Part shown: positions 1-64,000 of the stretch, piece after piece
Numbering within the stretch: position 1 is the stretch's first letter
How the letters are laid out: each line of letters opens with the position of its first letter
Assembly (NCBI GenBank): GCA_000632805.1
Contig: CP007444.1
Location: 5,196,772 to 5,260,771 of the forward strand
Direction of reading: 5' to 3'
DNA from: Dyella jiangningensis
GTDB lineage: Bacteria; Pseudomonadota; Gammaproteobacteria; Xanthomonadales; Rhodanobacteraceae
Length of the DNA: 64,000 bases
Translations under genes and position numbers: made by a program
Notes under the pieces: model-generated
Database searches by the model: none
The model's input: only the letters and a program-made list of their open reading frames with translations
What the model was told of the DNA's origin: nothing

Positions 1-662
1 ATCTGGATGCCATTGATGCGCAGGAACGGACGGCCCTCGCGCGTGGCCAGTGGGAGGCCATCGGGATAGTCGATGCAGCGGAAGCCGCATTGGTCCTTGG
101 CCACATCCAACGCACGCGCCGTGAAGCAGCGCGCGGAATAGGACAGCGGCAGTCGGCCGAAACCGATGACTTCGACTTCAGGCACGTCACCGCCGTCTTC
201 CAGCAACGCGCTGCGCAGTTCGTCGAGCAGCACGGCCCCTTGCTCGACACCCGGCACCCAGCGCCGCAATCCGTCCTCCATGAGCATGGCGAGCGCGCGG
301 TGGTTGTACACGTTGAGCGTGGGACCCGCGACGAACGGCACGCCGCGCGCGCGGCACAACTGGACGGCGGAGAGATCATTCGCCTCGATCCAGCCCTGGC
401 CCTGCTCGATGAGGCGTTGCAGCGCGCCCAGTTCTGACTCGGCTTCGATCAGCGCAAGCGACGACAGCACGACTTGCTTGCCGCTTTCCGCGAGCTCGTG
501 GGCCAGCATGATCCAGTCCAGCGTGCGCAATTCACGGCGCTTGCTGCATATCGTCTCGCCCAGGTAGATGATGTCGACTGGCCACTTGGCGGCTTCACGA
601 TAGAACGCAAACGTACGTTCGCGTGGCCAGAAGTATTGCAGCGGGCCGAGACTGAGTTTCAT
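1..662 (-). CDS. ubiV: UbiV, O2-independent ubiquinone hydroxylation partner (3' end cut off by window)
   Basis: U32-family protein that, with UbiU, forms the complex for oxygen-independent hydroxylation of the ubiquinone ring. The ATG is at 662-660 and the protein begins MKLSLGPLQYFWPRER, the typical UbiV start. Cys39 in the motif GETICSKRR matches the first Fe-S ligand of the family. About 220 of the usual ~290 residues are inside the window, so the C-terminal cysteines cannot be checked. It begins 13 nt after the ubiU stop, so the two are clearly co-transcribed. It should follow the FNR-type box upstream of ubiU. Identification is firm; the gene is incomplete only because of the window edge. 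Confidence 0.93.
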   Translation of the reverse strand, partial: MKLSLGPLQYFWPRERTFAFYREAAKWPVDIIYLGETICSKRRELRTLDWIMLAHELAESGKQVVLSSLALIEAESELGALQRLIEQGQGWIEANDLSAVQLCRARGVPFVAGPTLNVYNHRALAMLMEDGLRRWVPGVEQGAVLLDELRSALLEDGGDVPEVEVIGFGRLPLSYSARCFTARALDVAKDQCGFRCIDYPDGLPLATREGRPFLRINGIQ

Positions 663-675
663 GGCGTGCATCGCG

Positions 676-1674
676 TCAGTGCCAATGGCGGTGATAGGGG
701 CCGAGCGTGGTCTGATGACCTTCCGCATGCCTGGAAAGCGCGGACTGCCATTCCGCGCGCGTCTGCCAGCGCTCGGGTGCGGCGCGATAGCGATCCAGCG
801 CTTCGCGCCAGGTGCGTGTCACCGAGGCCACGTAGGCGACGCCACGCTGGCGGCCCTCGATCTTCAGTGCGACCACACCAGCGCTTGCCAGGCGCGGCAG
901 CAATTCGAGCGTGTTGAGGCTGGTGGGCTCTTCGAGCGCATGGAAGGTCTCGTTGCCCACGGCATAGCGGCCCTTGCATACGGTGGGGTAGCCCGCGGGC
1001 TCGGAGGGGTCGAAGCGGTCGATCAGCACGCGATTGAGCCGGACGCTGCGTCCGCCATCGTCGTGCTCTTCCCAGCGCACGAAGCTCGCCGGCGAGCAGA
1101 CGCCATGACGATTCGGCGAAGCGCCGGTGACATAGCTGGAGAGTTGGCAACGTCCCTCCACCATGATGCAGAGGCTGCCGAAGGCGAACACTTCCAGCGG
1201 CACGGGTGCCTGCTCGCACAGGCGTTCTACCTGCTGCACCGACAGCACGCGGGGCAGCACGGCGCGGCTGATGCCGAAGCGCTCGTACATGTAGCGAAGC
1301 GCGGGAGCAGTGGTGGCCGAGCCCTGTACCGACAGGTGCCGGGCGAGCTTGGCATGGTGTCGCGCGGCATAGTCGAGTACGGCCATCTCGGCGGCAATGA
1401 TGGCGTCGCATCCTAGCGATGCCGCCTTGTCCACCGCCGCGTACCAGTGCGACACGCGCGCACTGTCCGGATAGGTGTTGAGCGCGAGGTAGACCTTGCG
1501 CTGGCGCGTCTGCGCATAGGCGATGCCTTGCCGCAGTTCCTCGTCGTTGAAGTTGAGGCCGGGAAAGGCCCGTGCGTTGGTCTGGTCGCGCAAGCCGACG
1601 TAGACCGCATCCGCGCCGGCATCCACCGCCGCTTTCAGGGCCGGCAGGTTGCCGGCGGGACAGACCAGTTGCAT
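676..1674 (-). CDS. ubiU: UbiU, O2-independent ubiquinone biosynthesis U32 protein
   Basis: 332-residue U32-family protein. UbiU and UbiV are [4Fe-4S] proteins that allow ubiquinone synthesis without oxygen. I start it at the ATG at 1674 (MQLVCPAGNLPALKAAVDAG), which matches the family N-terminus; a longer frame to 1740 adds 22 unconserved residues and begins inside a palindrome. The cysteine pattern CIMVEGRC, then VC and VCKGR further on, fits the four Fe-S ligands. Length agrees with the E. coli protein (about 331). UbiV follows directly. The third partner, UbiT (SCP2-type), is not seen nearby. Confidence 0.94.
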   Translation of the reverse strand: MQLVCPAGNLPALKAAVDAGADAVYVGLRDQTNARAFPGLNFNDEELRQGIAYAQTRQRKVYLALNTYPDSARVSHWYAAVDKAASLGCDAIIAAEMAVLDYAARHHAKLARHLSVQGSATTAPALRYMYERFGISRAVLPRVLSVQQVERLCEQAPVPLEVFAFGSLCIMVEGRCQLSSYVTGASPNRHGVCSPASFVRWEEHDDGGRSVRLNRVLIDRFDPSEPAGYPTVCKGRYAVGNETFHALEEPTSLNTLELLPRLASAGVVALKIEGRQRGVAYVASVTRTWREALDRYRAAPERWQTRAEWQSALSRHAEGHQTTLGPYHRHWH

Positions 1675-1733
1675 GCAGACCTCGACACCCAGAACGTCGG
1701 GCTGCATCCTGATTGTCGCGGGGTAGGGCGTCG

Positions 1734-1747
1734 CTGACATGCGTCAG
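1734..1747. promoter_or_regulatory. FNR/Anr-type box between ubiU and the dnrO-like gene
   Basis: CTGACATGCGTCAG is an exact inverted repeat (CTGAC-N4-GTCAG) that resembles the FNR/Anr consensus TTGAT-N4-ATCAA. Its centre lies 66 bp upstream of the ubiU start. A weak -10-like CAGGAT (minus strand, 1711-1706) lies 32 bp from the centre, the spacing of a class II FNR promoter. Known FNR control of ubiUV elsewhere supports it; binding here is an inference. Confidence 0.55.
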
Positions 1748-1805
1748 GGGAGATGCCGATACCCGGACCTATGCTCGACTTCACTACGAAACAGGAGTCA
1801 CCCGC

Positions 1806-2294
1806 ATGTTCAAATCGCGAATGGCGCTGTTGCTGTGCAGCGCGCTGGCGCTTGCCGGTCCGGTATGCGCCTCCCCACAGCATGACCACGCGGCGCACGC
1901 CGCCTTCGACGGCAAGCAGGTGCCGGTGCCCTCACCGCGCTGGGTGGCCGACGAGCCGTTGCGCGACGGCATGGGGCGCATCCACCAGTCGCTCAATGAA
2001 CTTCGTCACCACGAGATGGGCCATATGAGCGATGCGATGGCGCAGGATCGCGCCGGCCTGATCCTGGATGCCGGCGCCTACATCTTCGCCCACTGCAAAC
2101 TCCAGCCTCAGCAGGATGCGGTGCTGCACAGCATGCTGGTGCCACTGCTGTCGGCGGCACAGAAGCTCAAGGACCAGCCGCAGGACGTGGCCGAAGTGGC
2201 CGCCATGCGCAAGGCGGTGGCCGCCTATACGCGTTACTTCGATGCCCCGGCCTGGACGGCGGATGCTCCCGCGGAACACGCGCACCACGAGTAG
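1806..2294 (+). CDS. DnrO-like periplasmic histidine-rich protein
   Basis: 162-residue exported protein. Start chosen at the ATG at 1806 because an AGGAG lies 8 nt upstream and the translation then begins with a clean signal peptide (MFKSRMALLLCSALALAG, cleavage near VCA-SP). The mature part has His clusters at both ends (HDHAAHAA near the N-terminus, EHAHHE at the C-terminus), which suggests metal contact. It resembles the small protein called DnrO in Xanthomonadaceae, often beside a TonB-dependent copper receptor, as here (convergent, 41 bp apart). Its exact role is unknown; copper handling is inferred from the neighbours and the His tails. Confidence 0.7.
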   Translation: MFKSRMALLLCSALALAGPVCASPQHDHAAHAAFDGKQVPVPSPRWVADEPLRDGMGRIHQSLNELRHHEMGHMSDAMAQDRAGLILDAGAYIFAHCKLQPQQDAVLHSMLVPLLSAAQKLKDQPQDVAEVAAMRKAVAAYTRYFDAPAWTADAPAEHAHHE

Positions 2295-2301
2295 CAAGGT
2301 C

Positions 2302-2329
2302 ACGGAGGACGGCGTGCGCCGTCCTCCGT
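2302..2329. terminator. Bidirectional hairpin between convergent genes
   Basis: A 13-bp perfect stem (ACGGAGGACGGCG) with a 2-nt loop lies between the dnrO-like gene and the convergent copper receptor. There is no strong T-run, but the position fits a shared terminator. Confidence 0.65.
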
Positions 2330-2335
2330 TGCGAC

Positions 2336-4444
2336 TCAGTACTTCACATCCAGTTTCAGCCAGAACGTGCGACCCGGTTCGTTCACCCGCACCGTGTTGA
2401 CGTAACCCACCAGGCCCGCACTCGCCGCGTTGACGTGCTCGGCGTAGGTCTTGTCGAACAGGTTGTCGATGCCGGCGCTCAAGGTCGTTGCGCGGTCGAT
2501 GCGATAGCCGCCATTGAGCGAGAACACGCCGAAGCCGGCGCTGGGCCCCAGGTCCTGCCCGACGATATTGCCTTCACCCACGGCGACGCGGTTTTGCGCA
2601 GCCGCTACGCGCCAGAGGCCACCGATCGACCACACGCCGGTGTCGTAGGTGAGGCCGAAGCGCGCTTCCAGCGGTGGCATCTGCGGCAAGGGACGATGCT
2701 CCGTGCGGTTCTCGCCCCACGTCCAGGCCAGGGTCGCATCGGCCTTCCATCGATCGGCGAGGCTGTAGACCAGGCCTGCCTCGGCACCCGCGATGCGCGC
2801 ATCGATATTGCTGGCCTTGCTGGCGCTCGTGCCCGAACCGTAATCCATCAGGATGAAATCGTTGGCCACGCCCGCGTAACCGGAGACCCAGGCCTTGAGC
2901 TTGCTGTCGTGGTACTGCAGGCCGATATCGAGCTGGGTGGTCTTTTCCGGCTGGAGTTGCTCGAAGCTGGTGAGTGTCTTGTTGGCGTGGCCGCCGAACA
3001 GCTCCCAGTAATCAGGGAAGCGTTCCACGTGGCCGATGCCCACGTAGAAAGTGGCGGGCGTCGCCGCCAAGTCGCGTTCGTAGCGGATGAATCCCGAGGA
3101 AAGTGTCTGCGATCGGCTGGCGTCGACGGTATGGCCGATGGAGGCCATGCTGCCCATGTTGATCATGCCGCCCATGCCGGGCATCGAGGTGTTGTCGGGA
3201 AGGTCGTAACCGCGCGTCTGCGCACGATCGATGCGTGCGCCGGCGATCCATCGTTCGCGTTCGGCGAAGTTCCAGTTGAGCTCGCCGAACGCACCGAGCA
3301 TGTCCATGCGCGCATCACGCACACGCGGCTGGGTGCGATAGTCCGGAAGCATGCCTCCCGCAGGGCCACCCATGCGGCTGGTGTGTACGCTGGAGGAACC
3401 GTCGATGCCTGCCTGCAGTTTCCAGGCTTCCGTCCAGTCGAACGTGACGACCACGCGACCGCCGACGGTCTTGCGATCCACGTCGCTGGCCATGGCCGTG
3501 GGCATCATGCTCGATGGATCGGGATGGCGCAGCGTGTAGTTGTCCATCACGTGGTCGGTGTAGTTGTAGTAGAGCTGGGCCTCGATATGGCTGAACACGG
3601 CGTCGGGCCGATCGTGCTCGATCTTCAGGCCCACGCTTTCGCGCAGGAACTGTGCGCCGTCCATGCCGCTGAACGCGTAGGCCGCCTGGCCATCGCCCTT
3701 GCCCGCGGAAAGCTCTACGCGCGTATTGTCGTCCGGCGTCCAGCCCACGGCGGCATCGGCATTCCAGCGGTCCCAGGAGGAGTGCACGCGGTTGCCGTCG
3801 CCGTCTTCGTAATCCTGGGCGTGCGTGTGGTTCGCACTGACGTTCATATAGACGTCCGGCGTACCGGCGCGCACATCGATCATCTGATCGTTGCGGCCTG
3901 CCGAGCCGCCGAGCAGGCTGCCCTCAAGCGACGCATCCGTCTTGGTGTAGCGCTTGAAGTCGCGCTCGAACAACACGGTGCCTGCGGAATTGCCCGGCCC
4001 ATACAGAACGGTCTGTGGACCCTTGATCACCGTGACGCGGTCGTACAGTTGCGGCGAGATATAAGCCGTGGGCGGATCCATGCGCGACGGACAGCCGCCA
4101 CCGATCTGCCCACCATCGACCAGCAGGTTAAGGCGCGAGCCGGCCATGCCGCGCAGCATCGGATCACCGTTGCTGCCGCCTTTGCGGATGGTCGAGAAGC
4201 CAGGAATGCTCTTGAGGAAATCCGCACCATCGCTGGCGGGTACGGGCTGGCGTGGCGCCTTGGGGTCGGTCACCACGGTTAGTGGGCTTTCCTGCATGGG
4301 AGCCGTGACCACGATCGCCGGAAAGGTCAGTACCCCATCCGTGGCCAACGAGGGTGATGCCGCGGTATACAAGGCAAGCGTGATCAGGCAGCAAAGCGGA
4401 CGCGCCTTGATGGGCGCGTTCTGCCGAGGAAGATGTTCAAACAT
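2336..4444 (-). CDS. oprC: TonB-dependent copper receptor (OprC/NosA type)
   Basis: 702-residue outer-membrane receptor. A signal region ends near residue 35, followed by a plug domain (about residues 60-190) with IRKGGSNGDPMLRGM and the phrase VIKGPQTVLYGPGNSAG typical of the OprC/NosA copper receptors, then a 22-strand barrel ending in a C-terminal aromatic-rich strand (FWLKLDVKY). Met and His are frequent in the extracellular loops (for example MPGMGGMINMGSMAS around residues 420-435), as expected for copper capture. It lies downstream of a DUF2946 gene and convergent to the dnrO-like gene. Role: TonB-driven copper uptake across the outer membrane. Confidence 0.9.
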   Translation of the reverse strand: MFEHLPRQNAPIKARPLCCLITLALYTAASPSLATDGVLTFPAIVVTAPMQESPLTVVTDPKAPRQPVPASDGADFLKSIPGFSTIRKGGSNGDPMLRGMAGSRLNLLVDGGQIGGGCPSRMDPPTAYISPQLYDRVTVIKGPQTVLYGPGNSAGTVLFERDFKRYTKTDASLEGSLLGGSAGRNDQMIDVRAGTPDVYMNVSANHTHAQDYEDGDGNRVHSSWDRWNADAAVGWTPDDNTRVELSAGKGDGQAAYAFSGMDGAQFLRESVGLKIEHDRPDAVFSHIEAQLYYNYTDHVMDNYTLRHPDPSSMMPTAMASDVDRKTVGGRVVVTFDWTEAWKLQAGIDGSSSVHTSRMGGPAGGMLPDYRTQPRVRDARMDMLGAFGELNWNFAERERWIAGARIDRAQTRGYDLPDNTSMPGMGGMINMGSMASIGHTVDASRSQTLSSGFIRYERDLAATPATFYVGIGHVERFPDYWELFGGHANKTLTSFEQLQPEKTTQLDIGLQYHDSKLKAWVSGYAGVANDFILMDYGSGTSASKASNIDARIAGAEAGLVYSLADRWKADATLAWTWGENRTEHRPLPQMPPLEARFGLTYDTGVWSIGGLWRVAAAQNRVAVGEGNIVGQDLGPSAGFGVFSLNGGYRIDRATTLSAGIDNLFDKTYAEHVNAASAGLVGYVNTVRVNEPGRTFWLKLDVKY

Positions 4445-4514
4445 GGAGGTTTTCCGTTTTCGCAGGCAACAGGACGCCTGGCGGCCATGAGCCGCGAGAG
4501 CGACGCGATGGGTT

Positions 4515-4874
4515 TCAACGCTGCGGAAAAACGGGAGGGCCGCGTGGTGCGGCGGCCAGTACGGAAGGTTCCGCGCTCAGCGATGCACGGTAGGCAACGG
4601 GCAAGCCTGCCGGGGGCGGGTGGCCGGTTGCCGGCAATGAGGTCGCCAGCAGCACCGGGTGGTGGCTGAGCAGGCCGCAGTAGCCGCACTTCTCCATCGA
4701 GGATGGATGCGGTGCGAGAGGAGGCGCATGGTCGCGGGGACCATCGCAGTCCATCGCCATCGCGGGCGTGTCGGCGACGGCGACGGTTTGCGAGATCACC
4801 GGCGCCACGATGGCAAGCCACATGGCCGTGATGGCCAGCCAGGCTATCCAGCGTGGTGTTCGCGGGCGTATCAC
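4515..4874 (-). CDS. DUF2946 family small copper-associated protein
   Basis: 119-residue protein with an N-terminal membrane or signal segment (about residues 10-33) and the family hallmark CGYCGLLSHH in the middle, a likely metal-binding Cys/His cluster. DUF2946 proteins usually sit next to TonB-dependent copper receptors; here the receptor follows 70 bp downstream on the same strand. The C-terminal half is Pro/Ala-rich and not informative. A periplasmic copper role is inferred from the family context. Confidence 0.75.
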   Translation of the reverse strand: MIRPRTPRWIAWLAITAMWLAIVAPVISQTVAVADTPAMAMDCDGPRDHAPPLAPHPSSMEKCGYCGLLSHHPVLLATSLPATGHPPPAGLPVAYRASLSAEPSVLAAAPRGPPVFPQR

Positions 4875-5055
4875 TCAAGTCCCTGTAGGGTGTCGCAACC
4901 TTGCGTAGCGAATGCATCATCCCATGCGCGCGATCACCGCATATGTGGCATGCCGTCGCGGCGTAGGGCGTTCGATGGCGGGTGTCTGATGGATGTCAGT
5001 GAGCGCAGGCGCCGCGTGGCACAGGATGGCGCATCGGCAATGAGGAGCCCACGCA

Positions 5056-5370
5056 ATGATCGACTATATCCAAGCCTGGCAATGCATCGGTTGCGGCAAG
5101 ATCGAGGCGCCCCAGCCCTGCATCGGCGTATGCCGGGACCGCAAGATCCTCATGGTGGGCAAGGACGATTACGAACGCGCACAAGGCGAGATTGATGCGT
5201 TGCGCGCCCAGCTGGCGAAGGCGCACGCAATGCTGCAGCGCTTCGGTTTGGCCAAGCCCCATGAGGGACAGTGGGAGCGTTCGTGGGTGGCCCTTCAGGA
5301 ACAATTGCGCGAGGCACTGGCCGTGCTTGAAGTGCCCGAGGAAGCACCACCCACTGATGAGCGGCGCTAG
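5056..5370 (+). CDS. Conserved hypothetical protein with Cys motif and coiled coil
   Basis: 104 residues, with GAGGAG about 12 nt before the ATG. The N-terminus carries [17 protein letters not shown], four cysteines in the pattern C-x2-C-x8-C-x3-C, which suggests a small zinc or iron site. The middle (about residues 40-95) is a predicted coiled coil rich in Ala, Leu, Arg and Gln. It overlaps the end of the convergent ubiD by 4 bp. I do not recognise a function. Confidence 0.65.
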
Positions 5371-6860
5371 ATGACGACGTCCCGTGTCGACGTCGTGGTG
5401 CGCAGCGCCGACCACAGGGCATCGACGCGACGTTCCACGGCATCGTCGGGCACGATCGGTCGGCTCCACGTGCGCGTGCTCTCCGCCGGCCACTTGTTGG
5501 TGGCGTCGAGGCCGAGCTTCGAGCCGATGCCAGCCACGGGGCTGGCGAAGTCGAGATAGTCGATCGGCGTGTTCTCCACCAGCATCGCGTCGCGCGCGGG
5601 ATCGACGCGCGTGGCGATGGCCCACAGCACTTGCGACCAGTCGCGCACGTCGATGTCCTCGTCCGTGACGATCACGAACTTGGTGTAGGTGAACTGTCGA
5701 AGGTACGACCACACGCCCATCATCACGCGCCTGGCGTGACCAGCGTACTGCTTGCGGATACTCACCACCGCAATGCGATACGAACAGGCCTCCGGCGGCA
5801 GGTAGAAATCGACGATCTCGGGAAATACCTTCTGCAGGATCGGTACGAACACGTCGTTCAATGCCATCGCCATCACCGACGGTTCGTCATGCGGCGCGCG
5901 ACCCATGTAGCTGCCGTGGTAGATCGCATCGCGCCGCAGGTGCATGCGCTCGATGGTGAATACCGGGAAGTGATCCTGCGCGTTGTAATAGCCCGTGTGA
6001 TCGCCGAAGGGGCCCTCCAGCGCGGTATCCCGCGGATGGATGAAGCCCTCCAGCAGGATCTCGGCACCGGCCGGTGCATCGAGATCGGTGAGCTTGCTAT
6101 GCCATGTGCGGGTGCGCTGGCCGCGCAGCAGACCGGCAAATTCGTATTCGGAGAGCGTATCGGGCACCGGCGCCACCGCGGCCAGCATGGTCGCCGGGTC
6201 GGCACCGATGGCCACCAGTACCGGGAACGGCCGCTCGGGATGGACTGCCTGCCAATCCGCGAAATCAAGCGCGCCGCCGCGATGCGGCAGCCAACGCATG
6301 ATGACGCGATTGGCGCCAATCACCTGCTGGCGATAGACCGCTACGTTCTGGCGCACCTGGCGCGTTCCGCGCGTAATGACCAGACCGAAAGTGATCAGCT
6401 TGCCTGCGTCGCCAGGCCAGCATTGCTGGATGGGCAGGCGCGAGAGGTCGATATCCGGGCCGCGCAGGGTTTCGTACTGGAAGGCGGCTTCGGTCGTGCG
6501 CCGTGGTGCCACGTGTGCGAGCTGCGCCAGTTCCGGCCAGGTGGCCAACGCCTGGCGCAGGCTGGATGGCCAGCGCGGCTCCTTGATCGAGGCCAGCAGG
6601 CGACCCAGTTCGCGCAGCGAGGCGAGCGGCCGTCCGGCGAGCGACAGCTCGATGCGGCGGCGATGCCCGAACAGATTGCCGAGCAGCGCATGACGCGCGT
6701 CGCATGGCTGCTCCATCAGCAGCGCGGGACCTTGCTCGCGCAGCGCCCGCAGGCTGAGCGCGGTGGATTCCAGGTGGGGATCGACGGGTGCGCTGACGCG
6801 CAGGAGTTGTCGTTCGCGTTCGAGCTGGTCGAGGAAGCTGCGGAGGTCGTGGTGACTCAT
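5367..6860 (-). CDS. ubiD: 4-hydroxy-3-polyprenylbenzoate decarboxylase
   Basis: 497 residues, the usual UbiD length. Prenylated-FMN-dependent decarboxylase of the ubiquinone pathway. Family blocks are present: [60 protein letters not shown] and [11 protein letters not shown] near the C-terminus. Its start codon overlaps the stop of the prephenate-dehydrogenase-like gene by 4 nt (ATGA), so it is the last gene of a four-gene minus-strand operon. Its UbiX flavin prenyltransferase is not in the window. It is a third ubiquinone gene near ubiU and ubiV, though in a separate operon. Confidence 0.95.
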
Positions 6861-7630
6861 GAGGGCGGTTCGGTCATGTCCGGAATCGATAGCGCGGCGC
6901 CTTCCAGCTCCGACAGGCGCCTATGAATGGCGCCGAGATGCGCGATCAGGGCGGCGCGCGCTTCGGCGGCATAAGGGTTTTCGCGCTGGATGGCGGCGAA
7001 CAGATGGCCGGCGTCGCCGCGCACGGCTGCCAGCATGTTGGCGAGGCCGAGGAAGGAGGGTGGCGCCATCGACAGGTCCTCGCCGATGCCCATGTCCACC
7101 AGCGCCTTGGCGATGAAGAACGCCAACGCGTGGGTTTGGGCCATCGCGCGATCGTGGTTGGCGGCATCGCGTTCGATCACTTCGCAGCCGAGTGATTCGA
7201 GCAGCACTCGCGTACGGATGGCGGCGTCGGGATGCAGCGTGCTGGCGCAAAGCACCGTGCGCAAGGGACGTTCGTTGCGCGCCAGGCTGAGTGGCCCGAA
7301 CAGCGGATGCGTGCCGGCGTGGGCAATGTTCACGCCCAGCAACTCGTCCATCAGGCGGCAGGGCTGCTGCTTCACGCTACCTACGTCGATGACCGTCTGC
7401 CCGTCGCGGAGCAGCGGCTTGAGTTCGTACAGCACGCCTTCCATCGCGGGGACGGGCACGGCCAGCACGATCCACTCCGCGCCATGCACGGCTTCCGCCA
7501 TGGATGCACGTTGCCGTGCTGCGGGAACGGTGGCCTGCGGATCGAACACGACCACCGTGTGTCCCGCATCATGCAGAAGATCGGCGAACGCCTGGCCGAA
7601 GCGGCCGTAGCCGAGCAGGGCGATGGTCAT
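6857..7630 (-). CDS. Prephenate dehydrogenase-like protein
   Basis: 257 residues from the ATG at 7630, where the Rossmann motif begins at once ([19 protein letters not shown], GxGxxG type). A longer frame to 7681 lacks conservation. The middle holds GTHPLFGP, a hallmark of the TyrA/prephenate dehydrogenase family, and [18 protein letters not shown]. Expected reaction: NAD(P)-dependent oxidative decarboxylation of prephenate (or arogenate) toward tyrosine. It lies between a tyrosine-decarboxylase-type gene and ubiD, with a 4-nt overlap to the latter, so the operon is about aromatic metabolism. Substrate preference cannot be read from the sequence. Confidence 0.82.
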
Positions 7631-7664
7631 GTGGCGGGCCTCGTGCGCTTGGACAAGGCCGCTA

Positions 7665-9596
7665 CTATGCCGCGTCCGCACGCGTCAGCGCGTGTATCTG
7701 GGAACCCAGGAATTCGAAGTAGCGCTCGATGTAGTTGCTGCCGTTCTGCGCATCGAGCAGGTAGGGATTCATCAGGGTGTGGCGCAGGATCATCAGTCGG
7801 TCCGACTCCTGTCCCAGCGCCAGGGTGCTGGCGTCGAGACCAAGCGCGGCGAGAATGCGCGCCGTATCGAACGCACCCAGCCGCTCGGGTTGCAGGCTGG
7901 TCATCGATCCGAAGAACTCTTTCATCTGCAGCGGGCGTGACGGGTCGCAGCGGAGGGTGCCGTACAGTTGCTGCACAAAGGCATTAGCGTGCGCCACGCC
8001 TGTGTTACCCCATGGATTGATGGCGAGGCAGACCAGATTGCTGTCCGGCTCGAACGGCACCATGACATGGGCACGCCCGATCATGTCGGCGGCGAACTTT
8101 TGCGCGGCGGCGTAGAACGCTTCGGCGGCGTGGATGGTCGCGCCCGTGAGGCGCCCGAAATGCGCGTGCTCCAGCGGCATGACCTGGTGCGCGACATACG
8201 CTGCTGCCGCTGAAGCGCCAGGTTTGGAACCTTCCGGGATGAACTGGCCCAGGCTGCGGTAGCGTGTCATGTAATCGGTGGGCGCATGGCCGTTGAACAC
8301 GTAGTCGGCCTGTTCCGTGAGGAGGGCCATGGCGCGATGGTCGCGACACACGAAGGCGCCGGTGCCGTAGGGTAGGTAGCCGAGCTTGTGCGGATCGACG
8401 GTGACCGAATCCGTACCGCCAAGGGCGGCAAAGGCTTCGTGTACGTTGCGGGAAGGGAACTGCACGAAGTCGGCAGCGACTTCGCCGCGGGCGCGTAGCG
8501 AACCATCGGCGTTGCGAAACAGCGTGGCGAGATAGCCACCCCAGGCAGCATCGACATGCACGGCGAAATCGATACCCTGCTTGCGCGACTGTTCCCGGGC
8601 GGCCAGCACGTCGTGGATTGGATCAATGGTGCCGTATTCGGTGCTGCCAAGCACGGCCACGCACATCAACACGGGTTGTCGCGCCTGCGCACATTGATCG
8701 AGTGCGACATGAAGCGCATCGGCGTCCAGACGCATGCCCTTGGTCGGCAGCAACCTGAGCTGGTCGCGCCCCAGACCCAGCAGCTTCAGCCCTTTGCTCC
8801 AGGAGTAATGCGCGGTGATCGGTGCCATCACGAGTGGTGGCTGCAACTGCGGATGCGTCGCGAAGAACGCAGGCAGGCCCCGTTGCTCGACGCGCTCGGC
8901 CTCGACGCGTGCCTGCCATTCCCGCGCCACGTCCGCGCATTGCGATCCGAGCCAGCTTTGCCATGTTTCCAACAACGCGATGGCCTCATCCTGGCGCAGG
9001 TTGAACGCGTGCCAATCGTCATCGGGAAGACTGATATCCGGCACGCGCGCCGCGCGCAGCGCCACGGGAAACGACTTCAACGCGAGCGCGAGCCGGAGCG
9101 CCTGGTAGTTCGCCAGCGTGCCGCCCGACGTGAGATGGCCAAAGGCACATTCAGGACGTGAAGAATCGCTGGGGTACCCGAGCATGCGCGCCAGCTGCAG
9201 GCCGACTTTCACCTCCAGCTCCACCGTGACCGGTGCCGCGTCTTCGCATACGTTGTTGGGGTTGTAGGGCAGGGTGAGCATGTGCGCGGCCAGCCCTGGC
9301 AGCAGCAGGTCGGATGCCATGTGCCCGATATAGCGCGGGCTATGGAAGGGCACCGATTTCTTAAGCGACGCGGAGAGCAGATGCAACTCGCGCCGCATGC
9401 GCGCCTCGAATGCCAGGTAATCAGGATGATGAGCTGCGGCGGTGGCAATGGCCGGCGGGTCTTCGGGGTGGAAATTGCGACGCCAGTAAACGTGGTCGCG
9501 CAGGAACTCCACCATCAGCTTTTCCAGCAGGGTGTCATTCTCGCCGTAAGGCCCGAGAAAGCAGGCGTCCAGCACGTGATCGTGTGAGAAGGTCAT
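7665..9596 (-). CDS. PLP-dependent group II decarboxylase, tyrosine decarboxylase type
   Basis: 643 residues, matching bacterial tyrosine decarboxylases (about 620) rather than the ~480-residue aromatic decarboxylases. Motifs: HLTSGGTLANYQALR (PLP phosphate contact), HVDAAWGGYLATLF (Asp and Ala contacts to the pyridine ring) and SVTVDPHKLGYLPYGTGAFV, where the Lys of DPHK forms the Schiff base. It probably makes tyramine (or phenethylamine) from tyrosine. It is the second gene of the operon, starting 3 nt after the SirB-family stop; the next gene, a prephenate-dehydrogenase-like protein, would make the tyrosine. Substrate is inferred from family and context. Confidence 0.85.
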   Translation of the reverse strand: MTFSHDHVLDACFLGPYGENDTLLEKLMVEFLRDHVYWRRNFHPEDPPAIATAAAHHPDYLAFEARMRRELHLLSASLKKSVPFHSPRYIGHMASDLLLPGLAAHMLTLPYNPNNVCEDAAPVTVELEVKVGLQLARMLGYPSDSSRPECAFGHLTSGGTLANYQALRLALALKSFPVALRAARVPDISLPDDDWHAFNLRQDEAIALLETWQSWLGSQCADVAREWQARVEAERVEQRGLPAFFATHPQLQPPLVMAPITAHYSWSKGLKLLGLGRDQLRLLPTKGMRLDADALHVALDQCAQARQPVLMCVAVLGSTEYGTIDPIHDVLAAREQSRKQGIDFAVHVDAAWGGYLATLFRNADGSLRARGEVAADFVQFPSRNVHEAFAALGGTDSVTVDPHKLGYLPYGTGAFVCRDHRAMALLTEQADYVFNGHAPTDYMTRYRSLGQFIPEGSKPGASAAAAYVAHQVMPLEHAHFGRLTGATIHAAEAFYAAAQKFAADMIGRAHVMVPFEPDSNLVCLAINPWGNTGVAHANAFVQQLYGTLRCDPSRPLQMKEFFGSMTSLQPERLGAFDTARILAALGLDASTLALGQESDRLMILRHTLMNPYLLDAQNGSNYIERYFEFLGSQIHALTRADAA

Positions 9597-9599
9597 GGG

Positions 9600-10004
9600 T
9601 CAGGCAAACCAGAGATAGAGCCAACCCAGCGGATGGTGGGCCCGGGCGATGCCGATGATGGTGATATAGGTCAGCATGGCGGCTACATAACTGAAGCGGC
9701 GCACGGCAGATGAACCGCAACGGCGCATGGCCAGTACACCTAATGCGACGTACGCCGCGACCAGCAGCAGTTTGGTGGTCAGCCAGCCGTTGGCGAACGT
9801 GCCAGGCGGCAGGATGGTGAGCAGCATCATCGCAGCGGTGAGTAGCGTGGTGTCGATGGCGTAGCTGAGCCATCGCAAGGGTGGCGCGTAAGCGAGGCTT
9901 TCCCGGCCGGCCTGCACCAACAAGCCACGCAGCGCGAACAGCGAGCCACTGGCGGCGATGCATGCGATGTGCACCCCTTTGATCTGTGCGCACCACTCAA
10001 GCAT
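9600..10004 (-). CDS. SirB family membrane protein
   Basis: 134-residue inner-membrane protein with four hydrophobic segments (about residues 8-28, 45-65, 75-92, 105-130). The opening IKGVHIACIAASGSLFALRG and the end RAHHPLGWLYLWF match the SirB (SirB2) family, whose biochemical role is unclear. It leads the operon with the tyrosine-decarboxylase-type gene, 3 nt apart, so they may be translationally coupled. Assignment rests on the overall pattern. Confidence 0.78.
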   Translation of the reverse strand: MLEWCAQIKGVHIACIAASGSLFALRGLLVQAGRESLAYAPPLRWLSYAIDTTLLTAAMMLLTILPPGTFANGWLTTKLLLVAAYVALGVLAMRRCGSSAVRRFSYVAAMLTYITIIGIARAHHPLGWLYLWFA

Positions 10005-10332
10005 GGTCTTTGGATATTGAATGCCGCGAAAGCAAAGAGGCGATGAGATCAGCCGATCGACGCCCGGGTTTCCATGGACTGGAGAGCATCTTCAGCGCTC
10101 GGAACGCATCCGCCTGGTGGACGTCGCGGATATGGTCTCGATGGCCGGGGCCGCTGGCGATGACGCGAGTCAAGCGAGCTTGAACAGGGTGATGTCGTGA
10201 CGCCGCGCGTCGTTTGGCCATCCAAATCCATGCGTCGACGGGTCCCTTCGCGGCATGTCTTGGCCCCCTTCAGGGTGTTTCGGAGGCCGGTGGTGGCTGC
10301 ACGCCTGCATTGCGTCGAGGCAATCCGGGCAT
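10005..10332. other. Gap with no supported gene
   Basis: About 330 bp between the SirB-family gene and the decayed membrane gene. Short frames exist on both strands, but none has a good ribosome site or a recognisable product. It may hold the operon promoter and further remnants. Confidence 0.5.
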
Positions 10333-10760
10333 GTGTGGTATCCCTTTCTTCTGCTGCTGCACCTTTCCTGCACCATCGCGTTTTTCGGGCCGTCGTGTTC
10401 GAGGTCGTGATCCTGGACTCGCTCCAGCGCACCTTCGATCGGGCCACGATGGAACGCGTCGAAGCGGCGGTGATGGAACGCGTCCCGCCGCGTGATGCCG
10501 TGGGTCGTAGGAATGCTTTATGCGAGCGGCATCGCGATGTTCACCGTGCGCTGCGCCGGGCTGAACTGCCTGCAGACCCATTGAGGGTGGCTGCTGTTGG
10601 CCAAGGTGACCCTTGCACTGGCGGTACTGGTAGTTTTTGTCCGTGCGGTGAGGACGAGGGGCGGTGGGTCGACCCTTGCGGCTTCCGGAATACCCGCCAT
10701 CTCGTGCTGGTGCTCATGGCGGGCATCGTCTTTCTGGCCAAGGCCATGTTCTACTTGTAG
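10333..10760 (+). pseudogene. Decayed CopD-like integral membrane protein
   Basis: No single frame is open, but membrane-protein stretches join if frames are changed: WYPFLLLLHLSCTIAFFG (frame of 10333), then VVFEVVILDSLQRTFDR (next frame, from about 10395), then VMPWVVGMLYASGIAMF and CAGLNCLQTH (first frame again, from about 10490). A TGA at 10582-10584 replaces what looks like Trp in TH-W-GW, then WLLLAKVTLALAVLVVF continues, and [20 protein letters not shown] closes in the other frame, ending at 10760. That is at least three frameshifts and one nonsense codon in 430 bp. The pattern suggests a small four-helix CopD-like membrane protein. Decay is more likely than sequencing error because the lesions are several and of two kinds. 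Family assignment is tentative. Confidence 0.6.
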
Positions 10761-10783
10761 GCCCTGTCCAACGAGGTATCCCC

Positions 10784-11284
10784 ATGTCCCAGGTAACGCT
10801 CAAGGGCCAGCCGGTCCAGGTCGACGGTCATTTTCCCGCCAAGGGCGAACACGCACCGGCGTTCTCGCTGGTCGGCAAGGATCTTGCCGACGTGGCGCTG
10901 GCCAGCTTTGCCGGCAAGCGCAAGGTGCTCAACATCTTTCCGAGCATCGACACGCCCACCTGCGCCACCTCGGTGCGCCGCTTCAACGAGAAGGCCAGCC
11001 AGCTCGAGAACGCTGTCGTGCTCTGCATTTCCGCCGACCTGCCGTTCGCGCAAGCGCGCTTCTGTGGCGCGGAAGGCTTGAGCAACGTGGTGACGCTGTC
11101 CACGCTGCGCGGCCACGACTTCCTCAAGAACTATGGCGTGGCGATCGCCTCGGGCCCGTTGGCGGGCCTGGCCGCGCGTGCCGTCGTGGTGCTCGATGCC
11201 AATGACCAGGTCGTCCACAGCGAGATGGTGTCGGAGATCGCCCACGAGCCGGACTACGACTCGGCGTTGGCTGCGCTGGGCTAA
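10784..11284 (+). CDS. tpx: Thiol peroxidase (Tpx, atypical 2-Cys peroxiredoxin)
   Basis: 166 residues. Reduces hydrogen peroxide and organic peroxides with thioredoxin as electron donor. The peroxidatic Cys60 sits in [15 protein letters not shown] and the resolving Cys94 in [11 protein letters not shown], the Tpx spacing. The ATG at 10784 is preceded by a CGAGGT ribosome site; longer upstream frames run through the decayed gene and are not supported. A strong terminator follows at 11302. It is a single-gene unit. Confidence 0.95.
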
Positions 11285-11301
11285 GTTCGGCAACACATCC
11301 A

Positions 11302-11336
11302 CAAAAAAAGGCCGGACACGTTCCGGCCTTTTTTGT
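11302..11336. terminator. Bidirectional terminator after tpx
   Basis: AAGGCCGGA pairs with TCCGGCCTT around a short loop, with an A-run before and a T-run after, so it can work on both strands. It closes tpx and may back up the azurin terminator. Confidence 0.88.
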
Positions 11337-11352
11337 GCCGGGTCCTCCGGCA

Positions 11353-11386
11353 TAAAAAAGCAGCCAGCCGAAGGTGGCTGCTTCCC
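11353..11386 (-). terminator. Terminator of azurin
   Basis: AAGCAGCCA and TGGCTGCTT form a 9-bp stem. On the minus strand it is followed by a run of six T, and it lies 24 bp after the azurin stop. Confidence 0.85.
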
Positions 11387-11409
11387 CGGCCCACCGGGAC
11401 TCATGCTTG

Positions 11410-11859
11410 CTATTTGCCCAGCGCCAGCGTTCCCTTCATCAGGGCGGCATGGCCCGGGAAGGTGCAGAAGTAGGCGTAGGTTTCGCCGGCCTTGAGCTTG
11501 GCGACCGGCACGGTCACGGTGTCGGATTCGCCGCCGCCCACCAGCTTGGTGTGCGCAATGACGCGAGCGTCATCAGCCTTGACATAGTTCTGGTCGGCAC
11601 CTGCCTTCATGCCGTCGGCGATGATGCCGGCCTCGTCAGTCGAATGGCCCAGTACCCAGTTATGGCCCATCGAGGCCTTGGGCAGCTTGCCCGTGTGCTT
11701 GAGCGTGACGGTGAACTGCTTGCAGGTCTTGGGCACTTCGATGCTCTTCTGGTTGAACTGCATCGCATCGTTGCCCTCGATGGTGGTGCTGCAGTCGGCC
11801 GCCCACAGCGGTGCAGCGAACAGGCCGAGCAGAGCGAGGGCAAAGGTCTTGCGAATCAT
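11410..11859 (-). CDS. azu: Azurin, periplasmic type 1 blue copper protein
   Basis: 149 residues: a 20-residue signal peptide ([20 protein letters not shown]) and a mature protein of about 129 residues beginning ADCSTTIEG, the usual azurin size. Copper ligands are visible as the His in [10 protein letters not shown] and Cys, His and Met in [12 protein letters not shown]. The N-terminal Cys and the Cys in PKTCKQF form the structural disulfide. It carries electrons in the periplasm, in low-oxygen or nitrite respiration or redox stress. An FNR/Anr box with a matching -10 lies upstream, as in Pseudomonas. Confidence 0.96.
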
Positions 11860-11927
11860 GGGGACATCTCCGTCATTAAAGTCAGAAAAGGCGCGACGAT
11901 AATGATTCGCGATTGATCCGCCCGGCG

Positions 11928-11941
11928 TTGATCTGCATCAG
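11928..11941 (-). promoter_or_regulatory. FNR/Anr box and class II promoter of azu
   Basis: TTGATCTGCATCAG matches TTGAT-N4-ATCAA at 9 of 10 conserved positions. Its centre (11934.5) is 75 bp upstream of the azu ATG. A -10-like CATTAT (minus strand, 11904-11899) lies 33 bp from the box centre, the geometry of an FNR class II promoter. Oxygen-responsive control is inferred; Anr control of azurin is known in Pseudomonas. Confidence 0.75.
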
Positions 11942-11996
11942 ATCGATGCGTGTACCGCCCGCATAGCGACATTGCACCGCATGCGTTTGCGGAAAC

Positions 11997-12030
11997 AAAA
12001 AAAGGGCCGGATGAACCGGCCCTTTTTCCT
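11997..12030. terminator. Terminator of gap
   Basis: AAAGGGCCGG and CCGGCCCTTT form a 10-bp stem with a 5-nt loop flanked by A- and T-runs. It lies 18 bp past the gap stop on the minus strand and could act on both strands. Confidence 0.88.
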
Positions 12031-12047
12031 GTTGCCTACTGCGGGAC

Positions 12048-13061
12048 TTATTTGGCCGCCATCAGCGCGACGGTCATGTCGAGCATGCGGTTGGAGAAGC
12101 CCCACTCGTTGTCGTACCACGACAGTACCTTCACCAGCGTGCCTTCCATGACGCGGGTCTGGGTCGCGTCGTAGGTGGAGGAGGCCGGGTTGTGGTTGAA
12201 GTCGATCGACACCAGCGGCTGGGTATTGACGGCCAGGATGCCCTTGAGCGGGCCATTGGCGGCTTCGCTGATGACCTGGTCGATCTCTTCCTTGGTGGTC
12301 GGACGGGCGGCGTCGAAGGTGAGGTCGACGACCGACACGTTGATGGTCGGCACGCGCATGGCGAAGCCGTCCAGCTTGCCGTTGAGTTCCGGCAGCACCA
12401 GGCCCACCGCGGCGGCGGCGCCGGTCTTGGTCGGGATCTGGCTCATCGTGGCCGAACGGGCGCGGCGCAGGTCGGAGTGGTAGACGTCCGTCAGCACCTG
12501 GTCGTTGGTGTAGGCGTGGATGGTCGTCATCAGGCCGCGCTGGATGCCGATCTTCTCATGCAGCACCTTGGCTAGCGGAGCCAGGCAGTTGGTGGTGCAC
12601 GAGGCGTTGGAGATCACTTCCAGCTTGGAGGTGAGCTTGTCGGTGTTGACGCCGATGACGAAGGTGCCGTCCACGTCCTTGTCGCCAGGCGCGGAGATGA
12701 TCACCTTCTTGGCGCCGGCGGCGATGTGCGCGCTGGCCTTGGCCTTGGAGGTGAACAGGCCGGTGCACTCGAGCACCACGTCCACGCCCAGGGCGCCCCA
12801 GGGCAGCTTGGACGGGTCGCGCTCGGCGCATACCTTGATGCGGTCGCCGTTGACGATCAGATCGCCGCCGTCCACCGACACGGTACCCGGGAACTTGCCG
12901 TGCGCGGTGTCGTACTGGGTCAGGTGCGCGTTGGTCTCGGCGTTGCCGAGGTCGTTGATCGCAACGATCTGGATCTCGTTGGTGCGACCGGCTTCGTACA
13001 GTGCGCGCAGAATGTTGCGGCCGATGCGACCGTAACCGTTGATGGCGACCTTGATGGCCAT
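12048..13061 (-). CDS. gap: Glyceraldehyde-3-phosphate dehydrogenase
   Basis: 337 residues. NAD-binding motif [10 protein letters not shown] at residues 8-17; catalytic Cys155 in SNASCTTNC; the base His is in TIHAYTNDQ about 27 residues later; the C-terminal [13 protein letters not shown] is the family signature. The Asp of AINDLG (residue 37) after the second strand favours NAD over NADP. Ordinary glycolytic/gluconeogenic enzyme. The other lower-glycolysis genes of this window (pyk, fba, tkt, pgk) are close by but in separate units. The longer frame beyond 13061 is not needed; the ATG is followed directly by the Rossmann fold. Confidence 0.97.
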
Positions 13062-13251
13062 GTGACAGCGTCCTCCGGAGTGAGGTGACGGAATTGGCGG
13101 CTGTGGGACCGCCGTAAAACCGTCATTTTAGCTTGAACGGGCTCTCCGGCCCATCCACCGCCCTGCGGCATGGCTGGGGCTGTTCAGCGGACGCCGGAAG
13201 CGCTTGAATCGACTTTTCTTTCGGGCGCACGCGCCCCAGCAGGAGATTGGC

Positions 13252-13722
13252 ATGAGCGAGACGGGACAGACTTTCGGCATCACCCTGGAGCAGGTCGAGA
13301 ACTTCGAATTCCGGGTGCGCTTCGACGACACGGCGATCCCGGATCTGATCGTGGACGAGGGGGCGCCCCTGGGCGGCGATGCCGGGCCCAATCCCTCGCG
13401 CCTGCTTGCCGTCGCCGTGGCCAACTGCCTCGCCGCGAGCCTGTTGTTTGCCCTGCGCAAGTACAAGAACACGCCGGGCAAGATGGGCGCGAAGGCCCGG
13501 CTGACCCTGGAGCGCAACGAGCATGGCCGTCTGCGCATCGCGCATATCGGCGTGGACCTGCAACTCGCGGAGAAGGCCGAGGTGCTCGACTACCTTGATC
13601 GCGTGCTGGCGCAGTTCGAGGACTTCTGCATCGTGACCCAGAGTGTCCGTCAGGGCATCAAGGTGGATGTCAGCGTCCTGGACGGGGAAGGCAACCGATT
13701 GTCGGTGCCGGGCGAAAGCTGA
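13252..13722 (+). CDS. OsmC family protein
   Basis: 156 residues from the ATG at 13252, chosen because AGGAGA lies about 8 nt upstream; an earlier in-frame ATG at 13204 has no ribosome site. The fold is seen in GGDAGPNPSRLLAVAVANCLAAS, where the Cys of ANCLAAS is the N-terminal catalytic-type cysteine. The second Cys is in FEDFCIVTQSVRQGI. OsmC/Ohr proteins reduce organic peroxides or detoxify reactive sulfur; which one applies here cannot be decided. Monocistronic. Confidence 0.85.
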   Translation: MSETGQTFGITLEQVENFEFRVRFDDTAIPDLIVDEGAPLGGDAGPNPSRLLAVAVANCLAASLLFALRKYKNTPGKMGAKARLTLERNEHGRLRIAHIGVDLQLAEKAEVLDYLDRVLAQFEDFCIVTQSVRQGIKVDVSVLDGEGNRLSVPGES

Positions 13723-13795
13723 GAACCGGCCGGCGCGGAGCTGTCATGGGGCTGTGGCAGACTTTCTGTTTTCCCTGACACATTCGAACGTATCC

Positions 13796-14605
13796 ATGTC
13801 CTTTCCGCGCCTTACTGCCGCCCTTGCACTCGCCTGTGTCGTCCTGACGCCCGCCGCACACGCCTGGGGCCAGCTTGGCCACAGCATCGTGGCCGATCTT
13901 GCCCAGCGCCATCTGAGCCCTACGGCGGAAGTCGAGGTGGAGCGACTGCTGGCACCCGAAAACACCAAGTCGCTGGCGGATATCGCCAGCTGGCCGGACG
14001 AGATCCGCAACGATCCCGGCAAGGACGCGCTGTGGAAGCAGACGCGTGCCCTGCACTACGTCGACTTCACCCACGGCGACTGCAACTACACGCCGCCGCG
14101 TGATTGCGAGGGCGGCCAGTGCGTGGTCGCCGGCATCGACCACTACGTGCAGATCCTCGCCGACAAATCGCAGCCCGACGCCACGCGCCTGGAGGCCTTG
14201 AAGTTCGTGGTCCACTTCATTGGCGACGAACACCAGCCGCTGCATGGCGGCTCGCGCGATGACAAGGGCGGCAACGCCTACCAGGTCCAGTTCCAGGACA
14301 AGGGCACCAACCTGCACAGCGTGTGGGACTCGGGCCTGCTCAAGACGCGCGGCCTCGACTACAAGGCCTACGCCGACGAACTGGAATCGCGCGGCACGGT
14401 GACCTTGCCCAAGCCCATCGCCCCGTTCGACAACGCCTACGCCCAATGGGCGGAAGAGTCCTGCCAGATCTCGCGCGACATCTATCCCGACAGTCACAAG
14501 CTCAACCAGACCTATGTGGACAAGGAACTGCCCGTGGCGGAACTGCGTCTGCGCGAAGCGGGACGTCGGCTGGCGGAAGTGTTGAACCTCGCGCTGGCGC
14601 GGTGA
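13796..14605 (+). CDS. S1/P1-type secreted nuclease
   Basis: 269 residues with a 23-residue signal peptide ending AHA, so the mature protein begins with the zinc-binding WGQLGH; the N-terminal Trp itself is a zinc ligand in this family. Other zinc ligands: Asp in ASWPDEIR, His in ALHYVDF, and FIGDEHQPLHGG and NLHSVWDSGLL. Expected reaction: cleavage of single-stranded nucleic acids and 3'-nucleotides, with three zinc ions, in the periplasm or outside. The size equals bacterial homologues. The ATG at 13796 has only a weak ribosome site. Confidence 0.92.
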   Translation: MSFPRLTAALALACVVLTPAAHAWGQLGHSIVADLAQRHLSPTAEVEVERLLAPENTKSLADIASWPDEIRNDPGKDALWKQTRALHYVDFTHGDCNYTPPRDCEGGQCVVAGIDHYVQILADKSQPDATRLEALKFVVHFIGDEHQPLHGGSRDDKGGNAYQVQFQDKGTNLHSVWDSGLLKTRGLDYKAYADELESRGTVTLPKPIAPFDNAYAQWAEESCQISRDIYPDSHKLNQTYVDKELPVAELRLREAGRRLAEVLNLALAR

Positions 14606-14630
14606 CGCTTGTTCGTCTTCGCGCTCCCAT

Positions 14631-14658
14631 GGGCCCGCCAATGCGCGGGCCTTTTTTT
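14631..14658 (+). terminator. Terminator of the nuclease gene
   Basis: GCCCGC and GCGGGC form a stem around a 6-nt loop, followed by a run of seven T, 28 bp after the stop. Confidence 0.88.
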
Positions 14659-15002
14659 GATCAAAACTTCAGCAGTTCCGGAAAGAATTGCTGCGATGCA
14701 AAATCATTCGTGCGGATGCTTCGCGCACACGCAAGCGGGCCCGGGCGCTCCTGCCGGCACGCCGATGCCGTGGCTTCAGAGTGGCCTCGCATTTTGCGTG
14801 CCATGACACCAGTATTTAGCCATCCGAATGCCAGTGAAGCAGACCAGTGTCGTGAGCTGGGTGCATTCTTGGCTGTCTTTGCGTAATACCACTGGTCGCG
14901 GCTGGTCCGCATGCCACAAGCAGTCCACTTGCATACCGTGGGTGGCAAGAAAAAAGCCTGTGCAAACCCTCTGGCAGATCGATCCAATTCTGCTAGCGTT
15001 GA
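14659..15002. other. Non-coding stretch upstream of pyk
   Basis: About 340 bp with no convincing gene on either strand. It presumably holds the pyk promoter, but no clear -35/-10 pair or known riboswitch pattern was recognised. Long minus-strand frames here are shadows of pyk. Confidence 0.5.
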
Positions 15003-16478
15003 ATGATGACTACTGAATCTACGCTGCGTCGCACAAAGATTGTTGCCACCCTCGGTCCCGCGACCGACGCGCCTGGCATGCTCGAAAAAATCATCGCCGA
15101 AGGCGTCGATGTGGTTCGTCTGAACCTCTCGCACGGCCAGCCCGACGACCACCGCGCGCGCGCCGTCGCCGTGCGCGATGCCGCCGCCAAGCTCGGTCGC
15201 GAGGTCGGTGTGCTGGCGGACCTTCAGGGCCCCAAGATCCGCGTCGAGCGGTTTGCGCATGGTCCGGTGGAGCTTCGTGTGGGCGATAGCTTCGTGCTGG
15301 ATTGCAGCCCCGGTGCGCCGCTCGGCGACGCCACCCGCGTCGGCGTGAGCTACTACGACTTGCCGAAGGACGTGTCCGCGGGCGACGTGCTGTTGCTGGA
15401 CGATGGCCTGGTCGCGCTGACCGTCGAATCCGTCGTGGGTGCGGAAATCCGCTGCCGCGTGCTGATCGGCGGCAAGCTGTCCGACCGCAAGGGCCTCAAC
15501 CGCCAGGGTGGTGGCCTTTCCGTGTCCGCGCTGTCGGACAAGGACAAGGCCGACATCAAGCTCGCCGCCGAGATCGGCTGCGACTTCCTCGCCGTCTCTT
15601 TCGTGCGTTCGGCCGCCGACATGAACGAAGCGCGCCGCCTGCTGGAAGAAGCCGGCGGCAAGGCGTCGCTGGTGGCGAAGATCGAACGTGCCGATGCGAT
15701 TCCCGTGCTGGGCGAGATCATCGACGCGTCCGACGTGGTGATGGTCGCCCGCGGCGACCTGGGCGTGGAAATCGGCGATGCCGAGTTGCCGGGCCTGCAG
15801 AAGAAGATCATCCGCGAGTCGGTGCAGCGCAATCGCGCCGTGATCACCGCCACGCAGATGCTGCAGTCGATGGTGCGCTCGCCGATCCCGACCCGCGCCG
15901 AAGTGATGGACGTGGCCAACGCCGTGATCGACGGCACCGACGCCGTGATGCTGTCCGAGGAATCGGCAGCGGGCGCGCATCCGGACAAGGCCGTGGCCGC
16001 GCTGCGTCGCATCTGCCTTGGCGCCGAACGCCAGTTCGAGCCGAAGGAAGATCCGGCCACGCAGGGTCATCATCTGGATCGCACCGACCAGGCCATCGCG
16101 CTGGCTGCGATGGTGCTGGCCAGCCAGCTCGGTGTGCGAGCGATCGTGGCGTTGACCGAGTCCGGTGCCACCGCGCAGTGGCTGTCGCGCTATCGCAGCG
16201 CGGTGCCGATCTACGCGCTGTCGCCGTTCGACGACGCGCGCCGCCGCATGTCGATCCTGCGCGACGTACAGGCCGTGAAGTTCACCCACATCTCGCAGAC
16301 CCCGGCCGGCTCCGCACGCGACGCGGTGCGCCAGCTGTTCGCCGAGGGCAAGCTGACCGAAGGCGATCGCGTGGTGCTCACGCACGGCGACCACATCGGC
16401 CAGGGTGGCGGCACCAACACGCTCAAGTTGCTGTCGGTGGGTGCCGAGGGCGTGGTGGAGTGTTTGCGCGACCTGTAA
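15003..16478 (+). CDS. pyk: Pyruvate kinase
   Basis: 491 residues. Begins RRTKIVATLGPATD, with the substrate-binding Arg/Asn/Ser in VVRLNLSHGQPDDH, the active-site Lys in SLVAKIERADAI and the metal-binding MVARGDLGVEIG. The signature is followed by TATQMLQSM. The C-terminal domain is complete (MVLASQLGVRAIVALTESG to GTNTLKLLSVG). Two Met codons open the gene; either could start it. It makes pyruvate and ATP from PEP. It stands alone, with fba and tkt downstream on the same strand but separated by other units. Confidence 0.97.
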   Translation: MMTTESTLRRTKIVATLGPATDAPGMLEKIIAEGVDVVRLNLSHGQPDDHRARAVAVRDAAAKLGREVGVLADLQGPKIRVERFAHGPVELRVGDSFVLDCSPGAPLGDATRVGVSYYDLPKDVSAGDVLLLDDGLVALTVESVVGAEIRCRVLIGGKLSDRKGLNRQGGGLSVSALSDKDKADIKLAAEIGCDFLAVSFVRSAADMNEARRLLEEAGGKASLVAKIERADAIPVLGEIIDASDVVMVARGDLGVEIGDAELPGLQKKIIRESVQRNRAVITATQMLQSMVRSPIPTRAEVMDVANAVIDGTDAVMLSEESAAGAHPDKAVAALRRICLGAERQFEPKEDPATQGHHLDRTDQAIALAAMVLASQLGVRAIVALTESGATAQWLSRYRSAVPIYALSPFDDARRRMSILRDVQAVKFTHISQTPAGSARDAVRQLFAEGKLTEGDRVVLTHGDHIGQGGGTNTLKLLSVGAEGVVECLRDL

Positions 16479-16561
16479 GCATGGCATCGACGTCGGCCTG
16501 TCTGCCTTGGGGCTAGAATCCAGGCCGACGTCCCAACCCATCCATGCGCAGGAGGTTTTCC

Positions 16562-17011
16562 ATGAACATGAAGTCGCGTCGCCGTGTCCAGGCGATTTCG
16601 CTGGCCCTTGCCATGGGCATGGCCGCACCGTTGCTTGCCCAATCGCAGGCGCGCATGGTCGCCCCGGATCGCATCCAGTCGTACTGGATCATGCTCAACA
16701 CGAAGGTGGATGCCGACGTTCCCAACAGCGGCTCCAACATGGACAAGCCCGGTTGCGTGGCGGTGACCTACATGATCGGTTCTGACGGGATTCCGCAGAA
16801 CGTCAATGTGGCCAAGGTCGTGCCGCAGAGCGATCTCGGCGCGGTGGCCAAGAGCGTGGCGGGCAACTTCCGTTATGGGCCGTCGCTGAGCAACAAGACG
16901 CACGAGCCGGTCAATACGTACTTCATCGTGCCGTTCAACCTGCCGGCGGATGCTGCGCAGCGGCAATCCATCGTCAACGCGTGCAAGCTGCCGGGCTACG
17001 ACCAGGCCTGA
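16562..17011 (+). CDS. Exported TonB-C-terminal-like protein
   Basis: 149 residues. Start set at the ATG at 16562 because AGGAGG lies 7 nt upstream; an in-frame ATG 18 bp earlier overlaps that site. A signal peptide of about 30 residues ends near LLAQSQA. The rest, VAVTYMIGSDGIPQNVNVAKVV followed by SVAGNFRYGPS, resembles the TonB C-terminal fold that energises receptors or lines the periplasm. There is no membrane anchor besides the signal peptide, so it is a soluble periplasmic protein. Function unknown. It lies between pyk and fba. Confidence 0.65.
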   Translation: MNMKSRRRVQAISLALAMGMAAPLLAQSQARMVAPDRIQSYWIMLNTKVDADVPNSGSNMDKPGCVAVTYMIGSDGIPQNVNVAKVVPQSDLGAVAKSVAGNFRYGPSLSNKTHEPVNTYFIVPFNLPADAAQRQSIVNACKLPGYDQA

Positions 17012-17153
17012 GTCTTGCCGCCATGGCCGTTCAGGGGCGCTCAGGGCCCCCCATGGCCAGATGCCATATACTTGCGGGCCTTTAAGCCTAGCCGCCCCTT
17101 CCAGGGCGGCTTCCACCTTGTGCGGCCCACACCGCCTAAGTACCGGAGTTGTC

Positions 17154-18161
17154 ATGAGCATCGAAGATCTCGAAAGCGTTGCCCTCGCTATGGTTGCGCC
17201 CGGCAAGGGCATCATCGCCATCGACGAGTCGACCAACACCATCAAGAAGCGTTTCGAGGCCGTCGGCATCGACAACACCGAAGAGAATCGTCGTGCTTAC
17301 CGCGAGCTGCTGCTCACCACGCCGGGCCTCAACGAGCACATCTCCGGCGCCATCCTGTATGACGAAACCATCCGCCAGTCGACCAAGGACGGCGTGCCGT
17401 TCACGACGCTGATGAAGAAGAACGGCATCATCCCGGGCATCAAGGTCGACAAGGGCCCGGTGCCGCTGGCCGGCTTCCCGGGCGACGTGGTGACCGAAGG
17501 CCTCGACGGCCTGCGCGAGCGCCTGCAGGAATACGTGAAGCTGGGCGCCCAGTTCGCCAAGTGGCGCGCCGTGATCAACATCTCCGAAGACAACCCGTCC
17601 TCGACCGCCATCGAGGCGAACTGCCATGCGCTGGCCCGCTACGCCGCGCTGTGCCAGGAAGCCGGCTTGGTGCCGATGGTCGAGCCGGAAGTGATCATGG
17701 ACGGCGATCACAGCATCGAAGTCAGCTACGAAGTGCACGAAGCCGTGCTGCGCAGCCTGTTCAATGCGCTGTACGAGCAGAACGTGATGCTGGAAGGCAC
17801 CATCCTGAAGGTCAGCATGGTCATCCCGGGCAAGGATGCGGACGAGCAGGCCGAGGTCGAGGAAGTCGCCGAAGCCACCGTGCGCGTGCTCAAGACCACC
17901 GTGCCGGCCACGCTGCCGGGCATCGTGTTCCTCTCGGGCGGCCAGACCGACGAGCAGTCCACCGCTCACCTCAATGCGATGAACCGCATGGGCCCGCACC
18001 CGTGGCCGCTGTCGTTCTCCTACGGCCGCGCCATGCAGCAGGCCGCGCTGAAGCTGTGGGCCAAGGACATGAAGGCCAACTACGCCGATGCGCAGAAGAC
18101 CGTCTACGCCCGCGCGAAGGACAACGGCCTCGCCGCGCTGGGTCAGTGGAGCGGCAAGTAA
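17154..18161 (+). CDS. fba: Class I fructose-bisphosphate aldolase
   Basis: 335 residues of the metal-independent class I aldolase family. IIAIDESTNTIKKRF near the N-terminus, KWRAVINISEDNPS in the middle, EPEVIMDGDHSI, and the Schiff-base Lys in GTILKVSMVIPG; FLSGGQTDEQST is also typical. The ATG at 17154 is preceded by CCGGAG. Most gammaproteobacteria use class II aldolase; class I here is usual for Xanthomonadales. Catalyses reversible cleavage of fructose-1,6-bisphosphate. Confidence 0.95.
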   Translation: MSIEDLESVALAMVAPGKGIIAIDESTNTIKKRFEAVGIDNTEENRRAYRELLLTTPGLNEHISGAILYDETIRQSTKDGVPFTTLMKKNGIIPGIKVDKGPVPLAGFPGDVVTEGLDGLRERLQEYVKLGAQFAKWRAVINISEDNPSSTAIEANCHALARYAALCQEAGLVPMVEPEVIMDGDHSIEVSYEVHEAVLRSLFNALYEQNVMLEGTILKVSMVIPGKDADEQAEVEEVAEATVRVLKTTVPATLPGIVFLSGGQTDEQSTAHLNAMNRMGPHPWPLSFSYGRAMQQAALKLWAKDMKANYADAQKTVYARAKDNGLAALGQWSGK

Positions 18162-18171
18162 GCCGATAAAG

Positions 18172-18290
18172 CCCCTCTCCCCGCGGGAGAGGGGTGGGGG
18201 TGAGGGTGCGGTCTTGCCGCCACCTTGGCGATTGCGCTCCGCCCGTACCCTCATCCACCTGCGGCACCTTCTCCCGGAGGGAGAAGGGTT
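18172..18290. repeat. C-rich REP-like palindrome pair after fba
   Basis: Two hairpins (CCCCTCTCCC/GGGAGAGGGG at 18172-18194 and CTTCTCCC/GGGAGAAG at 18268-18287) joined by an outer pairing of GTGAGGGT with ACCCTCAT. This is the REP-like element common in intergenic DNA of Xanthomonadales. A related copy is at 22110. Confidence 0.8.
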
Positions 18291-18325
18291 GAGCTGATCG
18301 GCGTTGCGCTTCCCTTGTAGCAAAG

Positions 18326-18358
18326 AAAAACGGGCACCTCGCGGCGCCCGTTTTTTGT
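18326..18358. terminator. Bidirectional terminator
   Basis: AAAAACGGGC and GCCCGTTTTTT form a stem between fba and the convergent outer-membrane gene. Confidence 0.88.
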
Positions 18359-18377
18359 TGCCCTGTTCCAAGACCGA

Positions 18378-18980
18378 TCAGAAGCGGTATTCCGCACTGA
18401 CGGTGTACAGGTTGGTCGGCAGGTGGATGTTCTTGTCGCTGTCGCTGGCCTGGTAGTAGTCGTAGTTCAGGCCCACGCTCCACTGCGGGGTGATGTTGTA
18501 GCCCACGCCTGCACCGGCGTAGTAGTTGGTGCTGTTGAAGCGCACCGACTGCGGGTTGAACTTGTCGTTGGTCAGGCCTTCACCCTTGGCGAAGAAGGCA
18601 CCGCCACGTACTTCGCCGTACCACTTCGGGCTGAAGCTGTAGCGCAGGTCCAGACCGGCCGTAGCACCCTGCAGCTTCGACTTGGCGTCGCCGCCGTAGT
18701 TCTGCGTGTACAGGCCACGCGCATCGGCACGGCCCAGGTAGACGTAGCCTGCTTCGACGCCGAGCGACAACTCGGGGTTGAGCGCGAAACGGTAACCACC
18801 CTTCACGCCACCGGCGAAATCGCCGTTGTCATAAGGGCCCTTCTTGATCTGACCATAGCCGGCGTTGGCGCCGACGTACCAGCCCTGCTGGGCGTTCTGA
18901 CCGGCGTCCTGTGCAAAGGCGGCCGGAACAGCCACCAGACCGGCGGCGGCGAAAGCAAGGGCAAGCATGGTGTTCTTCAT
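18378..18980 (-). CDS. Outer-membrane beta-barrel protein
   Basis: 200 residues with a signal peptide of 23 residues (ending AFA-QD) and eight amphipathic strands ending in the outer-membrane signature SAEYRF. The opening WYVGANAGYGQIKKGPYDNGD and GVKGGYRFALNPELSLGVEAGY fit the OmpA-like barrel / porin family of small proteins. A paralogue follows at 19214 in the same orientation with its own terminator, so they are separately transcribed. Precise role unknown. Confidence 0.85.
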   Translation of the reverse strand: MKNTMLALAFAAAGLVAVPAAFAQDAGQNAQQGWYVGANAGYGQIKKGPYDNGDFAGGVKGGYRFALNPELSLGVEAGYVYLGRADARGLYTQNYGGDAKSKLQGATAGLDLRYSFSPKWYGEVRGGAFFAKGEGLTNDKFNPQSVRFNSTNYYAGAGVGYNITPQWSVGLNYDYYQASDSDKNIHLPTNLYTVSAEYRF

Positions 18981-19162
18981 GGGGGTACTCCTCTTCGTCT
19001 TATTGGGCCAGTCCGCGGCGCCGGGGGTTCGGTCGTTCGCGGCTGGGCACCTCGTGCCGACGGTGCTGACCCTTAGATAGGGCGCCCCTGAGGAGTTTCA
19101 ATACTGGTTAGTACATAATTAAGAGGGCATTAAGGTTGAGGCCGCTTCCAGGCGACCCCCAC

Positions 19163-19200
19163 ATAAAAAACGGGCGCCCAAGGGGCGCCCGCGTGTTTTT
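19163..19200 (-). terminator. Terminator of the second barrel gene
   Basis: CGGGCGCCC and GGGCGCCCG pair with A- and T-runs on each side, 14 bp after the stop at 19214 on the minus strand. Confidence 0.85.
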
Positions 19201-19213
19201 CGCAACAGGTTGA

Positions 19214-19852
19214 TCAGAAGCGATATTCAGCCGTAACCGAGGCGGTGTCGGTAGACAGGTCCACGCCCTGCTTCTTGGCGTCAAAGTAGTCGTAGCTTAC
19301 GCCAAGGCTGAAGTGCTGGTTGAAGTCGTAGCCCACACCGGCGCCGCCGTACCAGCTGACGTCATCGAGGTGATGACGGTTGATCGAGTTGTTGTCGTAG
19401 CCATGGCCCTTCCAGCCATAGATGCCGGCGCGGCCGCTGACGTACAGGCCGTCCCACACGTTGATCTTGCCGTTCACGCCGGCGGTCCAGCCGCGAAGGT
19501 CGTTCTTCTCGTTGGTCTGGTTGACGGGCTGGCTGTTGAAGATGTTCTTCAGCTTGTAATTGCCCTGGTCGTTGTAGCCGACCTCAACGCCCAGACCCAT
19601 GTCCTGGCCCACTTTCCAGCGGTAGCCGCCGTTGATGCCGTAGGTGGTCGGATGGTCGTTATAGGGGCCGTTGGCGACATGACCCTCGCCCACGCTGCCG
19701 TTGATGAACCAGTTGCCGCTGCCCACCGGCTGGTAGGGCTGGTAGTTGCCGTTGGCGGCCGTGCTGGTGGACGAGCTGGTGTCCTGGGCGAACGCGGGAG
19801 CGGCGATGAAGCCGGTCGTAGCAATGGCAATGGCGAGTAGCGTCTTCTTCAT
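19214..19852 (-). CDS. Outer-membrane beta-barrel protein, paralogue
   Basis: 212 residues from the ATG at 19852, where a GGAG ribosome site and a signal peptide (MKKTLLAIAIATTGFIAAPAFA) coincide; the longer frame to 19963 has no support. Eight-stranded barrel with NWFINGSVGEGHVANGPYND, GGYRWKVGQDMGLGVEVGYN and the C-terminal SVTAEYRF. A Ser/Thr-rich linker follows the signal peptide. It shares layout and the final motif with the gene at 18378 and probably arose by duplication. Confidence 0.85.
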   Translation of the reverse strand: MKKTLLAIAIATTGFIAAPAFAQDTSSSTSTAANGNYQPYQPVGSGNWFINGSVGEGHVANGPYNDHPTTYGINGGYRWKVGQDMGLGVEVGYNDQGNYKLKNIFNSQPVNQTNEKNDLRGWTAGVNGKINVWDGLYVSGRAGIYGWKGHGYDNNSINRHHLDDVSWYGGAGVGYDFNQHFSLGVSYDYFDAKKQGVDLSTDTASVTAEYRF

Positions 19853-20096
19853 GGGAGTACTCCATATGATCTTTTTAGGATCGATCCCTGAAAGATCTGC
19901 GGGCCGGGGGAAAGGCTGATCGCAGTCACACCCGATCCGTGGGTGCCAGGGGATTAGAGCCATGGGAGCCTGAAGGGTTTCCGTATCCCTTACCCAAAAA
20001 TTAAGGACAAATTAAGGTCTTGGGCGTGGGACAGGGGCCTGGCAATCGGCGACAATGGGCGTTTTTAGCCGCCATCGCCCCCGGAGAACCCTCTCA

Positions 20097-22100
20097 ATGA
20101 CCACCCGCCGCGAACTCGCCAATGCCGTGCGCGCCCTCGCCATGGACGCCGTGCAACAGGCCAACTCCGGCCACCCAGGCATGCCCATGGGCATGGCGGA
20201 CATCGCCGAGGTGCTCTGGAACGACTTCCTCCAGCACAACCCGACCAACCCCAAGTGGTTCAACCGCGACCGTTTCGTGCTCTCCAACGGCCACGGCTCG
20301 ATGCTCCAATACGCGCTGCTGCACCTGACCGGCTACGACCTGCCGATGGACCAGCTCAAGCGCTTCCGCCAGCTGCACTCCAAGACCGCCGGCCATCCGG
20401 AGGCCAGCGAAACCCCAGGCGTGGAAACCACTACCGGCCCCTTGGGCCAGGGTCTCGCCAATGCGGTGGGCTTCGCGCTGGCGGAAAAGGTGCTGGCCGA
20501 CCACTTCAACCGTCCGGGCCATGAGATCGTCAACCACCACACTTATGTGTTCCTGGGCGACGGCTGCCTGATGGAAGGCATCTCGCACGAAGTCGCTTCG
20601 CTGGCTGGCACCTGGAAGCTGGGCAAGCTGGTCGCGGTGTATGACGACAACGGCATCTCCATCGACGGCGAGGTGCACGGCTGGTTCACCGACAACACGC
20701 CGGAGCGTTTCGAGGCCTATGGCTGGAACGTGATCCGCGGCGTCGACGGCCACAACCCCGACGCCATCAAGCAGGCGATCACCGCTGCCACGTCGCAGAG
20801 CGAGAAGCCGACCCTGATCTGCGCCCGCACGATCATCGGCTTCGGTTCGCCGAACAAGCAGGGCAAGGAAGAGAGCCACGGCGCGGCGCTGGGCAAGGAC
20901 GAAGTCGCCAAGACGCGCGACGCGCTGGACTGGCGTTACGGCCCGTTCGAGATTCCGGCCGAGATCTACGCCGGCTGGGACCACAAGAAGGCGGGCGCCG
21001 CGCGCGAGCAGGCCTGGCACGACGCGGTGGCCAAGTACTCCGCAGCGTTCCCGGAACTCGCTGCCGAGTTCAATCGCCGTGTCTCCGGTGAGCTGCCGTC
21101 TGACTGGGCCGAGAAGTCGCAGGCCTTCGTCGACAAGCTGCAGGCGGACGGCGTGGACGTGGCCTCGCGCAAGGCTTCGCAGATGAGCATCGAAGCGTTC
21201 GCGCCGCTGCTGCCGGAACTGATCGGCGGTTCGGCCGACCTTGCCGGTTCCAACCTCACCAAGTGGAAGGGCAGCGTCGACGCCGGCAACGGCCATGACG
21301 CCAAGGGCAACTACGTGTACTACGGTGTGCGCGAGTTCGGCATGAGCGCGATCGCCAACGGCCTGGCGCTGCACGGCGGCTTCATCCCGTACGACGCCAC
21401 CTTCCTGGTGTTCTCCGACTACGCCCGCAACGCAGTGCGCATGAGCGCGCTGATCCCGGCGCACGCCATCCACGTCTACACCCACGACTCGATCGGCCTG
21501 GGCGAGGACGGCCCGACCCACCAGCCGGTGGAGCACCTTGCCTCGCTGCGCTACATCCCGAACAACCAGGTATGGCGTCCGTGCGATGCGGTGGAATCGG
21601 CGATGTCCTGGAAGCTCGCCATCGAGCGCAAGGGCAACCCGGCGTGCCTGGTGTTCTCGCGCCAGAACCTCAAGCCGCAGCAGCGCAGCGCGCAGCAGGT
21701 GGCCGACATCGCGCGTGGCGCCTACGTGCTGTCCGATCCGCAGGACACCAAGTTCAAGGCCATCCTGATCGCCACCGGTTCGGAAGTGGAACTGGCGATG
21801 GAGGCGGCCCGCACGCTGGCACAGCAGAACGTGCCGGTGCGCGTGGTGTCGATGCCGTGCACGGAAGTGTTCGACGCCCAGCCGCTCGAATACCGCGAAG
21901 CCATCCTGCCGGGCTGGTGCCGCGCGCGCGTGGCGGTGGAAGCGGCCACGTCCGACTTCTGGCGCAAGTACGTGGGCCTGGACGGCGACGTGATCGGCAT
22001 GACCACCTTCGGCGCCTCCGCGCCGGCGCCGCAGCTGTTCGAGCACTTCGGTTTCACTGTGGCCCACGTGGTGGATGCAGTGAAGCGCGTGATTGGCTGA
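20097..22100 (+). CDS. tkt: Transketolase
   Basis: 667 residues, the usual length. Thiamine diphosphate enzyme of the pentose phosphate pathway. N-terminal [20 protein letters not shown]; the ThDP/metal motif [18 protein letters not shown]; substrate His in [18 protein letters not shown]; and [20 protein letters not shown], the transketolase signature. Start at 20097 ([11 protein letters not shown]), with a CGGAGAA ribosome site 7 nt upstream; the earlier in-frame start at 20055 is not supported. A terminator follows at 22171. Identity is not in doubt. Confidence 0.97.
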
Positions 22101-22109
22101 TGGCTCTGA

Positions 22110-22134
22110 ACCCTCTCCCCTTCGGGGAGAGGGT
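22110..22134. repeat. C-rich REP-like palindrome after tkt
   Basis: ACCCTCTCCCC and GGGGAGAGGGT form an 11-bp stem with a TTC loop, followed by AGGGTGAGGGG. Same class as the element at 18172. Confidence 0.8.
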
Positions 22135-22170
22135 AGGGTGAGGGGCGGGTGCTCGCCTCAGGCCCACAAA

Positions 22171-22199
22171 AACGCCGCGATCATCGCGGCGTTTTTTTT
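22171..22199 (+). terminator. Terminator of tkt
   Basis: AACGCCGCGA and TCGCGGCGTT pair around a 3-nt loop, followed by eight T. Confidence 0.92.
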
Positions 22200-22209
22200 C
22201 GAGCTTTTA

Positions 22210-22292
22210 TGTGGGAGCGCACCCTGTGCGCGACAAGCCTACCGAGTGCAGACACCGAGGCTCTGCGGTCGCGCACAGGGTGCGCTCCCACA
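22210..22292. repeat. 25-bp perfect inverted repeat (BIME-like)
   Basis: TGTGGGAGCGCACCCTGTGC and its extension (22210-22234) recur as an exact reverse complement at 22268-22292 with 33 bp between. It resembles the paired REP elements (BIME) known in Pseudomonas and Stenotrophomonas. It lies between tkt and the HAD gene. Confidence 0.85.
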
Positions 22293-22305
22293 AGACAGCG
22301 GCCCG

Positions 22306-22938
22306 CTACGCGGCTAACAACTCCGCCAGGTGATCCGGATCGCGGGCCAACGCATGCGCCCCGGCCTTCTCCAACTCCTCACGGCTGCCAAAACCCCACA
22401 GCACACCGAGGCCACGCACGCGATTGGCCACCGCGCCATCGATATCGAAATGACGATCGCCAATCATCGCCGTCTCTTCCGGCTTCGCACCGAAATCCTC
22501 GAGCGCGGCCCTGATCATCGTCGCTTTCTCGCTATGCGCGCTCGACGGGTCTGGGCCATATAGACGGCTGAAGGCCTTGCCAAACGGCAGGTGCTCGATG
22601 ATCGGCCACGCATGCCGCTCCGGTTTGCTGGTGACTACGGCGAGCATGTGGCCAGCGGCCTGCAGGCGTTCGATCATCGTGTCGATGCCGGGATACACCG
22701 TGTGCTCCTGCCAACCGATGGCGTGGAAGCGTTCGTGGTAGTAATCCACAGCGAGTTCGATGCGGTCGTGATCATGATCCAGCAGCGGCGCAAAGCTGTG
22801 GCGCAGCGGCGGGCCGATCCAATGACGCATTTCGGCAGGGTGTTCCACGCCCAGCTGCGTCAGCGCATGGCGGACGCAGCCCAGGATGCCGATTTCCGAA
22901 TCGATCAGCGTGCCGTCAAGGTCGAACAGACAGAGCAT
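22306..22938 (-). CDS. HAD-superfamily phosphatase (phosphoglycolate phosphatase-like)
   Basis: 210 residues. All HAD motifs are visible: nucleophile FDLDGTLIDSE at the N-terminus, VVTSKPE (motif II), the Lys of SEKATMI (motif III) and MIGDRHFDIDGA (motif IV). The alpha-helical cap between motifs I and II is of the phosphoglycolate/beta-phosphoglucomutase type. Its ATG shares one base with the pgk stop (TAATG), so it is translationally coupled to pgk. Substrate unknown; phosphoglycolate or a glycolytic side product are possibilities given pgk. Confidence 0.85.
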   Translation of the reverse strand: MLCLFDLDGTLIDSEIGILGCVRHALTQLGVEHPAEMRHWIGPPLRHSFAPLLDHDHDRIELAVDYYHERFHAIGWQEHTVYPGIDTMIERLQAAGHMLAVVTSKPERHAWPIIEHLPFGKAFSRLYGPDPSSAHSEKATMIRAALEDFGAKPEETAMIGDRHFDIDGAVANRVRGLGVLWGFGSREELEKAGAHALARDPDHLAELLAA

Positions 22939-24116
22939 TACTTGCCTGCGCGTGCCTTGAGGGCCGCCACGGCCGGGAGTTCCTTGCCTTCGAGGAATTC
23001 GAGGAAGGCGCCACCGCCGGTGGAGATGTAGGACACGTCATCGGCGATGCCGTACTTGTCCACGGCCGCCAGCGTGTCGCCACCACCGGCGATGGAGAAA
23101 GCCGGCGACGCGGCGACCGCGCGGGCCAGCGTCTCGGTGCCATGGCCGAAGGCGTCGAACTCGAACACGCCGACCGGGCCGTTCCATACCACGGTGCCGG
23201 CCTTGGCGATCATCTCGGCGTAGCGGCGGGCTGTCTCGGGGCCGATGTCGAGGATCATCTCGCCATCCTTCACCTGGTCGACCGGCTTCACCGTGGACGG
23301 GGCGTGCGCGGAGAATTCCGGCGCCACCACCACGTCGACTGGAATCGGCACGTCGGCATTGCGGCGCTTGGCGTCGGCGATGACCTTCTTGGCAGCCGGG
23401 AGGAGGTCCGGCTCGTACAGCGAATTGCCGACCGAATAACCCATCGCGGCGATGAAGGTGTTCGCGATACCACCGCCGACAATCAGCTGGTCGACCTTGC
23501 CGATCAGGTTTTCCAGCAGCGTGAGCTTGGTGGACACCTTGGAGCCCGCAACGATGGCCAGCAGCGGATGCGCCGGATGCTCCAGCGCCTTGCCCAGCGC
23601 GTCCAGCTCGGCTGAGAGCAGTGGACCGGCGGCGGCGATCGGGGCGAACTTGATCACGCCATGGGTGGAGGCCTGCGCACGGTGCGCGGTACCAAAGGCG
23701 TCCATCACGAAGATGTCGCACAGCGCCGCGTACTTCTTCGACAGCGCCTCGTCGTCCTTGCCTTCGCCGACGTTCATGCGGCAGTTCTCCAGAACCACCA
23801 CTTCACCGTCGGCCACCTCGACGCCGCCGAGATAGTCGGCAATCAGGCGCACCGGCTGGCCCAGTTTGTCGCTGAGCCACTTGGCGACCGGCGCCAGCGA
23901 AGACTCGGCGTCGAACTGGCCTTCCTTCGGACGGCCCAGGTGCGACAGCACCATCACCTTGGCGCCGGCGTCGCGGGCGGCCTTGACGGTGGGCAGGGCG
24001 GCGTCCAGGCGCTGGGTGGAAGTGATGTGGCCGTTCTCGATCGGCACGTTCAGGTCTTCGCGGATCAGCACGCGCTTGCCGCGCAGATCAAGATCGCTCA
24101 TGCGGGTAACGGACAC
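22938..24116 (-). CDS. pgk: Phosphoglycerate kinase
   Basis: 392 residues. [11 protein letters not shown] near the N-terminus, [14 protein letters not shown]-type region [16 protein letters not shown], and the C-terminal nucleotide signature [18 protein letters not shown] followed by [17 protein letters not shown] keep the GTG start at 24116 because AAGGGAG lies 6 nt upstream; the ATG at 24101 has no such site. Transfers phosphate from 1,3-bisphosphoglycerate to ADP. Coupled to the HAD phosphatase by a TAATG junction. Confidence 0.96.
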
Positions 24117-24251
24117 GGCGGAACTCCCTTGGCTTGGATTCGTATGGGCGCCGGCAGGCGCGAATCGCGTATTCTCCCGCCCGCTCCCCGGCTATGCAAA
24201 CCACGCGGCAGGTATCCTAGGCGGCGGGTATTTCCCTTCGAGGACACAGGC

Positions 24252-24914
24252 ATGGGCCAGGATCGGGTGTTGTATGGCTATTGGCGCTCCAGCGCGGCGT
24301 ATCGGGTGCGCATTGCGCTGAACCTGAAAGGTCTCGCGTACGAGTCGCACGCCGTGCACCTGGTCAACAATGGCGGGGAACAGCACGCGCCCGACTACCA
24401 GGCGCTCAATCCTCAGGAGCTGGTGCCTTGCCTCGTCGATGAAGGGCGGGTGCTTACCCAGTCCATGGCTATCGTCGAGTATCTCGATGAAACGCATCCC
24501 ACGCCGCCTTTGCTGCCTACGGACCCCGCCGGGCGTGCCCGCGTGCGGGCGTTGGCGCAGGTGGTTGGTTGCGACGTGCATCCGCTGGGCAACCTGCGGG
24601 TGCTGCAGTACCTCGCGAACGGCATGGGTCTGGATGAGTCCGCCAAGGGCATGTGGTCGCGTCACTGGATTGGCGAAGGACTGCGTGCGCTGGAAGCGAT
24701 GTTGTCCGGCCACGTGGCGACGGGGCGCTTCTGCCACGGCGATGCGCCGACACTGGCCGACATCTGCCTGGTGCCCCAGCTCTACAACGCCATTCGCTGG
24801 AAATTGTCGTTGGACGATTACCCGACCATCCAGCGCATCTACGACGCCTGTGAGTCGTTGGAAGCCTTTCAACGCGCAGCACCCGAAGCGCAACCCGACG
24901 CGCCGGCGACGTAA
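24252..24914 (+). CDS. maiA: Maleylacetoacetate isomerase (zeta-class GST)
   Basis: 220 residues. The zeta-GST motif YWRSSAAYRVRIALNLKG holds the catalytic Ser-Ser pair. The thioredoxin-like domain continues to ALNPQELVPCLVDEGRVLTQS; the C-terminal helical domain includes PTLADICLVPQLYNA. The ATG at 24252 follows a GAGGA ribosome site. Isomerises maleylacetoacetate to fumarylacetoacetate in tyrosine breakdown; the other genes of that pathway are not here. A small dioxygenase-like gene follows 5 bp later. Confidence 0.9.
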   Translation: MGQDRVLYGYWRSSAAYRVRIALNLKGLAYESHAVHLVNNGGEQHAPDYQALNPQELVPCLVDEGRVLTQSMAIVEYLDETHPTPPLLPTDPAGRARVRALAQVVGCDVHPLGNLRVLQYLANGMGLDESAKGMWSRHWIGEGLRALEAMLSGHVATGRFCHGDAPTLADICLVPQLYNAIRWKLSLDDYPTIQRIYDACESLEAFQRAAPEAQPDAPAT

Positions 24915-24919
24915 GCCGC

Positions 24920-25303
24920 ATGGCAAGCGTCTGCGCAAACCTCTGGCGCTGGCAGCGCGGAAGGCAGGGCAGCGGTTACGACAAGCTGCTGCTCGCCGGC
25001 ACGCTGTGGCCGTTGCCATGCGACTGTTACCTGCTGCGATTCCCGACGGGTGCCTCGGTGCCACCGCATACCGACCGCGTGTCGCTAGGCAGGCACTACC
25101 GGCTGAACATCATCCTGCGTGCGCCTCGCCGGGGAGGCGAGTTCGTCTGCGCGCGTCCCATCCATGCCGGACGACGCATCAAGCTGTTCCGGCCGGATGT
25201 GGAAGAGCACAGCGTCACGATGATCCAAGAAGGCACCCGCTGGGTGCTGAGCATCGGCTGGGTACTGGGCGTGCGGGGCGCTGCGACGCGCCCCGCGGCC
25301 TGA
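24920..25303 (+). CDS. Small 2-oxoglutarate/Fe(II) oxygenase-like protein
   Basis: 127 residues. It holds the metal triad of the 2OG-Fe(II) fold: PPHTDRV (His, Asp), the distal His in DVEEHSVTMI and the 2OG-binding Arg in EGTRWVLSIGWVL. The core YRLNIILRAPRRGGEF fits the jelly roll. It lacks extra domains, so it is at the small end of the family. It lies 5 bp after maiA and is likely co-transcribed. Substrate unknown. Confidence 0.7.
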   Translation: MASVCANLWRWQRGRQGSGYDKLLLAGTLWPLPCDCYLLRFPTGASVPPHTDRVSLGRHYRLNIILRAPRRGGEFVCARPIHAGRRIKLFRPDVEEHSVTMIQEGTRWVLSIGWVLGVRGAATRPAA

Positions 25304-25306
25304 GGC

Positions 25307-26422
25307 TCAGAAGCCGAGTCCGTAGGGATCGTTGCCGACCAGCTCGGCGCTTTCCGAATTGCCGCTTTCGGACAGGCGGATCTTGAGTGCCAGGCCGTCG
25401 CGCGAGTCGGCCTTGTTGAGCGCCTCGTCGAGCTCGATGCGGCCTTCCTTGTACAGGCGATACAGCGACTGGTCGAAGGTCTGCATGCCTTCCTGCAGGC
25501 TGCGGTCCATCGCTTCCTTCACGTCGTGCACCTGGCCGCGGCGGATCATGTCGCGGATCAGCGGCGTGTTGAGCAGCACTTCCACTGCCGGCAGGCGGCG
25601 ACCGTCCTTGCCGATCACCAGGCGCTGGCTGATCACCGCGCGCAGGTTGAGCGCGAGGTTCATCAATACGTTCTTGTGCGCCGATTCCGGGAAGAAGTTG
25701 AGGATGCGCTCCAGCGTCTGGTCGGCGTTGTTCGAGTGCAGCGTCGCCAGGCAGAGGTGACCGGTTTCGGAGAACGCGATGGCCGCTTCCATGGTGTCGG
25801 TGTCGCGGATCTCGCCGATCATGATCACGTCCGGCGCCTCGCGCATCGCGTTTCGCAGGGCTTCGTGATAGCTGTGCGTGTCCAGGCCGACTTCGCGCTG
25901 GTTCACGATCGACTTCTTGTGGCGATGCAGGTATTCGATCGGGTCCTCGATGGTGAGGATGTGACCCGAAGAGTTCTGGTTGCGATGGTCGATCATCGCG
26001 GCCAGCGTGGTCGACTTGCCCGAACCCGTGGCGCCCACGACCAGGATCAACCCGCGCGGCTCCATGATGAGTTCGCGGAAAATGGTGGGCAGCTGCAGCT
26101 GGTCGATGCTGGGGATTTCGCTCTTGATCGCGCGGATCACCATGCCCACTTCGCCGCGCTGCTTGAACACGTTGATGCGGAAACGGCCGGCTTCCTTCAC
26201 CGCCAGCGCCATGTTCAATTCCAGGTCGCGCTCGAACTGCGGTACCTGGCCTTCGTCCATCAGCGAATAGGCGATCTTCTTGACCATGCCGCTCGGCAGA
26301 CCGGTATTGCCCAGCGGGTAAAGCTTGCCCTCGACCTTGATGTTCACAGGGGCGCCCGTCGTCAGGAACATATCCGACGCGCCCTTGTCAACCATTAGCT
26401 TGAGGAAGTAACCGATGTCCAC
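25307..26422 (-). CDS. pilU: Type IV pilus retraction ATPase PilU
   Basis: 371 residues. Hexameric secretion-type ATPase. Walker A GATGSGKSTT, Asp box IEDPIEYLH, Walker B DVIMIGEIRD and His box ATLHSNNADQT are all present. The C-terminal tail after residue 345 (SESGNSESAEL) and DKGASDMFLTTG at the N-terminus favour PilU over PilT. It powers or assists twitching-motility retraction with PilT. pilT is not adjacent here, although the two often form a pair; the upstream neighbour is a divergent lipoprotein. Confidence 0.92.
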   Translation of the reverse strand: MDIGYFLKLMVDKGASDMFLTTGAPVNIKVEGKLYPLGNTGLPSGMVKKIAYSLMDEGQVPQFERDLELNMALAVKEAGRFRINVFKQRGEVGMVIRAIKSEIPSIDQLQLPTIFRELIMEPRGLILVVGATGSGKSTTLAAMIDHRNQNSSGHILTIEDPIEYLHRHKKSIVNQREVGLDTHSYHEALRNAMREAPDVIMIGEIRDTDTMEAAIAFSETGHLCLATLHSNNADQTLERILNFFPESAHKNVLMNLALNLRAVISQRLVIGKDGRRLPAVEVLLNTPLIRDMIRRGQVHDVKEAMDRSLQEGMQTFDQSLYRLYKEGRIELDEALNKADSRDGLALKIRLSESGNSESAELVGNDPYGLGF

Positions 26423-26505
26423 TCGAATCCCCTAATTTCGTGCGCATTGCTAAAGTCGATTATGCCCGCCCACAATACGCTGCGACACTCCGAGAGGACT
26501 GAGTG

Positions 26506-27096
26506 ATGGTGCACATCTTTTCCCCGCTGTCTGGGCGCCCGAAAAGCGTCCGTACGGCGGTTTCGACCCTGACGTTGGCCATGACGCTGGCGCTTTCCGG
26601 CTGCGCGAGCGTGCCGCCACCGGACGGGGCCATGAATCAGGCGCAGGTCCAACTGCAGGCGGCACGCGATGCCGACGCGGCCGATTACGCGCCGGTCGAC
26701 CTGGGCTTCGCCCAGAACAAGTTCCAGCAGGCCCAGAACGCCATGGCCAGCCGCAAGTACGACGACGCGGCCACCCTGGCGGACGAAGCCCGCGCGGACG
26801 CCGAACTGGCGCGTGCCAAGGCGCGCCTGGCCGCCGCCCGGGCGCAGATCCAGAGCAAGACCACGGCCAATCGCCAGCTGCGCGAGCAGATCGAGCAATC
26901 GCTTTCCGATCAGCAACAGCAGGACCAGTCGCAGAATGCCGGCCTGCCGGCGCAGCAGCAGACGCAGGACATGCCGGCGCCGCCGAGCTCCTCGCTGACC
27001 GAACCCATGCCGGAGGGCCAGGGCTTCCAGACGCTGCCGCAAAACCCCCAGCCAGTGCCCCCGGTGAATCGTGACGACCAGGGAGGTCACCTATGA
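26506..27096 (+). CDS. DUF4398-type outer-membrane lipoprotein
   Basis: 196 residues from the ATG at 26506 (a GTG lies one codon earlier; GAGAGGA is 8 nt upstream of the ATG). Signal peptide with lipobox LALSGC, lipidated Cys about residue 31. The middle (about 45-130) is a helical repeat-like region AAADAD..APVDLGFAQNKFQQAQNAM typical of DUF4398, and the tail is Gln/Pro-rich. Its stop overlaps the next gene by 4 nt (ATGA). DUF4398 proteins are often encoded with OmpA-like proteins; their role is unknown. Confidence 0.75.
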   Translation: MVHIFSPLSGRPKSVRTAVSTLTLAMTLALSGCASVPPPDGAMNQAQVQLQAARDADAADYAPVDLGFAQNKFQQAQNAMASRKYDDAATLADEARADAELARAKARLAAARAQIQSKTTANRQLREQIEQSLSDQQQQDQSQNAGLPAQQQTQDMPAPPSSSLTEPMPEGQGFQTLPQNPQPVPPVNRDDQGGHL

Positions 27097-27716
27097 AATC
27101 CTTGACGCTCCGACTTTCCGCCGTGCTCCTGGCGCTGGCCGCCACCGGCGTGGCCCAGGCCGCCAAGGAAGACATGGACGTTGCCCGCCTGACCAACAGC
27201 CTGGATCAGCTGTCCGGCGATCCCAGCCTCGGGTCCTACGCCCAGGCCGAGCAGGCGCGTGCCCGTGATGCCGTGAACCAGCTGGCCCAGGCCCGCTCGC
27301 GCGACCGCGCCCACGCCCTTTACCTGGCCGAGCGTCGCGTGGATCTCGCCCGGGCGACGGCGCAGCTGCAGGATGCACAGCAGCAGATCAATCGCCTCGA
27401 CCGTGAGCACGACCAGATCCAGCTCGACGGCAGCCGGCGTGAAGCCGAGCAGGCCCGTCGCGAGCTGGAGCGCCAACGCCTGCAGTACCAGATGGCCCAG
27501 GAGGAGTCGGCCCGCCAGCTCGCCGCCGGCGCGGAAGCGACCGCCCAGGCCCAGGCCCAGGCCGACCAGGCCAAGAAGCTGGCGGCGGCCCAGGCCCGCG
27601 TGGCCAATGCCGCCAAGAAACAGGCCGATTTGGCCGCTCAGGCCGCCAAGCTGATGCGCTCGCAGATGCAGCAGGGCGACAGCGGTTCCTCGGACAACAA
27701 GAACCAGGGCAAATAA
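27093..27716 (+). CDS. Periplasmic coiled-coil protein, DUF4398-like
   Basis: 207 residues with a signal peptide of 23 residues ending AQA. The mature protein has an N-terminal helical unit (VARLTNSLDQLSGDPSLGSY, a DUF4398-like pattern) and then a long Gln/Ala/Arg coiled coil (about residues 90-190) with repeats of AQAQAQ. It starts inside the previous stop codon (ATGA) and is translationally coupled to it. Together they form a two-gene envelope unit. No enzymatic motif is visible. Confidence 0.75.
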   Translation: MKSLTLRLSAVLLALAATGVAQAAKEDMDVARLTNSLDQLSGDPSLGSYAQAEQARARDAVNQLAQARSRDRAHALYLAERRVDLARATAQLQDAQQQINRLDREHDQIQLDGSRREAEQARRELERQRLQYQMAQEESARQLAAGAEATAQAQAQADQAKKLAAAQARVANAAKKQADLAAQAAKLMRSQMQQGDSGSSDNKNQGK

Positions 27717-27746
27717 GCCAGGGTGTTGCACCGGGCGCTGTAGAAG

Positions 27747-27776
27747 GCCGGACGGGTATCACCCGCCGGCCTTTTC
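27747..27776 (+). terminator. Terminator of the DUF4398 pair
   Basis: GGCCGG and CCGGCC pair around an inner CGGGT/ACCCG stem, followed by TTTTCTTTT. Confidence 0.82.
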
Positions 27777-28131
27777 TTTTCCGGCATGAAACACGCCCTG
27801 GTGCGAGCGGGCGGTGAGCTTCGTTCAAGAATCGGCAAGCGGGCGTTGGGTTCCCGCAAAAGACTGTTCTGGCAGCTTTTTTTTCGGAGCAGGCTGCGTC
27901 ATCCGGTGCCGAATATCACGCTTGCATGACCTCTTGGCCGGGAGTAGGGTCAAGTTCCCAGGGGGCATCTTCGCGCCCTGGGTCACCGACCTGAATCATG
28001 CACTCATCCTTCCCCTCCAAACGTTCTCCATGGACCGGTCAAACGGCATGGATCGCGGGTGTGTGCGTGGATTCCTCGTCAGCGGGCGCCACTCCCAGGT
28101 GCCTGCCGTTCTCTCCAGAGGAGGTTGCATC
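27777..28131. other. Long 5' region of the DUF465 gene
   Basis: About 355 bp without a gene. It contains an 7-bp stem CCCAGGG/CCCTGGG at about 27958-27983 and a run of eight T at about 27880. A promoter is expected here, but I could not place it. Confidence 0.4.
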
Positions 28132-28359
28132 ATGTTTGAAAACCAGCAGCGTGATGATGTCGAAGCTTTGATGAAGGCCGACGCGGAGTTCCGTCGGCTG
28201 TACCAGCACCATCGGGAGCTCGACAGCAAGGTGCACGACGCCGAAATCGGCGTTCTTCCCATCGACGACATGACGTTGTCGGGCATGAAGAAGGAGAAGC
28301 TCCACGCCAAGGAGCGACTCCAGCGCATGTGGGATACCCGAGCGCACCGCATCAACTGA
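28132..28359 (+). CDS. DUF465 (YdcH-like) small protein
   Basis: 75 residues, all helix. Start at the ATG at 28132, with GAGGAGG 8 nt upstream; longer in-frame starts are not supported. The pattern DAEFRRLYQHHRELDSKVHDAE followed by MKKEKLHAKERLQRM is the DUF465 antiparallel helical hairpin. The family is common in Proteobacteria and has no agreed function. Stands alone. Confidence 0.85.
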   Translation: MFENQQRDDVEALMKADAEFRRLYQHHRELDSKVHDAEIGVLPIDDMTLSGMKKEKLHAKERLQRMWDTRAHRIN

Positions 28360-28524
28360 ACCTGCGAGGGTTTCGCATGAAAGCGGCCCCGGAAGCCTCC
28401 CGCAAGGGAACGGTTTCCGGGGCCGCAGTGTTTCCGGGGAAAGTTGGGGGTCATGGTGGCTCGGTTATGATCGGCCCCCTGTCGGCCGCCCTGTGGCAGT
28501 CGACCCTTCATCCAAGGAGCTTCC

Positions 28525-29895
28525 ATGACGGTCCACCAGAGTGTCCTCGAACTGATCGGACGTACCCCGATGGTACGCGCGCAGCGCCTGGACGTCGGAC
28601 CGTGTGAGCTCTTCCTCAAGCTGGAAAGCGCCAACCCCGGCGGCTCGGTGAAGGACCGCATCGGCCTGTCGATGATCGAGGGCGCCGAGAGGGCAGGGAA
28701 GATTCGCCCGGGCGACACGCTGGTGGAGGGCACCGCCGGCAATACCGGACTCGGCCTTGCGCTCGTCGCGCAGCAGAAGGGCTATCGCCTCATCCTGGTG
28801 GTTCCCGACAAGATGAGCCGCGAAAAGATCTTCAACCTCAAGGCCATGGGCGCCGAGGTCGTGCTCACGCGCTCTGACGTGGCGAAGGGACATCCTGAGT
28901 ACTACCAGGACATGGCCGAGCGCATTGCGCGCGAAACGCCGGGCGCGTACTTCATCAACCAGTTCGGCAATCCGGACAATCCGGCGGCGCATATCGCCAC
29001 GACCGGCCCGGAAATCCTTGAGCAATTGGACGGCCGTGTCGACGCCATCGTCGTGGGCTGTGGCTCGTCCGGCACGCTGAGCGGCTTGTCCAAGTTCTTT
29101 GCTGAGCGTTCGCCAAATACGGAGTTCATCCTGGCCGATCCGGTCGGCTCCATTCTCGCTCAGTACATCAACGAGGGGACACTCTCGACCAAGTCGGCCA
29201 GCTGGATGGTGGAAGGCATCGGCGAAGATTTCCTTCCCACCATCAGCGACTTCACCCGCGTGAAGAAGGCCTATGCGATTCCCGACAAGGAGAGCTTCCT
29301 GGTGGCGCGAGAGCTGTTGGCGAAAGAGGGCATCCTCGGTGGTTCGTCCACCGGCACGCTGCTGGCCGCCGCACTGCGCTACTGCCGCGAGCAGACCACG
29401 CCCAAGCGCGTGGTGACGCTGGTGTGCGATACGGGCAACAAGTACTTGTCGAAGATGTACAACGACTACTGGATGCTCGACAACGGCTTCCTCGAGCGTG
29501 AGCAACACGGCGACCTGCGTGACCTGCTGCTGCGCCCCTTCGCGCAGCGCGACACCGTCGTGGTCGGCCCGAACGAACTGCTCATGACGGCCTATACGCG
29601 CATGAAGCTCTACGACGTGTCGCAGCTGCCGGTGATGGACGGCAACCGACTGGTCGGCATCCTCGACGAGTCGGACGTGCTGATGCATGTGCATGCGGAT
29701 GAGGCGAAGTTCCGCGATGCCGTGTCCACGGCCATGATCACCAACCTGCAGATGCTGGACGTGCGCTCCCCGATCGAGTCGCTGCTGCCGGTATTCGACC
29801 GCGGCCACGTGGCCATCGTAGTCGATGGCGACCAGTTCCTTGGCCTCATCACCCGTATCGATCTGCTGAACTACCTACGACGCAAGGTGCATTGA
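28525..29895 (+). CDS. cbs: Cystathionine beta-synthase (PLP domain plus two CBS domains)
   Basis: 456 residues. PLP-domain from the start to about residue 320, with the Schiff-base Lys in NPGGSVKDRIGL, the loop EGTAGNTGLGLAL, GCGSSGTLSGL and LGGSSTGT for phosphate. The last 120 residues form two CBS motifs (for example YDVSQLPVMDGNRLVGILDE). No heme-binding N-terminal extension is present. Condenses serine and homocysteine to cystathionine in reverse transsulfuration. A gene for cystathionine gamma-lyase often follows in relatives; here glmS follows. An alternative is cysteine synthase, but the CBS domains favour this call. Confidence 0.9.
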   Translation: MTVHQSVLELIGRTPMVRAQRLDVGPCELFLKLESANPGGSVKDRIGLSMIEGAERAGKIRPGDTLVEGTAGNTGLGLALVAQQKGYRLILVVPDKMSREKIFNLKAMGAEVVLTRSDVAKGHPEYYQDMAERIARETPGAYFINQFGNPDNPAAHIATTGPEILEQLDGRVDAIVVGCGSSGTLSGLSKFFAERSPNTEFILADPVGSILAQYINEGTLSTKSASWMVEGIGEDFLPTISDFTRVKKAYAIPDKESFLVARELLAKEGILGGSSTGTLLAAALRYCREQTTPKRVVTLVCDTGNKYLSKMYNDYWMLDNGFLEREQHGDLRDLLLRPFAQRDTVVVGPNELLMTAYTRMKLYDVSQLPVMDGNRLVGILDESDVLMHVHADEAKFRDAVSTAMITNLQMLDVRSPIESLLPVFDRGHVAIVVDGDQFLGLITRIDLLNYLRRKVH

Positions 29896-30029
29896 TCGAC
29901 GGCGACGGGTGCGCCCACGATGGCGTATCGCATCGTCGGTTTGTCACCATGAAAGTTTGTTGAAATCGCGCGCGTCCAAAGTCGCTGCCTGCGATGGGAT
30001 ATCGCGCCCTTTCTAAGGAGTCATTGCAT

Positions 30030-31859
30030 ATGTGTGGAATCGTTGCCGCCGCCGCCCAACGTGACGTGGCGCCGCTGCTTATCGTGGGACTCAAGGCGCT
30101 GGAATACCGTGGCTATGACTCCGCCGGACTGGCCGTGCTCGACCGCGGGGAAATCCACCGCGTACGCGCCAAGGGCAAGGTGCGCGAGATGGAGTCGCTC
30201 TATCTGGCCGACCCGTTCCCCGGTAGCACCGGCATCGCGCATACGCGCTGGGCAACGCACGGCGTGCCGAACGAAGCGAACGCGCATCCGCACATGGCCG
30301 GCAGCGTGGCCCTGGTCCACAACGGCATCATCGAAAACTACGCGACCCTGCGCGCCGACCTGCAGGCGCGCGGCCACGTCTTCACCTCGGAAACCGACAC
30401 CGAGGTGATGGCGGCGCTGATCAACGAGCATGTGGAGGCCGGTCTCGGCTTGCGCGAAGCCGTGCTTGCGACGGTACGCGAGCTGGAAGGCGCCTATGCG
30501 ATCGCCGTGATCAGCAGCAAGGAGCCCGGTCGCGTGGTCGGGGCTCGCCATGGTGCGCCGCTGCTCGTGGGCGTGGGCATTGGCGAGCACTTCCTCGGAT
30601 CGGATGCGCAAGCGCTCATCCAGGTCACCAACAAGATCATCTATCTCGATGAGGACGACGTCGCTGACATTACGCGCGACAGCGTGGCGATCTACACGCT
30701 CGACGGTGAGCGCGTCGAGCGCGCGGTGAACGAAAGCGAGCTTTCCGCGGACGCCGTGGAACGCGGCGAGTTCCGCCACTACATGCAGAAGGAAATCTTC
30801 GAGCAGCCCAACGCCGTGGCGGCAACGCTCGAAGCGCGCATCGGGCCGCACGGCGTGTTGCCGGCGATCTTCGGCGTGGATGGCGACGACATGCTTTCCA
30901 AGGTGCGCGGCGTGCACATCATCGCCTGTGGCACCAGCTATCACGCCGGCCTCGTGGCCAAGTACTGGCTCGAGGAACACGCACGTTTGCCGGTGAGCGT
31001 GGAAGTCGCGAGCGAGTACCGCTATCGCGAAGCCGTCGTGCCCGATGGCACGCTGTTTGTCGCCATCTCCCAGTCCGGCGAAACGGCGGACACCCTGGCC
31101 GCTATGCGCGAATCACGCCGTCGCGGTTACCTGGGCACGCTGGCCATCTGCAACGTGCCCGAGTCTTCCGTGGTGCGCGAAGCCGACCTCAAGCTGATGA
31201 CGCGCGCCGGTCCGGAAATCGGCGTGGCCTCCACCAAGGCCTTCACCACCCAGCTCGCCGCACTGGCGCTGTTTACGTTGCACCTGGCGCAGCAGCGCGG
31301 CCTCGATCGCGCACGCTATATCGACCTGTGCACCCAACTGCAGCATATGCCGCGCGCCATCGAGAACGCGCTCAAGCTTGAGCCCCAGGTCATCGAACTG
31401 GCCGAGCACCTCATCCATCGCCAGCATGCGTTGTTCCTTGGTCGCGGCGTGCAGTACCCGGTGGCGCTGGAAGGTTCACTCAAGCTCAAGGAAATCTCCT
31501 ACATCCACGCCGAGGCCTATCCCGCCGGTGAACTCAAGCACGGCCCGCTGGCGCTGGTCGACGAGAACATGCCCGTCATCGCCGTGGCGCCCAACGGCCC
31601 GCTGCTCGACAAGCTGAAGTCCAACCTCCAGGAAGTGCGTGCCCGCGGTGGTGAACTGCTGGTCTTTGCCGACGGCGAAGCCAGCCTCGAAGGCAACGGC
31701 ACCCGCGGCGTCACCCTGCGCATCAACGGCGGCGGCGACTTCATCGCTCCCGCAGTCTTCACCATCCCCCTCCAGCTGCTGGCCTACCACGTCGCCGTAC
31801 TGCGCGGCACCGACGTTGACCAGCCGCGTAATCTGGCGAAGTCGGTGACGGTGGAATAA
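30030..31859 (+). CDS. glmS: Glutamine-fructose-6-phosphate aminotransferase; attTn7 gene
   Basis: 609 residues. Starts MCGIV with the catalytic Cys at position 2 (Cys1 after Met removal); AAGGAG lies 9 nt upstream, so the longer frame from 29994 is rejected. N-terminal glutaminase domain (YRGYDSAGLAVL, HTRWATHG, HNGIIENY), then two SIS domains (ACGTSYHA, AISQSGETADTL, KEISYIHAEAYPAGELKHG) and the C-terminal DQPRNLAKSVTVE. Makes glucosamine-6-phosphate for cell wall synthesis. Its 3' end is the binding site of TnsD in Tn7-like elements, and such an element lies just downstream. Confidence 0.97.
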   Translation: MCGIVAAAAQRDVAPLLIVGLKALEYRGYDSAGLAVLDRGEIHRVRAKGKVREMESLYLADPFPGSTGIAHTRWATHGVPNEANAHPHMAGSVALVHNGIIENYATLRADLQARGHVFTSETDTEVMAALINEHVEAGLGLREAVLATVRELEGAYAIAVISSKEPGRVVGARHGAPLLVGVGIGEHFLGSDAQALIQVTNKIIYLDEDDVADITRDSVAIYTLDGERVERAVNESELSADAVERGEFRHYMQKEIFEQPNAVAATLEARIGPHGVLPAIFGVDGDDMLSKVRGVHIIACGTSYHAGLVAKYWLEEHARLPVSVEVASEYRYREAVVPDGTLFVAISQSGETADTLAAMRESRRRGYLGTLAICNVPESSVVREADLKLMTRAGPEIGVASTKAFTTQLAALALFTLHLAQQRGLDRARYIDLCTQLQHMPRAIENALKLEPQVIELAEHLIHRQHALFLGRGVQYPVALEGSLKLKEISYIHAEAYPAGELKHGPLALVDENMPVIAVAPNGPLLDKLKSNLQEVRARGGELLVFADGEASLEGNGTRGVTLRINGGGDFIAPAVFTIPLQLLAYHVAVLRGTDVDQPRNLAKSVTVE

Positions 31860-31885
31860 GCGTTCGAGGTGATGGCCCGGCATGG

Positions 31886-31973
31886 TGTGACCTAATAGAA
31901 ATCCCAACTGCGTAATAGAGATTCCAACTCGACTACCAGTTTGGGTAGGTCCCCAAGAATAGAAATTCCAACA
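31886..31973 (+). repeat. glmS-proximal Tn7-like end with three TnsB-type sites
   Basis: The terminus begins TGTGACC. Three direct copies follow: TAATAGAAATCCCAAC (31893), TAATAGAGATTCCAAC (31913) and GAATAGAAATTCCAAC (31957). They agree at nearly every position and are spaced 20 and 44 bp. The layout of a TGT end with several short direct repeats is that of TnsB-binding sites. The 5 bp before it, CATGG, would be the target duplication. Confidence 0.8.
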
Positions 31974-32414
31974 GCATGTACCCCGCGAGGCGTAAAGCAC
32001 CTCTCTTGACCCGGGTAGTGGCTACTGTGGGGCGAGGCTGGGGGGCTGAGTATATGGCCCCCTGTTTCTGGTCCGGCGTTGCCTTGAGCAGCATTTGCAA
32101 GAATTTGGGATTGAAGCAGTTCGCGCCACCAAATGCTGTATCAGCCCCTTTCTGGCGAATCGCGCTCGAAATGGACAGGCCCGACGCCGCTTTAATCGGC
32201 CCTGGTCTCAAGGCTAAATCTGGGTGCTCACGACCGCTTGATTCTCGTCGCCGGTGAAACGCTCGTCCGCGAGCGCTCCGCTATTACCGGCTCCCAATGG
32301 GTGCGGCAGTTTCCAGAGCCTTCCCACCCTCTACGCCCCTCAATTGGAGAGGGCGGGATTACTGGCCAATCTGTAAGATTTGTCGCTTCAGGAAATAAGA
32401 GCTGACGTCTTCCC
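31974..32414. other. Non-coding stretch between transposon end and hsdM
   Basis: About 440 bp. Short frames on both strands read through the end repeats, but none has a ribosome site or a known product. It should carry the hsd promoter; I could not identify one with proper spacing. Confidence 0.5.
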
Positions 32415-34817
32415 ATGGCCATCAAGAAATCCGAGCTTTACTCCTCCCTTTGGGCCTCCTGCGACCTGCTGCGCGGTGGGATGGATGCCAGCCAGTACAA
32501 GGACTATGTGCTGGTTCTGCTGTTCATCAAGTACGTCAGCGACAAGTACGCCGGGCAGCCCTACGCGCCCATCACCATCCCCGAAGGGGCTAGCTTCGCG
32601 GACATGGTGGCGCTGAAAGGCAAATCGGATATCGGCGACCAGATCAACAAAAAGATCACTGGCCCGCTGGCGGCGGCCAACCGGCTGTCCGACATGCCGG
32701 ACTTCAACAAGACTGAGTTGCTGGGTTCAGGCAAGGAGATGGTGGATCGCCTGACCGACCTAATTGCCGTGTTCGAGAAACCGGAGTTGGATTTCTCCAG
32801 CAACCGGGCGGAAGGCGACGACATTCTGGGCGACGCCTACGAATACCTGATGCGCCACTTCGCCAGTGAAAGTGGAAAGAGCAAAGGTCAGTTCTACACC
32901 CCCGCCGAAGTCAGTCGCATCATGGCCCAGATCATTGGGATCGGCGACGGGCATGCCAATAACAACACCACGGTGTACGACCCGACCTGCGGCTCCGGCT
33001 CCTTGTTGCTGAAAGTGGGTGATGTGGCCAACACCAGAGTCACCCTGTACGGACAGGAAAAGGATGCAGCCACCAGCGGCTTGGCGCGCATGAACATGAT
33101 CCTGCACGACAATCCCACGGCGTTGATTGTCCAGGGCAATACGTTGGCCGACCCCAAGTTCAAGGAAGGCGAAACGCTCAAGACCTTCGACTTCGTGGTG
33201 GCCAATCCGCCGTTCTCCGACAAGCGCTGGATCACGGGCCTCGATCCGGCTAATGATCCCTACGGGCGCTTCGATACCTTTGGCATCCCGCCTGGGAAGC
33301 AAGGCGATTACGCCTACCTGCTGCACATCGTCCGTAGCCTGAAAAGCACCGGCAAGGGCGCATGCATTCTCCCCCATGGCGTGTTGTTTCGCGGGAATGC
33401 CGAGGCAGAGATTCGTAGAAACCTGGTTCGCCACGGCTACATTAAAGGAATCATTGGGCTGCCGGCCAACTTGTTCTACGGCACCGGCATCCCGGCCTGC
33501 ATCATCGTCATCGACAAAGAAAACGCCCAAGCACGCAAGGGCATCTTCATGGTCGATGCCAGCGGTGGCTTTACAAAGGATGGTCCCAAAAACCGCCTGC
33601 GCGAGCAGGATATCCACCGCATCGTCGATGTATTCAACCGCCAGGACGGAAGCCACCCGCGCTATGCGCGCATGGTGAGCATTGCAGAGATAGAAAAGAA
33701 CGACTTTAACCTCAACCTGCCGCGCTACATCGACAGCTCTCAGGCGGAAGACCTGCAAGACATCGAAGGCCACCTAAAGGGCGGGATCCCGATCGCGGAC
33801 GTGCATGCCCTCGGCGCTTATTGGGCTGTCTGTCCACAGCTGGAAACGGCCTTGTTCAAGCCCAATCGCCCGGGTTACGTTGATCTGGCCGTGTACAAGG
33901 CCGCTATCAAGGCCAGCATCTACCAGCACCCGCAGTTCGCTGGCTTCATCAAGGACATGGGTACGCATTTCGATGCCTGGAAAGTGCCGGCGGCGGAGAA
34001 GCTGAAGGCGCTGAAACCGGGCTTCCACCCCAAGCAGTTGATCGTGGAATTGGCCGATGGCCTGTTGAAGCACTACGAAGACAAGCCGCTGATCGACGCC
34101 TACGACGTGTACCAGCACTTGATGGACTACTGGGCTGAGTCTATGCAGGACGATGCCTATCTGTTGGCGACCGACGGTTGGGTGGCCAAAACCTATCGAG
34201 TAATCGAAAAAGACAAGAAGGGTAAGGAAAAGGACAAGGGCTGGACTTGCGACCTGCTGCCCAAGCCGTTGATCGTCGCCCGATACTTTGCCCTCGAGCA
34301 GAAGGCCATTGATGAAGCCGGTGCTGCTCAGGAAGCCGCCAGCAGTACGCTGACAGAGCTGGAAGAAGAGCACGGCGGTGAAGATGCCGTGTTCGCCGGC
34401 TTCGACAAGATCAACGCAGCAGCTGTGAAGGATCGCATCAAGGAAATCGGCAAGGACAAGGACGCGGCAGAGGAGCTGGCAGTACTTAAGCAATGGTTAA
34501 CCGTTGCCGAGGGCCAAGCGACCTTGAAGAAACAACTAAAAGCGTTGGAAGCGGACCTGGATGCCAAGGTGCTGGCGCAGTACCCCAAGCTAACTGAGGG
34601 CGAGATTAAGTCATTGCTAGTGGACGACAAGTGGCTGGCGCGGCTGGAGGCCGATGTGCAGAGCGAAATGGAGCGTGTATCGCAAACCCTCACCAGCCGC
34701 GTGCGCGAGCTCGCGAGGCGTTATGAAGCGCCGCTTCCGGTGTTGATGGACGATTTGGCCGCGCTGTCGGCGAAGGTAGACGAACACTTGCGCTCGATGG
34801 GGGGGGCATGGAACTGA
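32415..34817 (+). CDS. hsdM: Type I restriction-modification methyltransferase subunit HsdM
   Basis: 800 residues. N-terminal HsdM helical domain (KSELYSSLWASCDLLRGGMD), then the adenine methyltransferase domain with SAM motif DPTCGSGSLLLKVG and the catalytic NPPF at residues 264-267. It methylates adenine in the target of the HsdS subunit. It is longer than the classical ~520 residues: from about residue 600 on there is a charged coiled-coil extension. Its stop lies inside hsdS (10-bp overlap), after a run of eight G. First gene of a five-gene operon. Codon use is less GC-biased than in the core. Confidence 0.94.
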   Translation: MAIKKSELYSSLWASCDLLRGGMDASQYKDYVLVLLFIKYVSDKYAGQPYAPITIPEGASFADMVALKGKSDIGDQINKKITGPLAAANRLSDMPDFNKTELLGSGKEMVDRLTDLIAVFEKPELDFSSNRAEGDDILGDAYEYLMRHFASESGKSKGQFYTPAEVSRIMAQIIGIGDGHANNNTTVYDPTCGSGSLLLKVGDVANTRVTLYGQEKDAATSGLARMNMILHDNPTALIVQGNTLADPKFKEGETLKTFDFVVANPPFSDKRWITGLDPANDPYGRFDTFGIPPGKQGDYAYLLHIVRSLKSTGKGACILPHGVLFRGNAEAEIRRNLVRHGYIKGIIGLPANLFYGTGIPACIIVIDKENAQARKGIFMVDASGGFTKDGPKNRLREQDIHRIVDVFNRQDGSHPRYARMVSIAEIEKNDFNLNLPRYIDSSQAEDLQDIEGHLKGGIPIADVHALGAYWAVCPQLETALFKPNRPGYVDLAVYKAAIKASIYQHPQFAGFIKDMGTHFDAWKVPAAEKLKALKPGFHPKQLIVELADGLLKHYEDKPLIDAYDVYQHLMDYWAESMQDDAYLLATDGWVAKTYRVIEKDKKGKEKDKGWTCDLLPKPLIVARYFALEQKAIDEAGAAQEAASSTLTELEEEHGGEDAVFAGFDKINAAAVKDRIKEIGKDKDAAEELAVLKQWLTVAEGQATLKKQLKALEADLDAKVLAQYPKLTEGEIKSLLVDDKWLARLEADVQSEMERVSQTLTSRVRELARRYEAPLPVLMDDLAALSAKVDEHLRSMGGAWN
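34799..34806 (+). repeat. Poly-G(8) tract at the hsdM-hsdS junction
   Basis: Eight consecutive G in the last codons of hsdM, directly before the hsdS ATG. One extra G would put HsdM in the HsdS frame with no stop between them and so fuse the two proteins. Poly-G tracts can vary by slipped-strand replication; variation here is not shown. Confidence 0.7.
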
Positions 34818-35992
34818 GATCGGGGTACAAGAAGACCGACGCGGGCGTCATACCGGAGGATTGGGAGACTGAGAGCATCTTGGGCATTACACGCCAGATC
34901 ATGGACTTCCGTGGACGTACACCTAAGAAGCTTGGTATGGAATGGGGTGGCGGTGAAATTCCAGCGTTGTCCGCAAAAAATGTGAAGATGGGCTTTGTAG
35001 ATTTTGACGAAGAGTGCTACCTCGGCTCCGAAGCTCTCTACAACAAGTGGATGACGCATGGCGATGTCGCCAAAGACGACATCCTGTTTACGACCGAGGC
35101 ACCACTTGGCAACGTAGCGCTTGTCCCCGATGGCAGGAAATACATCCTAAGCCAGCGCACGGTCCTGTTTAAGGTTGACGAAAACAAGACCACTAGTGGC
35201 TATTTGTTCCAACAGCTTGCTTCTGACCATTTCCAGAAATTGCTGAGCGACAATTCAAGCGGTTCTACCGCAAAGGGAATTCAACGCAAAAAGCTGGAGC
35301 AGCTAGTTGTAGCGAAGCCACCGCTTTCGGAGCAACGAGTTATCTCGGAGGCCTTGAGCGATATGGATGCCCTACTGTCTGGCCTGAACAAGCTCATCGC
35401 CAAGAAGCGCGACCTCAAACAAGCCGCCATGCAACAACTGCTCACCGGCCAGACTCGGTTGCCAGGGTTTGGTGGGAAGTGGGAGGTGAAGCGGTTGGCT
35501 GACGTGCTCACGATTCGACACGGGAAAGATCAAAAGGCTGTGGCGTCGTCAAGCGGCCAATATCCGATCCTTGCCACTGGGGGCCAGATTGGATGGGCTG
35601 CGCAGTGGCTTTACAACAGACCCAGCGTGTTGATTGGTCGCAAGGGTACGATTGACCGTCCACAGTACATGGAGACGCCCTTCTGGACGGTGGACACTCT
35701 TTTCTACTCAGAACTGAAGGACGACAACTGCGCCAAGTTCTTTTATTACCGCTTCTGTCTGATTGATTGGATGCAATACAACGAGGCGTCTGGCGTTCCA
35801 AGCCTCAACGCTCGAACGATTGAGGCCGTTGAGTTCGCCTGCCCAGAAGCTCAAGAGCAAATCGTTATTGCACGCGTGTTGTCCGACATGGACGTCGAGC
35901 TCGCCGCATTGGAGGCGCAGCGTGAAAAAACTCGACTGCTCAAGCAAGGCATGATGCAAGAACTTCTGACAGGTAAAACACGACTGGTGTAA
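34808..35992 (+). CDS. hsdS: Type I restriction specificity subunit HsdS
   Basis: 394 residues with two target-recognition domains (about residues 10-150 and 215-350), each followed by a conserved helix ending in a repeated motif: KQAAMQQLLTGQTRLPGF in the centre and KQGMMQELLTGKTRLV at the C-terminus. This internal repeat is the HsdS hallmark. It directs both methylation and cleavage to a split DNA site that cannot be predicted here. It starts within the end of hsdM, and 10 bp after it the ATPase gene begins. Confidence 0.94.
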   Translation: MELRSGYKKTDAGVIPEDWETESILGITRQIMDFRGRTPKKLGMEWGGGEIPALSAKNVKMGFVDFDEECYLGSEALYNKWMTHGDVAKDDILFTTEAPLGNVALVPDGRKYILSQRTVLFKVDENKTTSGYLFQQLASDHFQKLLSDNSSGSTAKGIQRKKLEQLVVAKPPLSEQRVISEALSDMDALLSGLNKLIAKKRDLKQAAMQQLLTGQTRLPGFGGKWEVKRLADVLTIRHGKDQKAVASSSGQYPILATGGQIGWAAQWLYNRPSVLIGRKGTIDRPQYMETPFWTVDTLFYSELKDDNCAKFFYYRFCLIDWMQYNEASGVPSLNARTIEAVEFACPEAQEQIVIARVLSDMDVELAALEAQREKTRLLKQGMMQELLTGKTRLV

Positions 35993-36002
35993 GGGGACAC
36001 CC

Positions 36003-38600
36003 ATGACGGAACTTCATCAAGGCGTAAAGGAATGGCTGCATACCCAGAAGGATTGGTTGCAGCAGGCGGCGGAACTGCTTCTAACCAAGGGAGCTCTTGA
36101 GGATCAAGACTTCGCGGCCTTGACTGAGTATGTGAAAACCGCTGAGGGCCAAGCCGTCACCAGTACCCGTGCCTTTGCCGGACTCATGGCTGGCGCGGCC
36201 CAAGCAGGCGAAGTCCGCCTGAAGTCTGTCGGCGAAATTACTGGCATCGACAATCTTGGACCCAGCAATCCGCTCGACTTTGGGGTCGGCAACCTCTGCG
36301 TCATCTACGGAAACAATGGATCGGGCAAGTCCGGTTACAGCCGCCTGATTAAGAAAGCGGCGGGCAAACCGTCTGCCAAAGATCTCAAGCAGAATGTATT
36401 CCAGCCGGTGCTGGCGCAAGATCAGCGCAAGGCCAAGATTGTCTATGCCGAAGGCGGTGTAGAGCACACATCGCATTGGGTGGCCAACGATGCGGGAATC
36501 CCCGCATTGCAGGCTGTAGACATTTTCGACACGGATTTGGCCAATACCTACCTGACCCAGAGCAACACGGCGACGTACACGCCGCCACTGGTGTCCTTGT
36601 TCGAGCAGCTCGTTTTTGTGGCCTCAAAGGTCAAGGAAAGACTGCAGGCTCAACAAGATGCTTTGGTTAGCGCAAAACCTGCGATGCCTCCGGAATATCT
36701 GGCAACAGCGGCAGGGGGACAATATAACGGCCTTCGCCACAATACCCCCGTAGCTGAAATCCGGAGAATCAGCACTTGGACAGAGGCTGAGGAACAGGAT
36801 CTCGCCAATGTTGCCGAACGTCTCGCGGCAGCTGACCCTGCAGCACTGGCGCGTCAAAAGCGCGCAATCAAGGCGCAGATTGAACAGGTGGCCAGCAAGA
36901 TCAAGGAAGTCGCTCCCGGATACAGCGCCGAAGCATTGAATGACGTCCGAGCCAAAAGGCAGAGTGCACAGGACAAGCGAAAAATTGCCCAGGAAGCAGC
37001 GCGGGTTCAATCCGCCAAGCTTGATGGTGTGGGTACGGCAACCTGGAAGGCTCTATGGGAGGCTGCGAGAGCCTACTCACAAACGCCCTATCCTCAGCAA
37101 GATTTTCCGGTGGTTGACGATGCAGCGCGCTGCGTGTTGTGCCATCAGGATTTGGCGAAAGAAGCCAAACAACGATTGAAAGACTTCGAGAAATTCGTCC
37201 AGGGGGACGTTGAACAAGCTGCAAACATGGCCGAAACCGCCTTGGCGAATGCCATGGCGCAGTTTGTCGCCGGCCTCAGCGAGGCAGTTGTAGTCCAAAA
37301 CTGTCAATCGGCAGGCTTGGATGACGAAGCACTGATTGAAGACATCAAGACGTTTTGGCGAGATATTGCTGCTTCTCGCGCCGCCATGGTGGCGGGTGAG
37401 CTTGTCGAAGTCGCCATGACTGTTGCTTCTCCACACGGAGTCCTGGCATCCCTTGAGCTGCGGGCTAATGCACTGGAAGAGCAGGCAAAGCAGCATGACC
37501 AAGATGCTAATGGATTCAATCGCGCGGAGGCCACGCAGAAGAAAGCCAACCTTGAAGCGAAGAAATGGACGTCGCAGCAGGCGGTAGCCATAGCGGCTGA
37601 ACTGACACTTTTGAAGCAGCGCGAGCAATACGAATCCTGGAAGAGATTGCTCAGCACCGGTCCCATCACCGCCAAGGGTTCAGATGTTGCGGAAAAAGCC
37701 ATCACGGATGCCTACGTAGCCCGGTTCAACAGCGAACTTGGGGCGCTGAAGGCCAAAAGGATCAAGGTCAAGCTGGTCAAGCTCAGAGCTGAACGCGGTA
37801 AGGCGCTTCATGGTCTTCAGTTGGAAGGTTCGGCCGATGGAAGTGCCAAGCCAGATCAGATATTGAGTGAAGGCGAGCGACGCATCATCAGCTTGGCAGC
37901 GTTCTTGGCCGACGTTGCAGAAAAGCCTCATGCCTCAACATTCATCTTTGACGACCCGATTTCGTCGCTGGATCAGGATTTTGAGCACGCTGTGGCCGAG
38001 AGGTTGGTTCAACTGGCAAAGACGCGCCAGGTACTCGTGTTTACCCATCGCCTCTCGTTGTATGGGTTGCTTGAGGATGCAGGAAAGAAGATGGGTGATG
38101 AGTGGAAGAAGACCCACTACGAACAAAGATGCATTGAGACGTTCTCAAACGTAGCGGGGATGCCGGTCGCTCAGCCCATTTGGGCATCCAAGACCGAGCC
38201 CGCAAACAACACACTGTTGTCTAGGCTTGCCACCGCCAAGAAGGCCGGCGAAGAAAATGGTGGCGAGGCATACAGGGCACTGGCGCAGGGAATCTGCAGT
38301 GACTTCCGAAAGTTGCTTGAGCGAACCGTTGAGTCTGACCTTCTTAACGAGATTGTGCTCCGTCAGCGTAGGGGAATTCAGACTGACGGGCGTTTGTCCA
38401 AGCTGAGTGTGATTACACCAGAGGACTTGAAGTACATCGACGCGCTAATGACAAAGTTCTCGGGCTTCGAGCACAGCCAGTCGCCAGAGAATCCCATCCA
38501 AATTCCTGAGGAGCCTGACTTACGGAAGGATCTTGAGGGGCTCCGGGATTGGCGCAAGGGATTCAAGGATCGGCAAGCACCTGGGATAGCCAATGTCTGA
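36003..38600 (+). CDS. SMC/ABC-type ATPase of the RloC/PrrC class (possible anticodon nuclease)
   Basis: 865 residues. Walker A GNNGSGKS at residues 103-110; a central coiled coil interrupted by CVLCHQDL (Cys377, Cys380), which looks like a zinc hook; ABC signature LSEGERR and Walker B FIFDDPISSLD near residue 650. After the ATPase head, about 170 C-terminal residues contain R769-x3-E773 and His824 in FEHSQS, reminiscent of the Arg-Glu-His triad of PrrC/RloC tRNA anticodon nucleases. Those proteins are often encoded inside type I restriction operons, as here. The ATPase identity is firm; nuclease activity is an inference. It overlaps hsdR by 8 bp. Confidence 0.8.
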   Translation: MTELHQGVKEWLHTQKDWLQQAAELLLTKGALEDQDFAALTEYVKTAEGQAVTSTRAFAGLMAGAAQAGEVRLKSVGEITGIDNLGPSNPLDFGVGNLCVIYGNNGSGKSGYSRLIKKAAGKPSAKDLKQNVFQPVLAQDQRKAKIVYAEGGVEHTSHWVANDAGIPALQAVDIFDTDLANTYLTQSNTATYTPPLVSLFEQLVFVASKVKERLQAQQDALVSAKPAMPPEYLATAAGGQYNGLRHNTPVAEIRRISTWTEAEEQDLANVAERLAAADPAALARQKRAIKAQIEQVASKIKEVAPGYSAEALNDVRAKRQSAQDKRKIAQEAARVQSAKLDGVGTATWKALWEAARAYSQTPYPQQDFPVVDDAARCVLCHQDLAKEAKQRLKDFEKFVQGDVEQAANMAETALANAMAQFVAGLSEAVVVQNCQSAGLDDEALIEDIKTFWRDIAASRAAMVAGELVEVAMTVASPHGVLASLELRANALEEQAKQHDQDANGFNRAEATQKKANLEAKKWTSQQAVAIAAELTLLKQREQYESWKRLLSTGPITAKGSDVAEKAITDAYVARFNSELGALKAKRIKVKLVKLRAERGKALHGLQLEGSADGSAKPDQILSEGERRIISLAAFLADVAEKPHASTFIFDDPISSLDQDFEHAVAERLVQLAKTRQVLVFTHRLSLYGLLEDAGKKMGDEWKKTHYEQRCIETFSNVAGMPVAQPIWASKTEPANNTLLSRLATAKKAGEENGGEAYRALAQGICSDFRKLLERTVESDLLNEIVLRQRRGIQTDGRLSKLSVITPEDLKYIDALMTKFSGFEHSQSPENPIQIPEEPDLRKDLEGLRDWRKGFKDRQAPGIANV

Positions 38601-41600
38601 CCAAATCGGCAAGCCCGAACGGAACACGCAGCATCGTGTCATCAGGTTGTTCAAAGAGCAGCTTGGTTATACCTATCTTGGCGACTGGAGCGACCGCGAT
38701 GGGAATAGCAATATCGAAGAAGCGCTGCTTTCGTCCTACCTGGCGGAAGCGGGTTATAGCTCAGCTCAAATCAGTCAGACCATCTATAAGCTCAAAACTG
38801 AGGCAGGCAACCCGCAACGCAATCTCTACGATAACAACGAAGCCGTCTATCAGTTACTTCGCTTCGGTGTGCCGGTAAAGGTAGAAGATGACAAGGTAAA
38901 TCAGACCGTCCACCTGATCGACTGGAAGCATCCGGCCAACAACCAGTTCGCCATCGCCGAAGAGGTCACGCTCAAGGGTGGAAACGAGCGTCGTCCTGAC
39001 ATCGTGCTGTACCTCAACGGCATCGCCATTGGTGTGCTAGAACTGAAAAGCAGTCGCGTGAGCATAGGTGACGGCATCCGCCAAAACCTGTCCAACCAGC
39101 TGCCCGAGTTCAATGCATGGTTCTTCAGTACGGTGCAGTTCGTGTTCGCTGGCAATGACGCTGAGGGGTTGCAATACGGCACCATTGGTACGGAAGCAAA
39201 ATATTTCCTCCAATGGAAGGAAGACGAGGCTGACAACAGCGGTTACAAGCTGGACAAATACCTGCTGAAGATGTGCACGAAGTCACGAATCATCGAGCTG
39301 ATGCACAACTTCGTCTTGTTCGATGGTGGGGTAAAGAAGCTGCCTCGGGTCCACCAGTATTTCGGCATCAAGGCTGCGCAGGATCATGCGCGCAAGCGCC
39401 AGGGCGGAATCATCTGGCACACGCAGGGTGCAGGAAAAAGCCTCCTGATGGTACTGCTGGCCAAGTGGATTCTGGAGAACAACCCGAACGCACGTGTAGC
39501 CATTATCACCGACCGTGACGAGTTGGATGACCAGATCAAGAAGGTCTTTGAAAGCGCGGGGGAAACGATCTACCGCACCAGTAGCGGGCGCGACTTGATG
39601 ACCCAGTTGGGGCAACCCGCGCCGCGTCTGTTGTGCTCACTCATCCATAAGTTCGGGGCTGGCAAAGGCCTGGAGGATGGTGATTTCGACACCTTCATCA
39701 AGGAGCTGGAGAGCCAGCCCGCGAAGACCGTGGGTGAGCTGTTCGTTTTCGTCGATGAGTGCCATCGCACCCAGGGCGGCAGGCTGAACCGCGTAATGAA
39801 GGTCATGATGCCCAATGCGGTGCTGATCGGCTTCACGGGCACGCCTTTGCTGAAGAAAGATGTGGCGAGCAGCCTGGAGGTATTCGGTGGCTACATACAC
39901 ACCTACAAGTTCAGCGAAGCCGTCGAAGATAGTGTGGTGCTCGATTTGGTGTACGAGGCCCGTGACATTGACCAGAAGCTCGGCTCGCAGGAAAAGATTG
40001 ATGCGTGGTTTGAAGCCAAGACCAAAGGCTTGAATCAGTGGCAAAAGAACGAGCTGAAGAAGCAATGGGGCACGATGCAGAACGTGCTCAGCTCGCGCTC
40101 GCGCATGGAACAGGTGGTCGCAGACATCATCTTCGACTTTGAGACGAAGCCCCGCCTGTCTAGTGAGCGGGGCAACGCCATGTTGGTGGCGGGTAGCATT
40201 TACGAAGCCTGCAAGTACTTCGCCCTGTTTCAGAAAACCCCATTCAAGGGCAAGTGCGCCATCGTTACGTCCTACAACCCTCAGGCCAAAGATGTGACGC
40301 TGGAGGAGTCCGGGGCCAACACCGAAACCGACAAGCAGTTCATCTACAACACCTATACCGAACTGCTGAAGGATGTGGCTGCCAAGCCAGGTAAGACGAA
40401 GGCTGAAACCTACGAGGACGACGCCAAAGCCAAGTTCATCAAGCAGCCGGCAAACATGAAGCTGCTGATCGTGGTGGACAAGCTGCTTACCGGTTTTGAC
40501 GCTCCAGCCTGTTCTTACCTCTATATCGACAAATCCATGCAAGACCACGGCTTGTTTCAGGCCATCTGCCGCACCAACCGGCTGGATGGCAGCGATAAAG
40601 ATTTTGGCTACATCGTGGACTACAAGGACTTGTTCAAGAAGGTGGAGAACGCCATCGCCGTGTATTCCGCCGAGCTGGATCACAGCGCTGGCGGTGCGGC
40701 CCCGGAAGTGCTGTTGGAAAGCCGGGTGAAGAAAGGAAAGGAGCGACTGGACGCGGCGCTAGAAGCCTTGGCACTGCTGATGGAAAAAGTGGAACCACCC
40801 AAGGGCGAGCTGGAGCACATCCACTATTTTTGTGGTAACACCGAGAATGCCGATGACCTGAAGGCGCATGAGCCACAGCGCGTTGCCTTCTATACGGGGT
40901 TGGTGAACCTATTGCGCGCCTACGGCAGCATTGCTGACGAACTGGATGTGGCTGGTTACGATTCCGCGCGGCAGCCCGCCATCAAGGCAAAGCTCGAGGA
41001 GTACGTGAAGTTGCGCGAGGTCATCCGCCTCGCTAGTGGCGAAACGCTCGACCTCAAGCCCTATGAGCCGGACATGCGCCACCTGATTGATACCTACATT
41101 CAGGCCAGCGAACCGCGCAAGATCTCCGACTTTGAGAACGTAGGTCTTCTGGACCTGATCGTGAAGTCCGGCATTGCTGATGCAATCGCAGAGAAGCTCG
41201 GCCAGATGAAGGACAGGGAGTCGGTGGCAGAGACGATCGAGAACAACGTCCGCAGCAAGATCGTCAAAGACCACCTGACCGACCCAGCGTACTTCGCCAA
41301 GATGTCGGCGTTGCTGGATGAACTCATCAAGAAGCGCAGGGAGAAGGCCATCGCTTATGAGGAATACCTCAAGCAAATGGAAGAGCTGGCAGCCAGGGTG
41401 AGTAGTGGGAGGGGCGCCGATATCCCGGCGACGCTGGACTCTACCGGCAAGCGCGCACTGTTCAACAACTTGAAGGGTTTCAATGGCGCATCCGCAGAAG
41501 ACGCCGAAGCGTTGGCGCTGGAACTGGATGCGGCGATCAAGCGAGTTCGTCCGGATAGCTGGCGCGGCGTGTTACCCAGGGAGAACGTCATCAAGCAAGC

Positions 41601-41676
41601 GCTGTACGCCATCCTGAAGAACGCGGCCGAGGTCGAGCGCCTCTTTCCCATCATCGTGGCACAGGCGGAGTATTGA
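38593..41676 (+). CDS. hsdR: Type I restriction endonuclease subunit HsdR
   Basis: 1027 residues. N-terminal PD-(D/E)xK nuclease: ERRPDIVLYLNG followed by GVLELKSS. Superfamily 2 translocase motor: Walker A HTQGAGKSLL, DEAD-type box FVDECHR, motif III IGFTGTPLL, and motif VI AICRTNRLDG. C-terminal helical region binds the methylase. It is complete and all catalytic motifs are intact, so the restriction system looks functional. Start inside the ATPase stop; the metallopeptidase gene overlaps its stop. Confidence 0.95.
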   Translation: MSDQIGKPERNTQHRVIRLFKEQLGYTYLGDWSDRDGNSNIEEALLSSYLAEAGYSSAQISQTIYKLKTEAGNPQRNLYDNNEAVYQLLRFGVPVKVEDDKVNQTVHLIDWKHPANNQFAIAEEVTLKGGNERRPDIVLYLNGIAIGVLELKSSRVSIGDGIRQNLSNQLPEFNAWFFSTVQFVFAGNDAEGLQYGTIGTEAKYFLQWKEDEADNSGYKLDKYLLKMCTKSRIIELMHNFVLFDGGVKKLPRVHQYFGIKAAQDHARKRQGGIIWHTQGAGKSLLMVLLAKWILENNPNARVAIITDRDELDDQIKKVFESAGETIYRTSSGRDLMTQLGQPAPRLLCSLIHKFGAGKGLEDGDFDTFIKELESQPAKTVGELFVFVDECHRTQGGRLNRVMKVMMPNAVLIGFTGTPLLKKDVASSLEVFGGYIHTYKFSEAVEDSVVLDLVYEARDIDQKLGSQEKIDAWFEAKTKGLNQWQKNELKKQWGTMQNVLSSRSRMEQVVADIIFDFETKPRLSSERGNAMLVAGSIYEACKYFALFQKTPFKGKCAIVTSYNPQAKDVTLEESGANTETDKQFIYNTYTELLKDVAAKPGKTKAETYEDDAKAKFIKQPANMKLLIVVDKLLTGFDAPACSYLYIDKSMQDHGLFQAICRTNRLDGSDKDFGYIVDYKDLFKKVENAIAVYSAELDHSAGGAAPEVLLESRVKKGKERLDAALEALALLMEKVEPPKGELEHIHYFCGNTENADDLKAHEPQRVAFYTGLVNLLRAYGSIADELDVAGYDSARQPAIKAKLEEYVKLREVIRLASGETLDLKPYEPDMRHLIDTYIQASEPRKISDFENVGLLDLIVKSGIADAIAEKLGQMKDRESVAETIENNVRSKIVKDHLTDPAYFAKMSALLDELIKKRREKAIAYEEYLKQMEELAARVSSGRGADIPATLDSTGKRALFNNLKGFNGASAEDAEALALELDAAIKRVRPDSWRGVLPRENVIKQALYAILKNAAEVERLFPIIVAQAEY

Positions 41677-42401
41677 GCGTGCAGGTACGTGATGGCATCG
41701 AGCTGGGTGAACTGCACGCCGATGTGGTGCGCAAAGACATCAAGCACGTACACCTGAGTGTGTATCCGCCAGACGGCCGGGTGCGGATTTCCGCACCGCT
41801 GAATATGGCGTTGGACACCATCCGTATCTATGCCATTGCCAAGCTAGGTTGGATCAAGAGCCAGCAACGTAAGCTTCGTTCACAAGAGCGGGAAACGGTC
41901 CGCGACTACTGGGACAAAGAGAGTCACTACGTCTGGGGCAAACGCTATCTACTGCGTAATGTGCAGGTCGATGCCGCGCCCACGGTGAAGTTGAAGCACT
42001 CCACGCTTGAGCTGCATACGCGGCCCGGCAGTGATGCCGCCAAGCGCCACGAGCTGTTGGAGGCGTGGTATCGAGAGCAAATCAGGGCGGTCGTTCCTGC
42101 CCTGCTCGAGAAATGGGCGCCGCTGCTAGGTGTCACCCCCAAGCGTTTCCACGTCCAGCGCATGAAAACCAAATGGGGTAGCTGCAACCCCGCCTCCGGA
42201 CATATCCGCCTGAACACGGATCTCGCGCGGAAACCCTCGGTCTGCCTTGAGTACATTGTCGTACACGAGCTGATGCACCTGATTGAGCCAACCCACAACG
42301 CGCGGTTCCAGTCGCTTATGGATGACGCCATGCCGCACTGGCGCCAGATTAAGCACGAGCTAAACCAACTGCCCGTACGGCACGAGGATTGGGAATATTA
42401 A
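41673..42401 (+). CDS. YgjP-like (M48-type) metallopeptidase
   Basis: 242 residues. Family motifs: WVRKDIKHVHLSVYPPDGRVRISAP-type strand near the start, KWGSCNPASGHIRLN (the WGSC box) and the zinc site VVHELMHLIEPTHNARF. The start is TTG at 41673 (its TTG overlaps the hsdR stop) or GTG at 41679. This family is often the last gene of type I restriction operons with this order. Its substrate is unknown; it could process the system's proteins or be a nucleoprotein protease like SprT relatives. Confidence 0.85.
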   Translation: MSVQVRDGIELGELHADVVRKDIKHVHLSVYPPDGRVRISAPLNMALDTIRIYAIAKLGWIKSQQRKLRSQERETVRDYWDKESHYVWGKRYLLRNVQVDAAPTVKLKHSTLELHTRPGSDAAKRHELLEAWYREQIRAVVPALLEKWAPLLGVTPKRFHVQRMKTKWGSCNPASGHIRLNTDLARKPSVCLEYIVVHELMHLIEPTHNARFQSLMDDAMPHWRQIKHELNQLPVRHEDWEY

Positions 42402-42433
42402 GCCGGGCACGCATGCCTGCGGGCTTGTTTGTA
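42400..42433 (+). terminator. Terminator of the restriction operon
   Basis: An imperfect hairpin AGCCGGGCACGC / GCATGCCTGCGGGCT is followed by TGTTTG just after the metallopeptidase stop. Confidence 0.6.
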
Positions 42434-42459
42434 TCGCGGCGGATGACCAAATAGTCCGC

Positions 42460-42531
42460 TAAGTCATTGTGCCAGGGGCACATTTTTGAGCCCCATGCGT
42501 TACTAGTAAACGCAACGGAATCAATGACTTA
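42460..42531 (+). promoter_or_regulatory. Inverted repeat over the start codon of the small HTH gene
   Basis: TAAGTCATTG (42460-42469) is repeated exactly as CAATGACTTA (42522-42531), the second arm covering the ATG at 42524. Two smaller hairpins (GTGCC/GGCAC and GGGGC/GCCCC) lie in between. It may be an operator for autoregulation or an RNA structure that hides the start codon. Confidence 0.6.
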
Positions 42532-42862
42532 CTTGACGTTCCATCCTGGTCCGGGTAGGGTCTGCGCAGGCACCGGATGGGACGCACTAAGCGTGACTGA
42601 CCGTGACGTAGATGAAGAATCCCCGACGGCTCGCTGGCTTCTCCGCGAGCACGGACCGATTCTGTCGGCCGCCGTGGCGGCGAAGGTTTTGGGATTCAAG
42701 AGTACTGACGCGCTTCGTCAGGCCCGGCTTCGCCAAAAGCTGCCCGTCCCGATGTTCACAATCGAAGGACGGCGCGGATGGTTTGCCTCCACCGCCGTGG
42801 TGGCCGCGTGGATAGAGCAAACAGTCGTCATTCCAGCTGATGAGTCTCGCCAACATGGCTAG
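42524..42862 (+). CDS. Small DNA-binding-like protein (HTH) upstream of tnsA
   Basis: 112 residues from the ATG at 42524. The middle reads SAAVAAKVLGFKSTDALRQA and then RRGWFASTAVVAAWIEQ, which looks like a helix-turn-helix of the excisionase/MerR class with a wing. No clear ribosome site. It stands between the restriction operon and the tns leader in the tns orientation, so it may regulate transposition or excision. It is not one of the known Tns proteins; identity remains open. Confidence 0.55.
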   Translation: MTYLTFHPGPGRVCAGTGWDALSVTDRDVDEESPTARWLLREHGPILSAAVAAKVLGFKSTDALRQARLRQKLPVPMFTIEGRRGWFASTAVVAAWIEQTVVIPADESRQHG

Positions 42863-43053
42863 GGCAGAGCATTTCTCGCCTACACCATGCCCGTTAGGCT
42901 GCGATCTGACGTTGCCATTGAATCAGGCGGCCAAGCTACCTGGAAACCAGGTGGCGCTTATCCATACATGGACCACCCCAATACTGCAGCGAGCTCGGAG
43001 TCGTCCTAAGTCGTAGCGGATCCGTAGAGCATTCCACCCTAATCCAGGAGGTG

Positions 43054-43146
43054 ATGTCGAACGCTGCTCAGCAACTTCATCCGGAAAAGGAAAAGCCGCC
43101 CTGTGGCGGGGCGGCTTTCCAGCGTGACTTGAAGACTCAAGTTTGA
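43054..43146 (+). CDS. Possible 30-aa leader peptide upstream of tnsA
   Basis: A 30-codon frame starting MSNAAQQLHPEKEKPPCGG follows a strong AGGAGG with only 1-3 nt to the ATG (a GTG one codon earlier would overlap the site). It runs over the hairpin at 43092-43118. It could be a leader peptide or chance. No similarity recognised. Confidence 0.3.
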   Translation: MSNAAQQLHPEKEKPPCGGAAFQRDLKTQV

Positions 43147-43240
43147 GCGCTTGAGTGGCAGTCTGATCCTGCCCACCCTTCGAGTCAAGCCTCCGGCCAC
43201 CCCAAAAGAAATGCCGCGTCTGCGCGGCACGGGAGGCTTG
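43127..43240 (+). promoter_or_regulatory. Structured leader that buries the Shine-Dalgarno of the tns operon
   Basis: CAAGCCTCC (43186-43194) pairs perfectly with GGAGGCTTG (43232-43240), which contains the GGAGG ribosome site of the small frame at 43242. A nested stem TGCCGCG/CGCGGCA (43212-43229) sits inside. Upstream, TCAAGT at 43137 can pair with either ACTTGA at 43127 or CTTGAG at 43150, so alternative structures exist. This would keep translation of tnsA low unless the stem is opened. Confidence 0.6.
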
Positions 43241-43241
43241 T

Positions 43242-43334
43242 ATGCCCAAAAAGCATGCAATTTGGCTGTTAGGTGACAAAAGCGCGCTAACCATCCTCGA
43301 GCGATATGTGCGTCGGCCGGAGGTTCCGGCATGA
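43242..43334 (+). CDS. 30-aa peptide translationally coupled to tnsA
   Basis: Frame MPKKHAIWLLGDKSALTILE and ten more residues. GGGAGG lies 5 nt before the ATG and the stop overlaps the tnsA start (ATGA), so translation of the peptide could deliver ribosomes to tnsA, which has no strong site of its own. No known domain. Its ribosome site is inside the stem described for the leader. Confidence 0.55.
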   Translation: MPKKHAIWLLGDKSALTILERYVRRPEVPA

Positions 43335-44239
43335 AGATGACGCTCAAGAAACTCACCGAAATGATCGCGGAAGGCCGTGGCATAGGCGTTGGCGATAAAT
43401 ATCAGCCGTGGGAGCAAATCACGCGCCGCCGTGGTTCGCCATTTTCGAATCTCAATCTGACACCAGTACCCCATCTTGTCCGGTTGGCGCACTTCCTATC
43501 GCGCGGAGAGCGTGAGTTCGGTTTCTTGCTCTGGTGGCTTGGAGTCGAGGATTTGCGTGAACAATACCCGTTGTGGCCCTGGCCACACCGGCAGCCGGTT
43601 AGCCAGGTTGATCCGGAGTCAGGGGGAGTGACTACGCACCCGGGAATGGCCGAGGTTGCCGGCGAGGCTGGCATCAAGCTCGGCAAGTACCCCGGCCTCG
43701 CCGTTCCTGTCGTTCTATCGCTCGATCTCCTAGCAACGGTTCCACCTGATATCGGGCCCCATCGACTAGTGGGATTCAGTTGTAAGCCCAAAGCGCTTTT
43801 CCATGCTTGGGCCCCAGATGATCGGTTACGCGAACGCCTAGAGCTCGATCGACGGTACTGCGTTACCGCTGAGATCCCTCACCGACTCATACATCCGGAA
43901 CAGATTCCAAGGACATTGATAGTCCAGTTGCACTGGTTGGCACCCATCGTGCCTTTCGCCGCAATTAGCAAACTCCTTGCATCCCATACGTACCAGGCGT
44001 TCCTGGATCGAATAAAAACCTCCGCTTATGCACTGCCAGCCAGCAACGCTGCAAGCGAGGCGGCCCGCAGGCTCGGGCTTAGCGAGCAAGATGCGCAGCA
44101 AATGCTCAGGATCGCAATCTGGTATCAGCACGTTGATGCCGATCCCACGCGACCAATATCCATGACGCGTCCATTGCGGCCTGGTGGCCTAGCCATCCGT
44201 GAGCAACTGAGAACAGAGTTCTTTGGGAGGTCGCTATGA
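43331..44239 (+). CDS. tnsA: TnsA, endonuclease subunit of a Tn7-like transposase
   Basis: 302 residues. Restriction-endonuclease-like fold with the likely catalytic residues Glu62 (EREFGFLL), Asp132 (LSLDLLATV) and Lys152 (VGFSCKPK), and the family phrase DLREQYPLWP. The C-terminal part has a helix-turn-helix-like segment (ASEAARRLGLSEQDAQQML). With TnsB it cuts the 5' strands so that the element moves by cut-and-paste. The start overlaps the 30-aa frame and the stop overlaps tnsB (ATGA), so the three are coupled. Confidence 0.88.
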   Translation: MKMTLKKLTEMIAEGRGIGVGDKYQPWEQITRRRGSPFSNLNLTPVPHLVRLAHFLSRGEREFGFLLWWLGVEDLREQYPLWPWPHRQPVSQVDPESGGVTTHPGMAEVAGEAGIKLGKYPGLAVPVVLSLDLLATVPPDIGPHRLVGFSCKPKALFHAWAPDDRLRERLELDRRYCVTAEIPHRLIHPEQIPRTLIVQLHWLAPIVPFAAISKLLASHTYQAFLDRIKTSAYALPASNAASEAARRLGLSEQDAQQMLRIAIWYQHVDADPTRPISMTRPLRPGGLAIREQLRTEFFGRSL

Positions 44240-46470
44240 CTCCCGTAATAGGTCACGTCATCCGACGCGGTATTGGAGAAACGATCGTCGATAGTGCATG
44301 CCGGGTGTTAGCAGTGTCACTCTCATCCGACGCGGTCTGGCTGATTCCCCTGCCTAGGGAAAAATCAGTCTCCAGCCCGAGTTGCCGACACATGCTAGGT
44401 CCGCAGCGCTATTCCCTGTCGACCATCTCGGAAGCCCTGGCCTCAGGGGGCTTAGTCATGGAGGACATTCCACTTCCCGGTCAGTGGAAGTTGACCGACG
44501 CAGATTATGTGGGCAGCGCTGCGACCGAACGAGAAAAGGCGCTGAGGTTGGGGCGGATCAAGAAGCGCGACCAACGCTGGCATGTGCTTAGCGAAGTTAT
44601 CGGAGCGGCAAAAGCCCAAGACATCGTTCCTGTTGCCTACCTCTTGGTTGAGAAAATCACTGAGGTGTCCCGTCGGCATGGCATCAGCAAGCCAACCATA
44701 TATAGCTGGCTACACCGGTTCTGGGCCGGGCGCGAATGTCTCAACAGCCTCCTACCCAATACAAATCGATGCGGAAGTCCTGGTTCTCGAAAAAAGCAAA
44801 CGGGGCGGCGCCTGGGAAGAAAGTCGCAGCGCTACAAAGCGGGTCGCGTACAAAGCGAAGGGTACTCTCTGAAAGAGGGTGATCCAGAACGCCTTGCCTG
44901 CGGATATGCGCTTGTGAAACCAGGAGTGACATTGCGAGATGCGTATCTCTTGACGATGGGAGCGTACTGGTCGAGCCCGCACCAAGATGAGTGCGGGAAA
45001 CTCCAATATGAGCTTTTTCCCGACCATATGCGCCCCACACAGCCCCAGTTTGCGTACTGGGGCAGAAAACTCCATGGGAGCCCCTTGCGACGGAAAGTGA
45101 TGGGACTGGATCGATGGTTGACCTCCACGTTGGCGGTGGCTGGCAGCGCGCAAGACCAAGTGCACGCGGTAGGTCAAATGGCCATGATTGATTCGACGTC
45201 GACTGATCTCTACCTGACGTCGATGATGTCTAGGCACCTGGTCCTCCCGCCAATGGCCAGAACGATCGTTATCGAAGTTCGGTCGACATGTGCTATGGGC
45301 TTCCATGTGGGATGGGAGGATCCAAGTTCGGACACGTCCTTGCTCGCGATCCTATGTGCTGCTCAAGATAAGAAAGAAATCGTCGCGCGCTACGGCATCG
45401 ATATCGAGCTAGATGAATGGCCAGGCATGCTTCACCGGCTCTATCTAGCAGATAACGGTGAGATGAAGTCCGAGGCGATAAAGGAGGCAGAGAAGCAGTT
45501 CCGATTTGGTGTCGAGTTCGCGAAGGCGTACAGCGGGCAAAGTAAGAGCCTTGTGGAGTCCAGCCATCATGCGACCCATAAAGCACTCGACCACAAATTG
45601 CCTGGTACGACACGCGGCAAGCAGCGTAAACGTGGACAACCTGATCCAAAGTCTGAGGCACTTTGGAACTACGGCGAATATATGCCCGAGTTCATCTTGG
45701 AATTGATCGCCTATAACAATCAAGAAGTACCTGACCTCGCACCTGTAGATATGGTACGAGTAGGTATCGCACCCACGCGCATCAACATATTCCGATGGCT
45801 TCGCGACCATGGGGTTCGTGCGGACATCGGTTTCGACCTCGATCAGCTTCGAGCATTTACGCTTCCAAGCTATAAAGCAGTCTTTCGTCGGGATGGGGTT
45901 CACCTCCTTACGGAGGATGGAAGCACCCGTATTCGAGGTCATCGGTTCTTTGCGGAAGAAGTAGTGGCCGACGCGCGCTGGCAAAAAGCAGCTACAGATA
46001 ACCGTTCCGTCGACTTGACCGTCAAGCTCAATCCACAGGACCTCACCCACGTGTGGCTTCCGACAGAAGAAGGTCTTGTGTGTCTGCCCAACGTCCAGGC
46101 GGAACAGGCGCTGTTGGATGGGCTCACGCTGGGGGACTGGAAGGGATTCTTGGGGGAGGAGGCACTTCGCAATGACTCCGGACGACAGGCGAAGGACCAG
46201 CATGAGCTAGACAAGCTGGTAAGGCGGGACAAAGTGTCCCGAGCAGCGACCGCAGAGAAGAAAAAAGAATTGCAGGAGTCCTCGGTTGCACCTACGCCAG
46301 TAAAGAACCAATCGCTTCGTCAGAACAAGGCTCAAGAGAAGGAGCATTTGAGCCCAAAAACACTCACAGGATCTGGCGATACCGGGTCCGAAAAGATTCC
46401 ACCCGCCTCTCCCTCGGCGCCGGATGCCGCAGAGATCGCAATGGAAGATTTCATGCGGGAGTTCGGCTAA
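44236..46470 (+). CDS. tnsB: TnsB, DDE transposase of a Tn7-like element
   Basis: 744 residues. Integrase-core catalytic triad: Asp319 in MAMIDSTSTD, Asp406 in LADNGEMKS and Glu441 in KSLVESSHH (34 residues between the last two). An N-terminal HTH (EVSRRHGISKPTIYSWLHRF) binds the end repeats. After the core there is a Mu-type C-terminal beta-barrel and a long charged tail ending DAAEIAMEDFMREFG, the part known to contact TnsC. Catalyses 3' strand cleavage and joining. Coupled to tnsA (ATGA) and tnsC (TAATG). Confidence 0.92.
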   Translation: MTPVIGHVIRRGIGETIVDSACRVLAVSLSSDAVWLIPLPREKSVSSPSCRHMLGPQRYSLSTISEALASGGLVMEDIPLPGQWKLTDADYVGSAATEREKALRLGRIKKRDQRWHVLSEVIGAAKAQDIVPVAYLLVEKITEVSRRHGISKPTIYSWLHRFWAGRECLNSLLPNTNRCGSPGSRKKQTGRRLGRKSQRYKAGRVQSEGYSLKEGDPERLACGYALVKPGVTLRDAYLLTMGAYWSSPHQDECGKLQYELFPDHMRPTQPQFAYWGRKLHGSPLRRKVMGLDRWLTSTLAVAGSAQDQVHAVGQMAMIDSTSTDLYLTSMMSRHLVLPPMARTIVIEVRSTCAMGFHVGWEDPSSDTSLLAILCAAQDKKEIVARYGIDIELDEWPGMLHRLYLADNGEMKSEAIKEAEKQFRFGVEFAKAYSGQSKSLVESSHHATHKALDHKLPGTTRGKQRKRGQPDPKSEALWNYGEYMPEFILELIAYNNQEVPDLAPVDMVRVGIAPTRINIFRWLRDHGVRADIGFDLDQLRAFTLPSYKAVFRRDGVHLLTEDGSTRIRGHRFFAEEVVADARWQKAATDNRSVDLTVKLNPQDLTHVWLPTEEGLVCLPNVQAEQALLDGLTLGDWKGFLGEEALRNDSGRQAKDQHELDKLVRRDKVSRAATAEKKKELQESSVAPTPVKNQSLRQNKAQEKEHLSPKTLTGSGDTGSEKIPPASPSAPDAAEIAMEDFMREFG

Positions 46471-47966
46471 TGGGAAAACTTACACCTAGGCATCCTGAGC
46501 TAGTGAACGGGCCTAATCCGCTTCTTGAGGCCGCGGCACCTTTCATTGGCTTCTCGAAGTTGGCCGCAACGCTCAGAAGCGAGCCTTTGGAAGAGCTCGA
46601 TTGGGAGTCCATGTCTCCCGAATATCGAGTGCCGCTCCTTAGCATGGCATCACAACACTACTGGCCATGCAGAAAAATCCTAGATGTCGCGGATAGCATC
46701 CAAAGTACGCTCCGGGCAGGTCTAATGGCTCGCAACCCATTATCGGTTGCGGAGCAACGACGAATTAATGCGCTCGCCCTGGCAGATGGCCTGCGCCAAA
46801 CAAATCGCTGCTCGCTACGCGTGCCTGCTGGTGGAGGGATCGTTGCCGCAATCACTGGGATGGGTAAGTCGGCCATCCTGGCGCGTGCACTGCAAGTGGT
46901 CGCTCCCGAGCAGGTTGTGATCCATTCCAAGAGTGAGGCGTGCGGATGGTCATCACTCACGCAGGTCTTGTACTTAGTCATTGATGCGCCGTCCAACGGA
47001 ACTCGAGGTGGTCTGCTGGCTCGAATAGCAGAGGGTTTAGATGTGCTTTTGGGGACCGACTATTCCGAGACGCTACGCAAGCTTCGTAATCTTGATTCAT
47101 CGCTGCTTTTCATAACAAAGCTTCTATCCATCCATCGAGTAGGCATGTTAGCCATTGACGAAAACCAGCTCGAAAACTTGGAGGAAAGCATCTGGCAGCG
47201 TAGTTTCGTCCTCTTCTTCCTCGGTCTAATGAACCTAGGTATACCAGTGCTGCTGCTTGGCAATCCTTTGGCTTTTTCGGGGATCGAAGCTGCGTCACAA
47301 AACATGCGACGGCTCTCGACGGCGGGCTACCACAAATTGTCTCCAGCACTGAATTCAACCGACGTTTGGTGGGCCAAGGAGTGTGTTCCGGGTTTTTGTA
47401 GGTTCTCTGTTTGCGAGGATGTACCGCCAATCCAAGAAATCGTGGACGCGACGTTCGAAGTGTCAGCAGGGGTTCCTGGCCTGTTCGGTGCGGTTTGGTG
47501 GGAAGCACAACGGATTGCGCTTCGGCGCGGCGGCGAGAAAGTCACCTTAGGCCTTGCCGATCTCCTTGCGGCCTTCGAGTCCCCGAGGGTTACGGAGATC
47601 AGGAGCATTGCGCAGCAAATCCTAGGCAACTCAAAAATTAGGCCATATCTCGATATACCGCCTGAGGCAAAGATCGGGCCGGAACGAGATTCAAAAGCGT
47701 CGTGTAACAACGAAGGGGGGATTGTCACCGATGGCACCAAGAACCAGAAGGAGAGCTTGGATCCGATTCGGGCGATGAAGTCAAAGCTCGAAAGACAGGC
47801 TTTGGCGAAAGAGCGCGCCGCTGCGAAGCGAAGGGAAAAGGCTGACTACCTGAGTCCGGACGATATTCGTGCGTACGAACAGAAAATGGAGGCGTTCGCC
47901 GGCCTTGATGGCATGCAAGAGCCACTCTTGGCCGGAGCGAAACGTGCTTCTCCCAAAGCCCGTTAA
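46470..47966 (+). CDS. tnsC: TnsC, AAA+ regulator of Tn7-like transposition
   Basis: 498 residues. Walker A AAITGMGKSAIL with Lys133, Walker B VGMLAIDENQLENL, and a sensor-like LLLGNPLAF. The N-terminal 100 residues and the charged C-terminus flank the ATPase as in Tn7 TnsC. It links target selection by TniQ/TnsD to TnsAB and provides target immunity. The ATG overlaps the tnsB stop by one base. It is followed by convergent tniQ genes. Confidence 0.9.
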   Translation: MGKLTPRHPELVNGPNPLLEAAAPFIGFSKLAATLRSEPLEELDWESMSPEYRVPLLSMASQHYWPCRKILDVADSIQSTLRAGLMARNPLSVAEQRRINALALADGLRQTNRCSLRVPAGGGIVAAITGMGKSAILARALQVVAPEQVVIHSKSEACGWSSLTQVLYLVIDAPSNGTRGGLLARIAEGLDVLLGTDYSETLRKLRNLDSSLLFITKLLSIHRVGMLAIDENQLENLEESIWQRSFVLFFLGLMNLGIPVLLLGNPLAFSGIEAASQNMRRLSTAGYHKLSPALNSTDVWWAKECVPGFCRFSVCEDVPPIQEIVDATFEVSAGVPGLFGAVWWEAQRIALRRGGEKVTLGLADLLAAFESPRVTEIRSIAQQILGNSKIRPYLDIPPEAKIGPERDSKASCNNEGGIVTDGTKNQKESLDPIRAMKSKLERQALAKERAAAKRREKADYLSPDDIRAYEQKMEAFAGLDGMQEPLLAGAKRASPKAR

Positions 47967-47991
47967 AAGGAGTTCTTATCTAACAGTAGCA

Positions 47992-49236
47992 CTACAGCTG
48001 ACCTTGTGACCAAGCGATCTCGCGGCGCCGAAGCTCCTTCACTAACCACGAGGACGAACTCCATGATTGTTCCATGGACAGGCGATAAAGGAGGTCGTCT
48101 GGCAACGTCGCTATAAATCTTCGAATGATGATGCGATCAATTGCGATGTCACGATCGATGGCTTTTGCGCTCATATCATCGGACAGTTTCTGAAATAGCG
48201 CAGGCGGGAAATTGGCATCCATAACCCAATTGCGCAGTTCCGTCTGCGTTTGCGGCGTGAGCCATGAACCAAAAGGTTTGATGGCTGATAGCTGGATGGG
48301 CGAATGCCACGGGGAATGCTCCAGGCGCGGGGGGCTCAATTTCATCTCATCGAGAGCTCCCACGATGACAAGGCGAGATGCTACGTAGCTCGCATGAATC
48401 CTCTGTTCCAGCTCCGCCTGTACGAATTGGCTGCCATCGGCGATGCCAAGGCAGAACGCAATATCGGCGATCGGCACGCTCCAGGCGCGCTCGATAACCG
48501 AATTGATCTGAATGTTGGCTTCGGCTATTGATCCAAAGTGACGAACGACGGCATCCATCACAAGCATCCATGACTCAGGCGCAATGCCCGTAAGGTTTCC
48601 CTCAAACGCTTCGATCCAGAGCTTTAGGTAGGAAGCGTAGCCGTCGGACATAGGTAGTGACGTCCATTTCGGCTCGATTTCCCGGGATGGCCGTTCACCA
48701 GGGAGGTAGAACGATGAAGATCCATCGGAAGACATGCGGTCTGGTCCCTCTTGGTGAAGTGGTGCCCCATGCTGCGGACAGTGCCCAATGGAGGGCAACA
48801 TGTGCAGTACACGCCAAGAAGTGAACCCCTGCGTTTCCACATCCTCCTCGATGCATTTTTGGCACGATCGCAAGTTTTCAGTGGCAAGCTTGGGAATCTT
48901 CCTGCGTCTGTGGCCGCGAAATGCCTTACGGAATTTTGTTCCGTCGCCGGCGATGAGCTGTTTAGCCAACTTGTCGGCCATGTGCGCGCTCATCACACGG
49001 CAATAAGCACCAAACAACGTGTGTTGCTCAAGAGTCTGTCGAGCCGATGCTCCGGCTCCGAATAGGCTTGCCGCAGCTTTCCCGGCACCGGCCCCAACAA
49101 TATTGACGCGATACTTAGACCTTGTCGTTCCACCGAAAATGGCTGCAAAGGAGGAGGCATTGCTGGAGCCAAGGTGCATCCGATGGTGCACTACGACGGC
49201 ACTGAAGAGGGCTGCGCCTGGCCGTAGCAGAGGCAT
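47992..49236 (-). CDS. TniQ family target-selection protein (short)
   Basis: About 414 residues if started at the ATG at 49236, where the TniQ-like opening LLRPGAALFSAVVVHHRMH begins; a frame to 49323 is possible but overlaps the upstream gene by 73 bp. Zinc motif LRSCQKC followed by HCPQHGAPL, the typical CxxC...CxxH of TniQ. The C-terminal half is helical, with no recognised DNA-binding domain. It may be a second target selector or a co-factor of TnsC. It is transcribed toward tnsC and follows the larger tniQ gene on the same strand. Confidence 0.8.
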   Translation of the reverse strand: MPLLRPGAALFSAVVVHHRMHLGSSNASSFAAIFGGTTRSKYRVNIVGAGAGKAAASLFGAGASARQTLEQHTLFGAYCRVMSAHMADKLAKQLIAGDGTKFRKAFRGHRRRKIPKLATENLRSCQKCIEEDVETQGFTSWRVLHMLPSIGHCPQHGAPLHQEGPDRMSSDGSSSFYLPGERPSREIEPKWTSLPMSDGYASYLKLWIEAFEGNLTGIAPESWMLVMDAVVRHFGSIAEANIQINSVIERAWSVPIADIAFCLGIADGSQFVQAELEQRIHASYVASRLVIVGALDEMKLSPPRLEHSPWHSPIQLSAIKPFGSWLTPQTQTELRNWVMDANFPPALFQKLSDDMSAKAIDRDIAIDRIIIRRFIATLPDDLLYRLSMEQSWSSSSWLVKELRRREIAWSQGQL

Positions 49237-49250
49237 GTACCCGAGCGCGG

Positions 49251-50741
49251 TCACCGGCTTTGCCCTTTCGATCGGCTTGAGGAGGTCTGATGGTGTGCTT
49301 TTGGCAAATGGTGGCAAAGCCAAGCGCGGTCATGGCGATAGAGCCACATGTAACAGTTGTTGGGCACTCGACGGAGTGCCTTCGTCGTTAGCTGCGGGTT
49401 TCTTTGAACGATCAGGTTGAATCTGCTTCGCGCCTTCCCTCTATGAGCTAGAAGCCGCGTGTTTACCCAAGTCTCCGCGAGGTGGCGGTCGGCCGCGAGC
49501 ATCCGCCGAACCGTTTGACGCGATATCGTCAACCTGGCCGAAACATTTCCAATGTCTTGACCATTCTTCAGCATCTGTCGCGCTCTTCCTTGCTTCTCGG
49601 CAGTAAATGTCTTTGCGCGCGGAGTGAACGGGAAGTCGAGCTGTTTGGCCCATTTCACTCCGGTGGTGGTGGTTACACCGATTTGGGCGCTGGCGGCTCG
49701 TATGGATAGCCCTTTCGAAAGGAGTGCTGCAAGGGTGCACCTGGGGGCAGCTTTAGGTGCCGCCCGCTCCGCCCGTGGGGGTGAACCGTCGCTATCGGAG
49801 CTTGTACAGTAGGTCGTCCAAAAGTCGTCCCAGCTTTCAAAGAGCATCGCGATTAGAAGCAAATGCTTGAAGGGATGGCCTGGGCGAGGACACTTTCGTG
49901 TCAGTGCAGCTGCAAGTCCTGGCCAATCGGAAGTTACAGCCTGGAGTGTCTCGAATCCGGGTACAGCCTCCAAGCCGCGGTATCGAGATCGGGTCAGGCT
50001 AACCAGGGCGGGTAGTCTCAAAGACCCCCTTGCCGTAACTAGCCCCAGTCCTCGGAGCGCCACTTGGTAGCTTGTCGCCAGGTGAACGGGGTCCAGCGAG
50101 CTAGGATCCAGCAGACCGAAGCGCCTCGAAAAAGTGGCGAGTCGGAGCAGTCGATCAATTTGCTGATCGTTAGCTAACGGCACCGGGATCCATTCTCGCG
50201 CTATACCGCTTCTAGGAAGCAGCCACCCCCTTCGATGGACCGGGGTAACGGAGTCCCAGGCAATCGTCAGGGGGCGTTGATGTTTCTCACACACCATGAC
50301 CGATGGATATTGATGCGCAAGGTGCCAATAGGCGAATCCGCTAGTTGACTCATCTTCGTCGAAGCACTCCAGGCATCCTTTGAAAGGGTGGTGCCCGCCA
50401 ATGCGGCTTGCAGTGATGCCTAATCGCATCTTCAGGTCCGGCATCGAGGTTGCACACGTACGCTTCAGGATCTCTTCCGCTAGGCCGGTACCGGCAAGGG
50501 GTAAGAAGTAGCCGAGCAATGTATGTCTAAGTGCAAGCAGGCGCGCTGGGCCAAGGGATCCCTCGGTGTTTCGTTCGAGATCCGAAAGGTGAGAAGGAAA
50601 GTCATGTAGGAATGCGGCGTGTCGGGAGCTAAAAAGTTTCACGCTCGTAGATATGGCGCCTAGGCCATTCCAGGCATGCGCTATTCCCGACCAGCTATAT
50701 AGCGTCTCGTCGTGAGCGAGAAGTGGCAAATTCTTGAGCAT
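49251..50741 (-). CDS. tnsD: TnsD-like TniQ protein, probable glmS-site selector
   Basis: 496 residues. N-terminal TniQ domain begins LPLLAHDETLYSWSGIAHAW, with zinc motif KGCLECF and VCEKHQRPL. The C-terminal half carries two helix-turn-helix-like units (GLSIRAASAQIGVTTTTGVKW; NVSARLTISRQTVRRMLA) as in TnsD. TnsD proteins bind the 3' end of glmS and recruit TnsC; since this element sits at the attTn7 position, this protein is the best candidate. Its promoter lies in the region with the right-end-like site. Confidence 0.85.
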   Translation of the reverse strand: MLKNLPLLAHDETLYSWSGIAHAWNGLGAISTSVKLFSSRHAAFLHDFPSHLSDLERNTEGSLGPARLLALRHTLLGYFLPLAGTGLAEEILKRTCATSMPDLKMRLGITASRIGGHHPFKGCLECFDEDESTSGFAYWHLAHQYPSVMVCEKHQRPLTIAWDSVTPVHRRGWLLPRSGIAREWIPVPLANDQQIDRLLRLATFSRRFGLLDPSSLDPVHLATSYQVALRGLGLVTARGSLRLPALVSLTRSRYRGLEAVPGFETLQAVTSDWPGLAAALTRKCPRPGHPFKHLLLIAMLFESWDDFWTTYCTSSDSDGSPPRAERAAPKAAPRCTLAALLSKGLSIRAASAQIGVTTTTGVKWAKQLDFPFTPRAKTFTAEKQGRARQMLKNGQDIGNVSARLTISRQTVRRMLAADRHLAETWVNTRLLAHRGKARSRFNLIVQRNPQLTTKALRRVPNNCYMWLYRHDRAWLCHHLPKAHHQTSSSRSKGQSR

Positions 50742-50802
50742 GCGCGCCCAACTGTTTGGAGCAGTCGTTTGCTATTAGAGCACTGCTGTTGCTGCCTGCG
50801 GG

Positions 50803-50837
50803 GTTGGATTTTCTATTATCCATTGATGGCGATCACA
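50803..50837 (-). repeat. Single inverted copy of the end repeat (candidate distal end)
   Basis: GTTGGATTTTCTATT is the reverse complement of the end consensus with one mismatch. 13 bp later GATCACA resembles the terminal TGTGACC inverted. The spacing differs from the other end by 12 bp and no CATGG duplication follows. It could be the real end, a remnant, or a binding site for TnsB in the tniQ promoter. Confidence 0.4.
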
Positions 50838-50989
50838 CGAATCGACGCAAGCAAAATGATGATTGGCGTCTCGCCACGGTGATTCGTATGAAGAGCTTGT
50901 CTTCGTTTCTGATACAGGTCAGAGTTAACTTCCGGATGTAGGCCGCGCCGATAGTGGCGTACGCCTACCTACGAAGTGCGGAGGAAGCT

Positions 50990-51340
50990 ATGGCTACGAA
51001 AAGAAAGCTCAGTCCTGTTTACCTTTGGGTGCACCTTTCGCCCATGGAGCAGGTCCTTTGGGCAGCTGCTTATGCCGATGCTGTCGGCTCTCCATCGGTC
51101 CGGGCTCGCTTTGCAGACACAACCGTTCGGTCCTTACGCGAGTTGGATAGTAAAAGGGATGGCACCTTTGGACCTGAGTATGAGGCGGCACGTCGGAACG
51201 TCATGTTGGAGGTGCCTGAGTTTGAGGCGTGGTATCGCGTGCAGGCGCAGATCGACGGGCCTTCAAAGACCGCTCCTTCCAAAAAACATTGTTTGGAGGC
51301 GTATGAGCGCTACCGGAGGGGGCTTGGCGACTTCTACTGA
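50990..51340 (+). CDS. Hypothetical protein
   Basis: 116 residues from the ATG at 50990, with GGAGGA 7 nt upstream; an in-frame start 36 bp earlier lacks a site. Mixed helix content, Arg/Glu-rich, with WAAAYADAVGSP and LEVPEFEAWYRVQ. No signal peptide or known domain recognised. It is convergent to the ParB-like genes and may be accessory cargo. Function unknown. Confidence 0.55.
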   Translation: MATKRKLSPVYLWVHLSPMEQVLWAAAYADAVGSPSVRARFADTTVRSLRELDSKRDGTFGPEYEAARRNVMLEVPEFEAWYRVQAQIDGPSKTAPSKKHCLEAYERYRRGLGDFY

Positions 51341-51491
51341 TCGGCACGCCAACCTCCTTGGAGTAAGAGCGGGCCTCTCGAATAAATTGATTGGAGGGTC
51401 TCGGCTCGCTAGGGGCCACCGAAAGGCGCCTCATCACTGGTGGAAGACTTGCTATGCCTTTCGATGAGCGGGGCCCTTCACCGCTTGATGG

Positions 51492-51656
51492 TCAGTAGAC
51501 GTTCTCGGGTTGCGAGATGCCAGCAAGCTCTTCGATAAAGCGGTTCATCCGAGTGGTCAGGGCGCCCCTGCGTTCCTGCAGGAATTCCCTGTACGGGTCG
51601 GTGGACCATAGAGCTGGCTCGGTAGGGACACATTGCCGATGACGAGATTGCTTTCT
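51492..51656 (-). pseudogene. Remnant of a small gene after the RepB-like gene
   Basis: On the minus strand LKALPFPPFEESNLVIGNV continues as PTEPALWSTDPYREFLQERR after skipping a duplicated GT near 51627, and ends ISQPENVY. The two halves are in different frames because of the 2-nt insertion. No proper start codon is left. It probably was the fourth gene of the recombinase operon. Confidence 0.45.
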
Positions 51657-52568
51657 TCAAAGGGCGGGAATGGAAGTGCCTTCAGGATTCAAATTGGTCA
51701 TTTCCGCCACTTCTTGAAACTCCGCGAGATAGTCGGGCTGATGTTCTTGGAGCCAGCTCACGATGGCGGGTTTCTTCAAGCATTTTGACAGGTACGCTTT
51801 GGCAATCGTCAGCTCGAGGACATCCTCGCCGTAGCTCTCTTCGATGTACTTGGTTTTCTTCTGTGCGGCCGCAAGCTCGCGTTCGAGCCTAGCGATCTGC
51901 TCTCGGGAAATGTCCTGGAACTGGGGCCGCGACTTGTTGGAGGCGAGTTGGTCGTCTGGGGTGGCAGCCAGAATTGTCTTAATGAAGTTGGAAGAGTAGT
52001 TTTTTTGGCCAATCATAAGCTCGACGGCTTCGATCTGGCGCATGGGTTTCATGCGCTTAAGGACCTCAAAAACATTTCTAGGGCATGGCCCATCCGCCAA
52101 TAATTCAACCGCCTCGTCGCAGATACCTTCCAGCATTCGGAAGCGTCGCCTAACTGTGTTGACATCAAGCCTTAGCGCTTTGGCAATTCTTTCTTCATGG
52201 ACGCCACGCTCGATGGCTCGGACGATCATCCTGTGCTCTTGAACGGCTGATAGGCGACTGATGCGCTTGTTGTACGTGTACGCCTCGTCATCCGTCGAGA
52301 CGAGGCATTCAACTTCTGCCCACCCAAGCTCGCGCGCGATCTCGATGCGGAGAAGGCCATCGAGCAAAAAGTACGTGCCAGGCTTTTGTCGATTTGAAAC
52401 GACCACGGGTAGCTCGACCATCCCTATCTCATGCATGGATGCGGCGATTTGCGCGTACTTCTGACTCTGCTTGATGGTCGCTCGCAACGGCTTAAGAGGG
52501 ATGATGCAAGATAGCGGCACGTTTTGCGTTTCGCTCTCAAAGGCGGCGGGAGGGATTTTATCGCTCAT
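51657..52568 (-). CDS. ParB/RepB-like partition family protein 2
   Basis: 303 residues. N-terminal ParB-like domain (SQKYAQIAASMHEIGMVELP, then FLLDGLLRIEIARELG), a helix-turn-helix (HEERIAKALRLDVNTVRRRF) and a RepB-type C-terminal helical part with a coiled coil (EQIARLERELAAAQKKTKYI). Its ATG overlaps the stop of the first ParB-like gene by 4 nt. No ParA is nearby, so this is unlikely to be an ordinary partition system; the pair travels with the serine recombinase. Role unknown. Confidence 0.75.
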   Translation of the reverse strand: MSDKIPPAAFESETQNVPLSCIIPLKPLRATIKQSQKYAQIAASMHEIGMVELPVVVSNRQKPGTYFLLDGLLRIEIARELGWAEVECLVSTDDEAYTYNKRISRLSAVQEHRMIVRAIERGVHEERIAKALRLDVNTVRRRFRMLEGICDEAVELLADGPCPRNVFEVLKRMKPMRQIEAVELMIGQKNYSSNFIKTILAATPDDQLASNKSRPQFQDISREQIARLERELAAAQKKTKYIEESYGEDVLELTIAKAYLSKCLKKPAIVSWLQEHQPDYLAEFQEVAEMTNLNPEGTSIPAL

Positions 52569-53449
52569 GCCCGATCTCCCTTCGCCATGCGCCGCTCTAG
52601 TGGACCAGGTATGGTGCCTAGACCTTCGCGCTGTAACAGGGCGACAAAGTTTGGGTCCTGGCGGAGGTGCTTAAGTGCCTGGACTACGAAGAACAAGCGC
52701 TTCTGCGTGAAGTCGGCCGTCTTGGCCAGTAGCTGTTGCTTCCCGACCTCTCGCTCAAAGATGCGTCGAAGGCGTTCAGCAGTTAGCTTCCTGCTTCCCT
52801 TTCGATTGATGCCAGAGGAATGTCGTTCGTTTTTACCGCGAAGGCTGCGTTGATCAAGAATGCGCCGTAGGAGTGCCAGCTTCTTTCCTTTCACGATCCC
52901 GTGGGTGTAGGCGCTGGCGAGGGCCTCTTGTATGCCTGTGTCGTCGCTCCTCGAAATCGTTACGGCGAGGCTTATTGGGATAATGCCTTTCTCGACCGCT
53001 GCCAGAAGGCGCTCTTCTCCATGCTCTAATAGGCCCAAGATCATGTTCACCCAAGAGGCGGTGACGCCAAGCTTGTCGGCGACCTGTACATCGTCGTACC
53101 CACGGTGATGCAGATCCTCGATCTCTCGCATCAACTCGACGGCTTGGTGCTGCCGCCGCGCGATGTTTTCGACAAGGCTCATGACCATGCAGTCTTCCTC
53201 GTCGGCTGAAACGACCATGCTTGGGATGCAGTCCATACCCAGGAGTTGGTAGGCCTCCAGGCGACCTTGGCCGCAGACGAGGTCGAACTGGTCCTCTTCG
53301 CCTTGCTGTGATCGTCGAGTCACTGTGATGGGCCGTTTGAGGCCGATCTTTTCGATGTTTTCAACGATCGTTCTGTATTGCCGTTGGTTTCGAGCGCGTG
53401 GATTCAGGACATGTATTTTTGAGACAGGAACTAATTCGACGGTTCGCAT
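52565..53449 (-). CDS. ParB/RepB-like partition family protein 1
   Basis: 294 residues. ParB N-terminal fold: NPRARNQRQYRTIVENIEKI, LVCGQGRLEAYQLLG (matching the GERRxRA-type box) and VENIARRQHQAVELM. HTH follows in VQVADKLGVTASWVNMIL. The C-terminal third resembles RepB. It starts 15 bp after the recombinase stop, and its own stop overlaps the second ParB-like gene. May assist the recombinase as an accessory DNA-bridging factor; this is inference. Confidence 0.78.
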   Translation of the reverse strand: MRTVELVPVSKIHVLNPRARNQRQYRTIVENIEKIGLKRPITVTRRSQQGEEDQFDLVCGQGRLEAYQLLGMDCIPSMVVSADEEDCMVMSLVENIARRQHQAVELMREIEDLHHRGYDDVQVADKLGVTASWVNMILGLLEHGEERLLAAVEKGIIPISLAVTISRSDDTGIQEALASAYTHGIVKGKKLALLRRILDQRSLRGKNERHSSGINRKGSRKLTAERLRRIFEREVGKQQLLAKTADFTQKRLFFVVQALKHLRQDPNFVALLQREGLGTIPGPLERRMAKGDRA

Positions 53450-53464
53450 ATCAGGTCCTCCGAA

Positions 53465-55036
53465 TCAGGCGACCCATTGAAGTGGCGCTCGATCTGCCAG
53501 AGCGAACAAAGGATCCAGCGAGTCAAATCGATACGCATCAAGCGTAAATGCGTTGTTTTCCTCAGCGAGCCGGAGGGGGCGGAGCGGAAGATCAATTCGA
53601 GGAAAGAGGTAGTAATCGAGGATCGTCCGTTGGTCCGAAGAAAGCCGAGCGACGATCGTGATGTCTGGCGCGAGACTCGTGTCAAAGTGCACTTTCCAGC
53701 GGAAGGTTCCGCTCGTTAGCTGGATGCAGCGAGAGAGGACGATCGAAAGCGTGAATTCACCATTGATAAGCATCAGGCCGGTTTCATGCGCGTCGACGGA
53801 TATCGACAGGCAAACGCGCTCCAAATCGGAAATGACCTTATCCACGATCTCAGGCAACATTTGCCGAAGAGATCTATTTATTTCAATGTAGCGATAGTCT
53901 CGCTCTGGGCGAAACCCTATCAAGGCGTATGCGCGAATGAGGCCACCAAAGCGCGCACTATAGGCGTGGCTTGAAGGCATCTCGTCTTGCTCATCGATGA
54001 GAAGCCCAGACAAGATCCCTGCTTTCTCATAGAGCTCGCGGAGCATGTGCAACATTGTGTCGCTGTCCAAATGTTCCGAGCGAGCGGAAATGATGGTTTG
54101 GACGCGCTCAAATAGCTCCGGCGAGATGATGGAGTCGAAGGCGCCCGCCCTGCGTATCCACATGTCGGGAGCGTTGCGAACCCGCTTTTGCTTTAGCTTG
54201 AATGATGTTCGGTTATAGACGTTGTTACCGACGTACTTTTCGTTGGTCAGAATCTGGTGGATAGTTCCCCGCGTCCATGGTCTGCCGAGATCGTTCTCTA
54301 AACCCATGGCGTTGAGGTCATCCGCGATGACTCGCTCGGGTTTTCCCTCTTCGAGAAAGGATCTGTATATCTGACGAATGATGGCGATCTCGTCGTCTGG
54401 GCCAGGAACAAGGACGACGCGGTCGGTCTGGAGGCTCTTCTTTTCACCTCGGCCCAACTGTCCTTTAGGTAGGCGTTGCTCATCAAGAAGCATCCGGCGA
54501 AGTCCATAGCCGGGAGATCCGCCTTGTCGAAAGCCGAGTTCGATGAGACGGCATTGGCCCTGGAAGACTTTGTTTGAAAGCTCCCTGCTGTATTCGCCCG
54601 CCATGGCCCGCTTGACGCTCTTCATGATGGTCGCCATAGGGCTTCCATCATTCTCGAAGGGCTCGGTGCAGTAGAAGACTCTTATTCCGGAACGCCGGCA
54701 CAAATACTCGTAGTAGGCGCTTTCGTCCGCGTCCTGAAATCGACCCCAGCGACTGATGTCGTACACGAGGACGGCCGAGAAGGCGGGCTTCCCGGATCGA
54801 ACGTCCTCAATCAGAGTCTTGAGCGCCTCTCGTCCTTCGAGTCTGAGGCCACTTTTTCCCTCATCTGCATAGGTGCGAACTATGACCATCCCATGCTGGG
54901 CTGCGTACTTCGCAATGGAGTCTTGCTGGTTTTCCGTGGAGTAGCGCTGATGATCCGTCGACATGCGGACGTACTGGGCCACCCTGATCGGTAGCTCGGG
55001 TCCGTCACCTGGCTTTGCCGTCGATCGCCGACCCAT
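53465..55036 (-). CDS. Large serine recombinase
   Basis: 523 residues. N-terminal resolvase domain with the catalytic Ser in QYVRMSTDHQRYSTENQQ and Arg residues in YDISRWGRF; then the Recombinase domain (GYGLRRMLLDEQRLP, and RVIADDLNAMGLENDLGRPW, INEKYVGNNVYNR type). The C-terminal region lacks the usual zinc-ribbon cysteines. It likely integrates, excises or inverts DNA at a short site. Together with two ParB-like proteins it forms a three-gene operon. The inverted repeats upstream of its start are a candidate site or operator. Confidence 0.88.
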   Translation of the reverse strand: MGRRSTAKPGDGPELPIRVAQYVRMSTDHQRYSTENQQDSIAKYAAQHGMVIVRTYADEGKSGLRLEGREALKTLIEDVRSGKPAFSAVLVYDISRWGRFQDADESAYYEYLCRRSGIRVFYCTEPFENDGSPMATIMKSVKRAMAGEYSRELSNKVFQGQCRLIELGFRQGGSPGYGLRRMLLDEQRLPKGQLGRGEKKSLQTDRVVLVPGPDDEIAIIRQIYRSFLEEGKPERVIADDLNAMGLENDLGRPWTRGTIHQILTNEKYVGNNVYNRTSFKLKQKRVRNAPDMWIRRAGAFDSIISPELFERVQTIISARSEHLDSDTMLHMLRELYEKAGILSGLLIDEQDEMPSSHAYSARFGGLIRAYALIGFRPERDYRYIEINRSLRQMLPEIVDKVISDLERVCLSISVDAHETGLMLINGEFTLSIVLSRCIQLTSGTFRWKVHFDTSLAPDITIVARLSSDQRTILDYYLFPRIDLPLRPLRLAEENNAFTLDAYRFDSLDPLFALADRAPLQWVA

Positions 55037-55081
55037 CGCCGCACCTTTGGATGTGCGCAGGCATTTAGGGACGGATAATTA

Positions 55082-55109
55082 GACAAAATGTTGTATTTTG
55101 TCAATACAA
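55082..55109 (-). promoter_or_regulatory. Overlapping inverted repeats upstream of the recombinase
   Basis: GACAAAAT/ATTTTGTC (55082-55102) and TTGTATT/AATACAA (55091-55109) overlap in an AT-rich stretch, 46-73 bp before the recombinase ATG. They could be the operator of the XRE protein encoded next door, or the recombination site. Confidence 0.6.
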
Positions 55110-55129
55110 TTCAATGTTTTGTTGCTGAA

Positions 55130-55477
55130 CTATAGGCTTACGGGCGCGCTGTAAGGTGTTGCCGGGGCCATGGTTTCTACGAGCCGAAGGAGAGCAACCT
55201 TTTGATCCTGAGTCAAAGTCCTGAATCGTTCGAGCAGGTGGACTTCCTCTGACAAAGGGGCCTCAGGGAGGCTGCTGGCCACGAGCTCCCAAGGGTGGCA
55301 ACCCAATGGAATGGCGAGCCGCAATAACCAATCTACCGTCAAGCGCCGTTTGCCAATCTCAAGCAGGCTGAGCTGCTGGTTGGTGGTGCCTGCTTTGGAC
55401 GCGAGGGAGTCGAGTGTTAGGCCCCGGGCCTCTCGTAAAACGCGGATACGATTGTTCACGCAGTTCAATGTCCCCAA
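55130..55477 (-). CDS. XRE family transcriptional regulator
   Basis: 115 residues. Cro/C1 helix-turn-helix at residues 8-63: IRVLREARGLTLDSLASKAG then TNQQLSLLEIGKRRL. The C-terminal part (EEVHLLERFRTLTQDQKVALL) is a helical dimerisation tail. It is directly upstream of the recombinase on the same strand, with the inverted repeats between them, so it probably represses the recombinase operon. Confidence 0.82.
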   Translation of the reverse strand: MGTLNCVNNRIRVLREARGLTLDSLASKAGTTNQQLSLLEIGKRRLTVDWLLRLAIPLGCHPWELVASSLPEAPLSEEVHLLERFRTLTQDQKVALLRLVETMAPATPYSAPVSL

Positions 55478-55669
55478 TGTGCCCCAGAAGTCTATGGTTG
55501 CATTCAGCCATACGGAGTGCGAGAGCGCTCGGCCCTTCTATGGGCGCTAGCTAAATTTAGGGGCTTTCATTTTTACCGTCCTCGATTTCGCTTGATCTCC
55601 TCGGTCCCAGATCAGGGGAAAGCGCAACGGTGGAAACTGGGCCAGCCGTACCCTGCGGCTCGGAAGGCC

Positions 55670-56434
55670 TCAATACGACGGCTTCCTCTTCTGCTTCTTG
55701 GCGTGCCTGGAAGCTTTCTGCTTGTGCTGCGCCACGGCCCGATTCCATCGCTCAGCGATCGGTTCGATCTGAGCGTAGGAGCCGTCGTTGCCAAAAACGG
55801 CTAAGAGAACCGGTGACAACTCGATATGCCCCACCTTCAGCACGTGTTCGACTCTTCGAGATTCGACATAAAAGAACACTGACACACTGAAAATGGTGAT
55901 CTGAATCCAGGTCGATGCAATCAAATTGAAGTGGCTAGACACCACGCGCGTAGCGAGCCAAAAGCACAGCGCGCAAACACAGGAGATCATCACCAGTATG
56001 AAGTTCCTATATCGGCCTTTCATCGGCTGGTCCATCAACTTCAACTTCGTGATGCGACGAATTGTAAAGAAGCTTGCGGCCAGGAATGGAACAGCCGCGC
56101 CGAAAATGTCAAAGGACGTCGCGCCATATGCTGTTGGTCTAAAGCTATAAACGCCGATAAACGCAAGTACACCGATGCCTGCAAGCTTCAGGTCGTTTTT
56201 GATCTCGTTGTAAAATTTGGTTTGATAAGGTGAGCTGACCCCCGCGTAGACAGCGAGCATTTCTACCGTCACTACTACCAAGTACGGCCAAAGCGCTGAC
56301 CCATACACAAGTACCAGCGCCAGATACCAGTTCAACTTACCCGGGATCGCTAAGTACCCTACGGATAGCGCAACGAAGCCAGTAAGGCCCAAAACATACT
56401 TCACGGCTTTAGCCGTCGATGTGCGAAGCGTCAT
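55670..56434 (-). CDS. Polytopic membrane protein of unknown function
   Basis: 254 residues with about six hydrophobic segments (near 13-30, 37-60, 83-100, 107-124, 145-163, 172-190) and a basic C-terminal tail (KQKASRHAKKQKRK). No known domain recognised. It lies 90 bp downstream of the DUF6527 gene on the same strand and may be the last gene of the ubiquitin-like operon, perhaps as membrane effector or target; this is a guess from position. GC content is low compared with the core. Confidence 0.6.
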   Translation of the reverse strand: MTLRTSTAKAVKYVLGLTGFVALSVGYLAIPGKLNWYLALVLVYGSALWPYLVVVTVEMLAVYAGVSSPYQTKFYNEIKNDLKLAGIGVLAFIGVYSFRPTAYGATSFDIFGAAVPFLAASFFTIRRITKLKLMDQPMKGRYRNFILVMISCVCALCFWLATRVVSSHFNLIASTWIQITIFSVSVFFYVESRRVEHVLKVGHIELSPVLLAVFGNDGSYAQIEPIAERWNRAVAQHKQKASRHAKKQKRKPSY

Positions 56435-56523
56435 GCCAGTGGGTCCTAATCCGAATGAGATGCGTGCATTGGCCTATCGGTCCGCCGAAGACGCGAAAGG
56501 TGACACGATGGTTGTTCGCCGTT

Positions 56524-56955
56524 TCAACGCGTGCGCAACCAATACCATGCCCGTGCGAGCCAGGATTCCTTGGCAGCTGGGCTCGTCTGCCATGTAGGCG
56601 CTTGGCGGTTGATCGTTTGGATGTGGCGATCGGCGTCTCGGCGATCGCGGCGTTTCACCTGTTCGATCTTTTGAAGAGACATGGAAGGTGCTGGAATGAC
56701 CTGATTGTCCCGGATCCAGTAATGCGATCGGCAAGGAAACTTCCAGTTGCCAATGGAAGGCCACAGGCTGACACCACGCTGACCCTTTATGATTCTCCAG
56801 CGTGAAGGCCTAAGGGGTGTGATGACTTCCTCCCCACATCCGCAACAGCACTTGTGAGCAGCCAGGGCGAACGGTTCACTTATATAGAGTAAGCCGTCTT
56901 CCAATTTTTCTGGGAGGTGCTCGACGAAGCGGGGTTCCAATGCGCGAATCTTCAT
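56524..56955 (-). CDS. DUF6527 family protein
   Basis: 143 residues from the ATG at 56955, just 2 nt after the E1 stop. Hallmarks: AAHKCCCGCGEEVITPL, GVSLWPSIGNWKFPCRSHYWI, both rich in Cys/His and likely metal-binding. DUF6527 genes accompany bacterial multiubiquitin/ThiF operons; a peptidase or ligase-like role has been suggested but I know of no proof. A longer frame to 56997 overlaps the E1 gene and is less likely. Confidence 0.8.
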   Translation of the reverse strand: MKIRALEPRFVEHLPEKLEDGLLYISEPFALAAHKCCCGCGEEVITPLRPSRWRIIKGQRGVSLWPSIGNWKFPCRSHYWIRDNQVIPAPSMSLQKIEQVKRRDRRDADRHIQTINRQAPTWQTSPAAKESWLARAWYWLRTR

Positions 56956-56957
56956 CT

Positions 56958-58151
56958 TCACGCTGCCATGTCGGGCGTAGTGATGAGGCGACTCCACGCA
57001 AGGACATACTTGACGACATCGGCCCCGACGTCATCCCCGTAGAAGCCAAAAAACTGTTTGAATCGGATGACTGCCAAGCATGCATTCAGTGCATTAAGTT
57101 CTACCAGCTGGATATTGTTATAGACGGCCTCTCGCGCGTCAGGTTGGGTCGGTAGATCAGCAACCAAGTGCGCGGAGTCGGGCGTCACTAGCGTCACGCG
57201 TGTCCGGGCGATCAGCTGGCTAGTCTCTGGAACGCGGTCAACACCAATGCCGACATCGATAAATGGGATGCCCTGCTGGACCAAGTGGGATGCAATGATC
57301 TGACGCGAGGGGCCATCATCGATGGCAACGAAGACAAAGTCGCAATCGTTGAGCTCGTGTACATTCGTGGCGTCAATGCGGCGCTCATGAGCATGGATGC
57401 CCGACCGCATAAGGCCATACACCTGCGCCAAGTACGTTGCCTTCTTGATACCAGCGTTGGCCGCCTCATTCGACAGTGCGCCAGGCATGCGAAAGACATT
57501 TTTCGGCGCGATGCTGTCATCGTCGTAGAGATGCACAGAGTCGATCGGGATCTTGGCAAGTGCATCAAGCAAGTAGCTGCCGGTGCCTCCTGTACCAATG
57601 ATGGCGACCTTTCGAAGTTTTAATTTTGCTTCACACTCATCCAGGCCCGCGCGAACGATGGTGTCATTGGGAAAATAAAAGGGAGATGGTGTCTGCCGTT
57701 GCCCAAAACTGCCGCGATCACCGTTCGCCGATACACCCGACTCCACTGCCTGCGCAAAGCCGGTCAACTTGCGAATGTAATGCGTCATCTTGTTGTAGAT
57801 GTTGTCGAGCAAGTTTCCGATCGGATCGGGTTTGTTCGAGAGTCGGCACTGCGCTTGCCGCCCTGCCACTGTCAAGCTGTTGGCGTCAGCCACCATCGTG
57901 TTCGCAAGCGATCGGCCATCGGGCCCGCACGGCACAGTCCCTGTAAACCAGACGGTATGATCGTTATCGAGCATACAGCGGCCTTCCTCTTCGCGGAAAG
58001 CGGAGATCAGGGCTCCGCGACTGACGACGCCTGCCGCAGAAACATAGGGAACGTGCTCGACGATGAGGTACCGATCTTCGATCTGGACGGTATAACCCTC
58101 ATCGACGAGCTGCTGGACTGCCGGATCACGAGCGGTTGGATTTTCCAGCAT
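56958..58151 (-). CDS. ThiF/E1-like activating enzyme with N-terminal DUF6791 region
   Basis: 397 residues from the ATG at 58151 (a GTG at 58181 gives ten more). The N-terminal ~170 residues (LVDEGYTVQIEDRYLIVEHV) match the DUF6791 type found before ThiF domains. The adenylation domain has VAIIGTGGTGSYLLDALAKI, the Asp/Arg motif LYDDDSIAPKNVFRM and PFIDVGIGV. A possible thioester Cys is in LNALNACLAV. Expected to adenylate the UBL C-terminus. Its start overlaps the UBL gene and its stop touches the DUF6527 gene, so it is central in the operon. Confidence 0.85.
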   Translation of the reverse strand: MLENPTARDPAVQQLVDEGYTVQIEDRYLIVEHVPYVSAAGVVSRGALISAFREEEGRCMLDNDHTVWFTGTVPCGPDGRSLANTMVADANSLTVAGRQAQCRLSNKPDPIGNLLDNIYNKMTHYIRKLTGFAQAVESGVSANGDRGSFGQRQTPSPFYFPNDTIVRAGLDECEAKLKLRKVAIIGTGGTGSYLLDALAKIPIDSVHLYDDDSIAPKNVFRMPGALSNEAANAGIKKATYLAQVYGLMRSGIHAHERRIDATNVHELNDCDFVFVAIDDGPSRQIIASHLVQQGIPFIDVGIGVDRVPETSQLIARTRVTLVTPDSAHLVADLPTQPDAREAVYNNIQLVELNALNACLAVIRFKQFFGFYGDDVGADVVKYVLAWSRLITTPDMAA

Positions 58152-58386
58152 CGAAGCGCATCCCGTTCTCAAGTTCGACACTTTGTCCGTTGGTCAGGCG
58201 GCCAGCTTGATGGCCGTGCGTCCATTCCACGTCGTAGAGATCCAGTTCCTCCGCAGGAGGATTGAAACCTGCCAGGTGCAAGACCTCAATGAACGAGATT
58301 TGCGGCCCCGGTACCTTACGAGGACGGGAGTTCACAAAGATCTGGAAGGTTTTTTCGTGCAGGTTCTCGGGATGTTCGGCAGTCAT
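58126..58386 (-). CDS. Ubiquitin-like (multiubiquitin-domain) protein, single domain
   Basis: 86 residues. The beta-grasp pattern of the multiubiquitin family is clear: FQIFVNSRPRKVPGPQISFIE, then AGFNPPAEELDLYDVEW and QSVELENGMRFDAG. Only one domain is present, while family members often have several. The C-terminus is AGKSNRS, not GG; trimming of five residues would leave a terminal Gly. It is encoded just before the E1, overlapping it by 26 bp. Probably conjugated to targets or stored as a modifier in antiphage defence. Confidence 0.82.
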   Translation of the reverse strand: MTAEHPENLHEKTFQIFVNSRPRKVPGPQISFIEVLHLAGFNPPAEELDLYDVEWTHGHQAGRLTNGQSVELENGMRFDAGKSNRS

Positions 58387-58416
58387 ACAGTGGCCTCTTG
58401 GGGGTGTGGATGGGCA

Positions 58417-58590
58417 TTACCGCTCTTTGCGCACGCCTTTGAACGGCTTGCGATCAGCCTTCTGATCGATGAACTGGCCGGTTCCTGCGTCGCGCTTCGT
58501 CCAGCGATCGTTCTTCGGGTTGTAGGTCTGGCTGCGATCGCGAACAGCCCCATTTCGGTGGCCATCTCCAGAGGGAGGGTTGGTTGCCAT
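58417..58590 (-). CDS. 57-aa basic protein, first gene of the ubiquitin-like operon
   Basis: 57 residues, not found in a list of longer frames. Begins MATNPPSGDGHRNGAVRDRS and ends DRKPFKGVRKER; highly charged and probably unstructured. I recall similar small proteins in other genomes but cannot name them. The stop is 30 bp before the UBL gene on the same strand, so it belongs to the operon. Its start abuts the first GTTTAC half-site. Confidence 0.65.
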   Translation of the reverse strand: MATNPPSGDGHRNGAVRDRSQTYNPKNDRWTKRDAGTGQFIDQKADRKPFKGVRKER

Positions 58591-58677
58591 GTTTACAAAT
58601 CCTTTAAATTGGTTGATTTGCGTAAACTATAGGTCTTGGTTTACGATGTGTCAACAGGACAAGGATTTATGTAAACC
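58591..58677. promoter_or_regulatory. Four alternating GTTTAC half-sites between the UBL and XRE-ImmA units
   Basis: GTTTAC at 58591, GTAAAC at 58622, GTTTAC at 58639 (as GGTTTAC) and GTAAAC at 58671 (as GTAAACC) form two inverted pairs with 25 and 26 bp between the arms. They fill the divergent promoter region. The XRE-ImmA protein encoded next door is the likely ligand; it would then control both transcription units. Confidence 0.65.
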
Positions 58678-58688
58678 ACGAGAGCGCC

Positions 58689-59768
58689 ATGCTAGGTGAT
58701 CGAATCAAACAGGGCCGCACTGCGGCCGGGCTTTCCCTGCGAGATCTGGCCCAGCTTGTCGGGCTGAGTGCTATGGCTATTTCTAAGTTCGAACGCGAGC
58801 AGCTGAAGCCTTCCAGCGAGACCTTGTTGCGCTTGGCGAAGGCTATGAACGTAAGGGTCGAATACTTCTTCCGGCAACCAGCCATTGAGTTGTCGGAAGT
58901 TGAATTTCGCAAGCACTCCAAGCTGTCCACCAAGGATGAAGAGAAGGCTCTGGCCGACGTACGAGAGCAACTGGAGCGTTGGCTGGAGCTAGAGGCTGTC
59001 ATCCCGGTGTCTTGGCCCAAAGCCTTCTTGCCGCCGGGCGACCTGGTGGGCGAATTGGCGACCTATGAGGACGTTGAAGTGCAAGCCGACCGCGTCCGAG
59101 CAACTTGGCAGTTGGGGACTGGGCCAATCCGCAATCTGATGGACAAGATGGAGGAGGAAGGCATCAAGGTCATCCTGACTCCTCACGATGGTGAAAAGAA
59201 ATTTGATGGCTTAGTCGCAAAAGCCAATGACCATACCGTGGTCGTGGTGGGCAAAGATTGGCCGGGTGATCGCCAGCGCTTTACGCTGGCTCATGAGCTA
59301 GGACACCTGGTACTTCACGGTCGGTTAGCTGCGTCACTGGACGAAGAACGAGCTTGCAATCGCTTTGCCGGTGCGTTTCTCGCGCCCAAGAGCGAAGTGC
59401 TTCGCCTTCTCGGTGAATCCCGGTCATGGTTAGAACCCCAAGAGCTTTACCTATTAAAACGGGACTGGGGGCTAAGCATGAATGGATGGATTTACCGTGC
59501 GCAGGATTTGGGGGTTCTAAATAGAGCGGCCGCGCGCCGACATTGGGACTTTTTTGCGCAGCAAGGAGAGGGACGTACCTGGCGTGAGTTGGAGCCGGGT
59601 GAGCCGTACCCTAAAGAGACCCCGCGCCGTTTCGAGCAACTGGTTTATCGAGCTTTGGCAGAGGATTTGATTGGAGAATCAAAAGCAGCTGAGCTGATGG
59701 GTATGCAACTCAGCAAGCTTCGTGCTCGCCGTCGCATGGATGCCGTCGATGCGCCTGGTTGTCACTGA
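58689..59768 (+). CDS. XRE regulator fused to ImmA/IrrE metallopeptidase
   Basis: 359 residues. N-terminal HTH (KQGRTAAGLSLRDLAQLVGL, MAISKFEREQLKPS) and a C-terminal ImmA/IrrE peptidase with RFTLAHELGHLVLHG and the Glu/Asn helix EERACNRFAGAFLAP. Proteins of this kind act as antitoxin/repressor in XRE-ImmA + PIN or similar pairs, and can be inactivated by stress. It overlaps the PIN gene by 20 bp and faces the UBL operon across the GTTTAC repeats. Confidence 0.88.
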   Translation: MLGDRIKQGRTAAGLSLRDLAQLVGLSAMAISKFEREQLKPSSETLLRLAKAMNVRVEYFFRQPAIELSEVEFRKHSKLSTKDEEKALADVREQLERWLELEAVIPVSWPKAFLPPGDLVGELATYEDVEVQADRVRATWQLGTGPIRNLMDKMEEEGIKVILTPHDGEKKFDGLVAKANDHTVVVVGKDWPGDRQRFTLAHELGHLVLHGRLAASLDEERACNRFAGAFLAPKSEVLRLLGESRSWLEPQELYLLKRDWGLSMNGWIYRAQDLGVLNRAAARRHWDFFAQQGEGRTWRELEPGEPYPKETPRRFEQLVYRALAEDLIGESKAAELMGMQLSKLRARRRMDAVDAPGCH

Positions 59769-60243
59769 CGCAAACATCATCATCGACCTCGCTGCGGGCG
59801 ACATGCTGGCGGAGATGTTTCGCCTGCCTGAGGTGGAGTTTTGCGTGCCCGATGTCCTCTATTTGGAAGAGTTGGCGGAAAATTTTGGCCTGTTGCCGGG
59901 ATTGGGTCTGCGAGTGCTTGCTCAGCCGCCGGAAGCTGTGGAGTACGTAGAGGCATGCGTCGTACGGTATCGGCGTGTGAGCTTCAACGATCTCTTTGCC
60001 TTAGCTTTAGCTCGCTCCCTTGGATGCGTGCTGTTGTCAGGAGACGGTGCGCTTCGGGATGTGGCCCAGATCGAACAAGTAGAGATTCGCGGGACGCTCT
60101 GGTTGATTGATCTCATGCTTGAGGCGGGCCTGGTTACGCTTGAGCGCGTCACTGCTGCATATGAGGCTATGCGCAGGGATGGAAGCCGACTGCCCTGGAA
60201 TGATGTGGAGGCGCAACTGCGACGCTGGCACTCCTTGCCTTAA
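59749..60243 (+). CDS. PIN-domain protein (probable toxin)
   Basis: 164 residues from the ATG at 59749 (another at 59740). Acidic PIN residues: RLVVTDANIIIDLAAGD, the Glu pair in YLEEL, SFNDLFALALARSLGC and LLSGDGALRD. PIN proteins are usually ribonucleases; this DUF3368-like type is common as toxin partner of XRE-ImmA proteins. The start lies inside the upstream gene, as is usual in toxin-antitoxin pairs. Effect on cells is not known. Confidence 0.82.
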   Translation: MRLVVTDANIIIDLAAGDMLAEMFRLPEVEFCVPDVLYLEELAENFGLLPGLGLRVLAQPPEAVEYVEACVVRYRRVSFNDLFALALARSLGCVLLSGDGALRDVAQIEQVEIRGTLWLIDLMLEAGLVTLERVTAAYEAMRRDGSRLPWNDVEAQLRRWHSLP

Positions 60244-60347
60244 AGATTCAAATTGCCTCAGGAGGGCCGATTCCAGTTCGCTCCTTGGCGGCCGAAAATA
60301 TCCGTGCAGTATTCAATGCATGATGAAGCCTCATTGGAGGAGGGGAT

Positions 60348-60742
60348 ATGGCAGGTCAGGTTCGAGAGGACGGGAAGTCAGCAGAAGAGGCGCACAAGTG
60401 GTCCAATCCAGTGTTGGTCTTCGGCTCTGTGTACTTCTTCTTTGTGGGATGGTTATATCTTCTCGCGTTTTGGGGACACTTCGACGCAAACGTCTTTGAG
60501 TATCTTGGTTTCAATGATGTGTTGAAGCTTGGAACCTCCCATTCTGGTACGGCGCCAGCCCGAAAGAGATCAACCTCTTCATGCTCGCGTCTGACCCGCG
60601 GCATTCCTCTAGGCGCGCAAAAGACGTTCTGGAAAGATTGGGCGTTCTGAACGGCATGTCAGCCGCCTTCCGCCTGGCAGGCGGTACCCGCTTCACATCC
60701 ATCTGGCCGCTACGCGCCACCCGCAAGTTCAGGCGGCCGTAG
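60348..60742 (+). pseudogene. Truncated membrane-protein gene joined to an unrelated C-terminus by frameshift
   Basis: The first half reads as an N-terminus with a membrane segment (VLVFGSVYFFFVGWLYLLAF, then NVFEYLGFNDVLKLG) preceded by GGAGGAGG. Around 60535 the frame changes and FWYGASPKEINLFMLASDPR continues to AFRLAGGTRFTSIWPLRATR and a stop at 60742. Both halves look protein-like, but not in one frame. It is probably a decayed gene. The identity is unknown. Confidence 0.45.
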
Positions 60743-60946
60743 TATCAGTGAAAGCCTGACCATTCGTCAGCAGTGGCCCCCGGATCTTTGCGATGGTGCG
60801 AAGATACCCACCTGCAGTGCTTTACTGACTTCCAGCTTGGCGTGAGCTTCCGCTCGTGAGATGCCACGTAGGCGCGCCCCGGCAACCAGGGAATAGGACG
60901 TCCAAGGCGCGACTCGACAGATCATGACTATGACGGAGGAAGTGAC

Positions 60947-61051
60947 ATGAGCAAGGGTATGGATTCGAAGAAATCCGACAAGAAGAAGCCGGCGAAGACG
61001 ATGAAAGAAAAGAAGGCGGCCAAGCAGGAAAAGAAGCGGAACGCGAAGTAA
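60947..61051 (+). CDS. 34-aa Lys-rich small protein
   Basis: Reads MSKGMDSKKSDKKKPAKTMK followed by EKKAAKQEKKRNAK; 16 of 34 residues are Lys or Arg. GGAGGA lies 6 nt before the ATG, and a terminator follows the stop at once, which supports a real gene despite its size. Similar short Lys-rich proteins occur in Burkholderia and Xanthomonadales; function unknown, perhaps nucleic-acid or ribosome contact. Confidence 0.7.
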   Translation: MSKGMDSKKSDKKKPAKTMKEKKAAKQEKKRNAK

Positions 61052-61083
61052 GCAGGCACCTCTGCCCCGAAGCGCCTGCTTTC
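61050..61083 (+). terminator. Terminator of the Lys-rich gene
   Basis: AGCAGGC and GCCTGCT pair around a 16-nt loop and are followed by TTTC, directly after the stop. Confidence 0.6.
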
Positions 61084-61467
61084 AGGGTGTCTTGCGGAGA
61101 TGGTTTCTCGTTCGAGCGCAGGCATTGGACGGCGCTAACGCCTGCGTCCAACCGATAGTGTCGAAAAAATCGCTTCCGAAATTTCGGGCCTCTCGAAGCC
61201 CGAAGCTCGAAGCATCGGCCACGACAATCGCTTCCCGGCGAGTTCGATGCGAAACATCTCGAAGAATCGAACCGTCGTGGGCACCGCGCGCGATAATTCG
61301 CGCCCCATTTTTCTTGGCCAGGCATTTTCAGCACCATCGACCCGAAACGCACATGGCGGACTGCCCTGCCTCTCTCGAGGATCTCGGCGCGCCGTTGGCG
61401 TCCGCCAACTGAATAAGTAACAGACGTAGCCGTATGATGGGTGTCCCACACAGGGAGTCATACGAAT

Positions 61468-61701
61468 ATGACGGCGAATCCCGATCCGACCGCGGAAGGC
61501 CTGCTTCGCTATAGGGCAACGAAGGGATTCTTTGACCTTGCCGAATTCTTTCTAGTACGCAAGGGAGCGTCTCGACTTGTGCCATGTCGATGTAGATCCG
61601 GTTGCCTCGATCCTTGCATGGGCGGGTGTGGCTGTCAGGCGTGCGCCTGGCGATCGGCAGCGGATGGCCAACCATCGAAGAGAGATTGGTTGCAACTTTG
61701 A
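61468..61701 (+). CDS. 77-aa Cys-rich hypothetical protein
   Basis: Start at 61468 with GGGAG 8 nt upstream. The second half has eight Cys in about 22 residues (PCRCRSGCLDPCMGGCGCQA), a pattern for zinc or metal binding. The first half is ordinary (GLLRYRATKGFFDLAEFFLV). A perfect hairpin follows. No function recognised; an opposite-strand frame is less convincing. Confidence 0.45.
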   Translation: MTANPDPTAEGLLRYRATKGFFDLAEFFLVRKGASRLVPCRCRSGCLDPCMGGCGCQACAWRSAADGQPSKRDWLQL

Positions 61702-61706
61702 GCTGC

Positions 61707-61732
61707 GGGAGCTGCCGTGCCCGGCAGCTCCC
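61707..61732. terminator. Perfect 11-bp hairpin
   Basis: GGGAGCTGCCG and CGGCAGCTCCC around a 4-nt loop, 6 bp after the Cys-rich gene. There is no T-run, so it is a weak or Rho-like terminator or an RNA end-protecting stem. Confidence 0.55.
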
Positions 61733-62135
61733 TGAGCGCCAGGAAGACGTCATCGTTCCCTGATCTCGGCCAATGCTCGCCCTTGACCGGAAGCGGGCGT
61801 TGCAACGACACAAGAATTTCGGATTGAAGGTAGTCCGCCGGTTCTGGCTACGTACTGGTTTCTGGTTCCGGCCCCGCAGCGACTCACTACGTTGAAGCAG
61901 GACCACAACAGCCCCGGACATGACCAGGGATTTCGTCTCGGCTTGCTGGCTGCATCGTCAAGAAAATGCACTTGGCAAGGCCGTGACACGTGCCTTCACC
62001 CTGCCCGATGAGGCTTAAGGGGACGGCCTCACATGCAACCACCCTACCCAAGGTGTCGATATCTTTGCGATGACCGACCTTGCAAGACACGACGACTCGC
62101 CTACGACGGCCTGCCTGTATCAAAGGACCAGCATC
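61733..62135. other. Gap with no supported gene
   Basis: About 400 bp. Frames on both strands are short and uneven. A promoter for the secreted protein is expected at the right side. Confidence 0.45.
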
Positions 62136-62579
62136 ATGAAAGTGCTCGTTGCCGCCGCCTTCCTCCTGGGGGCCACCTCGACGTGTTGGGCGCAGCAGAC
62201 GAGCTCAACGGATGAGTACCATCGAGGTTATCTCTGGGCTCAGATACATGAGGTCGACAACACTTCGACCTGCGCCGGTATATCCGAGTCTTTCAGCGAG
62301 GGGTGTGCAGCCTTCGTCGCAGATAAGCGGATGCCCAAGTTGGGAGATGGAAGGTCGACCATGGCACCTTCCACGAATCCCGCCCCTGGAGGCAGCTTGC
62401 ACGACCGCAAGCATGCCTGTGCAGCGTCCATCCAACTGGAGCAAGCGTCCAATCAGTTGGCGCGCTGCGCCATAAGTAACCAACCCAGCGATGGCTGCGC
62501 AAGCGAATATCGCGATGTTCGCGATACGTTCAACCGCTACTCTGGCATGTCGCACAGCGCTGGCGAGGCGTGCAAGTAG
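62136..62579 (+). CDS. Secreted Cys-containing hypothetical protein
   Basis: 147 residues from the ATG at 62136. Signal peptide MKVLVAAAFLLGATSTCWA with cleavage before QQ. The mature protein has six cysteines (STCAG, EGCAAF, HACAA, ARCAIS, DGCAS, EACK), probably three disulfides. The middle has Pro/Gly/Thr-rich linker DGRSTMAPSTNPAPGG. Periplasmic or exported; no known domain. Confidence 0.6.
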   Translation: MKVLVAAAFLLGATSTCWAQQTSSTDEYHRGYLWAQIHEVDNTSTCAGISESFSEGCAAFVADKRMPKLGDGRSTMAPSTNPAPGGSLHDRKHACAASIQLEQASNQLARCAISNQPSDGCASEYRDVRDTFNRYSGMSHSAGEACK

Positions 62580-62742
62580 GCAAGCTGGATTTCCACCATC
62601 GTTGGGGCAGGCAAGGCGATGGGACTCATCGCTCAAACCAAGCAAACATCATCATTTGTTCGGCGATCAGCCATCCAGCCGGCCGATCCTCGCCAGTGCT
62701 GGAGGAGAGGGATGCACCCTCGCCATGCGGATAGAAGGGCAC

Positions 62743-62964
62743 CTAGCTCGTTTGGACCCACGCAAACTCGATGTCATCCTGAACGGCCTCGTTGATCTCG
62801 CCATCCGGAACTCCCAGAAGTTCGTTGATGCGTCCATGTCGCATGCCGAAGAAGATGCCGCTACGCCGGAAGGTGGCGGTCCACGTGACGCGATCAGGGT
62901 TGGCGCGCTCGTAGTCACCTTCGTACGTAAAGCCGTTGGTGGTCTTGCCGGAAATACTGGTCAT
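62743..62964 (-). CDS. 73-aa conserved hypothetical protein
   Basis: Start at 62964 after AAGGGAAG. Sequence ISGKTTNGFTYEGDYERANP followed by RVTWTATFRRSGIFFG fits a small beta-sheet protein seen in Burkholderia and relatives as hypothetical. It ends IEFAWVQTS. No function known; likely monocistronic. Confidence 0.6.
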   Translation of the reverse strand: MTSISGKTTNGFTYEGDYERANPDRVTWTATFRRSGIFFGMRHGRINELLGVPDGEINEAVQDDIEFAWVQTS

Positions 62965-63058
62965 GATGGCTTCCCTTGGGGTAGATCGTCTTTGCGCCTT
63001 CCGTCCCTGGATGGCGGCCGGCGTGGAAAGGTCGAGCGTTGTTGGCCAGCGACTACCG

Positions 63059-63337
63059 TCAGCGATTGGCAAGCTCAGCGTTTAGGCAGGGTGCACCGTC
63101 GTCGTCCATACGATCGGCGTCCAGGTCTTGGCGGTTTTTGTTGGACTCCAGCAAATCGATCTTCGGCACGACCTCACTTCGTCGTGCTGTAGCCTTGGCT
63201 CGCGGCGATGCCACCGATGCGTCGTACCCCGGAAACCAGCGATTGCGCTGCTCGTTGTCTGCAGCCTCCGAAAGGGGCTGGAAGTGCAGCTTATGAGGGT
63301 GGAAGTAGAGCGAATTCGTTTGATTGATGATGTACAT
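63059..63337 (-). CDS. Small hypothetical protein with RWFPGY motif
   Basis: 92 residues from the ATG at 63337 (a GAGG-type site upstream). Begins MYIINQTNSLYFHPHKLHFQ and contains NRWFPGYDASVAS. The motif recurs in the next upstream gene. C-terminal part is charged and probably flexible. Function unknown. Confidence 0.5.
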   Translation of the reverse strand: MYIINQTNSLYFHPHKLHFQPLSEAADNEQRNRWFPGYDASVASPRAKATARRSEVVPKIDLLESNKNRQDLDADRMDDDGAPCLNAELANR

Positions 63338-63512
63338 GGAGTTGCCTCGAGTGTCGACCTGCATCCTTCAGGTCGTAAGCAAGCGCTAGCCCGCGGCTCC
63401 GGCCAAGGCGGAGAAAACTCAGAGGCCTTGCAAGAAAACTACAGCTAGTCTGAGGCATTCCGGAGCGGGTCTAACGAAGCCCCGGTGCACGATCAACATG
63501 CGCTTTGTTCTG

Positions 63513-63740
63513 TTACGCCGCTGTAAGGTGTCGCCAGGATGCTGGCCCGACTTTCTTCGAAGTCGCGCCTACCGGTTGCTCACCTGCTTCCACGTGCGCC
63601 AGCACTCTCAACCATCGAATTGAGCTGAGATCTACGATCTCCTCGCGCACCACGTAGACAGCGCTGTAATAGCCAGGAAGCCACCGATCGGGGCGTTGGC
63701 GGTCATAGAGCCTGGGAGGAATGAAGTACGTGCCGTCCAT
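63513..63740 (-). CDS. Small hypothetical protein, related to the RWFPGY gene
   Basis: 75 residues from the ATG at 63740, with AGGTG upstream. MDGTYFIPPRLYDRQRPDRW continues LPGYYSAVYVVREEIVD, so RPDRWLPGY parallels QRNRWFPGY of the neighbour. The rest (LRVLAHVEAGEQPVG) is not informative. Function unknown. Confidence 0.5.
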   Translation of the reverse strand: MDGTYFIPPRLYDRQRPDRWLPGYYSAVYVVREEIVDLSSIRWLRVLAHVEAGEQPVGATSKKVGPASWRHLTAA

Positions 63741-64000
63741 AAATTCACCTGGAGTGTTAGCTCGCAACAAGCGAGCGTAGGCGGACCGCAGTCCGCAACT
63801 CCAGCAAAAACCGGAGATGACTCAAAGGGCGTCAGGGAAGGTGTCGCGCGATTGAGGCGCGTGGAACGAGTGTCAGAAGATTCAGCGCTCGACGAGCGTG
63901 CACCACTTAGCGTGATGAGGATGTGCGGTCTGCCGACAGACGGCTGTGTCGGTTTTCGCCATTTCATGAGGCGTCGGCTTGGAAGTGTGCGTCACTACAT
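63741..64000. other. Right edge without supported gene
   Basis: About 260 bp. Minus-strand frames here run out of the window or have no ribosome site; nothing can be supported. Confidence 0.4.

Follow-up and report, generated by a model that had tools for sequence, protein, structure and literature searches.

A three-gene ubiquitin-like cassette with a conserved serine end and no separate E2 or JAB in Dyella jiangningensis

The locus studied here raises the question of whether a ubiquitin-like (Ubl) protein, an E1-like enzyme and a few small neighbours constitute an undescribed bacterial system, and of how such a set could work with neither a separate E2 nor a JAB peptidase. The window, by which we mean the whole stretch of 64,000 nucleotides of Dyella jiangningensis DNA that was analysed, had been reported in a preliminary description to hold genes for a 57-aa protein, a single-domain Ubl, a DUF6791-ThiF E1, a DUF6527 protein and a membrane protein, overlapping or nearly so. 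The ORF check and the family profiles recovered all five at that position on the minus strand (Table 1), and their spacing is as tight as had been claimed: 30 nt separate the 57-aa gene from the Ubl gene, the Ubl and E1 genes overlap by 26 nt, and the E1 and DUF6527 genes overlap by 4 nt if the latter starts at the GTG (56961; the other start is the ATG at 56955), with 89 nt then leading to the membrane gene. We set the E1 start at the ATG at 58151 and not at the GTG at 58181 because in 87/89 relatives the Ubl and E1 genes overlap by exactly 26 nt and this ATG is present in the window.

Table 1. Coordinates of the cassette and its surroundings in the window
Feature	Position	Strand	Basis or remark
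57-aa accessory protein, PDC-S38 / phrog_12550 family	58417..58590	-	profile matches
Ubl, single Multi_ubiq domain, 86 aa, end ...SNRS	58126..58386	-	Multi_ubiq PF14452 profile
26-nt overlap coding both Ubl C-terminal tail and E1 N-terminus	58126..58151	-	87/89 loci
E1-like adenylating enzyme, N-terminal DUF6791 + ThiF domain, 397 aa from ATG	56958..58151	-	
DUF6527 zinc-type protein, predicted metal binding	56524..56961	-	DUF6527 profile
Hydrophobic, probably membrane protein; judged outside the system	55670..56434	-	hydrophobic segments
Divergent XRE-ImmA/IrrE protein, presumed regulator	58689..59768	+	CapH/CapP-like halves, RmrA-like (PADLOC)
PIN-type protein, probable toxin partner, outside the Ubl cassette	59722..60243	+	overlaps regulator gene end
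Intergenic control region, four GTAAAC/GTTTAC half-sites	58591..58676	.	between operon and divergent regulator
Promoter-like TTGACA-17-TATAGT for the operon	58626..58654	-	two half-sites overlap it

A second copy of the operon in the genome proved to be an assembly artefact. Stretches compared by BLAST were 100% identical and always shifted by one offset (C1:1-20000 equals C1:5052005-5072004, and C1:324988-344987 equals the last 20 kb), and the window together with the next 16 kb is also 100% identical to its counterparts at the same offset. The two ends of the contig therefore overlap and were left untrimmed, over about 345 kb as judged from the offset, and the genome has only one copy of the operon.

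The arrangement had been put forward as a candidate undescribed system, a claim that does not hold, as it appears already in Iyer, Burroughs and Aravind (2006, PMC1779556). In the text compared from that paper, Ubl operons in which a "domain X" replaces JAB form a subset of polyUbl operon type 6e, with one to three Ubl domains, an E1 in which an uncharacterised domain takes the N-terminal position of JAB, a metal-binding protein Y and a sporadic occurrence across diverse bacteria. The window has a Multi_ubiq gene (PF14452, 4.9e-12) and an E1 with a non-JAB N-terminal domain (DUF6791 at 3.3e-33, followed by ThiF at 1.4e-15; the protein also lies above the cut-off of the NCBIfam "hypothetical protein" model PRK06153.1-3), and relatives are spread over many phyla and also plasmids. 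We take DUF6791 to be domain X from its place and description, and assign the locus to the domain-X branch of type 6e. PDB entry 9cd2, "ZDHYS365 multi-ubiquitin domain protein", ends in ...VTQTDKS and its last part matches the profile of the branch at 8.7e-25, so that it very probably belongs among the Ubls of the same branch; at 222 residues it could hold several Ubl domains, whereas the window Ubl has one. Relative to the published text compared, the serine end of the Ubl, the E1 without an invariant cysteine and the stand-alone viral DUF6527 are new.

Relatives were surveyed at 90 loci in total, the 80 genome loci being those ranked highest by closeness to the query out of at least 559, and 10 annotated plasmid loci were also examined for upstream genes. 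By ORF profile the Ubl gene stands directly before the E1 gene in 89/90 loci, and tblastn recovered the Ubl in the only exception (L066). DUF6527 was found in 84/90, including L041, where an IS element splits it; in L118 tblastn recovered it at a distance of 1.3 kb, in four more of the missing cases the contig ends within 48-343 bases, and L126 is a true miss. The Ubl ORFs, the window included (n = 90), are shorter than 135 aa in 66 cases, 135-199 aa in 4 and at least 200 aa in 20. The 57-aa protein matches PADLOC PDC-S38 (1.1e-32) and phrog_12550 (1.2e-17), and a small protein of PDC-S38 type precedes the Ubl gene in 8/90 loci. The membrane protein had no match in the 90 loci and a lone plasmid match in a different setting, and a role as effector found no support. 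Of the operon first proposed, a core of three genes (Ubl, DUF6791-E1 and DUF6527) is thus conserved, with the 57-aa protein as an accessory in some loci, and the membrane protein falls away. Among 129 downstream-neighbour proteins scanned (25 commonest families listed) no family occurred more than three times and no conserved effector was seen; one of the proteins has a RadC-type JAB domain. Neighbours were the nearest ORFs, hand-picked (137/243 upstream and 129/192 downstream, from 77/80 genome loci), the near-duplicates L055, L072 and L100 and several long downstream ORFs being left out.

The statement that no separate E2 or JAB is present, unlike in Bil or CBASS, was borne out, neither profile matching any ORF of the window. 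The preliminary description had further considered that either might be regularly present and merely lost here. The E2 profile matched in 0/90 loci, as against 17/21 sibling loci used as a control that is partly circular, some of these having built the profile, and both E2 and JAB were found in 0/6 loci of a separate, Pfam-chosen sample. The JAB profile matched at 1/90 loci (L095), weakly (E 0.003) and on the opposite strand but next to the cassette, a point that tells against the activation reading proposed below. The absence is hence regular in the branch and not a local loss, whereas type 6e in general has an inactive E2/RWD-like domain, separate or fused (PMC1779556).

How such a set might act can be proposed from sequence. 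A stand-alone, inducible module for Ubl activation, working without thioester relay, E2 or deconjugase, is the likeliest reading, to which we give an even chance, and its chemistry and role in defence would be as follows. A repressor-type XRE protein would be inactivated by ImmA/IrrE-style cleavage upon damage or infection; the Ubl would be encoded in mature form, and the E1 would adenylate the carboxylate of its C-terminal serine; once activated, the Ubl would pass to its target directly, with no cysteine thioester relay; and DUF6791 and DUF6527 would position Ubl and target. Because no deconjugase is encoded, the mark would not be removed by the same system. The outcome may be anti-phage or stress defence.

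The adenylation site of the E1 is conserved: G186, G188, G189, D210, R221 and K237 are kept in 90/90 members, D212 in 89/90 and D278 in 86/90. No cysteine is invariant, the best columns reaching 71/90 and 44/90. The former is Cys75, which could be catalytic in most members, contrary to the relay-free reading, and it also bears on a tentative possibility compatible with that reading, namely that the E1 carries in DUF6791 a diverged, fused E2-like domain (UBC/RWD), so that the system would work as the E2-E1 fusion Cap2 does and its conjugating domain would be hidden, not absent. Residues 10-136 are predicted to form a helix, a strand meander, a loop region and a long helix, with Cys75 after strand 66-69, and this order of elements is that of UBC domains. 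The PADLOC E1-E2 models match the protein (best 1.9e-10) over its ThiF part, and N-terminal E2 domains occur in other bacterial E1s according to the text compared from PMC1779556. Against it, the members that lack Cys75 have H, Y, F, S or R there, no E2 structure appears among the 50 Foldseek matches listed for the whole chain, and a JAB-like role was instead speculated for domain X (PMC1779556). Homology of DUF6791 to Prok-E2_E or to JAB found no support by sequence either (hhalign probability 0.1 for both, with 0.3 for the comparison of E2 with JAB); the comparison of E1 profiles did give a match (99.1).

Returning to the inducible module, its presumed regulator fuses XRE and ImmA/IrrE halves in one protein beside the operon, a control feature of CapH/CapP type; it matches PADLOC capH at 1.1e-15 and capP at 1.4e-12, and RmrA better, at 1.6e-49. 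Such regulators beside immune operons have been reported (PMC13373217, in the text compared). Peptidase_M78 and HTH_3 occur in 40/137 and 36/137 upstream-neighbour proteins of the relatives (25 commonest families listed), and XRE, ImmA/IrrE or WYL genes lie upstream in 7/10 annotated plasmid loci. The half-sites of the control region lie at 58591, 58622, 58639 and 58671. The pattern GTTTAC-N25-GTAAAC, which in 1.66 Mb of sequence occurs only at this locus (the window and copies) and at L098, lies in the gap between regulator and operon of L098, and an N24 version lies in that of L118. The promoter-like site has 11/12 consensus letters and is the sole one in 55400-58800, a count not above chance since shuffles average 1.8. 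The PIN match of the gene overlapping the regulator is 9.2e-05, its 23.5 bits lying just under the cut-off (23.6), and pairs of a regulator with a PIN-like protein recur in L098 and L118. This PIN partner and the RmrA-like similarity are what an XRE-ImmA/IrrE and PIN module serving mainly stress or addiction would have, its Ubl genes acting in stress response and not in phage defence, and Bub, too, may mediate stress responses (PMC13373217). We consider this somewhat unlikely, given the spread over many phyla and plasmids and the fact that several sibling loci have Abi, R-M or anti-phage dCTP deaminase genes as neighbours, and it is compatible with the proposed chemistry; yet Bub operons with similar regulators are not shown to protect against phage in the text compared from PMC13373217, which tells against the defence outcome. 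Type I restriction and PDC-S06 genes in the window are counted in favour of the proposed module.

The second element of relay-free activation is the end of the Ubl. The C-terminal residue is serine in 88/89 relatives, alanine in one and glycine in none, and serine again in 6/6 further loci of the Pfam-chosen sample. Its codon is TCN in 86/87, with all four third letters used; E1 residue 8, for which these letters also code, may be R, L, P or H; and the serine is retained in both loci without the 26-nt overlap, which together argue that it is selected for itself. It could nevertheless be a degron or docking site rather than the site of activation. In sibling operons that have E2 and JAB, 7/9 free Ubls have a terminal glycine. 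The hhalign comparison of Ubl profiles (96.8) is weak support, as it runs over columns mostly gapped in the window protein. For the new Ubl families that lack the glycine, the text compared from PMC1779556 describes the C-terminal residue as not conserved, which we read as including polyUbl, whereas the present branch keeps a serine. The Ubl seems to need no trimming and to be encoded in mature form. An E1 that adds a small group to this end instead of attaching the Ubl to proteins, as MccB does with its peptide or ThiF/MoeB with sulfur carriers, leaving the Ubl as carrier or signal, would also need no E2; MccB adenylates a non-glycine C-terminus, and MccB, ThiF, UBA5 and PaaA are related to the E1 in structure or sequence. 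We regard this as unlikely, since no recurrent downstream family accompanies the cassette (none in more than 3 of 129) and the closest solved relative is a Bub E1: Citrobacter BubCD is the nearest solved fold among the matches listed for the E1 model (pLDDT 92.6; Foldseek 8.8e-16, TM 0.48), with a profile match of 2.4e-12 over the adenylation part only.

Comparison with known systems sets the cassette apart. Bub operons (9ea4, 9ea5, 9ea8, 9eae, 9eav; mentioned in PMC13373217) and sibling multi-Ub / Prok-E2_E / JAB-ThiF operons have related Ubl, ThiF and, often, DUF6527 parts and the same kinds of regulator nearby, the sibling E2 being without a conserved cysteine. Searches for E2 and JAB-E1 relatives gave 4/299 genomes and 12 loci. 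BubB would be an E2 and BubCD a JAB-E1, judging from sibling operons and PDB titles; a separate BubB and a JAB-E1 are absent here, and in place of E2, JAB and a glycine-ended Ubl the window operon has DUF6791 and a serine end. Despite these shared genes, a type 6e or Bub operon from which E2 and JAB were merely lost in this genome is scarcely credible in view of the survey counts and of the different E1 N-terminal domain and Ubl C-terminus. Bil (BilABCD) is likewise a bacterial Ubl operon with an E1, but it has an E2 with a catalytic cysteine and a JAB peptidase (PMC11354881, in the text compared), and here no E2 family matches in the operon, there is no JAB in the window, and the E1 matches PADLOC BilD at only 0.0019. 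Type II CBASS Cap2/Cap3 is alike in that its E1-like protein has an additional domain at the N-terminus and in the PADLOC matches over ThiF, and unlike in that the window operon has no CD-NTase/nucleotidyltransferase family or JAB and its E1 no invariant cysteine. It has long been asked how simple adenylation chemistry gave rise to ubiquitin-like conjugation, and with an E1, a seemingly trim-free Ubl and no relay enzymes the three genes come near the smallest set for conjugation; the conserved serine and the dual-coding 26-nt overlap offer a basis for sharp mutants.

The third gene, DUF6527 (profile 2.2e-22), has predicted metal-binding residues H36, C38, C40, C42, C77 and H80. The motif given for the metal-binding protein of the domain-X variant is C-x(3)-C-x(35-38)-H-x(2)-C (PMC1779556); the window protein has C38-x(3)-C42 and, 34 residues on, C77-x(2)-H80, the latter pair in opposite order. 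A known fold was not recognised, Foldseek of the structure model (pLDDT 91.7) giving 0 PDB matches at E<=0.001. DUF6527 domains also stand alone in 69 viral loci, around which no family recurs (at most 2/123, from every second neighbour of up to 900 aa, those of four near-duplicate loci being dropped). A fuller picture, in which conjugation via the C-terminal serine needs no catalytic cysteine, E2 or deconjugase and the phage proteins are decoys displacing the DUF6527 of the operon, is quite unlikely in our estimate; the phage copies offer a way into the question of whether phage defence is a function of these operons. The viral domains are mostly 86-128 aa long and have no C-terminal helical tail.

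The four minus-strand genes that the preliminary description had grouped into a compact ubiquitin-like operon are present at 56524-58590, encoding a 57-aa protein, a single-domain ubiquitin-like protein (Ubl), an E1-like protein with DUF6791 and ThiF domains, and a DUF6527 protein. The start given there for E1 (58181) had to be moved to 58151, because in 87/89 relatives the start of the E1 gene overlaps the end of the Ubl gene by exactly 26 nt and the window has an ATG at 58151. The E1 and DUF6527 genes overlap by 4 nt, provided that DUF6527 begins at its GTG. Searches of the assembly, which is one contig of 5,396,991 bases, apparently found the operon twice. A second copy was rejected, as about 345 kb at the contig end repeat its start, a circular overlap left untrimmed: the stretches compared near both contig ends were 100% identical at a constant offset, and the operon is therefore single copy. 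The genome contamination value of 8.39 may likewise stem from this overlap.

Genes of the ubiquitin-like operon and the gene following it
Feature	Position	Strand	Remark
57-aa protein	58417-58590	minus	
Ubiquitin-like protein (Ubl), single-domain	58126-58386	minus	
E1-like protein	56958-58151	minus	
DUF6527 protein	56524-56961	minus	
Hydrophobic protein gene	55670-56434		starts 89 nt after DUF6527 gene

Homologues were sought in plasmids and genomes. By tblastn, E1 matched 123 and DUF6527 matched 120 of 72,556 plasmid records, and the ten plasmid regions examined come from Proteobacteria, an actinomycete, a bacteroidete and a cyanobacterium. The scan of genome contigs gave at least 559 relatives, the best 80 of which were used and include Nitrospirae, Chloroflexi, Patescibacteria and a Nitrosopumilus bin, so that the conservation set comprises 90 loci (80 genomic and 10 from plasmids). 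ORF profiles placed the Ubl gene immediately 5' of the E1 gene in 89/90 loci and found DUF6527 in 84/90. The one Ubl missed, in the relative L066, was recovered by tblastn, as was the DUF6527 of the relative L118, 1.3 kb downstream; four further DUF6527 misses are contig ends, and only in L126 was DUF6527 truly absent by ORF profile and then tblastn. In another relative, L041, an IS element splits DUF6527. A separate sample drawn with the Pfam DUF6791 model matched 7/299 genomes of the same phylum, including the source genome of the window; in each of the six further loci (6/6) the three genes are present, Ubl and E1 overlap by 26 nt, and Ubl ends in serine, as described below. The genes on either side are less constant. 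The 57-aa protein lies upstream of the Ubl gene in 8/90 loci. It also turns up in 59 plasmid records, most often from genera (Klebsiella and Clavibacter) that differ from those of E1, and some other loci have small DUF3892, DUF1508 or DUF2188 genes 5' of Ubl. A membrane protein had also been said to follow the operon; a hydrophobic gene does lie there, but its product has no match in the 90 loci.

The observation that this operon contains no separate E2 or JAB peptidase was borne out. Profiles built from sibling operons, which encode a multi-ubiquitin protein, an E2/UBC-type protein and a JAB-ThiF protein, were searched against the stretches flanking each locus, and matched E2 in 0/90 loci and JAB in 1/90 (relative L095, E 0.003, in an adjacent ORF on the opposite strand); in a partly circular control the same profiles matched 17/21 and 19/21 sibling loci, respectively. 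The alternative that E2 or JAB is regularly present and merely lost in Dyella thus finds no support in the relatives. The sibling E2 is Prok-E2_E by Pfam in L033 and, as a fusion, in L031, and was assigned by annotation or profile in the others. DUF6527 is annotated in 7/10 plasmid sibling operons examined, which have JAB-ThiF, and is therefore common to both branches and not a stand-in for JAB; it is DUF6791 that occupies the position of JAB in the E1 of this branch. Five of the siblings fetched (L031, L155, L158, L159 and L162) carry Ubl and E2 fused in one protein, which would have to be cut to free the end of Ubl, and a JAB match is present there.

The last residue of the Ubl is serine in 88/89 relatives and alanine in the other, never glycine (0/89), and 79/89 end in RS or KS, in contrast to the sibling branch, where free Ubls end in glycine in 7/9 aligned and in RA and VA in the other two. 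The terminal serine is selected in its own right, because its codon is TCN in 86/87 loci with the 26-nt overlap, all four third letters are used (37, 20, 16 and 13 times) and the E1 residue sharing its letters switches freely between R, L, P and H. The two loci lacking the overlap keep the serine, and a solved Ubl (PDB 9cd2) has the same end. Encoding Ubl with a single, fixed end would be consistent with the absence of a trimming peptidase. In the parts of Iyer et al. (PMC1779556) cited here, the newly described Ubl families without glycine have no highly conserved C-terminal residue, and relative to that text the conserved serine is new. The branch, which had been put forward as undescribed, is not claimed as a first report: operon type 6e stands in row 6e of Table 1 of the same paper, and Gong et al. 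2025 and Ye et al. 2026 may describe the branch. The terms DUF6527, DUF6791 and PDC-S38 were not found in the main text of the open-access papers searched.

The adenylation residues of E1 (G186, G188, G189, D210, R221 and K237) are kept in 90/90 loci, D212 in 89/90 and D278 in 86/90. No cysteine is invariant among the 90, the best columns being Cys75, inside DUF6791 (71/90), and a second one (44/90). The conservation of His65 (90/90), Ser105 (89/90), Lys121 (87/90) and Tyr125 (89/90) suggests that DUF6791 is either active or involved in binding. A tyrosine before N-I/L/V/M-Q (Tyr344 in the window) was matched in 86/90 E1s, and the other four have tyrosine at a seemingly equivalent place; its putative equivalents are a tyrosine invariant in five sibling E1s and Y370 of BubCD, of which a Y370F mutant is among PDB titles. 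The solved fold closest to the predicted E1 model (mean pLDDT 92.6) is Citrobacter BubCD (8.8e-16, TM 0.48), followed by UBA5, ThiF, PaaA and MccB. DUF6791 may be E2-like: its predicted order of elements is helix, strand meander and long helix, resembling that of UBC domains, but comparing its profile with those of the E2 and JAB families of the siblings gave no match.

Of 84 DUF6527 members, 83 or 84 retain each of H36, C38, C42, C77, H80 and Y81, and 79 retain C40; the predicted model of the window's DUF6527 (pLDDT 91.7) matched nothing in the PDB at E<=0.001 and, among viral models, matched an 89-aa protein (8.9e-13). A pattern-based scan of viral contigs gave 77 loci for DUF6527 vs only 4 for E1. 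The DUF6527 ORF could be read in 75/77 and an E1 profile match was present in six, while in 69 (among L164-L240), judged within at most 5 kb on each side, DUF6527 stands alone, neither E1 nor Ubl being matched by profile; in one viral stretch, L198, only 91 bases precede the DUF6527 match. The viral ORFs measure 86-128 aa in 67/78 and keep H36, C38, C40, C42 and Y81 in 78/78, H80 in 74/78 and C77 in 48/78. Three complete phage records, Erwinia phage pEa_SNUABM_29, Burkholderia phage FLC9 and Dulem virus 40, have DUF6527 (E<=0.01), while E1 matched none of 50,697 phage records (E<=1e-5). In the Erwinia phage the gene lies between those for a virion structural protein and a head maturation protease, and no neighbour family recurs at viral DUF6527 (at most 2 of 123). 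The stand-alone proteins could be counter-defence decoys or inhibitors, or the domain could have another, unrelated use.

Divergent from the operon, a protein at 58689-59768 joins XRE and ImmA/IrrE domains in one chain and matches RmrA (1.6e-49), capH and capP in PADLOC. Its gene overlaps that of a PIN protein, the pair spanning 58689-60243. The two probably form a toxin-antitoxin pair, the antitoxin of which may double as regulator of the operon. Upstream genes are of XRE, ImmA/IrrE or WYL types in 7/10 annotated plasmid loci, and among 137 upstream-neighbour proteins of genome relatives (taken from 243 upstream ORFs) we found Peptidase_M78 in 40, HTH_3 in 36, WYL in five and HATPase_c in three. 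These regulators resemble controllers reported for immune operons: in the portion of PMC13373217 cited here, CapW or CapH with CapP accompany 219/544 Bub operons, and phage protection by Bub is not demonstrated. The gap between regulator and operon holds four GTAAAC/GTTTAC half-sites and a promoter-like TTGACA-17-TATAGT, promoter-like sites being no more numerous than expected by chance. A spaced half-site pair recurs between regulator and operon in L098 (N25) and L118 (N24), the two loci where a PIN gene again comes after the regulator gene. The XRE protein would repress the operon and its cleavage would release it.

Elsewhere in the window, a large serine recombinase and a RepB-type protein, with a putative further ParB/RepB-like ORF between them, lie at 51657-55036, and probable Tn7-like transposon genes at 43331-50741 include two TniQ proteins, of which one matches TnsD. 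Beside these, three co-directional genes (302, 744 and 498 aa) occupy the positions expected for TnsA, TnsB and TnsC, names that would fit by position, the 744-aa protein having an HTH_23 match. Defence genes for a PDC-S06 AAA protein (865 aa), a type I restriction HsdR (1027 aa) and a YgjP-like peptidase stand in a row at 36003-42401.
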